Source of the DNA: a virus
Length of the DNA: 36,670 bases
IMG/VR virus record: IMGVR_UViG_3300037808_000363
Location: 1-36,670 of that record
Direction: 5' to 3' (one strand)
Notes under the pieces: model-generated
Seen by the model: only the letters and a program-made list of their open reading frames with translations
Databases searched by the model: none
Told to the model about the DNA's origin: nothing
Program-made: the position numbers and the translations under genes
Shown here: positions 1 to 36,670 of the stretch, piece by piece
How the letters are laid out: every line of letters starts with the position of its first letter
Position numbering within the stretch: the first letter of the stretch is position 1

Positions 1-127
1 CAAACTGATCAAGGCTTCTGCTCGTGACGCTACTCGCAAGGATCGTGACGATGCCGCAATGGAACTTGAGTTGTCTGCTGACGTTGAAAAACGAATTGGC
101 GTTGCACCTCGTGGTGTCTATCTGCCG
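1..127 (+). repeat. Terminal overlap with 36544-36670 (circular assembly)
   Basis: Bases 1-126 equal 36544-36669 exactly; the last base differs (G at 127, A at 36670), a silent change in a proline codon. This is the overlap of a circular or circularly permuted genome of 36,543 bp. Confidence 0.95.
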
Positions 128-1039
128 ATGGAAGTTATGGGATCGTGGGAAGGTAAGGAACAGTACGAGGAAAAACGTGCTGCATATGTTCGCGGCGAAA
201 AGCGTGATCTGAATGCTACCGACTTCTCAGGCGCAGGAGCTTTGATAGGGGTCGATTTTAGACCTAATCAGATGATTCCATTGCTTAGAAACGCAATGGC
301 CCTCACGCGGCTTAATGCGACCTATCTGGACGGTCTTGTTGGTGATGTCGCAATCCCGAAACAAACTGGCGCAGCAACTGCTGGCTGGGTTGGTTCTGAT
401 GGCGGCACAATCGGCGAATCTGATCAGACGGTTGGCATGGTCACTCTTACGCCGAGAACTGTTGGTGTATACACTGACTACTCTCGCCAGCTTCGGCTTC
501 AGTCATCACCTTCGGTTGAGAACTTTATCCGTCAGGATCTGGCGCAAGTTGTCGCGCTTGAGAAAGATAGAGCAGCGTTCCACGGTACTGGTACAAGCGG
601 TCAGCCCGTAGGTATTGAAAACACAACTGGGATTGGCACTCAAGCGTTTGCCACTGGATCAACTCCGACTCGTGCGGAGGTGGTTGGTATGCGAGGAGAC
701 ATCGCGTCTGCAAACGCCCTCACCGGATCATTGTCATTTGCGACAGAATCAACGGTCTACAGCAATATGCTTGATACTGTTGTCGATGCTGGCTCAGGAC
801 AATTCCTACTGAGTGAAAACGGCACTTTGCTGGGTCGACAATGCGTCGAATCTAATCAGATCACAGATGGTCAAATGTTTTTTGGCAACTTCAGTGACTT
901 GATGGTTGGCGAATGGGGCGGCTATGATTTGATGGTCGATCCTTTCACCGGAGCGACAGCGGGGAACGTCAGAATCTTGATTTTCCATTCGTGTGACATT
1001 GCAGTACGTCACGCCGAATCATTCACACTCGGTCAGTAG
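2..1039 (+). CDS. Major capsid protein, HK97 fold (3' part; gene crosses the window ends)
   Basis: This is the C-terminal 345 residues of the major head protein. The reading frame is open from base 2 and is continuous with the segment starting at 36281 through the terminal overlap, which makes a 433-residue protein. That length fits an HK97-type capsid protein with an N-terminal scaffolding domain. The capsid fold follows the proteolysed region, with a typical start near VAPRGVYLPMEV. It sits directly after portal and prohead protease, the standard HK97 order, so the assignment rests on context, length and general resemblance. An internal ATG at 59 would give a truncated product and is not the true start. 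Confidence 0.9.
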   Translation, partial: KLIKASARDATRKDRDDAAMELELSADVEKRIGVAPRGVYLPMEVMGSWEGKEQYEEKRAAYVRGEKRDLNATDFSGAGALIGVDFRPNQMIPLLRNAMALTRLNATYLDGLVGDVAIPKQTGAATAGWVGSDGGTIGESDQTVGMVTLTPRTVGVYTDYSRQLRLQSSPSVENFIRQDLAQVVALEKDRAAFHGTGTSGQPVGIENTTGIGTQAFATGSTPTRAEVVGMRGDIASANALTGSLSFATESTVYSNMLDTVVDAGSGQFLLSENGTLLGRQCVESNQITDGQMFFGNFSDLMVGEWGGYDLMVDPFTGATAGNVRILIFHSCDIAVRHAESFTLGQ

Positions 1040-1062
1040 ACCTAAATTTCGGGAGAAACGAA

Positions 1063-1491
1063 ATGTTACAGAAAAAAGATTTTGGGAACGAATCACCATT
1101 ACTGGGCTTGATCCCAGCGGTGATTACAGCTGACGGGACAGGAGCGACCTGTGATCTGATCGGGCATGATGCCTGTCAGATCAGTTGGAATGTTGGTAAT
1201 TCGGCAGACACGCTATCCTCAACCGTTTACATCGAACTTGAGGTTCAGACAAGCGATGATAATTCGACATGGGTTGCTGCTGCTGACGCTGATGTGTCAA
1301 CAACCGTGACGGGTACTAACACAGGTACTCGGGCTAAGATTGATGCACCAGCAGAAGATAGTGCTCTGTTTACGGCGGCATATCTTGGACGGGAGCGTTA
1401 TGTTCGGGGAGTGTTTAATTTGACAGGCACTCATTCCAGCGGTTGCGCGGTGAGTATGTCATACCAGAGGAGTCGCGCTAAATACGCATAA
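1063..1491 (+). CDS. Putative head decoration or capsid-associated beta-sandwich protein
   Basis: A 142-residue protein 23 bases after the capsid stop, with a good GGGAG ribosome site. I do not recognise a named family with certainty. It is rich in Thr, Ser, Val and Asp, with alternating patterns typical of beta sheet (YIELEVQTSDDNSTWV, then RYVRGVFNLTGTHSSG). The same pattern recurs in the C-terminal half of the tail-tube paralogue at 3707-4411, which suggests a shared surface-binding sandwich domain. Its position right after the capsid gene suggests a decoration protein; that role is inference. A hairpin at 1503-1534 follows it. Confidence 0.5.
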   Translation: MLQKKDFGNESPLLGLIPAVITADGTGATCDLIGHDACQISWNVGNSADTLSSTVYIELEVQTSDDNSTWVAAADADVSTTVTGTNTGTRAKIDAPAEDSALFTAAYLGRERYVRGVFNLTGTHSSGCAVSMSYQRSRAKYA

Positions 1492-1502
1492 GGTGCGAAA
1501 TG

Positions 1503-1534
1503 AATCGGGGCGGCTTTCGGGTCGCCCCTAATTC
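1503..1534 (+). terminator. Hairpin after capsid/decoration genes
   Basis: GGGGCGGC at 1507-1514 pairs with GTCGCCCC at 1521-1528 around a six-base loop, and flanking GAAT/ATTC extends the stem. No long T run follows, so it may be a weak terminator or an mRNA-stabilising element separating capsid from connector expression. It resembles the early-region hairpins. Confidence 0.55.
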
Positions 1535-1545
1535 GGAGAAAAAAA

Positions 1546-1800
1546 ATGGCAAAGTTTGTTAGGTTCAATGTCGCCTGTCGGGTTGACGGTGAACCGTATT
1601 CGATAGGCCAGCAAGTGATTATTGATGACATTCATTTTTTGCAATTGTCACGAATGACTCGTCGCCGTCAGTGCTATGTCACTGAAATAGAATTGCCAGA
1701 AGGCAATACAGCATCTGAAGAAAAGGCAGAAAAGCCAATCAAAAAACGCAGGAAACGAAAGGAGACCGCAAAATCGAAATCTCCAGAAACTGCTGATTGA
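1546..1800 (+). CDS. Small head-region protein with basic C-terminus
   Basis: An 84-residue protein preceded by GGAG. The first 45 residues (MAKFVRFNVACRVDGEPYS...) look like a small beta domain with a conserved Gly. The tail after about residue 55 is charged and lysine-rich (KKRRKRKETAKSK), so it may bind nucleic acid or be disordered. Its N-terminus resembles that of the 65-residue protein at 2411-2608 (MAKIRFNITTNFKGTEYRRG), which suggests a paralogous pair flanking the connector gene. The function is unknown. Confidence 0.6.
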   Translation: MAKFVRFNVACRVDGEPYSIGQQVIIDDIHFLQLSRMTRRRQCYVTEIELPEGNTASEEKAEKPIKKRRKRKETAKSKSPETAD

Positions 1801-2411
1801 TGATTCAGTTAATAACAATAACCGCGCCGACAACGGAGCCAATAACTACTGCGGAGGCAAAGGATCATCTGCGTGTCACGTTTTCAGACGACGACACATA
1901 CATTGATGCTCTAATCGCCACCGCAAGGCAGATCGTTGAGGCGAGATCGGGAATGCGTTTATTCAGCCAAACGGTTGAGCTACGCGCTGATTTTTGGTCT
2001 GAAATAGGGTTGTCTGATCCGCGTCGATCTGATCTGGTATCACTTCGAGTCGCCCCTGTTCAGTCGGTCAGTTCGGTTAAATATTATGATGATGATGATG
2101 TTGACACGACAATGACATCAAGCCTCTACTGGACTGATTTGAGTTCGGTGCCATGTCGGATTCAGGTAAAAAACGAATGGCCCAGCATCAACGACAGGGC
2201 TGGTAACATTCGAATCACGATGATTGCTGGATGGGCTACAACCGGAGCAATCCCCGAGATATTTAAGTCGGCAATAAAATTGCTTGTGGGTCATTATTAT
2301 GAAAACAGAGAGGAGGTGACTGATTTAAAATTGATGTCTATTCCAGAGGGCATCGACAGGCTTATATTCAATAATCCTGAATTCCATCACTATTCAACGG
2401 GGTCCATGTAA
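1800..2411 (+). CDS. Head-tail connector, gp6-like
   Basis: A 203-residue head completion protein. The N-terminus (ITTAEAKDHLRVTFSDDDTY, then IDALIATARQIVEARSG) is the signature of the phage gp6-like connector family (Phage_connect_1/QLRG type), whose members form a ring under the portal. The helical N-terminal part is followed by a beta-rich middle and a C-terminal helical segment. I chose the ATG at 1800, which overlaps the previous stop (TGATG); a TTG at 1797 is also in frame. It lies between capsid and head-tail adaptor genes, as in HK97-like phages. Confidence 0.8.
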   Translation: MIQLITITAPTTEPITTAEAKDHLRVTFSDDDTYIDALIATARQIVEARSGMRLFSQTVELRADFWSEIGLSDPRRSDLVSLRVAPVQSVSSVKYYDDDDVDTTMTSSLYWTDLSSVPCRIQVKNEWPSINDRAGNIRITMIAGWATTGAIPEIFKSAIKLLVGHYYENREEVTDLKLMSIPEGIDRLIFNNPEFHHYSTGSM

Positions 2412-2608
2412 TGGCTAAGATCCGTTTTAATATCACGACTAATTTCAAAGGCACCGAATATCGGCGCGGCGATGAAATGAATATGACAGAATCTGAGATT
2501 AAACTATTCGCTGGCACAGGCTCAAGCGGAATGCCCCACATAGTCAGGACTACGAAGGGAGGCAAGAATGGCTCGAAAGATGCTAAAAGCGGGTCAGCTT
2601 CGAAATAA
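2411..2608 (+). CDS. Small protein between connector genes, paralogue of the 1546 gene
   Basis: A 65-residue protein whose ATG overlaps the connector stop (TAATG). It shares the pattern MAK-x-RFN-x(6)-G-x-x-YxxG with the 84-residue protein upstream, then ends in a Gly/Ser/Lys-rich tail. Its last 41 bases overlap the start of the next gene. The function is unknown. The small beta fold and location suggest a minor structural or assembly role. Confidence 0.55.
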   Translation: MAKIRFNITTNFKGTEYRRGDEMNMTESEIKLFAGTGSSGMPHIVRTTKGGKNGSKDAKSGSASK

Positions 2609-2909
2609 AGTCACTGTTCAAGTCAACACAGATAGCCGCGATGCTTTCGGTGGCATTGTAAATTCTTGGGCTACCAGATTTATCTCATTCGCGTCCATCG
2701 ACCCAACGTCAGGTACTGAGCGTCTCGGCAGCGACAAAATAACCGCTGACCGCTCGTATGAAATTGTAATGCGAGCAAATCCTTCGTTGTCAGTATCACC
2801 GCAACACAGAATCAGCTGGGACTCCCGATTGTTTGATATTGAATCCGTTTCTAATTTTGAAGAAAGGGGTCATTTTCTGAAGATCGTGGCAACAGAGCGT
2901 GAAGTCTGA
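2568..2909 (+). CDS. Head-tail adaptor (SPP1 gp16-like, Phage_H_T_join)
   Basis: A 113-residue head completion (stopper-type) protein. The sequence LRNKVTVQVNTDSRDAFGGI with a following W, and the C-terminal FDIESVSNFEERGHFLKI, match the head-tail joining family that seals the portal-connector channel. The start at 2568 has a strong ribosome site (AAGGGAGG) that lies inside the preceding small gene. The gene is followed directly by a gp10-like neck gene with an ATG/TGA overlap, the usual order in HK97/SPP1-type phages. Confidence 0.8.
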   Translation: MARKMLKAGQLRNKVTVQVNTDSRDAFGGIVNSWATRFISFASIDPTSGTERLGSDKITADRSYEIVMRANPSLSVSPQHRISWDSRLFDIESVSNFEERGHFLKIVATEREV

Positions 2910-3316
2910 TGGTTAATATGAAGATAGAAGGCGGCAAGCATTTAGTTAAACAACTGAAAAAGTTGGACGCTGATTTAGAAAAATCAATCGGTGACAAAGC
3001 GGTTGCTGCTGGCGGGAGAGTTTATGCAAAAAATGTTCGGAAGGGCATTCCTTTGTCGAATGACGGGAACGACATACGCTTAAAGAAATCAGTTAAGGTT
3101 AAAAAAGCGAAGCGATCTAAGGCTCGGGGAATCATTCAATATTCTGTGGGCATAGTTGGCGAGGCTAGAAGATATGCCCATGTTTTTGAGTTTGGGTCTA
3201 AATACGTTACAGGAACTAGGCACTTCACTAAAACACTTGATACCTCAAAACAAGAAATACTTGATACAATGCTAAAAAAGCTCCGAGATGAACTCAAAAA
3301 GTGGGGCTTGTCGTAA
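2909..3316 (+). CDS. Neck/tail-completion protein, HK97 gp10-like
   Basis: A 135-residue basic protein. It begins with the family's characteristic helical start (KIEGGKHLVKQLKKLDADL) and contains KAVAAGGRVYAKNVRKGIP and a later YAHVFEFGSKYVTGTRHF, typical of HK97 gp10-like proteins, in which the residues before 'FGS' are well conserved. In this family it joins the head to the tail. The ATG at 2909 overlaps the preceding TGA; a second ATG lies at 2918. The 3' end overlaps the next start. Confidence 0.8.
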   Translation: MVNMKIEGGKHLVKQLKKLDADLEKSIGDKAVAAGGRVYAKNVRKGIPLSNDGNDIRLKKSVKVKKAKRSKARGIIQYSVGIVGEARRYAHVFEFGSKYVTGTRHFTKTLDTSKQEILDTMLKKLRDELKKWGLS

Positions 3317-3705
3317 TGGCTGAAGCGGAGACAGCGATAAAAAGTCTGCTGGAAACTCAAGTGGCCAATCTTGCAACGGCAACCTCGATATGGGCGATAC
3401 TTGCCCCTTCTGATGCTGCTAAACCATACCTGAGTTATGAGGTTTTGACTGAGCAACCCGTGAACGTGATGGGTCAGGAAACGGCACCAACTGAAGTTCT
3501 GTTCCAAGTAAATATATTCACAGACACGTTTCTGGAGACTGTAAACGTCACGAATGATGTCAGAACTGCACTGAATAGATATTCTGGAACTACTGGCTCG
3601 GTTGTCGTTCAGGATATATTTTATGAGAACAGAAACGATAATTTTGATGAATCGGATAATGACTATCAGCGCACATTAGATTTTAGAATGTGGTTCGAGG
3701 AATAA
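3316..3705 (+). CDS. Tail terminator/completion protein, DUF3168 family
   Basis: A 129-residue protein from the ATG at 3316 (TAATG overlap with the previous stop); an upstream GTG at 3301 would add five residues. The order MAEAETAIKSLLETQVANL ... AKPYLSYEVLTEQPV ... FQVNIFTDTFLETVNVTNDV fits DUF3168, the family of SPP1 gp17-like proteins that cap the tail tube at the head-proximal end. It sits immediately before the tail-tube genes, as expected. Confidence 0.8.
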   Translation: MAEAETAIKSLLETQVANLATATSIWAILAPSDAAKPYLSYEVLTEQPVNVMGQETAPTEVLFQVNIFTDTFLETVNVTNDVRTALNRYSGTTGSVVVQDIFYENRNDNFDESDNDYQRTLDFRMWFEE

Positions 3706-3706
3706 T

Positions 3707-4411
3707 ATGGGTACTCAAGTTATAAAAAATAAACCTTCTTGGTTGGGTGATTTAAACATCGGAGACTATGCCCACGCGCTTGCGATGGATTACGGGGCTG
3801 ATGCTGTAGATAACACAGTGCTGACTGACACGACCCACAGCAATGCTGGTGGGCTGTTGACGTTCGGGTTTAGCTGCGATGCTTATGCTGATTTTACGAA
3901 CGCTGATAGCACAGTGTTTGCTGATGTTGCTCAAGCTATTCCTCTCACATTTGCGACATCGAGCGGCGCTGATGACGAAGTTGCATATCTTATTAATGCT
4001 CGTCAAATATCAACAACTCCTATTTCTGGAGCAGTCGGGGAAATGGCGGGAATGAATATATCAGGAGGGGCAGCAGGTGGGCTGACCAGAGGTATTATTG
4101 AGTTTAATGCTAGCTCAACCAGTTCCAGCACCACCACAGGATCACAGTTGGGTGCCGTATCAGCATCTCAAAGTATTGTAGCCAACCTTCATGTAACTGC
4201 TGTGGTAGGCTCAACACTTGATGTAATCGTCCAGAGCGACGACAATAGCGGTTTTACAAGCCCGACAAACAGAATTACATTTTCTCAGGCAACGGGAATC
4301 ACATCTCAGCACCTGAGTTTGGCGGGAGCAATAACGGATGATTACTGGCGGTTGAGTTATACAATTGCTGGGGGTTCATTCACATTCGCGGTTGCCATAG
4401 GCATCGCATAA
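3707..4411 (+). CDS. Tail-tube protein paralogue with extra C-terminal beta domain
   Basis: A 234-residue protein in two parts. Residues about 20-140 align with the 135-residue protein that follows: YGADAVDNTVLTDTTHSNAG against YEADAVEDTNMGDTTHTQLG, and TPISGAVGEM against PPISGAVGEL. Residues about 145-234 form a second beta-sandwich-like region (LDVIVQSDDNSGFTSPTNRI) resembling the protein at 1063-1491. Known tail tubes can carry C-terminal Ig-like domains, as in lambda gpV. I infer that this is a decorated or minor tube subunit and that the next gene is the plain one; which is the major component cannot be told from sequence. Confidence 0.65.
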   Translation: MGTQVIKNKPSWLGDLNIGDYAHALAMDYGADAVDNTVLTDTTHSNAGGLLTFGFSCDAYADFTNADSTVFADVAQAIPLTFATSSGADDEVAYLINARQISTTPISGAVGEMAGMNISGGAAGGLTRGIIEFNASSTSSSTTTGSQLGAVSASQSIVANLHVTAVVGSTLDVIVQSDDNSGFTSPTNRITFSQATGITSQHLSLAGAITDDYWRLSYTIAGGSFTFAVAIGIA

Positions 4412-4425
4412 CGGAGGTCATTTAG

Positions 4426-4833
4426 ATGGCAACTTCAGTTTTAACGGACGCATCAGTAACTATAAACAGTGTTGATTTATCTGACCACGTGACATCAGTA
4501 TCAATCACTTATGAGGCAGATGCAGTTGAAGATACAAACATGGGCGACACTACGCACACGCAACTCGGTGGGCTATTAAATTACAGTGTTGATGTAGAAT
4601 TTTCGCAAGACTATGCAGCAAGCAAAGTTGACGCTACATTGTTTAGCTTGGTGGGTTCAACAACAACAGTTGTTTTAAAGCCAACTTCATCGGCTGTGAG
4701 TGCAACTAATCCGTCTTTTACAGGGACCATGCTTCTGACTAGCTATCCTCCGATCAGCGGCGCGGTTGGTGAATTGGCGACAGCGTCGGCGAGCTTTGTC
4801 TCAGCGGGGGCTCTTGCTAGAGCAACATCGTGA
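4426..4833 (+). CDS. Major tail-tube protein (short paralogue)
   Basis: A 135-residue protein with a clear GGAGGT ribosome site. It starts with a compact beta segment (VTINSVDLSDHVTSVSITYE) and shares the central and C-terminal motifs of the preceding gene, ending shortly after SGAVGELATASASFVSAG. The size, beta-rich composition and position just before the tail assembly chaperone support a tail-tube role. It has no C-terminal appendage, unlike its neighbour. Confidence 0.7.
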   Translation: MATSVLTDASVTINSVDLSDHVTSVSITYEADAVEDTNMGDTTHTQLGGLLNYSVDVEFSQDYAASKVDATLFSLVGSTTTVVLKPTSSAVSATNPSFTGTMLLTSYPPISGAVGELATASASFVSAGALARATS

Positions 4834-5183
4834 TGGAAGAGTTAAGCCTCGACGATCTAAAAAACTATACGGTTGAAGTTCATCCCGTAGAATTTTTAGG
4901 TAAGCAGGGATACATTCGATCACTGACGTTAGCTGGTCAGGAAACGATCAGCAAGCGTTACGCTGGCAAAGAAAATGACGAGGCCAATCTTTCAGACATA
5001 GTGTTTATGGTGACGTTGCTGCTTTGCGATTCAAAGGGTAATTTGATTTTTGAAACACCCGATCAGGGGGCAGAAATACTTGCTCGGCTACCGTCAGTTG
5101 ATTTGATGGCTTTGATTGACGTTGCAAATAAGATCAATGGCGTTGACGTTGAACACGAAAAAAAACTCTCAGCCGTGACCTAG
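4833..5183 (+). CDS. Tail assembly chaperone, gpG-like
   Basis: A 116-residue protein from the ATG at 4833 (TGATG overlap); a GTG at 4830 is also in frame. It begins LSLDDLKNYTVEVHPVEFLG and has a hydrophobic helix near FMVTLLLCDSKGNLIF. Position between tail tube and tape measure and the overlap with a second short frame identify it as the first tail chaperone, which in lambda-like systems binds the tape measure. Near the end the codons GAA AAA AAA contain a slippery run that allows -1 shifting into the next frame, giving a 181-residue fusion. Confidence 0.75.
   Translation: MEELSLDDLKNYTVEVHPVEFLGKQGYIRSLTLAGQETISKRYAGKENDEANLSDIVFMVTLLLCDSKGNLIFETPDQGAEILARLPSVDLMALIDVANKINGVDVEHEKKLSAVT
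5159..5165 (+). promoter_or_regulatory. Programmed -1 ribosomal frameshift site (A AAA AAA)
   Basis: Within an eight-A run at 5158-5165, the heptamer A AAA AAA is in the X XXY YYZ phase of the upstream frame. After a -1 slip, reading continues as ACT CTC AGC CGT GAC and so on. That frame is open to 5377 and contains the downstream ORF in phase. This is the arrangement used to make gpG-GT fusions in many siphophages. Confidence 0.8.
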
Positions 5184-5377
5184 CGTGTATGCTCAGAATT
5201 CGTTTAGCCAAAGAATTTGGTATGACACCTACTGAGGCTGGTAAAAGATTCACGGCGAAAGAAGTAGGTCAGATTTTGGCTTATGAAATGCTTGAACGAG
5301 AAAACGCAGAGCAACAGATGCGCGATAATGAGCTTAGAAACAAGGCATCGCAGCAACGCAGCTCCGCAACGGGGTAA
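5165..5377 (+). CDS. Tail assembly chaperone, frameshift extension (gpT-like part)
   Basis: This is the C-terminal part of the chaperone fusion, read in the -1 frame from 5165. It adds 70 residues: TLSRDLACMLRIRLAKEF, then GMTPTEAGKRFTAKEVGQIL and a charged helix. An ATG at 5189 lies within it but has no ribosome site, so independent translation is unlikely. The motif of an SR-x-L helix followed by a 'T-x-x-E-x-x-x-I-x-A-Y-E' helix is typical of second tail chaperones that recruit tube subunits to the tape measure. The tape-measure gene starts four bases after its stop. Confidence 0.75.
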   Translation, partial: TLSRDLACMLRIRLAKEFGMTPTEAGKRFTAKEVGQILAYEMLERENAEQQMRDNELRNKASQQRSSATG

Positions 5378-5381
5378 TTAA

Positions 5382-7103
5382 ATGGCTGTTATAGGCTCGC
5401 TGGTTGCAAACCTTGGGATGAATACCGCTCGTTTTGATGCGGGAATTCAAAAAGCTCAGGGAAGCATGAACAGGTTTTCACGCAAAGCGTCACGCTCATT
5501 CAATCGAATGAACAAATCAATGGGGATGCTCGGTGGCAGAATAGCTGCGGTTGGTGCTGTAGGATTTGGAGCATTGGTCAAAAACTCACTTGATACTGCT
5601 GACGCTATGCAGAAGTTGAGCATAAAAACTGGAGCGTCCGTTGGCGCTTTGTCTCAGCTAAAATTTGCTGGCGAGCAATCAGGCGTTGAATTCAAAACGC
5701 TGACAAAATCAATGGAGAAAATGACAAACGCTGTTGCTGAAGCAAAAGCGGGAGTTAGCACCTACGCAATAGCTTTCGACGCTCTCGGTGTAAATGTCGA
5801 AGGGCTGGCAAAGTTGAAACCTGAACAGCAGGTTGAAGTACTGGCAGACGCTTTTCAGCAGGTCACCGATCAGACTGACAAAACCGCGCTGGCTATGGAT
5901 CTATTCGGTGCGCGTGGGACACAGATGCTCCAGATGTTTAAAGATGGTTCTGGCGGCATCAGGGAGCTAAGGACAGAGGCTCATAATCTTGGGATAACAT
6001 TGTCACAAGAGGCCGCAAACGGCGCTGCTGATGCGAACGATGCTATCAATAGGGCTAAATCTGCAATGAGCGCGATGGCGCTTGAGTCTACAGTCAATCT
6101 TGCGCCAGCTATTGAAGACGTTGCAAACGATTTGTCAGACTTAATACCTCGGGCAGTAAACAGCGCATCAGAATCTTTCTTTGTTTTTCGAGAAAACAGC
6201 CTTCGGGTCATGTCATTCCTTGTTCAGAAATGGTCAGACTTTGCTGCGTTTGTTGGGAGCGCAATGGGTGCTGATACAGTTGGGAAAGAAATAAAAGAAA
6301 CCATAGCTAGAATCGATGAACTTAAAGAAGAAATGACTAACTTATCCCCATTGGATAAAAAATTGGTGGGTAATGTATTTGCTGAATCTTTAAAAAACGC
6401 AGAGAGTAAATTAGAAAACCTTGTTGCTGGAGATACCTTCGGCCAACAAATGGCAGAAAGCGCGGCGCAAGCAGAGTTGTTTGCTAGTGCATTGATGGTG
6501 TCAGCGGATGAAGCGCAAGCAGTGACACAAAAACTCACTGGCGTAAAAACTACTTTTAGTGAAATCAACGCAGAAGTTCCAGAACTGGTCGGAAGATATA
6601 AAGGGCTTTCCGCAGCCACGGAAGATTACAAAGAAAAAACAAAAGAGCTTGGCAAGGTAATCAAGGTGGATATTTTTGATCAATCAAAGAGTTTATTTCA
6701 ACAGATGCGTGATCAATGGAAATCTAATCTGGCGGGGATGCTTAACGATTGGATATCTGCTGGAATTGGGAAGTTATTTAAAAACATGTTTGGCGGCAAA
6801 TTTGGAAAATCAGGCGGGTTTTTCTCCACGCTGTTCGGGTTCGCCAGAGGGGGTTCGTTCGAGGTCGGTGGCGGCGGGGGTACTGATTCAAACTTGGTGG
6901 CGTTTAGAGCGACCAAAGGAGAAACAGTTAGCGTCAATCGCAGAGGCGAGAACGGCGGCGGTGGTGGCAGTGTTGTATTTCAAAACAGTTACGACTTCAG
7001 AGGCAGCACGTTAAGCGAACCAGAAGTTAGACAGATGATTGAGCAAAGCAACCGTATTACTCAGCGACAGATTCAAAACAAAATGATAAGGGGTCGGTTC
7101 TAA
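5382..7103 (+). CDS. Tail tape measure protein
   Basis: A 573-residue protein. It begins with a conserved phage tail motif (IGSLVANLGMNTARFDAGIQ), followed by a long helical region (GALVKNSLDTADAMQKLSIK, ALAMDLFGARGTQMLQM), hydrophobic segments, and a Gly-rich C-terminus with the common tape-measure ending DSNLVAFRATKGETVSV. At roughly 0.15 nm per residue this would give a tail of about 85 nm, short for a siphovirus; this is inference. The C-terminal region contains two poly-Gly stretches. The stop overlaps the next start (TAATG). Confidence 0.9.
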   Translation: MAVIGSLVANLGMNTARFDAGIQKAQGSMNRFSRKASRSFNRMNKSMGMLGGRIAAVGAVGFGALVKNSLDTADAMQKLSIKTGASVGALSQLKFAGEQSGVEFKTLTKSMEKMTNAVAEAKAGVSTYAIAFDALGVNVEGLAKLKPEQQVEVLADAFQQVTDQTDKTALAMDLFGARGTQMLQMFKDGSGGIRELRTEAHNLGITLSQEAANGAADANDAINRAKSAMSAMALESTVNLAPAIEDVANDLSDLIPRAVNSASESFFVFRENSLRVMSFLVQKWSDFAAFVGSAMGADTVGKEIKETIARIDELKEEMTNLSPLDKKLVGNVFAESLKNAESKLENLVAGDTFGQQMAESAAQAELFASALMVSADEAQAVTQKLTGVKTTFSEINAEVPELVGRYKGLSAATEDYKEKTKELGKVIKVDIFDQSKSLFQQMRDQWKSNLAGMLNDWISAGIGKLFKNMFGGKFGKSGGFFSTLFGFARGGSFEVGGGGGTDSNLVAFRATKGETVSVNRRGENGGGGGSVVFQNSYDFRGSTLSEPEVRQMIEQSNRITQRQIQNKMIRGRF

Positions 7104-7738
7104 TGCCTTCAGTTGTAGCATTTCCCGCAATTACCCCTAACGCTTCTGAAATGGGAATAATAACCAATAGCAAGCAATTTATTTCACCGCTAACGGGTTA
7201 CACCCAAACGGCAAGCAGGAAGGGCGGCAGATGGTTCCTTCGTATGACGTTCAGCAATCTGCAAGGCTCACAGCGTAGCGTGTTACGCGGCTATCTTGCT
7301 TTTATGGAAGGTCAAGTAAACCGTATTTCTGTTGGCGATCATAGCTATACAGGAGCCAGAGGCGCGCTAGGAGGTACACCGCTGGTCAACGGGGGAAGTC
7401 AGGTCGGGACATCGTTGATTACCAACGGTTGGCCAGCATCTACATTAGTTTTGAGGGCTGGTGATCTGTTTAGCTTTAGCAACGGGACATATAGCGAATT
7501 AAAACAGGTAACCAGTGACGGGACCAGCGATGCAAGCGGAAACCTTACGATATCTATTGCTCCAGAAATTCACACGTCACCAGCAACCACTGCGGCTATT
7601 GTCACAGCGTCACCCGTTGGCACGTTCATGTTGGCTTCGCCCACTATTAGCTGGACGAACAGACCTTCGCAGTCGGGCGGTGTATCGTCGCCTCTATCTG
7701 ATCTGTCTATTGATTTGCTTGAGGACATAGGAACATGA
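7103..7738 (+). CDS. Distal tail/baseplate protein, DUF2460-like position
   Basis: A 211-residue beta-rich protein immediately after the tape measure. The order of this gene, a DUF2163-like protein, an NlpC/P60-like protein and a large tip protein mirrors gene transfer agent genes g12-g15. It begins with a hydrophobic, proline-containing segment and ends with a region (ASPTISWTNRPSQSGGVSS) suited to packing in a hub ring. I assign it as a distal tail component mainly by position. The family match to DUF2460 is not certain. Confidence 0.6.
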   Translation: MPSVVAFPAITPNASEMGIITNSKQFISPLTGYTQTASRKGGRWFLRMTFSNLQGSQRSVLRGYLAFMEGQVNRISVGDHSYTGARGALGGTPLVNGGSQVGTSLITNGWPASTLVLRAGDLFSFSNGTYSELKQVTSDGTSDASGNLTISIAPEIHTSPATTAAIVTASPVGTFMLASPTISWTNRPSQSGGVSSPLSDLSIDLLEDIGT

Positions 7739-8382
7739 GCAGAGGTCTAGCCACAGCCGTTACCGATGACATTGCCGCCGAGAGGCAGGTAAGGTTAGTG
7801 ACATTCGCCAAGCTGCAATTTGATTCGGGGACTGTCTATCTTCACGATTCGGTTGGTACTTATTCTTGGGCTGATCCCGTGGACGGTACGCAAAATTGGT
7901 TAGGTGTTGGGGATTTTGGTGGAATCGGCGCGGTAGAAGAAAACGCAGAAATGAGCAGTTACGAAATCACGTTGGTATTGTCAGGGTTAGATGCTGGTCT
8001 GATGGACGAGGTATTGCAGCAACCCTACCAAGGGCGGGAGGTAACAATATACCTTGGCGCGCTCGATCTCGATAGTGGGCTACTATTGGCGACACCTGAC
8101 GAGATTTGGGGAGGTACGATGGATGTAGGCCGTATGACGTTAGGCTCGGGGCAAAATGCTATCGAGATAACGTGCGAGTCTGACTTTGCTAAGCTGAATA
8201 AGATTAACGGACGCACATTCTCCGACTCTGATTTGCAAGCTGAATTTTCAGGAGATACTTTTCTGCAATACTTAACAGCTATGAAAGACGCTAAGATAGT
8301 ATGGCGCGGCGAATCTCGAACCAGCTTTTCACCCCCGCCACCAAGTTACCCCGGCATCAATTGGCGGTTTCCTTGGCAATGA
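7735..8382 (+). CDS. Baseplate hub protein, DUF2163-like
   Basis: A 215-residue protein with an ATGA overlap with the preceding gene. Motifs such as RQVRLVTFAKLQFDSGTVYL, an EMSSYEITLVLSGLD segment and GREVTIYLGALD-like strands fit the N-terminal part of DUF2163 proteins (RcGTA gp13-type hub). In gene transfer agents this protein forms the baseplate hub and binds iron-sulphur through a C-terminal region. Here the C-terminus is a proline-rich tail (SFSPPPPSYPG) without a cysteine cluster, so that feature appears to be absent. Confidence 0.7.
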   Translation: MSRGLATAVTDDIAAERQVRLVTFAKLQFDSGTVYLHDSVGTYSWADPVDGTQNWLGVGDFGGIGAVEENAEMSSYEITLVLSGLDAGLMDEVLQQPYQGREVTIYLGALDLDSGLLLATPDEIWGGTMDVGRMTLGSGQNAIEITCESDFAKLNKINGRTFSDSDLQAEFSGDTFLQYLTAMKDAKIVWRGESRTSFSPPPPSYPGINWRFPWQ

Positions 8383-8771
8383 ACAGACACCAAGCGGTAC
8401 GGACAACAATGCTAGAATCAGCAAACGCACCGTTTGAGTTTGGCGAGATAGACTGCTGTTTGTTTGCGGCAAAAGTGGCGCACAAAGTAACGGGTATTGA
8501 TTATGCAATATTGTTTGATCACAAGAACGAAACCGAAGCGCAAGCGTATATTGACGAGCATGGTAGTATTGAAAAATTAGTAACGCATACGCTTGGTCGA
8601 GAACCTGTACCCGTTGAACAATTAAAAATGGGCGATCCGGTAATTGTGTCGTTGCCGATCATTGGGGATACGCTTGGCGTATTTACTGTTGATCAAGTAT
8701 TGTGCAAGTCACCAAATGGAACATTGCCAGTTAACATAAACCGAATTAAGAACGGGTGGAATCTTGCCTAA
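8379..8771 (+). CDS. NlpC/P60-like tail protein (DUF6950 type)
   Basis: A 130-residue protein starting at the ATG of an ATGA overlap. The block FEFGEIDCCLFAAKVAHKVT carries the D-C-x-L-F motif of the catalytic cysteine in the NlpC/P60/DUF6950 superfamily. The later segment GDPVIVSLPIIGDTLGVFTV resembles the strand region where the catalytic His would sit, but I do not see a clear His there, so it may be a degenerate, non-catalytic member. In related phages and gene transfer agents the gene at this position encodes a tail-associated peptidoglycan-acting or structural protein. Confidence 0.65.
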   Translation: MNRHQAVRTTMLESANAPFEFGEIDCCLFAAKVAHKVTGIDYAILFDHKNETEAQAYIDEHGSIEKLVTHTLGREPVPVEQLKMGDPVIVSLPIIGDTLGVFTVDQVLCKSPNGTLPVNINRIKNGWNLA

Positions 8772-11700
8772 CGCATTGGCTACAGTTATCGCAAAAGTTA
8801 TTGTTGGCGCTATTGCTGGCGCTACAGGTGTTGCCGTTGGTTCAGTCGCGGCGGGTGTCGTTGTTAGTGTTTACGCGGCAAGCATCATTGCATCTTTGGC
8901 GATTATCAGCGCGGTGGCAAAATCGTTTCAACCTGACATGCCATCAGATAACGCCGACATGAAGCGCGACATTGTTTTGCGCGGCGGCACCGAGGCAAGG
9001 AAAATAGTTTATGGCGAATCCGTTGTAGGCGGCGTGTTGGTTTATTCAAACATAACTGGCCCCGAAAATGCTTATCTTGTCACAGGCGTTGCACACGCGG
9101 GGCATCAAGTTTACAACATGACAGATGTTTATTTTGACGATGACGTAATTGCGCAAGCGCAAATAGGCAACAACGCAGGCGCAGCAGGCACGTTATCCAC
9201 CTACGATGATGGTTGGACTACAGGTACAACCGGACCTCATACAGGGCAAAATGCGTTAGTGTCTGGAAAATATTACAAAGCCGGTGACACATGGGTTTTG
9301 CTTGACCGTTACACTGGCCTTGAAACGCAAACTGCCAGCAGTTTTTTAACTCAGTTTTCAGATTTTGACGCGTTAGATCGTGGTCGAGGCATTTGCTATT
9401 CGGTTTATCATTTGGTGCTGAACGAGCAGAGTGAAAAAGTATGGGAGTCAGGATCACCGCGCAACTATAAAAGCAAGATACAAGGCAAGATCGTTTACAA
9501 TCCTGCGCTCGATGTAACCGCAGGAGCTTGGATTATCGCAAACGGCTTTGACCCATACAGCGTTTACACTGAAACTTACAAAGCGTATTCAACAAACCCT
9601 ATCTTGTGTGCAGTTGATTACATGATCGACAATCAAAACGGTATGGGTATAAGCCCTGCAAAAATTGATTGGGACGAAGTAGTATCAGAAGCTGCGTTTT
9701 GCGATAAACCAGTTGCCAACAGCGTAACGGGGGAACGTGAATCACGGTTTACGTGCAACGGTGTCTTATCAACTTTTGACACGCACAAGGTTAATTTGAT
9801 GCGCCTAATGAGTGCCTGTAACGGCAACATGGCGTACAAAAATGGCAAGTGGTTTATAAAAGCTGGTCGATTCAGTCAAGGTGATTCAGGCGTTACTAAC
9901 GGTAGTTTTGCCAGCGGCAATACCGGATGGACTAAATTCGGAACAGGAACTGCCGCCGAGTCAAGCGGTCGTCTGGAGTGTATCGCTACTTCAGGCAACA
10001 AGGTAGGGCGTTATCAACAACTGACCGGATTAACTGCGGGGTTTTTATATACAGTTAGCGCGTTAGCAGAAAATACAGGCGGGGTTCTTGGTGCGCTTGG
10101 CGAAGTCAATGTTACAACGGCAGCGGGAGATACGGGAACCGTTTTAGGCGGCGCATCTTTCAGCGTTTTGGCGGCTGACGGTAATCATCAATTTGAGTTT
10201 ATAGCCACAGGAACCACCGCCTATCTGAACTTATTTGTTAACGCGCCGATTGACGGGACAGTGTACTTCGATAACGTAGAATCATATTTAGTCGCAACTA
10301 AAACGTTAACCGCTGATTGGTTGCGCGACACTATCGGCGTTCAAACCAGTTTGACGAAGCAAGAACGGTTCAACGAAACAAAAGCGTTCTACTTTTCGTC
10401 AGTAGAAACTTACAAACAAGTTCAGTCATTGGAAGTGCACAGCGCCGTTAATCTCTCCCGCGATAATCAAGAGGTGTTGAGCAGGGAATTAAACCTACCG
10501 ATGACAAACACCGAAGATGAAGCGCAGCGGATTCAGTACAAGCTGTTGAAGATGAACGAGCGGCAAGTACGATTATCTGCTCCCTGCAATTACCTTGCGC
10601 TTGATCTCGCGGTTAATGATCGGGTGATGGTGACGATAGAAGAATTAGGGTATACACAAAAAGTATTCTTGGTTGAAGGTTGGACGTTGGTTGATGCCCA
10701 AGGCGGCGTTGATCTGGTATTAATTGAGGACGATGCTGATTATTGGCGCGATCCTGATACTAATGATTATGCGACACGAACGGCTATTGGGGTTCTTGTT
10801 CCTGCAACGCCTGAAGTTCCACCTCCGACAAATGTTACTCTTGTCGCCCGAGGCGGATTGCCAGACATGATTGTGAGTTGGACTGATCCGCAACCTTCTG
10901 TTCAATACGATTATGCGCAGGTATACAGAGCGACAAGCAACTCATTCGGTGCTGCTAGTCTATTAGTTGATACTCGGGCGAACACATACACAGATACGAC
11001 AGCCGTTTCTGGAACCACCTATTATTACTGGGTAAGGTCAAGACAAGGCGCTGAGTTTTCTGCGGAGGTTGCAACTACTCCAACAAATTCAACGGCTGCC
11101 GCGATCAATGCAGCAACTGCTACAAATGTCGAATGGTCTGGGGTTTTAAACGGGGCTGGAACAATCCCCTCAAACAATGCAACCGTGGGTGGCACCCTTG
11201 GTTTAGACATAAAAGACGAAGGCGGCACAACGATAGGTGACATCGATTCGCTTAACAAACACGCTCTCGGCGCATTGAAAGCGGCAAATTTTAACCCTTA
11301 TATGACTCTGGTTGATCCTGACAGAGATACACCTATTGGATGGTACGTTGGCGATCAAACAGGCTCCGGTACACATGCGCAAATCTTGGAGTACACTGAT
11401 GCAAACAAAAATATATTGAAGATGAATAGCGGATTCGGTGCCACGCTCGTTAGTCAAGCAATGAGGATAATTCCGGGCATGGATTTGATGGGGATCATTC
11501 GCTACGACTTGAGTGGTGCCAGCAGTATAAAATTCCCCGTGTTTGCTCTGGATGCTGAAGACCTTGGCGCAGATTACTTGACTATATGCACTACACCGAC
11601 GAACGCCGACCCAGAAGTGTTGGCTGCAACCCGAGAGGTTGGTGTCACCCTTAGTGCGATTGGGTCCACGACTTGGACAACTGCTGTGATGGCATTAACG

Positions 11701-11856
11701 CGACCCGATGTAACGGGTACATTTTTAAGCACACACACACCAAACGCGGAATGGTGCTCAGTCGGGGTTGTTCTGACTAGTGCTGTAGATATTCAGATTG
11801 ATTACATATATCTCTGGTGGCAACCGTCTGCGTATTTTTCATTTGGAGCACCTTAA
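8764..11856 (+). CDS. Tail tip / host-specificity protein with CBM-like and FN3 domains
   Basis: A 1030-residue protein. A TTG start at 8764, preceded by GGGTGGA, keeps the Gly/Ala/Val-rich hydrophobic N-terminus (residues 8-54) that is typical of gpJ/GTA gp15-type tip proteins; the first in-frame ATG would remove it. Residues about 60-370 carry the conserved tip core. An inserted carbohydrate-binding-like sandwich spans about 377-510 (VTNGSFASGNTGWTKF to GTVYFDNVESYLV). A tail tube-like core resumes, then a fibronectin type III domain lies at about 685-775 (PPTNVTLVARGG, YYYWVRSRQGAEFS). The C-terminal 250 residues look like a receptor-binding region. It is likely the central fibre that contacts the host. 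Confidence 0.8.
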   Translation: MPNALATVIAKVIVGAIAGATGVAVGSVAAGVVVSVYAASIIASLAIISAVAKSFQPDMPSDNADMKRDIVLRGGTEARKIVYGESVVGGVLVYSNITGPENAYLVTGVAHAGHQVYNMTDVYFDDDVIAQAQIGNNAGAAGTLSTYDDGWTTGTTGPHTGQNALVSGKYYKAGDTWVLLDRYTGLETQTASSFLTQFSDFDALDRGRGICYSVYHLVLNEQSEKVWESGSPRNYKSKIQGKIVYNPALDVTAGAWIIANGFDPYSVYTETYKAYSTNPILCAVDYMIDNQNGMGISPAKIDWDEVVSEAAFCDKPVANSVTGERESRFTCNGVLSTFDTHKVNLMRLMSACNGNMAYKNGKWFIKAGRFSQGDSGVTNGSFASGNTGWTKFGTGTAAESSGRLECIATSGNKVGRYQQLTGLTAGFLYTVSALAENTGGVLGALGEVNVTTAAGDTGTVLGGASFSVLAADGNHQFEFIATGTTAYLNLFVNAPIDGTVYFDNVESYLVATKTLTADWLRDTIGVQTSLTKQERFNETKAFYFSSVETYKQVQSLEVHSAVNLSRDNQEVLSRELNLPMTNTEDEAQRIQYKLLKMNERQVRLSAPCNYLALDLAVNDRVMVTIEELGYTQKVFLVEGWTLVDAQGGVDLVLIEDDADYWRDPDTNDYATRTAIGVLVPATPEVPPPTNVTLVARGGLPDMIVSWTDPQPSVQYDYAQVYRATSNSFGAASLLVDTRANTYTDTTAVSGTTYYYWVRSRQGAEFSAEVATTPTNSTAAAINAATATNVEWSGVLNGAGTIPSNNATVGGTLGLDIKDEGGTTIGDIDSLNKHALGALKAANFNPYMTLVDPDRDTPIGWYVGDQTGSGTHAQILEYTDANKNILKMNSGFGATLVSQAMRIIPGMDLMGIIRYDLSGASSIKFPVFALDAEDLGADYLTICTTPTNADPEVLAATREVGVTLSAIGSTTWTTAVMALTRPDVTGTFLSTHTPNAEWCSVGVVLTSAVDIQIDYIYLWWQPSAYFSFGAP

Positions 11857-13244
11857 TGGCGGCACTAGCTGACGGAACATTTGCTTTTGATGGTAGTGGA
11901 CATCTATTGTATGTCCGCTATACCAGTTCTTGGAAACAGGTCAAGGCTCCTTGGGATGGCTCAACAGTTGCATCAGGCACAATCACAACGCTTGGTTCAA
12001 CAACGATAAACGCCACAACGCTGAACGGCACTATCGGTACAGCAGCACAACCAAACATAACAAGCGTAGGTTCATTAACTGCTTTAACTGTTCAGGCTTC
12101 GGGCGCTGATATAAATATATCTAATACGTCAGAATCGACCAGCGGGTTAAACGTTTATGACAGCGCAGCGCCCACAAGCCAATTTATGCACCTCGACTAC
12201 GATGCTTCCGCTAACAACGTTCTTTGCAACACCTCCGGTTCTTGGCATTTTCGAATTTCAGGTACTAATATACTCACCTTTGGCAACACTGATACGACCA
12301 TTTCAAACAATCTGCGCTTACCGTCAGGTAATATAAACGCGACACAGGCGGCAAGTACAAATTATGCTGTTAAAGCTGGCGCAACACACGCTAGTTATTC
12401 CTCAGAAATTATGCAAAGTGTTTCCACGCGAAGTGCTAATTCATCGTTTAAATTTCTAGCTACGCGCTCAAGCGCGGGAGCGGATTTAGAGCATAATCTG
12501 AGAGGTGATGGCAACGGTTATTGTGATGGAGCATGGACGGGCGGCGGTGCTGACTTTGCTGAATTTATGGAGTGGGCAGACGGTAACCCTCTCGATGAAG
12601 ATAGAACTGGTAGAACGGTTGCGGTTGCGGTTCAGGATACGACAGGACATATAACGCCGAAAATAAAAATAGCAGAGGCTGGCGATGTTGTGATCGGTGC
12701 TGTCAGTGCAAATCCTACTACAGTAGGGAATTCGGATTGGAATAAATGGCAAGGGAAATATTTAAAAAACAAATACGGTGGTTATTTAACAGAACTGGTT
12801 GATTATTACGTTTGGACAGAGCAACGCGCAATAATTCCAGAATCTAATCTTGAAGCGCAAAGGCGAATTGATCAGATTGATAAAATTGAGGGAGTGAATT
12901 CCAATCAAGATTTGCTGCAAGAAAAAGCAAAATTAATTTCTCGTATTGTGCCTGAGTCTGAGTATAAAAATGAAAATGTTGAAGTAAGCTATCTGGTTGA
13001 CGAAGTACCAAAAGATGTTGCCATTCCTGCCAATGTAAAAATCGAAAGTTTAGAAAGGCGCGTTTTAAATCCAGCATGGGACGGCACGAGTTCTGAGGAT
13101 CACCTTCCGCGATCGGAGAGAAAAGAATGGTCGCAGATCGGCATAGTAGGATTTGTAATTATTGATGACGGTCAGGTGACGGGCGATAACTGGATCAGTT
13201 TTGGATCGCTGGGCGAAGGCGTTTCCAGATGGTTGCTCAAGTAG
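11856..13244 (+). CDS. Tail fibre with C-terminal Peptidase_G2-type self-processing domain
   Basis: A 462-residue protein starting at the ATG in a TAATG overlap; an upstream ATG in frame at 11817 is inside the tip gene. Residues 40-80 contain the fibre repeat type NITSVGSLTALTV seen in trimeric beta-helical fibres. Residues about 230-462 begin GADFAEFMEWADGNPLDEDR and continue with VIGAVSANPTTVGNSDW and GKYL. This matches the Peptidase_G2 intramolecular chaperone domain of phi29/GA-1 gp12-type appendages, which folds the trimer and then cuts itself off. I infer a mature fibre of about 230 residues. Confidence 0.75.
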   Translation: MAALADGTFAFDGSGHLLYVRYTSSWKQVKAPWDGSTVASGTITTLGSTTINATTLNGTIGTAAQPNITSVGSLTALTVQASGADINISNTSESTSGLNVYDSAAPTSQFMHLDYDASANNVLCNTSGSWHFRISGTNILTFGNTDTTISNNLRLPSGNINATQAASTNYAVKAGATHASYSSEIMQSVSTRSANSSFKFLATRSSAGADLEHNLRGDGNGYCDGAWTGGGADFAEFMEWADGNPLDEDRTGRTVAVAVQDTTGHITPKIKIAEAGDVVIGAVSANPTTVGNSDWNKWQGKYLKNKYGGYLTELVDYYVWTEQRAIIPESNLEAQRRIDQIDKIEGVNSNQDLLQEKAKLISRIVPESEYKNENVEVSYLVDEVPKDVAIPANVKIESLERRVLNPAWDGTSSEDHLPRSERKEWSQIGIVGFVIIDDGQVTGDNWISFGSLGEGVSRWLLK

Positions 13245-13588
13245 ATAGTGAAAGCCCGATGGATGACCAAATTCTGGTTTGGGTTGGTATCCTTGCCTCG
13301 CTGATCGGGTTGCTAGAGTTTGCGCGGCGCATGATTCTTGAGAATCAGAACCAGCGGCATCAGATAAAAAGAATTATCAGATTGTTGGATGATATTGAAA
13401 AGGTCCAGAACACGCTTGAAGATGTATTACTACACCCCGACGACAGCGGGTTTGGTGTTATCTGGTTAAGGAACGAGATTGATGAGTTAAAAGAAATCTG
13501 CTCAAAAATCGACCACCGGCAAAATGAACATATAAAGGCTGGGATTGATAGAATTGAAAAGGTTCTGGAGAAAATCACATATGACTGA
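13229..13588 (+). CDS. Small membrane protein with coiled coil (lysis region)
   Basis: A 119-residue protein with one predicted membrane span (about residues 14-33, LVWVGILASLIGLLEFARRM) followed by a long charged helical region (RIIRLLDDIEKVQNTLEDVL, IDELKEICSKIDHRQNEHIK). The ATG at 13229 overlaps the fibre gene end by 16 bases; an alternative ATG at 13259 (MDDQILVW) is possible. I do not recognise a family. Its place before another membrane protein and a holin suggests a lysis accessory or a spanin-like role. Confidence 0.55.
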   Translation: MVAQVDSESPMDDQILVWVGILASLIGLLEFARRMILENQNQRHQIKRIIRLLDDIEKVQNTLEDVLLHPDDSGFGVIWLRNEIDELKEICSKIDHRQNEHIKAGIDRIEKVLEKITYD

Positions 13589-13919
13589 TGAAAATAGACG
13601 CTCAACAGACGGGCATATTTATGTTCCGGTTTGGTTGGCTCCAATGTTGCTTGCTGCGTTTGTCGTTTTGGGCTTGGGCTATGTAGTTAGTCTCTCAGCA
13701 GATGACGCGCAGCAGCGGGTTGATGTCCACGCATCATCTGCTGACGTTAGGATTGTAAAACTCGAGGACAGTTCGAAAGCTCAACATACGAATATGCTGC
13801 TGATCAAACAGGAGCTTGAGTACCTTACTGACGAAGTTGGAAAAGCCGCTAACAGCAGCGAAACGAATAACCACCTGCTCAACCGGATTGCAAACAAGCT
13901 CGATGTAGAGATGGATTGA
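13581..13919 (+). CDS. Small membrane protein, possible lysis accessory
   Basis: A 112-residue protein from the ATG at 13581, overlapping the previous gene by 8 bases. It has a cytoplasmic N-terminus of about 17 residues, one strong membrane segment (VWLAPMLLAAFVVLGLGYVV) and a periplasmic region with coiled-coil character (VRIVKLEDSSKAQHTNMLLI, EYLTDEVGKAANSSETNNHL). No family is recognised. The N-in, C-out layout with a periplasmic helix would suit an inner-membrane spanin or a holin partner; this is inference. Confidence 0.55.
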   Translation: MTDENRRSTDGHIYVPVWLAPMLLAAFVVLGLGYVVSLSADDAQQRVDVHASSADVRIVKLEDSSKAQHTNMLLIKQELEYLTDEVGKAANSSETNNHLLNRIANKLDVEMD

Positions 13920-14320
13920 TGGACATTTTGGGCGTTGGCAAATTAGTTGGTTCAGTCATCAACGGGATTGGTGATCGCAGGGCAAGAAAGCATGAGCTAG
14001 AAAAAACCATCGACATGAAAAAGATCGAAGCGGCTGCGGCAATTGATAGCAGCGTTGTCGCGTTGCAGCTTGCTCAGATTGAGGTCAACAAGGCTGAAGC
14101 GGCCAGTCGGAATTTCTTCGTTTCGGGATGGCGACCATTTATTGGGTGGACTTGCGGATTCGCTTTACTCTACAACGTGATCTTCAGCCCTCTGCTTGAA
14201 GGCTTGGGATATCAAATGCCAGTGGTTGACCCTTCGTTATTGTATCCAGTGCTGCTCGGCATGTTGGGCTTGGGCGGTATGCGCTCGTTTGACAAAAGGA
14301 CTGGCAGCACCGCTAAGTAA
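13919..14320 (+). CDS. Holin, 3-TM GTA-type family
   Basis: A 133-residue protein with start at the ATG overlapping the previous TGA; a TTG at 13916 is in frame. The N-terminal half is amphipathic and charged, the centre has the family hallmark FFVSGWRPFIGWTCGFALLY, and a second hydrophobic segment (LLYPVLLGMLGLGGMRSFDK) ends the protein. This matches the holin-of-3TMs family found in gene transfer agents and many proteobacterial phages. It would form membrane lesions that release or activate the lysis enzyme. It is the last gene of the late block. Confidence 0.8.
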   Translation: MDILGVGKLVGSVINGIGDRRARKHELEKTIDMKKIEAAAAIDSSVVALQLAQIEVNKAEAASRNFFVSGWRPFIGWTCGFALLYNVIFSPLLEGLGYQMPVVDPSLLYPVLLGMLGLGGMRSFDKRTGSTAK

Positions 14321-14326
14321 AGGCGA

Positions 14327-14345
14327 CCTCAGAGCCATTCTGGGG
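14327..14345 (+). terminator. Hairpin after the holin gene
   Basis: CCTCAGA pairs with TCTGGGG (one T-G wobble) around a five-base loop. No run of T follows directly, so termination efficiency is uncertain. Its position after the last late gene supports a terminator or mRNA 3'-end role. Confidence 0.5.
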
Positions 14346-14369
14346 CCACCTACGGCGTTTTAAGACATC

Positions 14370-14389
14370 AGGTATAACTATCTATACCT
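14370..14389. promoter_or_regulatory. Inverted repeat AGGTATA-N6-TATACCT, possible operator
   Basis: A perfect 7-bp inverted repeat with a six-base spacer lies 30 bases upstream of the parS site. The symmetry and AT-rich centre fit a dimeric repressor site, but it could also form a weak RNA hairpin. No cognate protein is identified. Confidence 0.4.
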
Positions 14390-14420
14390 AACCCCCATCT
14401 ACACCCTCGCACGATTCTAA

Positions 14421-14436
14421 TGTTTCACGTGAAACA
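14421..14436. promoter_or_regulatory. parS partition site (exact ParB-binding consensus)
   Basis: The 16-mer TGTTTCACGTGAAACA is identical to the bacterial chromosomal parS consensus (TGTTNCACGTGAAACA) bound by ParB/Spo0J. The symmetry extends one base each side to an 18-bp perfect palindrome (14420-14437). One chance match to a fixed 16-mer in a genome of this size would be very unlikely (about 1 in 100,000). It lies in non-coding DNA between the late and early operons. No phage gene here encodes a full ParB or ParA, so the expected ligand is the host ParB. Confidence 0.85.
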
Positions 14437-14494
14437 TCCAAGGCACTCTTATACCTACCAAATGAAGCTGGACAGATTCAATGTTTTGGTCTAG

Positions 14495-14510
14495 TTCAGA
14501 TTGCTCTGAA
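14495..14510. promoter_or_regulatory. Inverted repeat TTCAGA-TTGC-TCTGAA just upstream of the early promoter
   Basis: A perfect 6-bp inverted repeat with a four-base centre. It ends five bases before promoter repeat copy 1. It could be an operator, or a short terminator that insulates the promoter; four A residues follow it. Confidence 0.35.
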
Positions 14511-14514
14511 AAAC

Positions 14515-14585
14515 ATTTGAATATTAATTCATAAAAGAGTGTACATACGTTCAAATATGTATATAATGATACGCATACCAACAAA
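14515..14585 (+). promoter_or_regulatory. Early promoter repeat, copy 1
   Basis: One of three near-identical repeats of about 70 bp. It contains ATATTAATTCA, then AGAGTGTACAT, ACGTTCAAAT, a perfect -10 box TATAAT and CATACCAACAAA. At 17 bp upstream of TATAAT the hexamer is GTGTAC rather than a -35 consensus. Transcription would start just before the 14613 gene. This copy is the most divergent (GTGTACAT in place of GTGTACAC). Confidence 0.75.
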
Positions 14586-14612
14586 GAAAAGAAAAACAAA
14601 AAGGAAACGAAG

Positions 14613-14819
14613 ATGGAATACAGAATACAAAAAGAAACAGAAAATGTGAGAATAATAACTACCTCAGAAGAAATTACAGTCTACACTCATCAGGTTAATG
14701 ATCGAATGACTGAAATTATGGGAAAAAGATGGACTGAAGTTCAAGGCACGAAAGTTGGAGAGTACGACAGGAAACAGGGTTGGACGGTTAAAGAAATCAA
14801 GCAAAGATATAGTGAGTGA
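14613..14819 (+). CDS. Small early protein, unknown
   Basis: A 68-residue protein, the first gene after promoter copy 1, with AAAGGAAACGAAG as ribosome site. The first half is probably beta-stranded (YRIQKETENVRIITTSEEIT, VYTHQV) and the second half charged and helical (GWTVKEIKQRYSE). No known family is recognised. As the first early transcript it may act on the host, but this is only a guess from position. Confidence 0.6.
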   Translation: MEYRIQKETENVRIITTSEEITVYTHQVNDRMTEIMGKRWTEVQGTKVGEYDRKQGWTVKEIKQRYSE

Positions 14820-14825
14820 AAAACA

Positions 14826-14840
14826 CAACAACAACAACAA
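14826..14840 (+). repeat. (CAA)5 leader upstream of the 14867 gene
   Basis: Five CAA units form an unstructured leader between the previous stop and the AAAAAGGAATAGAACA ribosome site. A similar (CAA)5 run lies at 15115-15129. Unstructured CAA leaders can promote translation; here this is inference. Confidence 0.6.
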
Positions 14841-14866
14841 CCATAAACCCAAAAAGGAATAGAACA

Positions 14867-15058
14867 ATGAAACAGACAATCGATACTTTCCAATTCACTG
14901 ACGCGGCAGCTTTACGCGATTGGCTAAACGGTTTTAAACAAACCGATCTATCAGCAGTCAATATTGTGCACAACAATGGTTGTGACTATCTCACTGTTCA
15001 CTGGGAAGAAGAAAGACTAACTGACGGCTCGCTTGTTAATAATATGGTCATCAGCTAA
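14867..15058 (+). CDS. Small early protein, unknown
   Basis: A 63-residue protein starting MKQTIDTFQFTDAAALRDWL. The start at 14867 is set by AAGGA at 14855-14859. A longer frame from 14816 would translate the CAA leader and is rejected. The protein has an N-terminal helix and a beta-hairpin-like second half (CDYLTVHWEEERL). No family is recognised. A stem-loop (15079-15100) follows. Confidence 0.6.
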   Translation: MKQTIDTFQFTDAAALRDWLNGFKQTDLSAVNIVHNNGCDYLTVHWEEERLTDGSLVNNMVIS

Positions 15059-15078
15059 CCACTAACCCAACCACTAAC

Positions 15079-15100
15079 AGGCCCCGTAAAGTCGGGGCTT
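15079..15100 (+). terminator. Intergenic hairpin, GCCCCG/CGGGGC
   Basis: AGGCCCCG pairs with CGGGGCTT (one G-T) around TAAAGT. It is flanked by ACCACTAACAG on the left and TTTCAGGTGAA on the right, the same frame of flanks seen at 15351 and 18487. There are only three T residues, so it may stabilise or process mRNA rather than terminate fully. Confidence 0.55.
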
Positions 15101-15114
15101 TCAGGTGAACCAAC

Positions 15115-15129
15115 CAACAACAACAACAA
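15115..15129 (+). repeat. (CAA)5 leader upstream of the 15148 gene
   Basis: Second CAA pentamer run, placed before CACGAAAGGAAACAAAA and the ATG at 15148. Its position relative to the gene start matches the copy at 14826-14840. Confidence 0.6.
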
Positions 15130-15147
15130 CCACGAAAGGAAACAAAA

Positions 15148-15330
15148 ATGCAACAATATAACTTCATCATTCATGACAGCGAAGGGTACGTTCTTCTTAC
15201 CCTAAAATCTCAAAACTTTTCAACTAAAGAGGATGCTTTCGCTTCCCTCATCCCAGTTCTTAACGCTGTGCGTAAGCAGTACAGTGACGGAAACGCCGAA
15301 TTGTGGTGCAGTGACATCAATGAATCATAA
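15148..15330 (+). CDS. Small early protein, unknown
   Basis: A 60-residue protein with a good GAAAGGA ribosome site. It begins with a beta hairpin (YNFIIHDSEGYVLLTLKSQN) followed by a helix (KEDAFASLIPVLNAVRKQYS) and a final strand (AELWC). This compact fold resembles many tiny phage host-takeover proteins, but no family can be named. A hairpin cassette follows at 15351. Confidence 0.6.
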   Translation: MQQYNFIIHDSEGYVLLTLKSQNFSTKEDAFASLIPVLNAVRKQYSDGNAELWCSDINES

Positions 15331-15350
15331 CCACTAACCAACCACCATCA

Positions 15351-15370
15351 GGCCCGCGATGCGGGCTTTC
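15351..15370 (+). terminator. Intergenic hairpin GCCCGC/GCGGGC
   Basis: GCCCG pairs with CGGGC around a short loop, followed by TTTC. The flanks ACCACTAACC...CATCAG and TTTCAGGTGAAAGAACC match those of the hairpins at 15079 and 18487. Confidence 0.55.
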
Positions 15371-15405
15371 AGGTGAAAGAACCCCAAACTCAAAAAGGAA
15401 CGAGC

Positions 15406-15783
15406 ATGGATTTTTTAGAAACTACAAACGGTAGGATCTGCAAATCATTCAAAAATGATTGCGTAGTCAGATCAATCTCGATTGCGACAGAACAGGATTA
15501 CGGGGATGTGTTTGACGATCTGATGAAGCTAGGTTCTGAGCTTCGGGCATATCCAAATCACGACAAAGTCTGGCAGCGTTATCTTGAGAAGACACTGGGC
15601 TGGGTAAAAAACAAGCCGCCCAGAATTGAAGGAAAGTTAATCAAGCTGGGAGACTGGAATCCTGATCACACTGCGGCAGTGATTAGAAATAGTGGTCATC
15701 TTACCGCTATGCACAACGGCATCATCAAAGATACTTGGGACTGTCGTTATAGGCCTGTCAACAGTTACTGGACAGAGTCATAA
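15406..15783 (+). CDS. Papain-like cysteine peptidase-type protein, putative
   Basis: A 125-residue protein. I start at the ATG at 15406, preceded by AAAAAGGAACG; a GTG at 15373 falls in the hairpin flank. The layout suggests a cysteine peptidase fold of C39/papain type: NDC(19)VVRSISIA with the Cys at the head of a helix, then GHLTAMHNGIIKDTWD giving His98 or His103 and Asp109 or Asp112. Similar stand-alone proteins occur in phages with unknown targets. Function and activity are inferred from the motif layout only. Confidence 0.55.
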   Translation: MDFLETTNGRICKSFKNDCVVRSISIATEQDYGDVFDDLMKLGSELRAYPNHDKVWQRYLEKTLGWVKNKPPRIEGKLIKLGDWNPDHTAAVIRNSGHLTAMHNGIIKDTWDCRYRPVNSYWTES

Positions 15784-15789
15784 TTAAAC

Positions 15790-15803
15790 GGGGTTTCGGC
15801 CCC
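15790..15803 (+). terminator. UUCG-loop hairpin GGGGT-TTCG-GCCCC
   Basis: Five-pair stem (one T-G wobble) closed by a TTCG tetraloop, followed by the leader AAACCCAAAAAGGAATAGAAC of the next gene. No T run is present. Confidence 0.55.
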
Positions 15804-15825
15804 AAACCCAAAAAGGAATAGAACA

Positions 15826-16179
15826 ATGAAAACTATTATTTTGAATGGTAAAATTTTGAAGATTTCAGAAAGCGAAGAGAGGGCTTTAAAGACTCTCAAG
15901 TATTACGGCTGGTCTTCGAAAAAAGACAAGTTTGTTGAGGGCTCAAGGCCTCGATATCAAAACACGATTATTCCTCACAGCATCGAAAGACGAAAAGATT
16001 TAGGAATAACGGAAGTTAGTCAGCCAAAAACAAAAAGAGAAATTAAGTTTTTTAAAAATCATTCAAGGTGCAAATCTGGCATTTTTGGAAATCCTCGAAG
16101 GATTAATGCGATTTTAGAAAAGCTTGAAGAAAAGAAAAAATCTAATCTTTCAAGTCTTGCAGCAAGAATCAGCAAATAG
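15826..16179 (+). CDS. Basic early protein, unknown
   Basis: A 117-residue protein, strongly basic (many Lys and Arg). It begins with a strand-helix unit (MKTIILNGKILKISESEERA, LKTLKYYGW) and has a C-terminal helix (INAILEKLEEKKKSNLSSLA). The basic character suggests nucleic acid binding, but no domain is recognised. The start is fixed by AAAAAGGAATAGAACA, the leader also used by the 14867 gene. Confidence 0.6.
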   Translation: MKTIILNGKILKISESEERALKTLKYYGWSSKKDKFVEGSRPRYQNTIIPHSIERRKDLGITEVSQPKTKREIKFFKNHSRCKSGIFGNPRRINAILEKLEEKKKSNLSSLAARISK

Positions 16180-16211
16180 ACAGTCGGCAATTCTAGCGAG
16201 TTGCCTTCTGT

Positions 16212-16231
16212 CTGTCTGTTTTCGCAGACAG
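16212..16231 (+). terminator. Hairpin CTGTCTG-N6-CAGACAG
   Basis: Perfect seven-base stem around TTTTCG, lying 29 bases upstream of the 16261 start. It is preceded by a smaller stem (GCAA...TTGC). There is no T tract, so it may be an RNA processing or regulatory hairpin. Confidence 0.5.
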
Positions 16232-16260
16232 TAAACCATAAACTAAAAAGGAAAACGAAA

Positions 16261-17478
16261 ATGCACAATATTGAAAATTCACAACAGACCCTGACATCAT
16301 TGATGCAGACAATTCAGGATCAAGCAGCACGATCAGCGGATTATTTGGCAAATACTAATAACCTTCAATTCTCAACTGAGGTTACTGAAACAGGCCAGAA
16401 CAATTCGACGGTAATCATGGAAGCGCATAAAGGAATGCCAACAACCGCCCTTCGTGTTAACGATGTTGCCTTTGATCAGATTGCGACTAAAGCAGATTTG
16501 CCTACAAAGACAGCAAGGCGGTTGCGGGATGAATACCCTGCGGTACTCGATCATGCGGTTCGGGAAATTTGGGACAAGGAAAACGAGCCAAGAATGATTC
16601 GCTCTTTCATGGATTCTGAAAGCAACAGCAGCGGAACAGCCAGAGCATTTGTATCTGATAGGTTCAAAACTTTCGACAACGTACATTTACTGTCAGCCGC
16701 TTTGCCTCAGTTGATGGAATCAGACGCACAATGGAAAGTAGTTCGGGGAACTGTTACTGACAAGCAAATGTTCGTCGAATTGAAGAGCGAGATCATTACA
16801 GCAGATGCTGCTGAACGTGCATCTAATCCCCACCCTACTAATAACGTCATGCAGTTGACTGAACATACGAGGTCTTTAGGAGGCGTTAACAGGACTGTAG
16901 GCGATGTCATGGCACTGGCAATCAGGCTCAGAAATAGCGAAGTAGGTCTTGGCTCAATTCAGGTCAGTCAGATGTTGATGACATTAGCTTGCTTGAACGG
17001 GATGCAGACAGGCAACAACCACCGATCAGCGCATTTAACCAGCGCCAGAGGCGATGCGGAATTTGCGCGAATACTTCAGAACGATACCATCGAAGCTGAT
17101 AACCACGCATTGAAGTTGAAGCTTCGTGACCTTATCTCATCTTATGCCGACGAGGGGCAGTTTGAGACTTTAATGGATAAGTTCGCGGCAGCCAGAGGCG
17201 ATCTGATTCAGGTAGCACCACATCAAGCTGTTGAGAACCTTGGTCGAATCATGAAGCTCACCAAGCCTCAAACTGCATCAGTGCTAGACGGGTTGATGGC
17301 TACTATCCAGCAGGATGGTTATGCGGGTCACGCGATATCAAGAGCGACGATGATCAACGCTGTCACGGCGGTTCAACATAAGGTCGAAGCGGACTCGATG
17401 AATGAATGGCAGGTCATGGGCGGCAAGGTGCTGGATCTATCACCCAAGGATTGGTCAATAGTCGCTGAAGCAGCATAA
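16261..17478 (+). CDS. DUF932-type phage/plasmid protein
   Basis: A 405-residue protein starting at the ATG at 16261 after AAAAAGGAAAACG; an upstream TTG in frame is spurious. The sequence contains features of the DUF932 family found on plasmids and phages: an early region with RVNDVAFDQIATKADLPTKT, then SDRFKTFDNVHLLSAALPQL, and a region with EVGLGSIQVSQMLMTLACLN and CLNGMQTGNNHRSAH. The biochemical role of DUF932 is unknown; the family is often near recombination or replication genes. It is the largest gene of the early block and ends with a UUCG hairpin. Confidence 0.75.
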   Translation: MHNIENSQQTLTSLMQTIQDQAARSADYLANTNNLQFSTEVTETGQNNSTVIMEAHKGMPTTALRVNDVAFDQIATKADLPTKTARRLRDEYPAVLDHAVREIWDKENEPRMIRSFMDSESNSSGTARAFVSDRFKTFDNVHLLSAALPQLMESDAQWKVVRGTVTDKQMFVELKSEIITADAAERASNPHPTNNVMQLTEHTRSLGGVNRTVGDVMALAIRLRNSEVGLGSIQVSQMLMTLACLNGMQTGNNHRSAHLTSARGDAEFARILQNDTIEADNHALKLKLRDLISSYADEGQFETLMDKFAAARGDLIQVAPHQAVENLGRIMKLTKPQTASVLDGLMATIQQDGYAGHAISRATMINAVTAVQHKVEADSMNEWQVMGGKVLDLSPKDWSIVAEAA

Positions 17479-17484
17479 TGAAAA

Positions 17485-17498
17485 GGGGCTTCGGCCCC
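17485..17498 (+). terminator. UUCG-loop hairpin GGGGC-TTCG-GCCCC
   Basis: Perfect five-pair stem with a TTCG tetraloop, preceded by AAAA and followed by TAATTT, just after the DUF932 stop and just before promoter copy 2. It may work as a weak terminator. Confidence 0.6.
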
Positions 17499-17504
17499 TA
17501 ATTT

Positions 17505-17575
17505 ATTTGCATATTAATTCAGAAAAGAGTGTACACACGTTCAAGTTTCTATATAATAATGCACATACCAACAAA
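17505..17575 (+). promoter_or_regulatory. Early promoter repeat, copy 2
   Basis: Same arrangement as copy 1: ATATTAATTCA, GAGTGTACACACG, TTCAAG, TATAAT, CACATACCAAC. GTGTACAC is a perfect 8-bp palindrome overlapping the expected -35 position. It drives the 17599 gene. Confidence 0.75.
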
Positions 17576-17598
17576 AACTAAAGGAAGGAATAGAACAG

Positions 17599-17781
17599 AT
17601 GAAAAACAAAGGTCCATTCGCAGACAAGGTAGTGCGCGATCAATGGCAGGGCGGCGGATTCTGGCATGGAGACAAGCGACACCCTAAAGCAGTCGCCGCA
17701 CTAGAGCGCAGAGCCGCACGAATGCGTGGCATCACCGTTGCCGAATTCAGAAAGAACAACATAGGAAACAAAACTATTTGA
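17599..17781 (+). CDS. Small basic early protein, unknown
   Basis: A 60-residue protein framed by promoter copies 2 and 3, so it is probably a single-gene transcript. The ribosome site is AAGGAAGGAATAGAACAG. It is rich in Arg and Lys (HPKAVAALERRAARMRGITV), with a likely central helix. No family is recognised; nucleic-acid binding is possible. Its stop overlaps the beginning of promoter copy 3. Confidence 0.6.
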   Translation: MKNKGPFADKVVRDQWQGGGFWHGDKRHPKAVAALERRAARMRGITVAEFRKNNIGNKTI

Positions 17782-17846
17782 ATATTAATTCAGAAAAGAG
17801 TGTACACACGTTCAAATTTCTATATAATAATGCACATACCAACGAA
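17776..17846 (+). promoter_or_regulatory. Early promoter repeat, copy 3
   Basis: Nearly identical to copy 2. It begins in the last codons of the 17599 gene and carries ATATTAATTCA, AGTGTACACACG, TTCAAA, TATAAT and CACATACCAAC. It drives the 17864 gene. Confidence 0.75.
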
Positions 17847-17863
17847 AAAAAGGAAACAGTAAA

Positions 17864-18238
17864 ATGGAATTTGTAACATCAAAAGAACACGCTGACGAGA
17901 TGGCCAAAAGTTTGTTAAACATGAAGCAAGCTATCGAGTTCATTCAGACTATGATCCCGAATTCAGAAGTAAAGAAGGATGGCCCGAACATATTAGCCAT
18001 TGAATATAAAGGAACCCCAATTTACTTTACTAAGCAAACTGCCGTAGTCGCAATCAACGGGCGCGGCGGTGAAGCATTTAGAACTAGGAATTTAGGTTTC
18101 TGCCCAAAGCACATGCAAGGTGTTTTCGACTGCAATGTCAGGGAAGTAGACGCATATATCGAAAGTCAAGCAGCGGCGAAAGCAAGGAACGATATTCGTC
18201 GGCAGCGAATGATTGAAAAAAGAGCGCAAACCACTTAA
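17864..18238 (+). CDS. Early protein, unknown
   Basis: A 124-residue protein with an AAAAAGGAAACAG ribosome site. The N-terminal part is helical (HADEMAKSLLNMKQAIEFIQ), the middle has beta strands (ILAIEYKGTPIYFTKQTAVV), then a charged C-terminal helix (AAAKARNDIRRQRMIEKRAQ). No family is recognised. It has its own promoter repeat. Confidence 0.6.
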   Translation: MEFVTSKEHADEMAKSLLNMKQAIEFIQTMIPNSEVKKDGPNILAIEYKGTPIYFTKQTAVVAINGRGGEAFRTRNLGFCPKHMQGVFDCNVREVDAYIESQAAAKARNDIRRQRMIEKRAQTT

Positions 18239-18261
18239 CTCTTGGATCATGATAATTAATC

Positions 18262-18275
18262 GGGGCTTCGGCCCC
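18262..18275 (+). terminator. UUCG-loop hairpin GGGGC-TTCG-GCCCC
   Basis: Perfect five-pair stem with TTCG loop between the 17864 and 18300 genes, identical in core to those at 17485 and 18779. No T run follows. Confidence 0.6.
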
Positions 18276-18299
18276 ACATCAAACAAAAAGGAAAAAATC

Positions 18300-18461
18300 A
18301 TGTTTACACTGGAAGAAGCGCACAAAGCAATCGCTAGATTAGAGCACTACATTCAACTCAAACTTTCAAAAGACGAAATGGAACACGTTCTGTGCATACT
18401 TGTTAATACTACCTTTCCATCGTGCAATCCCGTTGATTTAGTGCAATTTATGGACGATTAG
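18300..18461 (+). CDS. Small early protein, unknown
   Basis: A 53-residue protein, start at 18300 after AAAAAGGAAAAAATC; an upstream in-frame ATG at 18213 would read through the hairpin and is rejected. It is largely helical (FTLEEAHKAIARLEHYIQLK, KDEMEHVLCILVNTTF) and acidic at the C-terminus. No family is recognised. Confidence 0.55.
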   Translation: MFTLEEAHKAIARLEHYIQLKLSKDEMEHVLCILVNTTFPSCNPVDLVQFMDD

Positions 18462-18486
18462 CTGCTAACCACTAACCCCACCATCA

Positions 18487-18512
18487 GGCCCTGTAACCAG
18501 TCAGGGCTTTTT
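18487..18512 (+). terminator. Intrinsic terminator GCCCTG/CAGGGC plus TTTTT
   Basis: Six-pair stem with an eight-base loop followed by five T, the strongest intrinsic terminator among the small-gene hairpins. The flanks (ACCACTAACC, ACCATCAG, TTGGTGAAAGAACC) repeat those at 15351. Confidence 0.7.
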
Positions 18513-18549
18513 GGTGAAAGAACCATAAACTTAAAAAAGGAGAATCAAC

Positions 18550-18735
18550 ATGAATCCAGAATGTAGAGCAATAGAATCCCAAGATGACCCCGATTGCCCC
18601 TGCTGCGTATGCGGCAAAGAATCATACGATCATATTGATTATAATGATGGAACATTTCTTTGCACAGATTGCGAAATAAAAGACCTTCAGAGCCTCGGTT
18701 ACATCGTCCCTATCTTGGCGCAGCATCAGGGCTGA
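18550..18735 (+). CDS. Small zinc-ribbon-like protein
   Basis: A 61-residue acidic protein with a C-P-C-C-V-C-G knuckle (about residues 16-22) and a second C-T-D-C pair (about residues 38-41), consistent with a four-cysteine zinc ribbon. The ribosome site AAAAAAGGAGAATC is strong. The ribbon suggests a protein or nucleic-acid contact role, but no target is known. Confidence 0.6.
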   Translation: MNPECRAIESQDDPDCPCCVCGKESYDHIDYNDGTFLCTDCEIKDLQSLGYIVPILAQHQG

Positions 18736-18778
18736 AATTGCCAACCTCAAGATTGTTAGGGCAGAGTCATAACCAAAC

Positions 18779-18792
18779 GGGGCTTCGGCCCC
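18779..18792 (+). terminator. UUCG-loop hairpin GGGGC-TTCG-GCCCC
   Basis: Same perfect core as at 17485 and 18262, located between the zinc-ribbon gene and the 18841 gene. It is followed by AATTTCC, with no long T run. Confidence 0.6.
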
Positions 18793-18840
18793 AATTTCCA
18801 AAAATATTAAGAATCAACAAAAAAAATTAGGATAAATATC

Positions 18841-19230
18841 ATGGCTGAAAAATTCTTAAAAAATTATATCAGCGACAACTTCATGGAATGGCAAAAAGAT
18901 CTGGCAACAGGCCCAGACATCATCAGCAAGAGACTAGATGAAATTGATGCTTGCGATCATATTTATGACGAAACTGATCATTGCTTTGAATGCGACCACC
19001 CGAAGCCGAAAGAAAATATTTCGGATAAGAAATTTGAAGATTATTTTAGCGAGAATTTTATCGAAAAACTGGAAGTCATCTTTGACATTTTAGATTACAA
19101 AAAAGACGATCATTCAAACAATGAGAATCTCAAAGAAATGATCCGGTTGCTGGTAATCATGGCCCAGTGCGAAGGCGAAATGAAAATAATCAAGATGGTT
19201 GAAAATTCAACGTATGGCGGAAAGAAGTAA
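18841..19230 (+). CDS. Acidic early protein, unknown
   Basis: A 129-residue acidic protein. Two similar helical blocks start near FLKNYISDNFMEWQKDL and FEDYFSENFIEKLEVIFDIL, which may reflect an internal duplication. Between them is a C-x6-D-H-C-x-x-C arrangement (ACDHIYDETDHCFECDH) that could bind a metal. No family is recognised. The ribosome site is weak (TAGGATAAATATC). It is the last gene before the strong terminator. Confidence 0.55.
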   Translation: MAEKFLKNYISDNFMEWQKDLATGPDIISKRLDEIDACDHIYDETDHCFECDHPKPKENISDKKFEDYFSENFIEKLEVIFDILDYKKDDHSNNENLKEMIRLLVIMAQCEGEMKIIKMVENSTYGGKK

Positions 19231-19232
19231 AA

Positions 19233-19275
19233 AAAAGCCCCGATCCAACATTGCGCTGAATTGGGGCTTTTACTT
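19233..19275. terminator. Strong, probably bidirectional terminator of the early operon
   Basis: AAAAGCCCC at 19233-19241 pairs with GGGGCTTTT at 19263-19271, with extra pairs GAT/ATT inside. A-rich DNA lies on the left and TTTTACTTTT on the right, so it can act on both strands. It closes the small-gene series. Confidence 0.8.
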
Positions 19276-19658
19276 TTGCCCGATCTTGGTATAGATTAGG
19301 CACATCGACTGGTTTACAGACCACTTGAAATGTTGAGTAAGAACGAAAATCAAGCTGCCGAATTACGCGGATTGTATCAACTCAAAAATGACATTTCATC
19401 CTTATATTAACGTCTGTTAATCATTTGATCAGGAACTAAAGTTGCCGTGTGATGCGGGGGGAATAGAACAAAACCCCTTGATTGACAGCCCAGCGGTTCC
19501 AGCGTCGCTATGCAGAAAGGCGTTGGTAAGGATTCAGTTATCCGATAAAAGGCTTTTATATCCTGTGCTATCAGTTGATTAACATCCCTGATAATTGATC
19601 TGCGACACTTCGCAGGGGCTGTTTAATATATATTTAAAAACTACAAAAGGTTAATCAA
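19276..19658. other. Non-coding region before replication genes (about 380 bp)
   Basis: No convincing gene. It holds a 26-codon ORF at 19330-19410 (MLSKNENQAAELRG...) without a clear ribosome site; a G6 run with GGAATAGAACA (the leader motif of early genes) but no ATG behind it; the palindrome ATAAAA-GGC-TTTTAT at 19545-19559; the perfect hairpin CTGCGA-CACT-TCGCAG at 19600-19615; and an AT-rich stretch TTTAATATATATTTAAAAA. It could be a control region, an origin or a small RNA; none is proved. Confidence 0.5.
19600..19615 (+). promoter_or_regulatory. Hairpin CTGCGA-CACT-TCGCAG upstream of the replication gene
   Basis: Perfect six-base stem with a four-base loop, 43 bases upstream of the 19659 start. 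It is followed by an AT-rich tract that contains the ribosome site region (AAAAGG). Confidence 0.45.
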
Positions 19659-20096
19659 ATGAAAGAACAGTCAGACAAAGAAATCACAGAAATACTCTTC
19701 AAAGAATTCTGGAAAAACTATCCGAAGAAGGAAGGCAAAAAGGTCGCTTGGGATAAATTCAACAGGTTAAGCATCGAGACACAACGAGTGATTGTTGATC
19801 ATGTGAGAGAACGAGCAAAGACTGACGCTAAATGGCTGGGCGGGTATTGCCCTATGGCATCGACATTTTTTAATCAGGAACGCTGGTTTGACGAGTATGA
19901 AGTGATTGACACTCGAACAGGTAAACCAAGATCAAAAAAACAGGCTGTCGAGGCTATCAATTGCGATCATTGCAAAACAGACACGCGAACCCAACGGCAT
20001 ACTGACATCTGTGAATCTGGTATTCCCTACTACGATATTAAAATCGGAGATGATTATTACAAGTTTTCTGGCGCAGGAATCATACGGGTCATTTGA
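19659..20096 (+). CDS. Replication-associated protein (initiator/loader C-terminal module)
   Basis: A 145-residue protein. Residues 8-85 carry the widespread motif F-W-x-x-Y-P-K-K-x-G-K-K-x-A, then a helical stretch and CPMASTFFNQERWFDEYEV. This is the C-terminal module of many phage replication initiators and helicase loaders (lambda O/DnaD-like proteins). Here it stands almost alone, without the usual N-terminal winged helix. The remainder has a CDHCKTDTRTQRHTDIC segment that may bind zinc. It opens the replication and recombination operon. Confidence 0.65.
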   Translation: MKEQSDKEITEILFKEFWKNYPKKEGKKVAWDKFNRLSIETQRVIVDHVRERAKTDAKWLGGYCPMASTFFNQERWFDEYEVIDTRTGKPRSKKQAVEAINCDHCKTDTRTQRHTDICESGIPYYDIKIGDDYYKFSGAGIIRVI

Positions 20097-20267
20097 GATG
20101 TATCAAAAAAGGAAGAAAAACAAAACAAAATCAAATAACATGCTATTGACCAGATCCGCAGGTTTGGTTGTGCGCCCTGCATCAGCTAATTTTAATTCCT
20201 TTTTATTGGCTGGTGTGGGGTTTTTTGTGTTAGGATGTTCAAACAAACTGCGAAAAAAGGAATCGAA

Positions 20268-20897
20268 ATGAAAGACATTTACTCAGCCTTAATCAAGGCG
20301 CAAGCACAATTTCCCACTGTCGAAAAAAACACTGTTGTAAAAGCTGGAAAGTTTAATTTCAAATTTGCCAGCTATTCGGCAATCTGCGAAGCGATCAGAA
20401 AACCACTTGGTGATAACAATCTGGCGTTTATTCATTGCCGAACTTCAGGTAATGACGTTAACTCAGACCGCCTAGAAACCGTTTTAATACACGAATCGGG
20501 CGAGTCGATTACTACATCACAACCCGTTCCAATCATCCCTGACGCGCAGCAGTATGGCGCGTGGTTAACATACATGCGGCGCTACCAGTTGAGTGCGTTG
20601 CTAGGATTGGCAACTGACGAAGATGTTGAAGCGCCAGCTATCAGCGAGATAGAGGTGGCACCTGAGTGGTCTGTTGAATCAATTAGCACTATCCAAGATG
20701 CATCAAACATTCTTGAGCGATCAGTGAGTGATTTGCTGTCAGAGATCACAAACAATAAACGTGCTGGGCTACAGATCACAGACGTTCCTCTGGCTTGGGA
20801 AAGTCACATCCTTAAAAAGCTTGATGAGATGATTGTTGAAAGCGGTTTGCTTGATGAGATGATTGTTGAAAGCGGTTTGGCTGCGGGTGACTCATGA
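20268..20897 (+). CDS. ERF-family single-strand annealing protein
   Basis: A 209-residue protein; start at 20268 after AAAAAAGGAATCG. It has the ERF superfamily signature: an N-terminal helix (IYSALIKAQAQFPTVEKNTV), FNFKFASYSAICEAIRKPLG, then TYMRRYQLSALLGLATDEDV, the conserved RRY-x-L-x-x-L-x-G block. These proteins anneal single-stranded DNA during phage recombination and pair with the exonuclease encoded next. The C-terminal tail contains an in-frame 30-bp tandem duplication (20820-20879) repeating LDEMIVESGL. Confidence 0.85.
   Translation: MKDIYSALIKAQAQFPTVEKNTVVKAGKFNFKFASYSAICEAIRKPLGDNNLAFIHCRTSGNDVNSDRLETVLIHESGESITTSQPVPIIPDAQQYGAWLTYMRRYQLSALLGLATDEDVEAPAISEIEVAPEWSVESISTIQDASNILERSVSDLLSEITNNKRAGLQITDVPLAWESHILKKLDEMIVESGLLDEMIVESGLAAGDS
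20820..20879 (+). repeat. Exact 30-bp tandem duplication in the ERF gene
   Basis: The units 20820-20849 and 20850-20879 are identical, giving ten residues repeated in the C-terminal tail. Complete identity implies a recent event. Confidence 0.95.
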
Positions 20898-21769
20898 AGG
20901 TTTCTTTAGTTCAGGGAACAGAACCTTGGCACGATTGGCGCGCTAACGGCATAGGGGGAAGTGAAGCCTGTTCAGTGATGAATTGCAGCCCCTACACGAC
21001 ACGGCACAATTTGGCGCTATACAAGACGGGAGCAAAGCATCCGCCCGAATTCCCTGAATTTTTAGCTAAGAAAGGTCACGCCAAAGAAATTATCGGCAGA
21101 AATTTTGCCGAAACAATGCTGGGAGTCACGTTATACGCTGAGTGCTATCAATCAGATCATTTTGATTTTATCAGGGCATCGTTAGACGGTATTAACCCCG
21201 ATGAAACGATAACCTTTGAAAGCAAATTTGTTGGCGCCAAGGCTTTCGAGGCACAGCAAAAAAGCCTTGAGATTCCAGATCATCATTATTGGCAGATTGT
21301 TCAGGGTTTTATTACTGTCAAAAAAGCGACTCATTGTTATTACGTTGTTGTAAACGATTCTGACGAGTGCCACGGCGTAATGATTGAACGTATAGAGTCC
21401 GATTGTAAAACGCTCGAAACGGCACTATGCGAATTCTGGGCTTATATCAAATCGGGAAACGACATAGTTGACGACTCGCCAGAGTTTGTGGATTTGTCGG
21501 CTAACAATGAATTCAACGCTGCAATGTCTGATTACCTGCTGCACTGTGAAGCGATTAAAACCATAGAAATAGAACGGGATGCAGCAAAGGCAATTATTGT
21601 GAATCTGGCAAACAATCATTCATCAGAATGTGATGCTGGAAAGATTAAATTTTATGATGTTAAGGGCGCGGTTGATTACCCTAAGTTGATGAGTGTCTAC
21701 AAAATAGATGCCGAGGCTTACCGCAAAAAAACGACGACTCGAAACAGGATCACAGCAAATGAAAAATAA
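20894..21769 (+). CDS. YqaJ-type exonuclease (PD-(D/E)XK)
   Basis: A 291-residue protein with an ATGA overlap to the ERF gene. Features of YqaJ/lambda-exonuclease-like recombinases: W-x-x-W-R-x-x-G-I-G-G-S-E-A near the N-terminus, FIRASLDGI containing the catalytic Asp, TFESKF containing the E-x-K pair, and HYWQIVQGFITV with a Gln-motif helix followed by CYYVVV. Such nucleases resect double-stranded ends to give substrate for the annealing protein. The two genes form a typical two-component recombination system. Confidence 0.85.
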   Translation: MKVSLVQGTEPWHDWRANGIGGSEACSVMNCSPYTTRHNLALYKTGAKHPPEFPEFLAKKGHAKEIIGRNFAETMLGVTLYAECYQSDHFDFIRASLDGINPDETITFESKFVGAKAFEAQQKSLEIPDHHYWQIVQGFITVKKATHCYYVVVNDSDECHGVMIERIESDCKTLETALCEFWAYIKSGNDIVDDSPEFVDLSANNEFNAAMSDYLLHCEAIKTIEIERDAAKAIIVNLANNHSSECDAGKIKFYDVKGAVDYPKLMSVYKIDAEAYRKKTTTRNRITANEK

Positions 21770-22031
21770 CCCGAAACCAATGTTGGTTCTGAACTTCATT
21801 AATGACTTTATGAACAGCGAAGGATATTCACCGACACGCAGAGAAATCGCGTCAGAAATATTGAACGGTCACACTAATGCCAGCCAGCATTACATCACGA
21901 AGCTCATGGATGACGAGTTGATAAATGTGGGCAAAATGGGTCACAGGGCTATTGGCGTGACTCTGAAAGGCAAGCGAGCATTGTCTGAATGGAGGAAGTC
22001 TAATGAAAGTGACGCTAATAAAACTGCGTGA
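21759..22031 (+). CDS. LexA-like winged-helix DNA-binding protein
   Basis: A 90-residue protein starting at 21759, overlapping the exonuclease end by 11 bases. The sequence MLVLNFINDFMNSEGYSPTR-REIASEI, then ASQHYITKLMDDELINVGK resembles the LexA N-terminal winged-helix domain, without the C-terminal protease part. It is the only evident transcription-factor-like protein in the genome, so it is a candidate regulator of the palindromic sites in the early promoters; this is inference. Confidence 0.65.
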   Translation: MKNNPKPMLVLNFINDFMNSEGYSPTRREIASEILNGHTNASQHYITKLMDDELINVGKMGHRAIGVTLKGKRALSEWRKSNESDANKTA

Positions 22032-22446
22032 TCAATCAACAGGGAATACAAGCCTTCACCCGTATGATGCAGAAGCAAAAAAAGCAATGGCTAAATTTAG
22101 CGAAGGCGAGTTGATTATTCTGGATCTTAAAAAGTCTCGAAACCCCAAATTCCATCGGTACGCTTGGGTAATGTTCAGGACTCTACTGGATATGGTTGAC
22201 GAGCCAATTGCTCTGGAATCGTGGGTGAAGATGATGACCACAAAAATCGGGAGGTATACTAGCATAGGCAAGGTGGACATAAACGGCACTACTAGCGTTG
22301 CAGTGGTACCTGATTCAATATCTTTCGAGGTCATGGATGAAATTGAGTTCCACAAATTTACCAGCGAATTCCACAATTATTTCTGTGAGCGATACGGCAA
22401 TAAGGTCAGCTACAAGCAATTGCAAGAAATTGTAGGGTGGATGTAA
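22003..22446 (+). CDS. DUF1367-like recombination-associated protein
   Basis: A 147-residue protein overlapping the previous gene by 29 bases. It contains GELIILDLKKSRNPKFHRYAW followed by a helical segment, and later SISFEVMDEIEFHKFTSEFH, in the pattern of DUF1367, a family found in lambda-like recombination regions often next to ninG. The biochemical role is unknown. Confidence 0.65.
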   Translation: MKVTLIKLRDQSTGNTSLHPYDAEAKKAMAKFSEGELIILDLKKSRNPKFHRYAWVMFRTLLDMVDEPIALESWVKMMTTKIGRYTSIGKVDINGTTSVAVVPDSISFEVMDEIEFHKFTSEFHNYFCERYGNKVSYKQLQEIVGWM

Positions 22447-23003
22447 TGTATCCAGAGTCGATTATTACAAAGAGAGATCAGGAAATCGTCACAGCAAGGG
22501 TTGAATCTGAACAGGATTACAAAAATTCAATGACAAAAAACCGTGGGAAATATGTCGGGTTTATGACTGAACGGAAATTCATGGGCTGGTGTCAGAAAAT
22601 GGGATTTGATTGCCGACAAACAAACACCCATAACGATGATTTTTTGGTCAATAATAAAACGGTTGATGTTAAAGCTAAATTAAGAAATGTCAGAACAAAT
22701 GAAGATCATGAAGCTTCGGTTTGGGAAAGTTCAATGTCTCATCAAAAGCCAGACTTTTACGTATTTGGATCAGTGTTAAAAAATAAGATCGTTCAGCTAA
22801 TTGGGTGGCTGGAATATGAAAGATTTTTGTCATTAGCAAGAATCATGAATAAAGGAATGGATCAGGGGAATATGAGTATTGTTGAAGATTGCAGGAATGT
22901 TTATCACTGGCAGACAAATCCGATGGATCTATTCATGAAGATCAAGCCTCAAGATCAGACAACTGATCAATGGTTGGCTGATTACAATAAGGCTGAAGAA
23001 TGA
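22446..23003 (+). CDS. PD-(D/E)XK nuclease-like protein, putative
   Basis: A 185-residue protein from the ATG in a TAATG overlap; a GTG at 22437 is in frame. Residues 41-80 have the layout of a PD-(D/E)XK nuclease: E42 in the first helix, CQKMGFDCRQTN, then D65 in a strand and V-D74-V-K76 (the D-x-K pair). The next strand region is KPDFYVFGSVLKNKIVQLIG. This resembles Holliday-junction or restriction-type nuclease cores. Its place between DUF1367 and NinG supports a recombination role; activity is inferred. Confidence 0.55.
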   Translation: MYPESIITKRDQEIVTARVESEQDYKNSMTKNRGKYVGFMTERKFMGWCQKMGFDCRQTNTHNDDFLVNNKTVDVKAKLRNVRTNEDHEASVWESSMSHQKPDFYVFGSVLKNKIVQLIGWLEYERFLSLARIMNKGMDQGNMSIVEDCRNVYHWQTNPMDLFMKIKPQDQTTDQWLADYNKAEE

Positions 23004-23572
23004 ATAGATGTCGCCACTGCAAGGTCATGTTTGAACCTAACATGAGTTCATTGCAAATATGCTGCTCTTACCAGTGCGCCGCCGCTTGGACTATAACTGT
23101 CAAAGGGCAACAGCACGTTGCGAAGCAGAAACGTAAAGACATCCGAGCGCGTAAACTGGCGATAAAAACCAAATCCGATTGGACGCGGGAAACACAGCAA
23201 GCTTTTAACGCCTTTATTCGAGAGCGTGATTATGATCAACCCTGCATATCCTGCGGTAAGCCAGCAACGTATGAAACCAACCAATGGGACTGTGGTCATT
23301 ATCGAAGCGTTGGGGCTTCACCTGAATTGCGGTTCGTTGAGGACAATGCCCATAAGCAATGTAAGAAATGTAATCGCAACTTATCGGGAAACATTGTTGA
23401 GTATAGGTTGCGCCTGATCGACAAGATAGGAATGAGGAAGTTGAACTGGTTAGAGGGGCCGCACGAATCGCCCAATCTGATTACCAAAGACCTGATACAA
23501 CTAAAATCACAATACATAACCAAAAAAAGGCAACTACAAGATGAGCGTGAATATCAACAAAAGGGTGTTTAA
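23000..23572 (+). CDS. ninG: NinG-like recombination protein
   Basis: A 190-residue protein with an ATGA overlap. It has an N-terminal zinc-type cluster (CRHCKVMF, then CCSYQC), a basic helix, a second cluster PCISCGK and H-x-x-S-V-G-A-S-P-x-L-R-F, and NAHKQCKKCNRNLSGN, the conserved NinG/Rap pattern. In lambda, NinG (Rap) acts on Holliday junctions during Red recombination. Here it closes the ERF/YqaJ operon. Confidence 0.85.
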   Translation: MNRCRHCKVMFEPNMSSLQICCSYQCAAAWTITVKGQQHVAKQKRKDIRARKLAIKTKSDWTRETQQAFNAFIRERDYDQPCISCGKPATYETNQWDCGHYRSVGASPELRFVEDNAHKQCKKCNRNLSGNIVEYRLRLIDKIGMRKLNWLEGPHESPNLITKDLIQLKSQYITKKRQLQDEREYQQKGV

Positions 23573-23825
23573 GAATAAGCGAGATGATGATCGGTTAAGT
23601 TATGTTGTCGTTGATCAACGTAGCGCAAAGAGTCGGCATGTTGGTTGTCGAGATACAAGAGAGCGAGCAGAAGCCTTGAGAGAAAGTTACATTTTAAGAA
23701 ACCCTGCTCCTATAGATGATAAAATCAGGAAGTCAGAAAGGATAGAATCCAGAGATATCTTGGTTAGGGAATCAGCGAAAGTATTGGCTCAGGCTTGGCG
23801 TGGTGACCATTTCTTTCAAGTATAA
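23541..23825 (+). CDS. Small basic protein, unknown
   Basis: A 94-residue protein overlapping the end of ninG by 32 bases. The N-terminal half has short strands (YVVVDQRSAKSRHVGC) with many basic residues, and the C-terminal half is a helical region (RESAKVLAQAWRGDHFFQV). It may be a DNA-binding accessory; no family is recognised. Confidence 0.5.
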   Translation: MSVNINKRVFKNKRDDDRLSYVVVDQRSAKSRHVGCRDTRERAEALRESYILRNPAPIDDKIRKSERIESRDILVRESAKVLAQAWRGDHFFQV

Positions 23826-23928
23826 GAATGAGAGGAACGTTTTTTAGTGTGCTTGTTAGATCACTCGCAAAAACTAAAGCAGACACCGAGGGGATGCAAG
23901 GCCCCACTAATTTTGACAGGGCAGGGAT

Positions 23929-24330
23929 ATGATTCAGATAGTTAGATTTGCTGTGTTAACTGAATGCACAATAGGGAGATTATATCTTGATAGGGAACCG
24001 CTTTATTACACGATTGAAAAACCTTGGCTTAACAATACGCCTTTCGTTAGCTGCATTCCGATCGGACGCTACCCTGTTACCCGAGTTGATTCGCCGTCTT
24101 ATGGAGAGGATACGTGGATGGTTGATGAAGTACCTGATCGGACTCATATTTTGTTTCATGTGGCTAACGTTGCTAATAATGTCCAAGGTTGCATCGGGAT
24201 GGGAATGGATTTGTACTCAGACCTGTCAGGGGTTCGACAAAGCAGAATCGCTGTTGACGATTTTTACCAACGCACTGAAGACCGCTTATCGGAAGAAATA
24301 GAAATTTCAAATGGGTATATTTATAAATGA
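23929..24330 (+). CDS. DUF5675 protein, lysis-region
   Basis: A 133-residue protein. It contains LTECTIGRLYLDREPLYYTI, then EKPWLNN, FVSCIPIGRYPVTRVDSPSY and HILFHVANVANNVQGCIGMG, the signature of the DUF5675 family. Members are common near phage lysis and tail genes; the role is unknown, though the conserved His, Cys and Gly pattern suggests an L,D-transpeptidase-like or enzymatic fold. It starts a run of four overlapping genes with membrane or periplasmic features. Confidence 0.75.
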   Translation: MIQIVRFAVLTECTIGRLYLDREPLYYTIEKPWLNNTPFVSCIPIGRYPVTRVDSPSYGEDTWMVDEVPDRTHILFHVANVANNVQGCIGMGMDLYSDLSGVRQSRIAVDDFYQRTEDRLSEEIEISNGYIYK

Positions 24331-24485
24331 ACGTGCCGACCCTTGAAGAAGCCTACGCGATTGCACCATTAGTGACCTTGGTGCTGATCATTATTGTCCT
24401 TGGATTCGTTGCTGGTTACCGATCAAGGAATGATCATGTCGAGACATTGAAAGCGTGGATTGATTCGCTCAAGGGGAAGAAATGA
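24327..24485 (+). CDS. Small single-span membrane protein (possible inner-membrane spanin or holin)
   Basis: A 52-residue protein that begins in an ATGA overlap with DUF5675. It has a short polar start (MNVPTLEEAY), one strong membrane segment (IAPLVTLVLIIIVLGFVAGY), and a polar tail with a short helix (SRNDHVETLKAWIDSLKGKK). It is directly followed by an Rz1-like lipoprotein, so it could be the inner-membrane spanin subunit, although it is short for one. A second holin is an alternative. Confidence 0.6.
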   Translation: MNVPTLEEAYAIAPLVTLVLIIIVLGFVAGYRSRNDHVETLKAWIDSLKGKK

Positions 24486-24619
24486 AGCTAATTGTGACTA
24501 TTATCACGATCATATTACTCAGCGGTTGCAAGACACTACCCACTCCGTTTGATACAGGGCCAGAGGTATCCCCGCCGATAGGTTGTGTTGAAGGTAGGGA
24601 GCGCAGCGTTGACTGTTAA
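24482..24619 (+). CDS. Rz1-like outer-membrane lipoprotein (o-spanin candidate)
   Basis: A 45-residue protein overlapping the previous stop (ATGA). The N-terminus MKLIVTIITIILLSGC is a lipoprotein signal with lipobox L-L-S-G-C (Cys16). The mature part is short and proline-rich (KTLPTPFDTGPEVSPP), the hallmark of Rz1-type outer-membrane spanins that help disrupt the outer membrane. It implies a Gram-negative host. Confidence 0.7.
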   Translation: MKLIVTIITIILLSGCKTLPTPFDTGPEVSPPIGCVEGRERSVDC

Positions 24620-25001
24620 AAAAACCGACCTTCAGCAGATTCAAGACTATGTGCAATGGCGTTTTGATTACACCTCAGATATTGAACAGCGAGGATTGCC
24701 AGAGCATTGGGTTGGCGTTTCAGAGCTTAAAGATTTAGACAGCATGGCTCGACGCACGTTTAAAGATGATTGTGACGGTCACGCTTTAGCTTGTAGATAT
24801 CAATGTCGGAAATTGGGTATCCCGAGTCGACTCGTTTTTTGTCAAACAGAAACGCACGAATACCATTTAGTTTTAGAGGTCGAGGGGTGGATTTTGGACA
24901 ACAGACGGAGGTGGGTTATTGACCGCGGTCATTGTGAGTATAATTGGATCAGCATAAGTAGTTTTGATGAGGGGGGGCCTTGGCATGAGGTCTATCATTA
25001 A
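24609..25001 (+). CDS. Transglutaminase-like cysteine peptidase (BTLCP-like)
   Basis: A 130-residue protein. The TTG at 24609 is spaced well from GGGAG; GTG at 24585 or TTG at 24588 would lengthen it. The catalytic set is clear: FKDDC(55)DGHALACRYQCRKLGI, TETHEYH(86)LVLEVEGWILD(97)NRRRW, giving a Cys-His-Asp triad as in bacterial transglutaminase-like cysteine peptidases. It has no signal peptide. Its place after DUF5675, a membrane protein and an Rz1-like lipoprotein makes it a candidate non-canonical lysis enzyme, though a role in peptide or protein processing is equally possible. Confidence 0.7.
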   Translation: MTVKKTDLQQIQDYVQWRFDYTSDIEQRGLPEHWVGVSELKDLDSMARRTFKDDCDGHALACRYQCRKLGIPSRLVFCQTETHEYHLVLEVEGWILDNRRRWVIDRGHCEYNWISISSFDEGGPWHEVYH

Positions 25002-25345
25002 TGCCTCGATCTAATCGCAAACCTTGCTGTAACGCTGGCTGTAATCAACTGACTCACAATAGTTATTGCGACAAGCACAAAACAAAAAAATGGAGGAGAA
25101 GAACGGCAGACAGCGCAAAGCGTCAGGCCATGTACAACACTACAAGTTGGCGAGTGGTGCGGAAGATCCATCTGAATAATAATCCGCTATGCGTTGAATG
25201 CGAAAAATTGCATAGAGTTGTACTCGCCACCGTTGTCGATCACATCACGCCACATCGGGGTGATCAAGCATTATTTGACGATCAAACAAATTATCAAAGT
25301 CTCTGCAAACTTTGTCACGATAAAAAAACAGCCCGAGGGGAATAA
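25001..25345 (+). CDS. HNH endonuclease
   Basis: A 114-residue protein with ATG overlapping the previous stop. Zinc-binding C64-x-x-C67 and C102-x-x-C105, the catalytic D80-H81, and N97 form the standard HNH layout (VVDHITPHRGD, NYQSLCKLCHDKKTA). HNH enzymes near terminase genes of HK97-like phages assist terminase in DNA cleavage during packaging. Its N-terminus has an additional cysteine cluster (CCNAGCNQLTHNSYC). Confidence 0.85.
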   Translation: MPRSNRKPCCNAGCNQLTHNSYCDKHKTKKWRRRTADSAKRQAMYNTTSWRVVRKIHLNNNPLCVECEKLHRVVLATVVDHITPHRGDQALFDDQTNYQSLCKLCHDKKTARGE

Positions 25346-26619
25346 TGGAAATTATTGAAAAGGAAATAGGCGAGTTAACTGCTTATGAAAACAACAGCCG
25401 CACTCATTCGGATGAACAAATAAATCAAATAATTGCCAGTATTAATGAGTTTGGTTTTACAAACCCTTTGCTGATCAACCCTGATAATGGCGTTATAGCG
25501 GGACATGGTCGATTGAGAGCGGCAATTGAAGCAGGCATGGATAAAGTCCCTTGTATAATCCTTAAAGGGCTTACAGAAGCACAGGAGCGCGCATATGTCA
25601 TTGCAGACAATCAGCTAGCATTAAACGCTGGATGGAACATGGATATATTGGCGCTGGAATTAGCAGACTTGAAAGATATGACGTTTGATATTGACCTGAT
25701 TGGTTTTGATGGCGATTTTCTGGATGATTTGTTGGTTGATAAAAAAAACGAAGGGTTGACCGATGAAGATGCGGTTCCTGATGCGCCAGAAAAACCTATA
25801 ACAAAAAGCGGCGATGTTTGGCTGATGGGTGATCATCGAGTTATGTGCGGAGACAGCACAAACATTGATCACGTTGAAATGCTAATGAATGGCAAAATAG
25901 CCAACATGCTATTCACATCGCCCCCGTATAACGCAGGCGAGAATGTGTATGACCCAACATCGAAGGTCACAAAAGGGAAATATGAAGCATACGACGACGA
26001 TATAGACCCGAACGAATGGAAATCATTAGTCAACGATACTCTGACCGTATGGCGGCAATTCACAGAATATCAATTTATGAATATCCAGCAGTTAGCAGGG
26101 AACAAGAAATCTTTTTGGCAGTTCGCTTCTGATAACTCAGATTATCTTGCTGATGTTTCGGTATGGAACAAAGGACATACAGCGCCTGCATACGCCACCA
26201 ACGTAATGAACTCCTCATTTGAATTTGTTTTGATATTTGCTCAAAAAGAAAATCCTAGCAGAGCAATATCAACAGCTAATTTCAGAGGCACTGTGTCGAA
26301 CGTTTTGGATATGGGCGGGCAAAGGTCTAACGAATTTTCTCATGTTCACTCCGCAACATTCCCCGTTGCCATGACTGAACACTACATAACGTCTTTCACA
26401 TCAAGCAATTCTATTATTTGCGATTCTTTTAATGGTGTTGGAACTACGTTGATTGCGTCTGAAAAAAATAACCGCTTGTATTACGGAATGGAAATAGACC
26501 CGCTTTATGTGGATTGCACTGTGATTAGATGGCAAGAGTACACTGGGAAATACGCTGTATTGGAGTCTACTGGGGAAACGTACAACAGAAGCGTTCCACG
26601 TGGAACCATAGTCGAATGA
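25345..26619 (+). CDS. ParB-like N-domain fused to a beta-class DNA methyltransferase
   Basis: A 424-residue protein. Residues 1-100 form a ParB/sulfiredoxin-type domain with GHGR at 53-56 (GHGRLRAAIEAGMDKVPCII). Residues 150-424 form an amino-methyltransferase: catalytic motif IV S-P-P-Y-N (192-196) comes before the cofactor motif D-x-F-x-G-x-G-T (360-368), the beta-class order. It probably methylates phage DNA at adenine N6 or cytosine N4 to escape host restriction. It lacks the helix-turn-helix and C-terminal domains of ParB, so it is not a parS-binding ParB. A parS-like palindrome lies in its last codons (26593-26606). Confidence 0.85.
   Translation: MEIIEKEIGELTAYENNSRTHSDEQINQIIASINEFGFTNPLLINPDNGVIAGHGRLRAAIEAGMDKVPCIILKGLTEAQERAYVIADNQLALNAGWNMDILALELADLKDMTFDIDLIGFDGDFLDDLLVDKKNEGLTDEDAVPDAPEKPITKSGDVWLMGDHRVMCGDSTNIDHVEMLMNGKIANMLFTSPPYNAGENVYDPTSKVTKGKYEAYDDDIDPNEWKSLVNDTLTVWRQFTEYQFMNIQQLAGNKKSFWQFASDNSDYLADVSVWNKGHTAPAYATNVMNSSFEFVLIFAQKENPSRAISTANFRGTVSNVLDMGGQRSNEFSHVHSATFPVAMTEHYITSFTSSNSIICDSFNGVGTTLIASEKNNRLYYGMEIDPLYVDCTVIRWQEYTGKYAVLESTGETYNRSVPRGTIVE
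26592..26607. promoter_or_regulatory. Second parS-like palindrome (GTTCCACGTGGAAC)
   Basis: CGTTCCACGTGGAACC matches the known parS variant TGTTCCACGTGGAACA at 14 of 16 positions, with only the two outermost bases different; its 14-bp core is perfectly symmetric. It lies in codons for S-V-P-R-G-T near the end of the methyltransferase gene, so coding and binding functions would overlap. Confidence 0.65.
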
Positions 26620-26667
26620 CCAATCACTGTGCTAACATTCAACAACTAACCCTATTAACGGGGATGG

Positions 26668-26802
26668 ATGATGATAATGGTATATGCAGGGAAGGAGTAC
26701 AAAGCCACGCTAACGGACAAAGGTCTGTTGATAGGCGCACTCAATGTGGTCCTACCTATCAAGCCAGTGGTCAAGGTCGTCGAGTGGAAGATAGCCGCCT
26801 GA
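26668..26802 (+). CDS. Small ORF, 44 residues, possible gene
   Basis: A short frame after the methyltransferase gene, preceded by ACGGGGATGG. Several ATG codons cluster at its start (26668, 26671, 26677). The peptide has an alternating hydrophobic pattern (VVYAGKEYKA-like start, then LLIGALNVVLPIKPVVKVVE) suggesting small beta structure. A competing frame across the same region (to 26846) starts inside the methyltransferase and looks non-coding. Coding status is uncertain. Confidence 0.35.
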   Translation: MMIMVYAGKEYKATLTDKGLLIGALNVVLPIKPVVKVVEWKIAA

Positions 26803-26842
26803 TGTGCGGTGAACGCTGGTTAACTAAAGGGAGTCCCTTCGA

Positions 26843-27046
26843 ATGAATGAGCAACACAGACCCACCATCACGGCTGTTCATACAGCCAAGCCCAAGCGCC
26901 GCAAGCCCAATCAACTATTGATCGACGAAGCACAGGCAGACGCTGCCGAGTTCGCTGACAAGGCTGACCATTGGATGAGAGTATCTGCTGCGCTAACACT
27001 GGTGATTATTGTAGGTGCGTTTTACGCTGCCATTCAGTTGATCTAG
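26843..27046 (+). CDS. Small C-terminal-anchored membrane protein, unknown
   Basis: A 67-residue protein. The basic N-terminus (AKPKRRKPNQ) and an acidic helix are followed by one membrane segment at the C-terminus (AALTLVIIVGAFYAAIQLI). A ribosome site AAAGGGAG lies upstream, at a somewhat long spacing. No family is recognised; it may be a membrane-tethered accessory. Confidence 0.55.
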   Translation: MNEQHRPTITAVHTAKPKRRKPNQLLIDEAQADAAEFADKADHWMRVSAALTLVIIVGAFYAAIQLI

Positions 27047-27053
27047 CATCGTG

Positions 27054-27227
27054 ATGCCTCACACGCTGTATGTGATCGCCCACATGGTCATTGCGCTGGC
27101 ACAGTATGATTCACTGGATGCTTGTCTCATCGCCGAGCAGAGACTGCTGAGTAATGTGTGGTACGATGATTTCAGGACGGCTTGTATTGCAGACAGGGGT
27201 ATACCCCTTTTTATCTCTACAACCTAA
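27054..27227 (+). CDS. Small ORF, 57 residues, probable gene
   Basis: A frame of 57 codons with a start at ATG 27054 or the GTG just before, eight bases after the membrane protein stop. The peptide has a hydrophobic N-terminus (LYVIAHMVIALAQY) that could be a signal, then a Cys-bearing helix (SLDACLIAEQRLLSNVWYDD) and a second Cys (TACIADRG). Two cysteines after a hydrophobic start suggest a small exported, disulphide-bonded peptide; this is inference. Confidence 0.45.
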   Translation: MPHTLYVIAHMVIALAQYDSLDACLIAEQRLLSNVWYDDFRTACIADRGIPLFISTT

Positions 27228-27290
27228 AAACGAAACATCGACGCGATAATAATTTCCACATTTATACAATAAAAATAGAGGGGGTAAGAA

Positions 27291-27743
27291 ATGGCCAGAG
27301 GTAGAAAGCCAATGCCTGACGCTATTAGGCTTGTGAAGTACTCAAAGCCAGCCAAAGAGCGAATGAACCCAGACCAACCCGAGTACGGGATTGATATTCA
27401 ATGCCCAGAAACCTTCGACGAGGTCAGGCGCAAAGCTTGGTTTGAATTAGTGCCAAACTTAATCAGGGCTGGAGTAGCCAAAGAAGTCGATGTGTATTCG
27501 CTTGAGATGCTTGTAGAAAAATGGGTGGAATGGCGGGACGTGCAGGACAAAGTGAACACCACAGGTCTGGTGATAAAAGCCCCTTCCGGTTACCCGATCA
27601 TGAATCCTTACTACACAATGTCGATGCAGATAGGAAAGGAAGTCGGAAGAATGTTGTCTGAGTTCGGTATGACTCCATCGAGTCGCCAGCGGGTTGTAGC
27701 AGACAAGCCAAAGAAAGTTAGCGAGTTTTCTGACATATCATGA
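27291..27743 (+). CDS. terS: Terminase small subunit, P27 family
   Basis: A 150-residue DNA-binding subunit of the packaging motor. It has a basic N-terminus (MARGRKPMPDAIRLVK), a helical core with RRKAWFELVPNLIRAGVAKE, then NTTGLVIKAPSGYPIMNPYY, the conserved P27 motif, and MLSEFGMTPSSRQRV. The ribosome site AGAGGGGG is strong. A TACAAT at 27265 could be a -10 box, but no -35 is seen at the proper spacing. The stop overlaps the large subunit start (ATGA). Confidence 0.85.
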   Translation: MARGRKPMPDAIRLVKYSKPAKERMNPDQPEYGIDIQCPETFDEVRRKAWFELVPNLIRAGVAKEVDVYSLEMLVEKWVEWRDVQDKVNTTGLVIKAPSGYPIMNPYYTMSMQIGKEVGRMLSEFGMTPSSRQRVVADKPKKVSEFSDIS

Positions 27744-29404
27744 CTGACTATCCTCATTGCCGTGACGCATGGGGCTATGCCAACGATGTTCGTGACGGAA
27801 CAATTCCAGCGTGTCGGTATATCAAGCTGGCTGTCGAAAGATTCTTTAAAGACATGGAACGCGAAGACCTATTTTTTGATTACGACAAGGCAGAAAAGTT
27901 CTGTAATTTTTGTGGTCACCTCCCGCACGTAAAAGGACGATGGGCGCAAGATAACCAGAAGCTTGAACTGGAGGCGTGGCAGAAATTTAAATTTATAAAT
28001 TTGTTTGGGCTTTACAGAATATCCACCGGAAAGCGAAAATATCAGGAAGTTTTAAATTTAATCCCACGCAAAAACGGAAAGTCTATTGATGCTTCTGCGG
28101 TGGCTTTATTCATGCTGACTTCGGATGGAGAATTTGGGAGCGAGGTCTATTGCGGAGCGCGGAGCGAGAAACAAGCGAATGAGGTTTTTACACCAGCGAA
28201 GCAGATGCTGAAAAGAAATTCGAGCTTGGCAAAATTTCTAGACCTGTCAGTACAGAAGCAGAGTATATTTCGGGAGTCTGATAATTCATTTTTTCAGCGA
28301 GTTATCGGTGACCCGCCAGACGGGACATCACCTCACTGCGGGATTGTGGACGAGTATCACGAACACAAAAAAGATTCTGTGTATAAAACATTTCAGACGG
28401 GGATGGGAGCGCGAGACAATCCTTTGCTCTACGTGATTACAACGGCGGGTGATAACATAAATGGGCCATGTCATGAAAAAGTACAGGAGTGCATACAGAT
28501 ATTGGAAGGAGTGTTGACCGACGATCATGCTGACTCAACATTGGTGTTGATTTATACGATTGACGATGACGCGCCCGAAGATTTTTGGAAGACTGAAAAC
28601 GCGCTGAGAATGGCAAACCCGAACTATGATGTTTCATTGTCTGGTGACTGGCTCAAGAAACAGCAATTACAGGCGATACGGTCTGCGAAGGATCAGGGAT
28701 TCTTTAAGACAAAGCATTTGAATATATGGGTCAATCAAACTGAACCATTCGTTAACTTTGAGGACTGGAAAAAGTGCGGCGATGATGACTTAAAGATTGA
28801 AGATTATCTGATGCATCCTTGCGTGATGGGTGTAGACCTGTCGAGCCGAATAGACTTCACCGCCAGCTGCAAATGCTTCTATGAAGATGACGCAGATGGC
28901 AAGCGGCACTATTATTTGTTCCCAGAATTCTGGTTGCCCGAAGAGGCATCACGAGAGTATCCAGCGTGGCGTGATTACATCAACTTCACTGAAGGCAACG
29001 AGATAGATACAGCTGCTGTGAAGAAGAATATTAAGTCTGATTTAGACAATTATATGATTGATGAAATCACCTTCGACCCGTGGAAGTCAGCAGGGTTCGA
29101 GCAGGAACTTGCGGATCATGGTGCAGAAATAACCAAGTTCCCTCAGACAATTGGGCAATATACGATGCCCATGAATGAATTTGAAGCTGCTATAATAAGT
29201 GGTAGACTCCACCACAATAACAATCCGGTTATGAACTGGATGCTTACAAATCTTCATGCGAAGCGCGACACAAACGGTAACTGCAAGCCGCGCAAGGAAG
29301 ATCAGAAAAAGAAAATTGATGGCATGGTTGCCGCAATAATGGCCCTCGGTAGATGTATGCAAACCGAGGAACAGGCTTTCAGCCCAACTATTTTAACAAT
29401 TTGA
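27740..29404 (+). CDS. terL: Terminase large subunit, HK97 type
   Basis: A 554-residue packaging ATPase and nuclease. The ATPase motif PRKNGKS (109-115) is the deviant Walker A, and GIVDE (201-205) is Walker B with the catalytic Glu. The nuclease domain begins at GVDLSS (364-369) with its first metal-binding Asp; further acidic residues lie around EITFDPW and the C-terminal KKKIDGMVAAIMALG. This is the Terminase_1/HK97 gp2-like family. It is coupled to terS by ATGA overlap. Confidence 0.92.
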   Translation: MTDYPHCRDAWGYANDVRDGTIPACRYIKLAVERFFKDMEREDLFFDYDKAEKFCNFCGHLPHVKGRWAQDNQKLELEAWQKFKFINLFGLYRISTGKRKYQEVLNLIPRKNGKSIDASAVALFMLTSDGEFGSEVYCGARSEKQANEVFTPAKQMLKRNSSLAKFLDLSVQKQSIFRESDNSFFQRVIGDPPDGTSPHCGIVDEYHEHKKDSVYKTFQTGMGARDNPLLYVITTAGDNINGPCHEKVQECIQILEGVLTDDHADSTLVLIYTIDDDAPEDFWKTENALRMANPNYDVSLSGDWLKKQQLQAIRSAKDQGFFKTKHLNIWVNQTEPFVNFEDWKKCGDDDLKIEDYLMHPCVMGVDLSSRIDFTASCKCFYEDDADGKRHYYLFPEFWLPEEASREYPAWRDYINFTEGNEIDTAAVKKNIKSDLDNYMIDEITFDPWKSAGFEQELADHGAEITKFPQTIGQYTMPMNEFEAAIISGRLHHNNNPVMNWMLTNLHAKRDTNGNCKPRKEDQKKKIDGMVAAIMALGRCMQTEEQAFSPTILTI

Positions 29405-29414
29405 GGACGCTCAA

Positions 29415-29705
29415 TTGGAAAAGTTATTCACAGCACAGACAACAAACGACACGACTGCCAGCAATATAATCACAGCTACTGGGCGGGAGCTAACCGTACA
29501 AGCGTGGGGAACATGGGGCGGCGCAACGCTGTCTGTTTACCTTTCGGTAGATGGCACCAACGGCGTTCTTTTAAGTGACTTGACTTTAACCGCTGACGGA
29601 ATGGTTGCTATTCAAGTTCCATCTGGCAATAGAGTTTGGGCAACGCTCACGGGGGTCGGAACTTCCAGCGTTAACTGCTGGATCAACGGGCAAGGAAAAG
29701 ACTAA
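29415..29705 (+). CDS. Small beta-sandwich protein next to the lectin-like protein
   Basis: A 96-residue protein with a TTG start at 29415 positioned 7 bases after GAGGA. Strongly beta in pattern (RELTVQAWGTWGGATLSVYL, GVLLSDLTLTADGMVAIQVP, RVWATLTGVGTSSVNCWING). It is similar in style to the sandwich regions at 1063-1491 and 3707-4411. Coupled to the giant gene that follows, it may be a capsid or tail surface subunit. The function is unknown. Confidence 0.6.
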   Translation: MEKLFTAQTTNDTTASNIITATGRELTVQAWGTWGGATLSVYLSVDGTNGVLLSDLTLTADGMVAIQVPSGNRVWATLTGVGTSSVNCWINGQGKD

Positions 29706-32700
29706 TGCGCTTAGTCGAACGGGTGACGAAGCGTGTTGCATACTCACCTGCGTCAACACCTGTCACAGACCCGCGACACAAGGCTTTAGCTAGATTCTTC
29801 TGGAAGGGCACTCACACCCTAGCAGCCACCACTGGCACAACCCCCACATTCACCCGAGCCACTTCTGCGACATTTGAAGACTTTGAAGGCTTAATCAAGA
29901 CGGCTGAGAGCAGTGAGCCGAGGTTTGTTGGTGCTAGGCGGGTAGAGAATCTGCTTACCGCTAGTGAGGATATGACGAATGCGGCTTATGCTGACCAACT
30001 CGGAGCGGTAAGCGCAGCCACACAGACCGTATTTGACGGAACTGCCAACGGCAGCGTGTATCAACTTGTAACGATAACTGATGATGGTTCCGGTGTTGGC
30101 GGGAGGACTTTTGTATTCTCTGCTGAGATTGCGCTGGTTTCAGGAACGCTCACAAGCGGGACGGATATTCGTATACAAGGCAATGCGATGACAGCCGTAA
30201 CGAGCGATATTTCTTCGCTGATTACAGCAACACCGCAAAGGTTCTCAGTGACCGCATCTACAGATGCCGCAGGAACAAACGTCGAGCCAATTATCCGTTG
30301 CGACGATGCAGCCACTCTCTTAATCACCAACTGGCAACTAGAAGAAGTCACAGGCCAGACCAATCAGAATCCCAGCGAGTACGTGTCAACAGGGGTTGCT
30401 ACTGGGCCTGAGTTAGTGACTAACGGTGCCTTCAGTAACGGGACTACTGATTGGACTGCTTTATACGGGACGCAAAGTGTTGTTGGTGGACAGCTAGAAG
30501 TTATCTCAGACGGCAGTGTTAGTTCAGCGAGATCGTATCAAATTATCACATGCCTAGTAGGGAAGACGTATCTCGTAAGCGGGTACATTAATCCTCTAGG
30601 GGGCATAACTGCTCAAATATTGGTGAACATAAACACGAACACTGGTAGCCCTTCAGGGACAACCGGCATACAAGCGAGCGCAGGAACTTACTCGTTCACA
30701 TTTATCGCGACCCAAACGAACATGTATGTGACATTAGCGCCGTCCACGACAACCTCAGGGTTTGGTGGTGCTTTCGACAACATCTCCGTCAAAGAAGCCT
30801 CCCACGGCGCTAACATAGACGGTGTCCAGTACTTCAACACGCTCAACGCTAACACAGTCATTGCTGGAGTTGTCACAGAGGCCACGGGTAGTGCGTTAAC
30901 GTCAGCGACTACGCAGTTCATGGAGTTTGACGGTGTTAGTGGGACGTATGTCTCTACGCCTGACAGCGTGGCTAACAGCATCAGGCAGTCGATTACCATT
31001 GAGGCCGATTGTGCTGCTGATGATTGGGATCTTGCAACGTTTCAAACCTTAAATTCCAAGTGGGGAAGCGGAGTTTCTTGGCTTTTGGTGATTATAGGGG
31101 GGCGTTTACGTTTATATATTGGGAATAATAGTTCTCAACCAAGTGTAAACTCCTCTTTATTAGGCTTTAGTGACGGGACAAGACATAAGGTGCGGGCGGC
31201 CTACGACGCGCTAACACAGATAGTCACCTTCTCTGAGTTCGTTGATGGCGATTGGATAGTAATCAGTTCTGGCGCAATAGCTGCCCCCTTTATTGATGAC
31301 AACTCTAACCCAGCACAGATTGGTGGGTGGTCTTCTGGCATAAACCCCTTCAACGGAAAAATCTACTCCTCAACAGTCACTAAAGGCCCGACCCCTTACC
31401 CTTATGTATTACTAGATGGTGTCTCAGGGACGTATGTCTCCACGCCTGATAGTGCGGCTAATAGTGTTACGGGTGACTTGACGCTGATTGCTTGGGCGGC
31501 GCTGGATGATTGGACTCCAACCTCCCACGTGGCTATTGCCACGAAGTGGAGATCGGCTGGAGATGAAAGATCCTTCATGCTCCGAATGGCTCCTGACGGT
31601 AAGATGCAATTCAATACTACTAGCGACGGGAGCATGGCTACCAATCTCTCGTCTCTTTCTACAGTTACCACAGGATTCACTGACGGTACTGGACACTGGG
31701 TTAGGCTTAGTTTAGATATCTCGGCAGGAACTGTTAACTTTTTCACGTCTGACCAACCGTCCGACACGCCAATATCCAGTTTGTCTTGGGTACAGTTAGG
31801 CGGTGCGAATGTTGTCCATGCGCAGACGGCGATATTTGACGGCACAGCCACCACACAGGTTGGCGCTTACGATAACACTGTAAGCAGACTATCAGGAAAA
31901 GTCGCCCGCGCAGTAGTCATAAAATCCACAGACCCCACAGCCGCCGCATCGGTAGACTTCTACCCACAACCCTACCTCCAAGGCGACACCAACTTCACCT
32001 CTGTCACTGGTGAACTCTGGACACTTCAAGGTAACGCTATAGCCACATCACCTATTGATGACGGGGTCAAGGTAGACTGTGACGCTGGTGACTATGTATC
32101 AGGCAGCACCTTCGTCTCATCGACATCAGGCGAGACATGGACACTGAACGGCAATGCCTCTGTATTCCAGCCTCCGGTCGATGCATCTGGGCCATTTGGT
32201 TATCTGGCTGAGGGGGCTAGGACTAATATCCTGCTTCAGTCGAATGACCTGTCTACCACTTGGTCAAACACCAGCAACTCAGTAGACGTTCAGAATTATG
32301 CCATCGCCCCAGATGGCAGCAGTACCGGCCAAAGGATTATAGATAGCTCGGTCGGCGGCACTGGCTCCGTGAGGATGCACCAAGCCATTGGGTCGCTTTC
32401 TACAACCACGCAGTATGTTTACAGCGCATTCTTCAAAGCGGATCAGTTGGGTTTCGTAAAAATGGCCGCCTCCAGCTTTACGATTGCAACTCCGATCGCC
32501 TTTTTTGATCTGACCAACGGGTTGGTTGGAACTGGATCAAACACTGATTCGGCGGCGATAGAATCTGTTGGCAATGGCTGGTATCGCTGCTGGATATCGT
32601 TTACCACAGACGCGTCTGACATTGCTGGTGATATTAATATTTATGTTGCAGATTCAGTAAGTAACGCAACAGTAGACCTAGACGGCACATCCTCCATCCT

Positions 32701-33244
32701 AGTATGGGGCGCTCAACTAGAAGCAGGATCATTCCCATCATCATACATAGCAACCGCTGCCGCTGCCGTCACAAGAAATGCTGACACTCTTTCATCAAGC
32801 CTGAATGAGGTCTATCCGCTGACAGTCTACGTAGAGACTGTACAGTCTGTTGACCAATCGGCAGGAACGTCACAAAGTAACATATTCTCAGTCAACGAAA
32901 ACACGGTACACAGTCAGGACGAATTCTTCATCAGGACGAAACAGTCCACAGTAGATTATCAGGGTGCGGTCTATAGCGGCAGCACGGTGGTAGTAAATAT
33001 TACTGGAGGCGCTCCTGCTGTGGGGGTTCTCAGAACGCTGACAATGGCAGTCGCGTTGAACGATGTTGAGGTGTACGTTGACGGCGTATCAGTCGGCAGT
33101 GACACCTCCGCAGCATTGCCAGCCGCCCCGACCCTGATGAATATCGGCATGACGGTCTATGGTGGTTATCAAGCCTACGGCACTGTACGTAACGTCAAAC
33201 TCTTCGATGAGCGCCTGACTGACGCAGAGGTGGCAGACTTATGA
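29705..33244 (+). CDS. Giant multidomain lectin-like structural protein (1179 aa)
   Basis: The largest gene, unusually placed between terminase and portal. An N-terminal module (TFTRATSATFEDFEG, then PRFVGARRVENLLTASEDMT) is followed by carbohydrate-binding-like sandwiches (about 235-370, LVTNGAFSNGTTDWTALYG to FDNISVKE), two laminin-G/concanavalin-like units (about 405-560 and 566-730) that both begin DGVSGTYVSTPDS, a second copy of the N-terminal type (FGYLAEGARTNILLQSNDLS, about 840) and a C-terminal concanavalin-like domain ending VRNVKLFDERLTDAEVADL. I infer a surface glycan-binding protein, on head or tail. Confidence 0.7.
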   Translation: MRLVERVTKRVAYSPASTPVTDPRHKALARFFWKGTHTLAATTGTTPTFTRATSATFEDFEGLIKTAESSEPRFVGARRVENLLTASEDMTNAAYADQLGAVSAATQTVFDGTANGSVYQLVTITDDGSGVGGRTFVFSAEIALVSGTLTSGTDIRIQGNAMTAVTSDISSLITATPQRFSVTASTDAAGTNVEPIIRCDDAATLLITNWQLEEVTGQTNQNPSEYVSTGVATGPELVTNGAFSNGTTDWTALYGTQSVVGGQLEVISDGSVSSARSYQIITCLVGKTYLVSGYINPLGGITAQILVNINTNTGSPSGTTGIQASAGTYSFTFIATQTNMYVTLAPSTTTSGFGGAFDNISVKEASHGANIDGVQYFNTLNANTVIAGVVTEATGSALTSATTQFMEFDGVSGTYVSTPDSVANSIRQSITIEADCAADDWDLATFQTLNSKWGSGVSWLLVIIGGRLRLYIGNNSSQPSVNSSLLGFSDGTRHKVRAAYDALTQIVTFSEFVDGDWIVISSGAIAAPFIDDNSNPAQIGGWSSGINPFNGKIYSSTVTKGPTPYPYVLLDGVSGTYVSTPDSAANSVTGDLTLIAWAALDDWTPTSHVAIATKWRSAGDERSFMLRMAPDGKMQFNTTSDGSMATNLSSLSTVTTGFTDGTGHWVRLSLDISAGTVNFFTSDQPSDTPISSLSWVQLGGANVVHAQTAIFDGTATTQVGAYDNTVSRLSGKVARAVVIKSTDPTAAASVDFYPQPYLQGDTNFTSVTGELWTLQGNAIATSPIDDGVKVDCDAGDYVSGSTFVSSTSGETWTLNGNASVFQPPVDASGPFGYLAEGARTNILLQSNDLSTTWSNTSNSVDVQNYAIAPDGSSTGQRIIDSSVGGTGSVRMHQAIGSLSTTTQYVYSAFFKADQLGFVKMAASSFTIATPIAFFDLTNGLVGTGSNTDSAAIESVGNGWYRCWISFTTDASDIAGDINIYVADSVSNATVDLDGTSSILVWGAQLEAGSFPSSYIATAAAAVTRNADTLSSSLNEVYPLTVYVETVQSVDQSAGTSQSNIFSVNENTVHSQDEFFIRTKQSTVDYQGAVYSGSTVVVNITGGAPAVGVLRTLTMAVALNDVEVYVDGVSVGSDTSAALPAAPTLMNIGMTVYGGYQAYGTVRNVKLFDERLTDAEVADL

Positions 33245-33846
33245 TGTGGTACATATCAATCTGTGAAGACCTCCCCGCCCTGATAGCCACCGGATTAGTG
33301 GACGAGGATTCACCCCTGCGGGGAATGATCGACGGCAGGAGTGGTAACTACGTTTGCACCAACGCTAATGCGAGGCTGGTCAGTGCGGATGGCACAAAGT
33401 CGATGGTTATCATCACTAGCCTTGAAGGCTTGGATGAGATTATCGAGCTTCCCTACATCATCATCACGACTCCCGAGGTTGTGTTTGGTTATGTTGAGCA
33501 GGAGACTGATGAAGACGGTAATCTCTTATGGGGGCCGTGGTACTGGGTGCAGCCACCTGACTACACGGTCACTACTGACCATTGGGTAGATACAGGAGAG
33601 GTAGACGAGAACGGGTTTCCAATCTACGAGAACGAACCAACAACGGAAACCATCACGCCGCCACCTTACGAGACAAGAGATCCGATTACGCAGGACGTAC
33701 CACCGGATCCAGTGATGAGGGCCTTGTATGACTCGATTTACGATCAGTCGCCAGTGCCTAATCCTGAAGATCCCACGGCCCCACCGACGATCCCATCTCA
33801 GTTCTTCGCGCTGCCGGGCGGGTATGACCCGAGCCATTTGCTTTGA
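33241..33846 (+). CDS. Acidic partner of the giant lectin-like protein, unknown
   Basis: A 201-residue protein coupled to the previous gene by an ATGA overlap. The first 70 residues look like a compact alpha/beta domain (LVSADGTKSMVIITSLEGLD). The rest is acidic and rich in Pro and Tyr (WYWVQPPDYTVTTDHWVDTG, PNPEDPTAPPTIPSQFFALP) and probably extended. The location suggests a chaperone or attachment partner for the giant protein. No family is recognised. Confidence 0.5.
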   Translation: MMWYISICEDLPALIATGLVDEDSPLRGMIDGRSGNYVCTNANARLVSADGTKSMVIITSLEGLDEIIELPYIIITTPEVVFGYVEQETDEDGNLLWGPWYWVQPPDYTVTTDHWVDTGEVDENGFPIYENEPTTETITPPPYETRDPITQDVPPDPVMRALYDSIYDQSPVPNPEDPTAPPTIPSQFFALPGGYDPSHLL

Positions 33847-33863
33847 TCGTTAACATAAAAATT

Positions 33864-34016
33864 ATGCTGCTAATGCTGACGGAAGTATCGGGAATATTTT
33901 TGATGAGCTATGGTGCTTGGCTGTGGCAACCGCCAGCAGGTTTTTTTCTTGCGGGACTTCTTTTATACGCAGAGGTGAATAATGTTTTCAAGATTCCTCG
34001 AACAACGCGGGATTGA
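33864..34016 (+). CDS. Small membrane protein overlapping the portal start
   Basis: A 50-residue frame with a strongly hydrophobic middle, SGIFLMSYGAWLWQPPAGFF followed by LAGLLLYAE. The Y-G-x-W-L-x-x-P-P-A-G-F arrangement between two hydrophobic stretches resembles small membrane proteins seen in many siphophage genomes. A TTG at 33843 (overlapping the previous TGA) would add seven residues. It overlaps the first 35 bases of the portal gene. The function is unknown. Confidence 0.55.
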   Translation: MLLMLTEVSGIFLMSYGAWLWQPPAGFFLAGLLLYAEVNNVFKIPRTTRD

Positions 34017-35511
34017 ACAAACCATCGGCAATGCATCTGCGTTTGCGCGGTGGTTGCTCGATAATAGTGGCGGCGATAATTCGTCTGGCGTAAATGTCAA
34101 TGAGACAAGTGCGTTAGCCCTTACCTACGTCTATGCCTGTATCAATGTTCTGTCGCAGACCTTGGCTCATGTTCCGCTTGAGCTAATGAAAGATGGCAAC
34201 AAAGGACCGCAGAAGGCGAAGAATCACCCTCTTTATAATCTGATGAAGATTGCGCCCAATCAAAAGTATTCGTCGTACGATTGGCGTGAAACGATGGAAG
34301 GTCATCGGAATGGTTGGGGTAATAGTTATTCAGCAATTATTCGAGATAATGGCAGACCCGTTTCCATCGAGATACTTTATCCTGACAGCACCACCCCGAG
34401 GACTCTTGCGGCGGACGGATCAATTATTTATGAATCAACGGGAGATTCAGGGTCAACGCCTGACATGCTGCACTTTGCAGGGCTTGGGTGGGATGGTATT
34501 CAAGGTTATTCCCCGATTCAAAAGGCGAAGGAGGCTATTGGTCTTGGCCTTGCTATTCATCAGTTCGGTGGTAACTTTTTCAGAAACGGTGCTTCACCAA
34601 AAGGCATTATTGAATCAGAGGTTCCACCGAATACGCTTGCGCCGTTTGTCGAGCAGTTTAAAAAACAGTATGGCGGATTAGAGCAATCGAATGGTACGCC
34701 GATCTTGCCGAAGGGACTGACTTACAAATCTATTTCAATAAATCCCGATGACGCGCAGACACTTGAGACTTTAAAGCTCAATCGAACAGAAATAGCAGGA
34801 ATGTTTCGTGTACCTCCACAATTTATTATGGACCTTGAGCGCAGCACGTTTACGAATGCAGCGGAAATGGATCTGCATTTTGTCAAACACACCATGACCC
34901 CTATTTTTACAAATTGGGAATCGGAGTTAAACCGAAAGCTGTTAACTGAAAAAGAACGGCGGCTCGGGTATTATTTCAAATTCAATGACAAGGGGTTGCT
35001 AAGAGGGGCGACTACAGAAAGATTCGCAGCTTATCATACAGCCTTGCAAGACGGCTGGATGAACAGAAACGAGGTCAGGCAGTTAGAGGAATTGGAAACA
35101 CAGGCGGGGCTTGATGAGTTCCTTGTGCCTAACAACATGGTTCATTCTGACGTAATGCCCAGTGCGGGTGATGTTATGGAAGAAATATCACCGCCAGAGC
35201 AACCCTTGGTTGAGTCTGTCGCGGAACGAATGGCATCAAATGAACGTAAAACAATAGAACGGCTGGGCGAAGATGTTGAAGGGGTCGCCAGTTTTTATTC
35301 GGAGTATCCCAAATTTATTGAACGAGTTTTGATGCCGTTGGCTAAAATGATGGATTCACAGTTGAATTGTGGCGCGGATGATTTCGTGCGAGAATTCACA
35401 AAACGGCACATTGATAAACAGTTAGGCCAAATGATCAACCGCGTAGGCGAGCTTGATGTTACTGAACGGGCAATCGTTGAAACATTTTACGAGGTGAAGA
35501 ATGGGCATTAA
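33982..35511 (+). CDS. Portal protein, HK97 family
   Basis: A 509-residue protein that forms the dodecameric DNA channel at one capsid vertex. Conserved features include ALALTYVYACINVLSQTLAH with VPLELM, NGWGNSYSAIIRDNGRPVSI, then IQKAKEAIGLGLAIHQFGGN and FFRNGASPKGIIE, and FRVPPQFIMDLERSTFTNAA near the end of the core. About 110 residues of additional helical C-terminus (SNERKTIERLGEDVEGVASF onward) extend beyond the usual core. The prohead protease gene overlaps its 3' end. Confidence 0.9.
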   Translation: MFSRFLEQRGIEQTIGNASAFARWLLDNSGGDNSSGVNVNETSALALTYVYACINVLSQTLAHVPLELMKDGNKGPQKAKNHPLYNLMKIAPNQKYSSYDWRETMEGHRNGWGNSYSAIIRDNGRPVSIEILYPDSTTPRTLAADGSIIYESTGDSGSTPDMLHFAGLGWDGIQGYSPIQKAKEAIGLGLAIHQFGGNFFRNGASPKGIIESEVPPNTLAPFVEQFKKQYGGLEQSNGTPILPKGLTYKSISINPDDAQTLETLKLNRTEIAGMFRVPPQFIMDLERSTFTNAAEMDLHFVKHTMTPIFTNWESELNRKLLTEKERRLGYYFKFNDKGLLRGATTERFAAYHTALQDGWMNRNEVRQLEELETQAGLDEFLVPNNMVHSDVMPSAGDVMEEISPPEQPLVESVAERMASNERKTIERLGEDVEGVASFYSEYPKFIERVLMPLAKMMDSQLNCGADDFVREFTKRHIDKQLGQMINRVGELDVTERAIVETFYEVKNGH

Positions 35512-36247
35512 AACAGAAGAACGAAGATTCACAAGCAGGAAGGTCGAGGTTAGATCAGAGTCGGAGGACAGCAAGCAGATTGTTGGCTACGGCGCGGTGT
35601 TTGAATCGAGGTCAGAAGATTTGGGCGGGTTCGTCGAGATCATAGAGCGCGGCGCTTTTGATGATGTGCTTAATGATGATGTTCGTGCGCTTTTCAATCA
35701 TGACAACAACATCATTTTGGGTCGCAGCATATCAGGGACGTTAAAACTGTCTGTTGATGATGTTGGCCTTAGATACGAGATTGACCCACCGGATACTCAA
35801 ATGGTCAGGGACATGGTCCTTGAACCTATGCGGCGAGGCGATGTCACGCAAAGCTCGTTCGGCTTTTATGTCGGTGAAGATGATTGGCAGGAAGATCGAA
35901 ATGGTGTCGTGACAAGATCAATCAAGAGTGTTGATCGGCTAATGGATGTTTCACCAGTAACCTATGCAGCTTATCCAGATACAGAAGTTGCGTTGAGAAA
36001 GCTCAATGCATTCACTGATAAATCGTCAAAGTTTGCGGCAGAACTAGCGAGCGATGATACTGACGTTCTTGAGTTAATCGAACGGGCTATGAACCAATTA
36101 TCAAACTCTAATGCCACGCTACATATTGAAGTGGGAAAAATTATGGAACTTGCACTGTCTGAATTGACTGAGGCAAGGGTCACAATAGGCCGAAAAAATA
36201 AGGCAATTGAGCTTTATGAACGGCTGTCAAAATTAAATCCAGCGTAG
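35501..36247 (+). CDS. Prohead protease, HK97 family (S78/U35)
   Basis: A 248-residue maturation protease. N-terminal IVGYGAVFESRSEDLGGFVE, the catalytic His in ALFNH(67)DNNIILGR, and VTQSSFGF with the catalytic Ser118 or Ser119 are typical of the family; the last member of the triad is less obvious. The C-terminal 75 residues are helical (ELIERAMNQLSNSNATLHIE). It removes the capsid scaffolding domain encoded directly downstream. The ribosome site GAGGTGAAG lies in the portal gene end. Confidence 0.88.
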   Translation: MGIKTEERRFTSRKVEVRSESEDSKQIVGYGAVFESRSEDLGGFVEIIERGAFDDVLNDDVRALFNHDNNIILGRSISGTLKLSVDDVGLRYEIDPPDTQMVRDMVLEPMRRGDVTQSSFGFYVGEDDWQEDRNGVVTRSIKSVDRLMDVSPVTYAAYPDTEVALRKLNAFTDKSSKFAAELASDDTDVLELIERAMNQLSNSNATLHIEVGKIMELALSELTEARVTIGRKNKAIELYERLSKLNPA

Positions 36248-36280
36248 GCTGGCAGCAAAAAATCCATCAGGAGAATTAAT

Positions 36281-36670
36281 ATGGACTTGAATCAAAAACT
36301 GACTGACTTCCGTGAGGAAGAGGTTTTAAAAAGAAGTCGGGCTGCCGATCTTGCAGGTAAGGCTGGCAAAGAAGACTTAACCAGTGATGAGCTTTCAGAG
36401 CTTTCGGAAATCGAACAAAGAATCGGTTTCCTCCACGATCAACAGCAAGGCATTGAGCGATCACAAAAAATCGGTGCATTTAGCCCGAACGTGAACGACA
36501 AAGCTGGCATGAACAGCAAAGAGCAGCGGGAATTTTCAATGCTCAAACTGATCAAGGCTTCTGCTCGTGACGCTACTCGCAAGGATCGTGACGATGCCGC
36601 AATGGAACTTGAGTTGTCTGCTGACGTTGAAAAACGAATTGGCGTTGCACCTCGTGGTGTCTATCTGCCA
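36281..36670 (+). CDS. Major capsid protein, N-terminal part with scaffolding delta domain (runs off window end)
   Basis: This is the first 130 codons of the capsid gene. The ATG at 36281 follows CAGGAG with good spacing. The first 90 or so residues are strongly charged and helical (LSELSEIEQRI, FLHDQQQGIE). In this family such a segment is the delta domain, which acts as an internal scaffold and is removed by the prohead protease encoded just upstream. The last 127 bases duplicate the first 127 bases of the window apart from the final base, so the gene continues at position 128 and stops at 1039. Confidence 0.9.
   Translation, partial: MDLNQKLTDFREEEVLKRSRAADLAGKAGKEDLTSDELSELSEIEQRIGFLHDQQQGIERSQKIGAFSPNVNDKAGMNSKEQREFSMLKLIKASARDATRKDRDDAAMELELSADVEKRIGVAPRGVYLP
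36544..36670 (+). repeat. Terminal overlap, second copy
   Basis: Second copy of the terminal overlap, within the capsid gene. An overlap of 127 bases is typical of graph-based assembly of a circle, so it need not be a biological terminal repeat. Confidence 0.95.

Follow-up and report, generated by a model that had tools for sequence, protein, structure and literature searches.

A chromosomal-type parS sequence in a phage genome lacking matches to a DNA-binding ParB domain, and the recurrence of such orphan sites among phages

Why would a phage genome in which no partition system is recognized carry a perfect copy of a bacterial ParB-loading site? ParB-parS is among the most conserved bacterial DNA-marking systems, and that it works through a CTP clamp has been learned only recently. 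The question is raised by ATGTTTCACGTGAAACAT, an 18-bp perfect palindrome in the window, that is, the whole 36,670-nucleotide stretch of viral DNA analysed here (IMG/VR record IMGVR_UViG_3300037808_000363). The palindrome encloses the exact 16-bp parS consensus TGTTTCACGTGAAACA at 14421–14436, as the first-pass annotation had claimed, and no perfect palindrome in the window is longer, the runners-up measuring 14 bp. From the base composition of the window, 1.1e-5 occurrences of the exact 16-mer are expected, which bears out the earlier estimate of a chance near 1 in 100,000. When up to three mismatches are allowed, 14421–14436 is still the single match in the window, and 23 of 100 shuffled sequences also match at such laxity; it is therefore the exactness of the site that counts. 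The chromosomal parS of Hyphomonas is given as the same TGTTTCACGTGAAACA in the accessible part of PMC7022226. The sequence here is of the kind seen in the chromosomal sites of Hyphomonas and Pseudomonas, but it is found on a phage genome without a parAB operon. The usual, though not defining, context of parS is a bacterial chromosome near oriC. The present site is part of a phage genome that a 127-bp end repeat closes, so we name it parS-type and not chromosomal parS.

That end repeat is direct and joins window positions 1–127 to 36544–36670, with 126 of 127 bases identical. Because the first 127 bases recur at the end of the record, the genome is probably complete, and the record, though classed as linear, is probably a complete circular assembly of about 36.5 kb. 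The features relevant to the argument are collected in the table.

Table. Features of the window around the two parS cores (strand "." where none applies).
Feature	Position	Strand	Basis or remark
Holin, PF11351 (GTA_holin_3TM), last gene before the primary site	13919..14320	+	Pfam match
Exact chromosomal-type parS and 18-bp perfect palindrome (primary site)	14420..14437	.	Pattern match, palindrome scan, shuffles
Repeated promoter-like unit, copy 1 of 3	14509..14595	+	Repeat search; sigma-70-like match 14540-14567
First listed + strand ORF (>=60 aa) after the primary site, 68 aa	14613..14819	+	ORF list
ParB_N (residues 19-85 of 424) fused to N6_N4 DNA methylase	25345..26619	+	Profile match
Second parS core GTTCCACGTGGAAC	26593..26606	.	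Codons V-P-R-G-T, towards the 3' end of the methylase gene

The primary site lies in a 292-bp gap between the holin and the first early ORF, whose 68-aa product matches nothing in PHROGs or Pfam at E 0.01. The earlier description of this gap as non-coding DNA between late and early operons holds in that the site falls between the holin stop and the next plus-strand ORF; however, a mechanical 60-aa minus-strand ORF (14417–14599) overlaps it. Downstream begins an 87-bp promoter-like unit, whose later copies at 17499–17585 and 17770–17856 are 78% and 86% identical to the first. The sigma-70-like match nearest to parS is 103–130 bp off, in a scan for which 0.9 chance matches are expected. A hairpin-like stretch around GGGGYTTCGGCCCC occurs four times at window positions 15770–18803, near the ends of small early genes; these copies are likely terminators.

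This arrangement would allow local gene control, in which host ParB would spread from the site and dampen the early promoter unit 72–158 bp away, or insulate the late from the early unit. Early transcription would then be tied to host ParB or to its CTP state. The position of the site between late and early units, adjoining the first promoter-like copy, is consistent with such a role. KorB of plasmid RK2 belongs to the ParB family and offers a precedent; according to the available portion of PMC11790492, this clamp silences genes at long range. On the other hand, no parS core is found near the promoter-unit copies at 17499 and 17770, and the second core of the genome and these two copies are far from one another.

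The second core, overlooked in the first-pass annotation, is GTTCCACGTGGAAC, a 14-bp palindrome that represents the other common parS core. Its 16-mer context here is CGTTCCACGTGGAACC, which differs by one outer base from parS1 and parS4 of P. aeruginosa, given as TGTTCCACGTGGAACC in the part of PMC4368675 available. The genome thus holds one exact chromosomal-type sequence and one variant core; two or more sites in one genome, which phi29 also has, are corroborating evidence for an orphan phage parS. The core pattern GTTYCACGTGRAAC has two matches in the window, namely these two sites, and in 100 dinucleotide-preserving shuffles it has none. Shuffling of synonymous codons (30 CDS, 3000 shuffles) produced a mean of 0.0037 cores per genome, so the second core is moderately unlikely to have arisen by chance. 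It is also carried by contig L255, which is 99.96% identical in nucleotide sequence over 2771 bp.

Which protein might read these sites? Profile searches of the genome gave no match to the ParA-type AAA_31 family (PF13614) or to HTH_ParB (PF17762), and ParB_N is matched in the methylase fusion only. The earlier statement that the genome has neither a ParA nor a full ParB thus stands for the families searched: no parABS of the phage's own was found, and the sites are orphans. Fusions of an N6N4-Mtase to the ParB-CTPase fold are named in the accessible text of PMC12704722, which reports such fusions as enriched in prophage regions. The window protein has the same architecture, which is not in itself evidence that it binds parS. 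Because no phage ParB with a DNA-binding domain was found, a host ParB is the likely reader, and we consider it likely that a host ParB would bind here. NinG and the terminase point weakly to Gammaproteobacteria as the host, and the capsid has its best match in a Roseobacter phage. There is no match to the PF00589 integrase in the genome and all genes with a family match are on the plus strand; therefore, nothing favours lysogeny. Passive, episome-type partition of the phage genome may nevertheless occur.

The relatives of the window were collected with its tail, head-tail and methylase proteins, which gave 1, 7 and 4 loci, respectively, and the single one that spans the primary site is L237. 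None of the eight relatives found by structural or replication genes (L237, L249–L254 and L202; 79,911 bases read) has a parS core. L237 is 87% identical to window positions 13903–14363 at the nucleotide level and retains the promoter unit, and the stretch between the homology ending on the 14363 side and that unit is shorter than in the window. As the sole relative covering the spot, it has no parS, the best match showing 7 mismatches. When the promoter-unit core was used as a probe of IMG/VR, L237 alone was matched. Since L237 keeps the promoter unit without parS, and since the other two copies in the window have no core nearby, parS is not a constant element of the early promoter, which weakens early-promoter silencing as its function. 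The primary site would have been gained in the window lineage or lost in that of L237, recently in either case. Absence from close relatives had been named beforehand as a result that would refute function, and this is what the single covering relative presents. Retention in related phages, which would corroborate a parS without defining it, is not seen, L237 being a sample of one.

More distant comparisons gave the same result. No core was found in the parts read of four named phages with 42–44% identical terminases, or of four named relatives of the terminase of L210 (a contig described below). Among terminase-related genome contigs, 0 of 80 had a core (80 of 314 relatives, mostly Proteobacteria by title; 1.6 Mb), as did 0 of 80 loci with holin relatives (the best 80 of 593). 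The window tail protein had no relative among the genome contigs.

These two sets were gathered without regard to parS, and a third set of that kind gives a different picture. The gene at window positions 16261–17478 belongs to phrog_1362, and 7 of 34 loci containing its relatives (L202 left out) have a core, compared with 0.004 expected. These seven loci amount to about four independent placements. One homologous parS, directly after a terminator-like hairpin with a T-run, is found in L207, L208 and L232; L206 and L216 have one placement in common; and L204 and L210 carry one parS each upstream of terL. In L210, the L207-type stretch is present as well, with a single base change in the core. 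Such patterns suggest that the sites are gained and lost among phages, which makes their absence from L237 less damaging. As a separate observation, the contigs around L206:89, L216:1790 and L214:1774 agree almost completely up to parS, inside which L214 departs from the others, as if recombination had taken place there.

The recurrence of the site is broader still. The exact parS 16-mer occurs in at least 120 IMG/VR stretches, compared with 11 for the one control palindrome used, which was matched in composition and had the same CACGTG centre. Nine palindromes with permuted half-sites had no occurrence in the five sets scanned. Among the matches listed, 26 of the 120 parS-selected loci have at least two cores. 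ParB_N was found above its curated cut-off in 3 of the 120 parS-bearing records (3/98 and 0/22, among the matches listed), with one more below it, a count that is no proof of absence, as 77 of the 120 listed loci measure less than 10 kb and fragments are common among the records. Host contamination may be present among the IMG/VR contigs; the 34 with a TerL match, as well as the named phages, are phages.

It is possible to ask whether the primary site is a chance palindrome or a neutral relic without function. The site is missing from L237, as such an origin would allow, and the occurrence of the control palindrome in 11 stretches implies that some parS matches are background. However, by that same control only about 11 of the at least 120 matches would be background, and the very low expectation per genome has to be set beside a second core in the same genome. 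We consider this origin very unlikely. Another reading is that the palindrome is the operator of a phage-encoded regulator that reads the same sequence by coincidence. Palindromic operators are common in intergenic DNA, and the control palindrome, non-coding by mechanical ORFs in 10 of its 11 places, may itself be one. The core, however, recurs in tailed phages, inoviruses and microviruses, for which a common regulator would be improbable; the permuted palindromes are absent from the five sets scanned; and a shared specificity of host ParB is a simpler account of the recurrence. An operator is thus extremely improbable.

Several other lines were tried on the IMG/VR sites. In the 120 loci, 77 of the 146 exact sites lie in coding stretches (mechanical ORFs), and coding may contribute to some of them, several sitting in long open frames. 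Protein coding of the VRR-NUC kind was considered as a cause of the enrichment; a loose motif flagged 34 of the 146 sites, but a good share of these are in very short frames, and the count was given no weight. Intergenic bias was also considered, with 54 of 131 non-edge sites non-coding where mechanical ORFs cover 89.6% of the bases. Because the control palindrome is likewise mostly non-coding, this bias is not specific to parS and was not used. A blastn count, in which the 32-bp stretch matches 324 of 50,697 phage records compared with 3 for a natural control from L238, was given little weight. The L238 control is AT-rich and perhaps partly filtered, matches of 17 bases may not span the full site, close relatives are counted repeatedly, and records titled 'Listeria phage LM 4-..' are perhaps not single phages. 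Microbacterium phages make up 63 of the 324 matched records.

The position of the sites was addressed in 34 parS-selected loci with TerL, retrieved with the L210 protein as the probe. Of the 50 cores in these loci, 17, from 16 loci, fall in the 400 bp preceding terL; uniform placement would put 2.67 there, and a count of 17 was reached in 0 of 100000 simulations. As the loci were selected for parS and many are from one phage group, the test addresses position only. The nearest named TerL relatives of this group are Pelagibacter and other aquatic phages. In terL loci not selected for parS and with upstream DNA, 2 of 19 (L210 and L204) have a site there. Sites just upstream of terL, or directly behind a terminator-like hairpin with a T-run, would also fit local gene control by ParB. 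The many exact sites within coding stretches speak against it, as do the promoter unit of L237 and the separation of the second core from the remaining promoter copies, and we regard it as unlikely for the window.

Nineteen named phage records were read, whole or in part. Cores are present in 11 of them, from 1 to 7 each, with no match to a reversed-pattern control in any record; as 9 of these 11 were picked from the blastn list, the count is not a frequency. The other eight, terminase relatives of the window or of L210, have no core in the parts read. There are four cores in phi29 (EU771092), two in B103, five and six in two inoviruses, seven in Arthrobacter phage Emotion, two each in Gordonia phage Woes and phiPsa374, and one each in Spiroplasma phage 4, phi-CA82, KaiHaiDragon and HTVC027P. 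For two of their cores, phi29 and B103 agree in gene offset, one lying at 447 in gene 15 and the other 25–38 bases before the end of gene 10; coding constraint may add to this sharing. ParB_N exceeds its cut-off in 1 of the 11 core-bearing phages, KaiHaiDragon, where the protein is annotated as a ParB-like nuclease. HTH_ParB was matched in 0 of 34 records searched, and phi29 has no match to either domain. The HTVC027P site was dropped as strong evidence. It lies within an unannotated 123-aa ORF (L344:15677–16048; ...QYAFHVKHPNN...) in which FHVKH is encoded through the core, so a protein motif could explain it. We take this ORF to resemble a VRR nuclease.

The frequency of multiple cores, in the IMG/VR loci as in the inoviruses and Emotion, brings in titration, by which replicated phage genomes would pull ParB, and thereby SMC, off the origin of the host and stall its cell cycle. 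Titration requires no conserved position and would fit the absence of the site from L237. In contrast, one or two sites per 36 kb would be a weak sink until late in infection, and the terL-proximal positions would be left unexplained. We find titration quite unlikely as the role of the window sites.

We propose instead, and hold it to be reasonably probable, that the primary site is a real parS-type ParB-loading site, gained or lost recently, and that this site and the weaker core at 26593 would recruit host ParB. From the two sequences, the lack of AAA_31 and HTH_ParB matches and the enrichment of orphan sites we infer ParB binding, its sliding and all benefits to the phage. With CTP, host ParB dimers would bind parS and form closed clamps, which would then slide onto the DNA on either side. 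This sequence of events follows the accessible part of PMC12704722, according to which ParB is loaded at parS in the presence of CTP, closes into a clamp that spreads, and stimulates ParA; SMC loading at parS is described in the part of PMC10197239 available. The phage genome would then resemble an origin region to the cell and be handled by host ParA and SMC. The likeliest gain would be that infecting or replicating genomes are kept in the origin zone of the nucleoid; alternatively, phage genomes might be kept with one daughter cell in a slow infection, comparable to phi29 with Spo0J. That placement is the main benefit to the phage is a tentative suggestion. The first-pass reading of the primary site as one for a host ParB, rather than a chance match, is well supported by the two cores and by the enrichment of orphan parS in other phages with near-zero controls; against it stands L237, without the site.

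The closest precedent is phi29. The original phi29/Spo0J work is reportedly that of Meijer et al. in 2005. Spo0J is described as trapping phi29 DNA in the spore in the text of PMC9437464 that is open to view. Like the window phage, phi29 has several chromosomal-type parS cores and no match to ParB_N or HTH_ParB as a separate protein of its own. Unlike phi29, the window phage belongs to another phage class, shows no sign of sporulation, has two cores and lacks the site in its one covering relative. By its sequence, it is a candidate case of an orphan parS of the phi29 kind, and a sporulation benefit as in phi29 is not to be assumed for it. Phage-plasmids of the P1 type also carry a centromere site on phage DNA, within a parABS system, whereas the window has no match to AAA_31 or HTH_ParB. 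The P1 centromere site is of a different sequence type. The available portion of PMC10954446 describes how SGI1 hijacks the ParABS of an IncC plasmid, with two parS mimics and the ParB of another replicon. SGI1 resembles the window in being a mobile element that would use a foreign ParB, but it is an integrative mobilizable element with a plasmid parS and not a phage.

On balance, we lean towards the view that unrelated phages have repeatedly taken up chromosome-type parS without ParB and pose as host origin DNA, as a general strategy with fast gain and loss. We likewise incline, if slightly, to think that this strategy extends over tailed phages of aquatic bacteria, actinobacteriophages, inoviruses, microviruses and phi29-like phages, with the window as a recent two-site case, and that it is largely undescribed. 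A literature search outside most subscription journals returned no paper on phage or orphan parS used by host ParB, and the breadth may already be published. The breadth of orphan parS among phages is a more interesting result than the single site. If it is correct, the question posed by one known case, phi29 in spores, would extend to the infection of non-sporulating bacteria in general, the 16-bp motif would serve as a simple genomic marker of phage-ParB interaction, and phi29, Emotion, KaiHaiDragon and Woes would be ready systems for effects of ParB and SMC on foreign DNA.

Some individual sites deserve mention. Emotion (L351) is a good test phage with its seven cores, four of which lie between annotated genes. 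In Microbacterium phage KaiHaiDragon (L352:38160), a gene annotated as encoding a DNA-binding protein contains the core, at a linker-like stretch with the residues VSRETS. In the inoviruses L350 and L356, which come from rodent faeces, the five and six exact 16-mers lie within about 6 kb, and several of them immediately follow the annotated end of a gene. Both copies of the terminal direct repeat of Pseudomonas phage phiPsa374 contain a core (L357:390–403 and record position 98151).

Follow-up and report, generated by a model that had tools for sequence, protein, structure and literature searches.

Receptor binding by phages is discussed mostly for their tails. In the gene transfer agent of Rhodobacter (RcGTA), the head also carries a spike, in which a jelly-roll base protein forms a pentamer on the capsid pentamers. 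A single flexible fibre, attached to this base through the fibre's own N-terminal peptide (residues 2-10), binds the capsule and so provides a first, reversible attachment, after which the tail fibres act (PMC7296036; PMC10218006). Head-first attachment has also been discussed for HFTV1 (PMC9973310). Similar pairs of a small gene and a fibre gene are found in the Rhodobacter phages RcapMu (gp57/gp58) and RcapNL (gp29/gp30), where they lie at the end of the tail module. RcapMu gp57 matches the RcGTA base Rcc01079 (6tb9, E 1e-5), and RcapNL gp30 starts with GLGLGIGLGL, which is akin to the star peptide of RcGTA. In addition, a spike-fibre-like domain is present in the pbunavirus proteins E217 gp45 and Pa193 gp46, which are components of the tail baseplate. 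The NCBIfam family NF048003 (GTA_spike_fiber), named for the RcGTA head spike fibre, is carried by RcapMu gp58 and by a much longer protein, o1179, encoded in the DNA analysed here, a virus record from IMG/VR of 36,670 nucleotides (hereafter, the window).

Genome and Insertion Site

The window has a direct repeat of about 126 bp at its two ends (1-126 and 36544-36669), so the record probably covers a circular genome in full (about 36.5 kb), with an MCP gene that is split by the window ends (36281-36670 and 1-1039). The open reading frames and the family matches give the gene order terS, terL (27740-29404), o96, o1179, o201, o57, portal (33982-35511), protease (35501-36247) and MCP, and TerL, portal, protease and MCP have strong PHROGs and Pfam matches. 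An earlier note on this DNA had described a 4.6-kb block of four translationally coupled genes between terminase and portal. Such a block is present, its reading frames lie where they had been placed and the family matches are strong. Its members are o96 (29415..29705, + strand, with a TTG start), o1179 (29705..33244, +) and o201 (33241..33846, +), but not the small membrane protein o57 (33843..34016, +; phrog_502), because in the relative L004 (TerL 70% identical) TerL overlaps o57, the portal comes next and the site is otherwise empty; o57 is a core gene, and its presence at an empty site ruled it out as a cassette member. The insert consists of three genes, 29415-33846, about 4.43 kb. Coupling holds within the block, with overlaps of 1 nt (o96/o1179), 4 nt (o1179/o201), 4 nt (o201/o57) and 35 nt (o57/portal), but not at its upstream edge, where TerL and o96 are close without overlap, separated by a 10-nt gap with a Shine-Dalgarno-like GAGGA.

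The assumption that terminase and portal are normally adjacent is borne out by other genomes. Among the 46 IMG/VR loci having both TerL and portal relatives, the estimated interval between the two genes is 407 bp or less in 35, and in Psychrobacter phage Psymv2, Acinetobacter phage AbIPP1 and Synechococcus phage Ssp-JY37 they are adjacent or one small gene apart. In these 46 loci, adhesin-type genes occupy the interval only in the clade of the window (L003, L005 and L029), and the remaining long intervals are taken up by rearranged head genes or by unrelated ones. Therefore, the insert is not a matter of chance. Within the clade, the site is occupied in L005 and L029 by o96 and by shorter relatives of o1179, and L003 (TerL 84% identical) has a different three-gene set followed by o57 and the portal. 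These comparisons, together with the empty site of L004, show that the position between TerL and portal is a variable cassette position in the window clade, and that the cassette is clade-specific.

The products of the L003 cassette (5705-10561) are a tail-fibre-repeat protein of 1150 aa, which over its C-terminal 158 residues shares 78% identity with a protein found in L085 and L087, viruses of the P62 type; a Gly-rich protein of 336 aa; and a third protein of 124 aa. In L032, a distant relative, the genes at the TerL-portal site (1122-6425) look by eye like those of a glycosyltransferase, an RmlD-like sugar reductase and a sulfotransferase, and are a possible glycan-modification set.

Domains of o1179

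A Pfam scan of o1179 at its whole length gave no match, and LamG (Laminin_G_3, a family of concanavalin-like lectins) was revealed when the protein was cut into segments. A first spike-fibre-like domain (29825..30412, +) matches NF048003 below the cut-off (E 1e-5), and its counterparts in L029 and L005 match it above the cut-off. It is followed by a CBM-like module, residues 236-366 (30410..30802, +), which in a one-to-one comparison resembles the RcapNL gp30 body (E 3e-7), and by two tandem LamG-like segments (30881..32020, +), which are an internal duplication (E 1e-18) and match Laminin_G_3 just below its curated cut-off (residues 413-553, E 6e-5; residues about 575-681, E 5e-6). A second spike-fibre domain, residues 834-1026 (32204..32782, +), matches Rcc01080 and, above the cut-off, NF048003 (E 6e-43 with the whole protein and 1e-43 with the segment). 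The C-terminal LamG segment, residues 1054-1177 (32864..33235, +), is the sole LamG segment above the curated cut-off of Laminin_G_3 (E 8e-8, 33.1 bits versus 27.6).

NF048003 is present in all of the aligned o1179 relatives (10/10). The closest solved structure is the RcGTA head spike fiber Rcc01080 (6tb9, E 4e-20), and the next are the pbunavirus baseplate proteins (E about 1e-12), whose match is limited to residues 834-1067 and whose gene context is different. o1179 is very probably a virion adhesin, and it is plausible that it binds glycan through its LamG and CBM-like modules. The earlier suggestion of a glycan-binding surface-adhesion module apart from the tail tip is well supported by the LamG and GTA spike-fibre domains, by the exchangeable body described below and by a tail module that has a J-like tip protein and a fibre of its own; as to mucus and matrix, which had been proposed as what it sticks to, nothing points specifically to either.

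The RcGTA spike (Rcc01079 and Rcc01080) shares with the window the NF048003 fibre domain, the pairing of a small gene with a fibre gene, a body of glycan-binding type and a presumed N-terminal docking. However, o1179 has 1179 aa and Rcc01080 has 325 aa; the former is extended by CBM-like and LamG segments and by a further spike-fibre domain, and the spike genes of the window lie between TerL and portal, unlike those of RcGTA. The small gene and the fibre gene of RcapMu and RcapNL overlap by 1 nt, as o96 and o1179 do, although their fibres are much shorter than o1179.

Exchange of the Adhesin Body

In L093 and L094, which are of a virus type with a TerL unrelated to that of the window, the DNA is 96% identical over 29795-30428 (0.64 kb), that is, from codon 31 of o1179, and the N-terminal anchors differ. 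In L029, the portal is 97%, o96 95% and the stretch of the first 25 residues of o1179 80% identical to those of the window, but the first domain is only 22% and the C-terminal domain 20% identical, and residues 236-366 and about 393-800 are missing. The L002 DNA is 99.9% identical to the window up to 30412 (codon 236) and continues with another module, so the CBM-like module is replaced in L002, and it is absent in L029 and L005. Internal o1179 modules thus differ even between near-identical phages, and the reading frame is kept through the exchange. The adhesin bodies of L059, L061-L063, L085, L087, L093 and L094 are like that of o1179, with o201 beside most of them, whereas these loci have other N-terminal anchors and a portal of phrog_1216; in L059, which is of the same virus type as L093 and L094, o201 is 95% identical.

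On these identities, the body modules and o201 are traded between virus types, and codons 1-30 of o1179 (29705..29794, +) are a virion-specific anchor. A receptor-binding protein would be expected to show just such an exchange of bodies on anchors. A scan of genome contigs gave no host; its only spike relatives were three distant ones in MAG contigs.

o96 and o201

o96 is present in only four other contigs, in all of which an o1179-type anchor lies directly downstream (4/4). It is absent from L003 and L004 of the window clade, and it was not found where the same body carries another anchor, namely in L059, L061-L063, L085, L087, L093 and L094. By this distribution o96 accompanies the anchor and not the body, and since it is confined to loci with the o1179-type anchor, it is likely to be the docking partner of that anchor. 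The AlphaFold model of o96 (from three sequences; pLDDT 66, moderate confidence) is all-beta, and gave only generic beta-sandwich and jelly-roll matches in the PDB and only small unnamed phage proteins in BFVD. Homology to the RcGTA base Rcc01079 was rejected because the hhalign comparison with that family, made with shallow profiles, was not significant, and homology to the 94-aa protein of the P62 type was rejected on a weak match that was not significant either. Neither o96 nor o201 has a match in named phages.

The acidic accessory protein o201 adjoins the adhesin body in unrelated virus types. Its AlphaFold model (pLDDT 73) has no fold match in the PDB, and its likeliest role is that of folding chaperone or tip protein. 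In L059 a 137-aa gene lies directly after o201 (8604-9001), and a stretch with 78% nt identity to it is found in the window at 24524-24921, about 8 kb away and upstream of TerL.

The leucine-glycine star peptide of the RcGTA type is absent from the o1179 anchor, in which hydrophobics at period 4 (3/5, shuffle p 0.47) are not above chance. Related proteins of the P62 type have this pattern at 5/5. In the spike N-termini of L061 (7860-7920), L062, L085 and L100, which have SIRQ-like repeats, five hydrophobics stand at an exact period of 4 (M1 I5 I9 I13 I17; shuffle p 0.0006-0.011), and this may be the five-point star peptide of RcGTA in a wider form.

Head or Tail

The adhesin cassette is real, clade-specific and exchangeable, and the best reading of it, by analogy, is that of an RcGTA-type head spike in enlarged form. 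The insert, its domain content, the gene coupling, the modular exchange, the breakpoint between anchor and body and the co-occurrence of o96 with the anchor are what the DNA itself shows; by comparison with RcGTA, the part of the base would fall to o96 and that of the fibre to o1179. There is an even chance that the insert is an exchangeable receptor-binding cassette for a two-part RcGTA-type surface spike on the head, and the probability that o1179 sits on the head is likewise evenly balanced. In such a spike, o96 (96 aa, all-beta), probably pentameric, would form the base on the capsid, to which codons 1-30 of o1179 would dock the fibre. The flexible body, with its spike-fibre domains, CBM-like module and LamG segments, would bind host surface polysaccharide, an initial and reversible contact made ahead of the tail tip, while o201 would move with the body as an accessory.

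The head reading is based on the RcGTA match, the layout of the gene pair, the complete tail module elsewhere and the placement among head genes in three virus types, and it has against it the baseplate relative in E217, the tail-fibre-like cassette of L003 and the Rcap pairs lying after tail genes. The head fibre that the earlier note had offered as an example therefore stands in part: the match to Rcc01080 and the layout lend it real support, but the position on the capsid is conjectural, a related domain is found in E217 gp45 and o96 has no demonstrable homology to the RcGTA base. Related spikes occur among head genes in two unrelated virus types, either after MCP or between TerL and portal, and in the P62 type a tail-fibre-like gene is within the same cluster as the spike. 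Since the spike pairs of RcapMu and RcapNL lie after tail genes, gene position is a weak guide, and it was rejected as proof of a location on the head.

A serious rival, possible though rather doubtful, is that the product of the cassette is carried by the tail, as one more side fibre or as a receptor-binding protein associated with the baseplate, that o96 and o201 serve it as adaptor and chaperone, and that the genes merely happen to lie between terminase and portal. E217 gp45, which has the related domain, is a baseplate triplex protein holding the tail fibre, and L003 has its tail-fibre-repeat protein at the same site; the Rcap gene positions also leave room for it. Furthermore, most annotated relatives of o1179 are called tail proteins, in PHROGs likewise, but the tail label of phrog_5939 is no evidence for a tail because that family covers RcapMu gp58, a homologue of the head-spike fibre Rcc01080. 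The best solved match of o1179 is that head spike fibre and not a baseplate protein, a gp45-type gene would be expected beside the tail fibre gene in the tail module whereas o1179 lies between TerL and portal, and the tail module of the window (3301-14320) already includes a J-like tip protein and a fibre, as had been noted before.

Inserted genes of such a kind are often morons, and PHROGs files the family of the neighbouring membrane protein o57 under moron/host takeover, so the products might be made in the infected cell and not be virion parts, for example as secreted or surface-exposed proteins that alter host adhesion or exclude other phages. This is improbable: o57 is a core gene not tied to the cassette, the N-termini of o1179 and o96, read by eye, have no evident secretion signal, and the genes are coupled to structural genes and belong to a domain family known from virion proteins. 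The fast turnover at the site, which is empty in L004 and different in L003, speaks for a decaying or transient recombination insert without its own function, but this explanation is highly improbable: every frame is open and they overlap, two relatives have o96 at 95% and 69% identity with the anchor retained, and the modules are exchanged in frame.

An RcGTA-type head spike is a known kind of structure, and what is new in the favoured reading is its size, the mix of modules, the candidate new base and the clear exchange between anchor and body. The locus makes a sequence case for a separate, modular and horizontally exchanged adhesin, possibly on the head. That it belongs to a siphophage whose plug-in cassette is a head spike in the style of RcGTA, in which o96 is a base of a new family that has a docking peptide of its own and large, recombining lectin-like bodies are swapped onto it between unrelated virus types, is a tentative proposal, with somewhat less than an even chance; if it is true, capsid-borne adhesins would be a horizontally traded determinant of host attachment, as tail fibres are. 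The breakpoint between anchor and body and the pairing of o96 with the anchor make the idea directly testable.

Public family labels name RcGTA-type head-spike proteins as tail proteins. Homologues of the RcGTA-type base and fibre in RcapMu (L126, 37916-39162) and RcapNL (L125, 20588-20845) fall into phrog_12296 and phrog_5939, which are labelled tail fiber protein and tail protein, respectively, yet the cryo-EM structure shows the RcGTA members to be head spikes.
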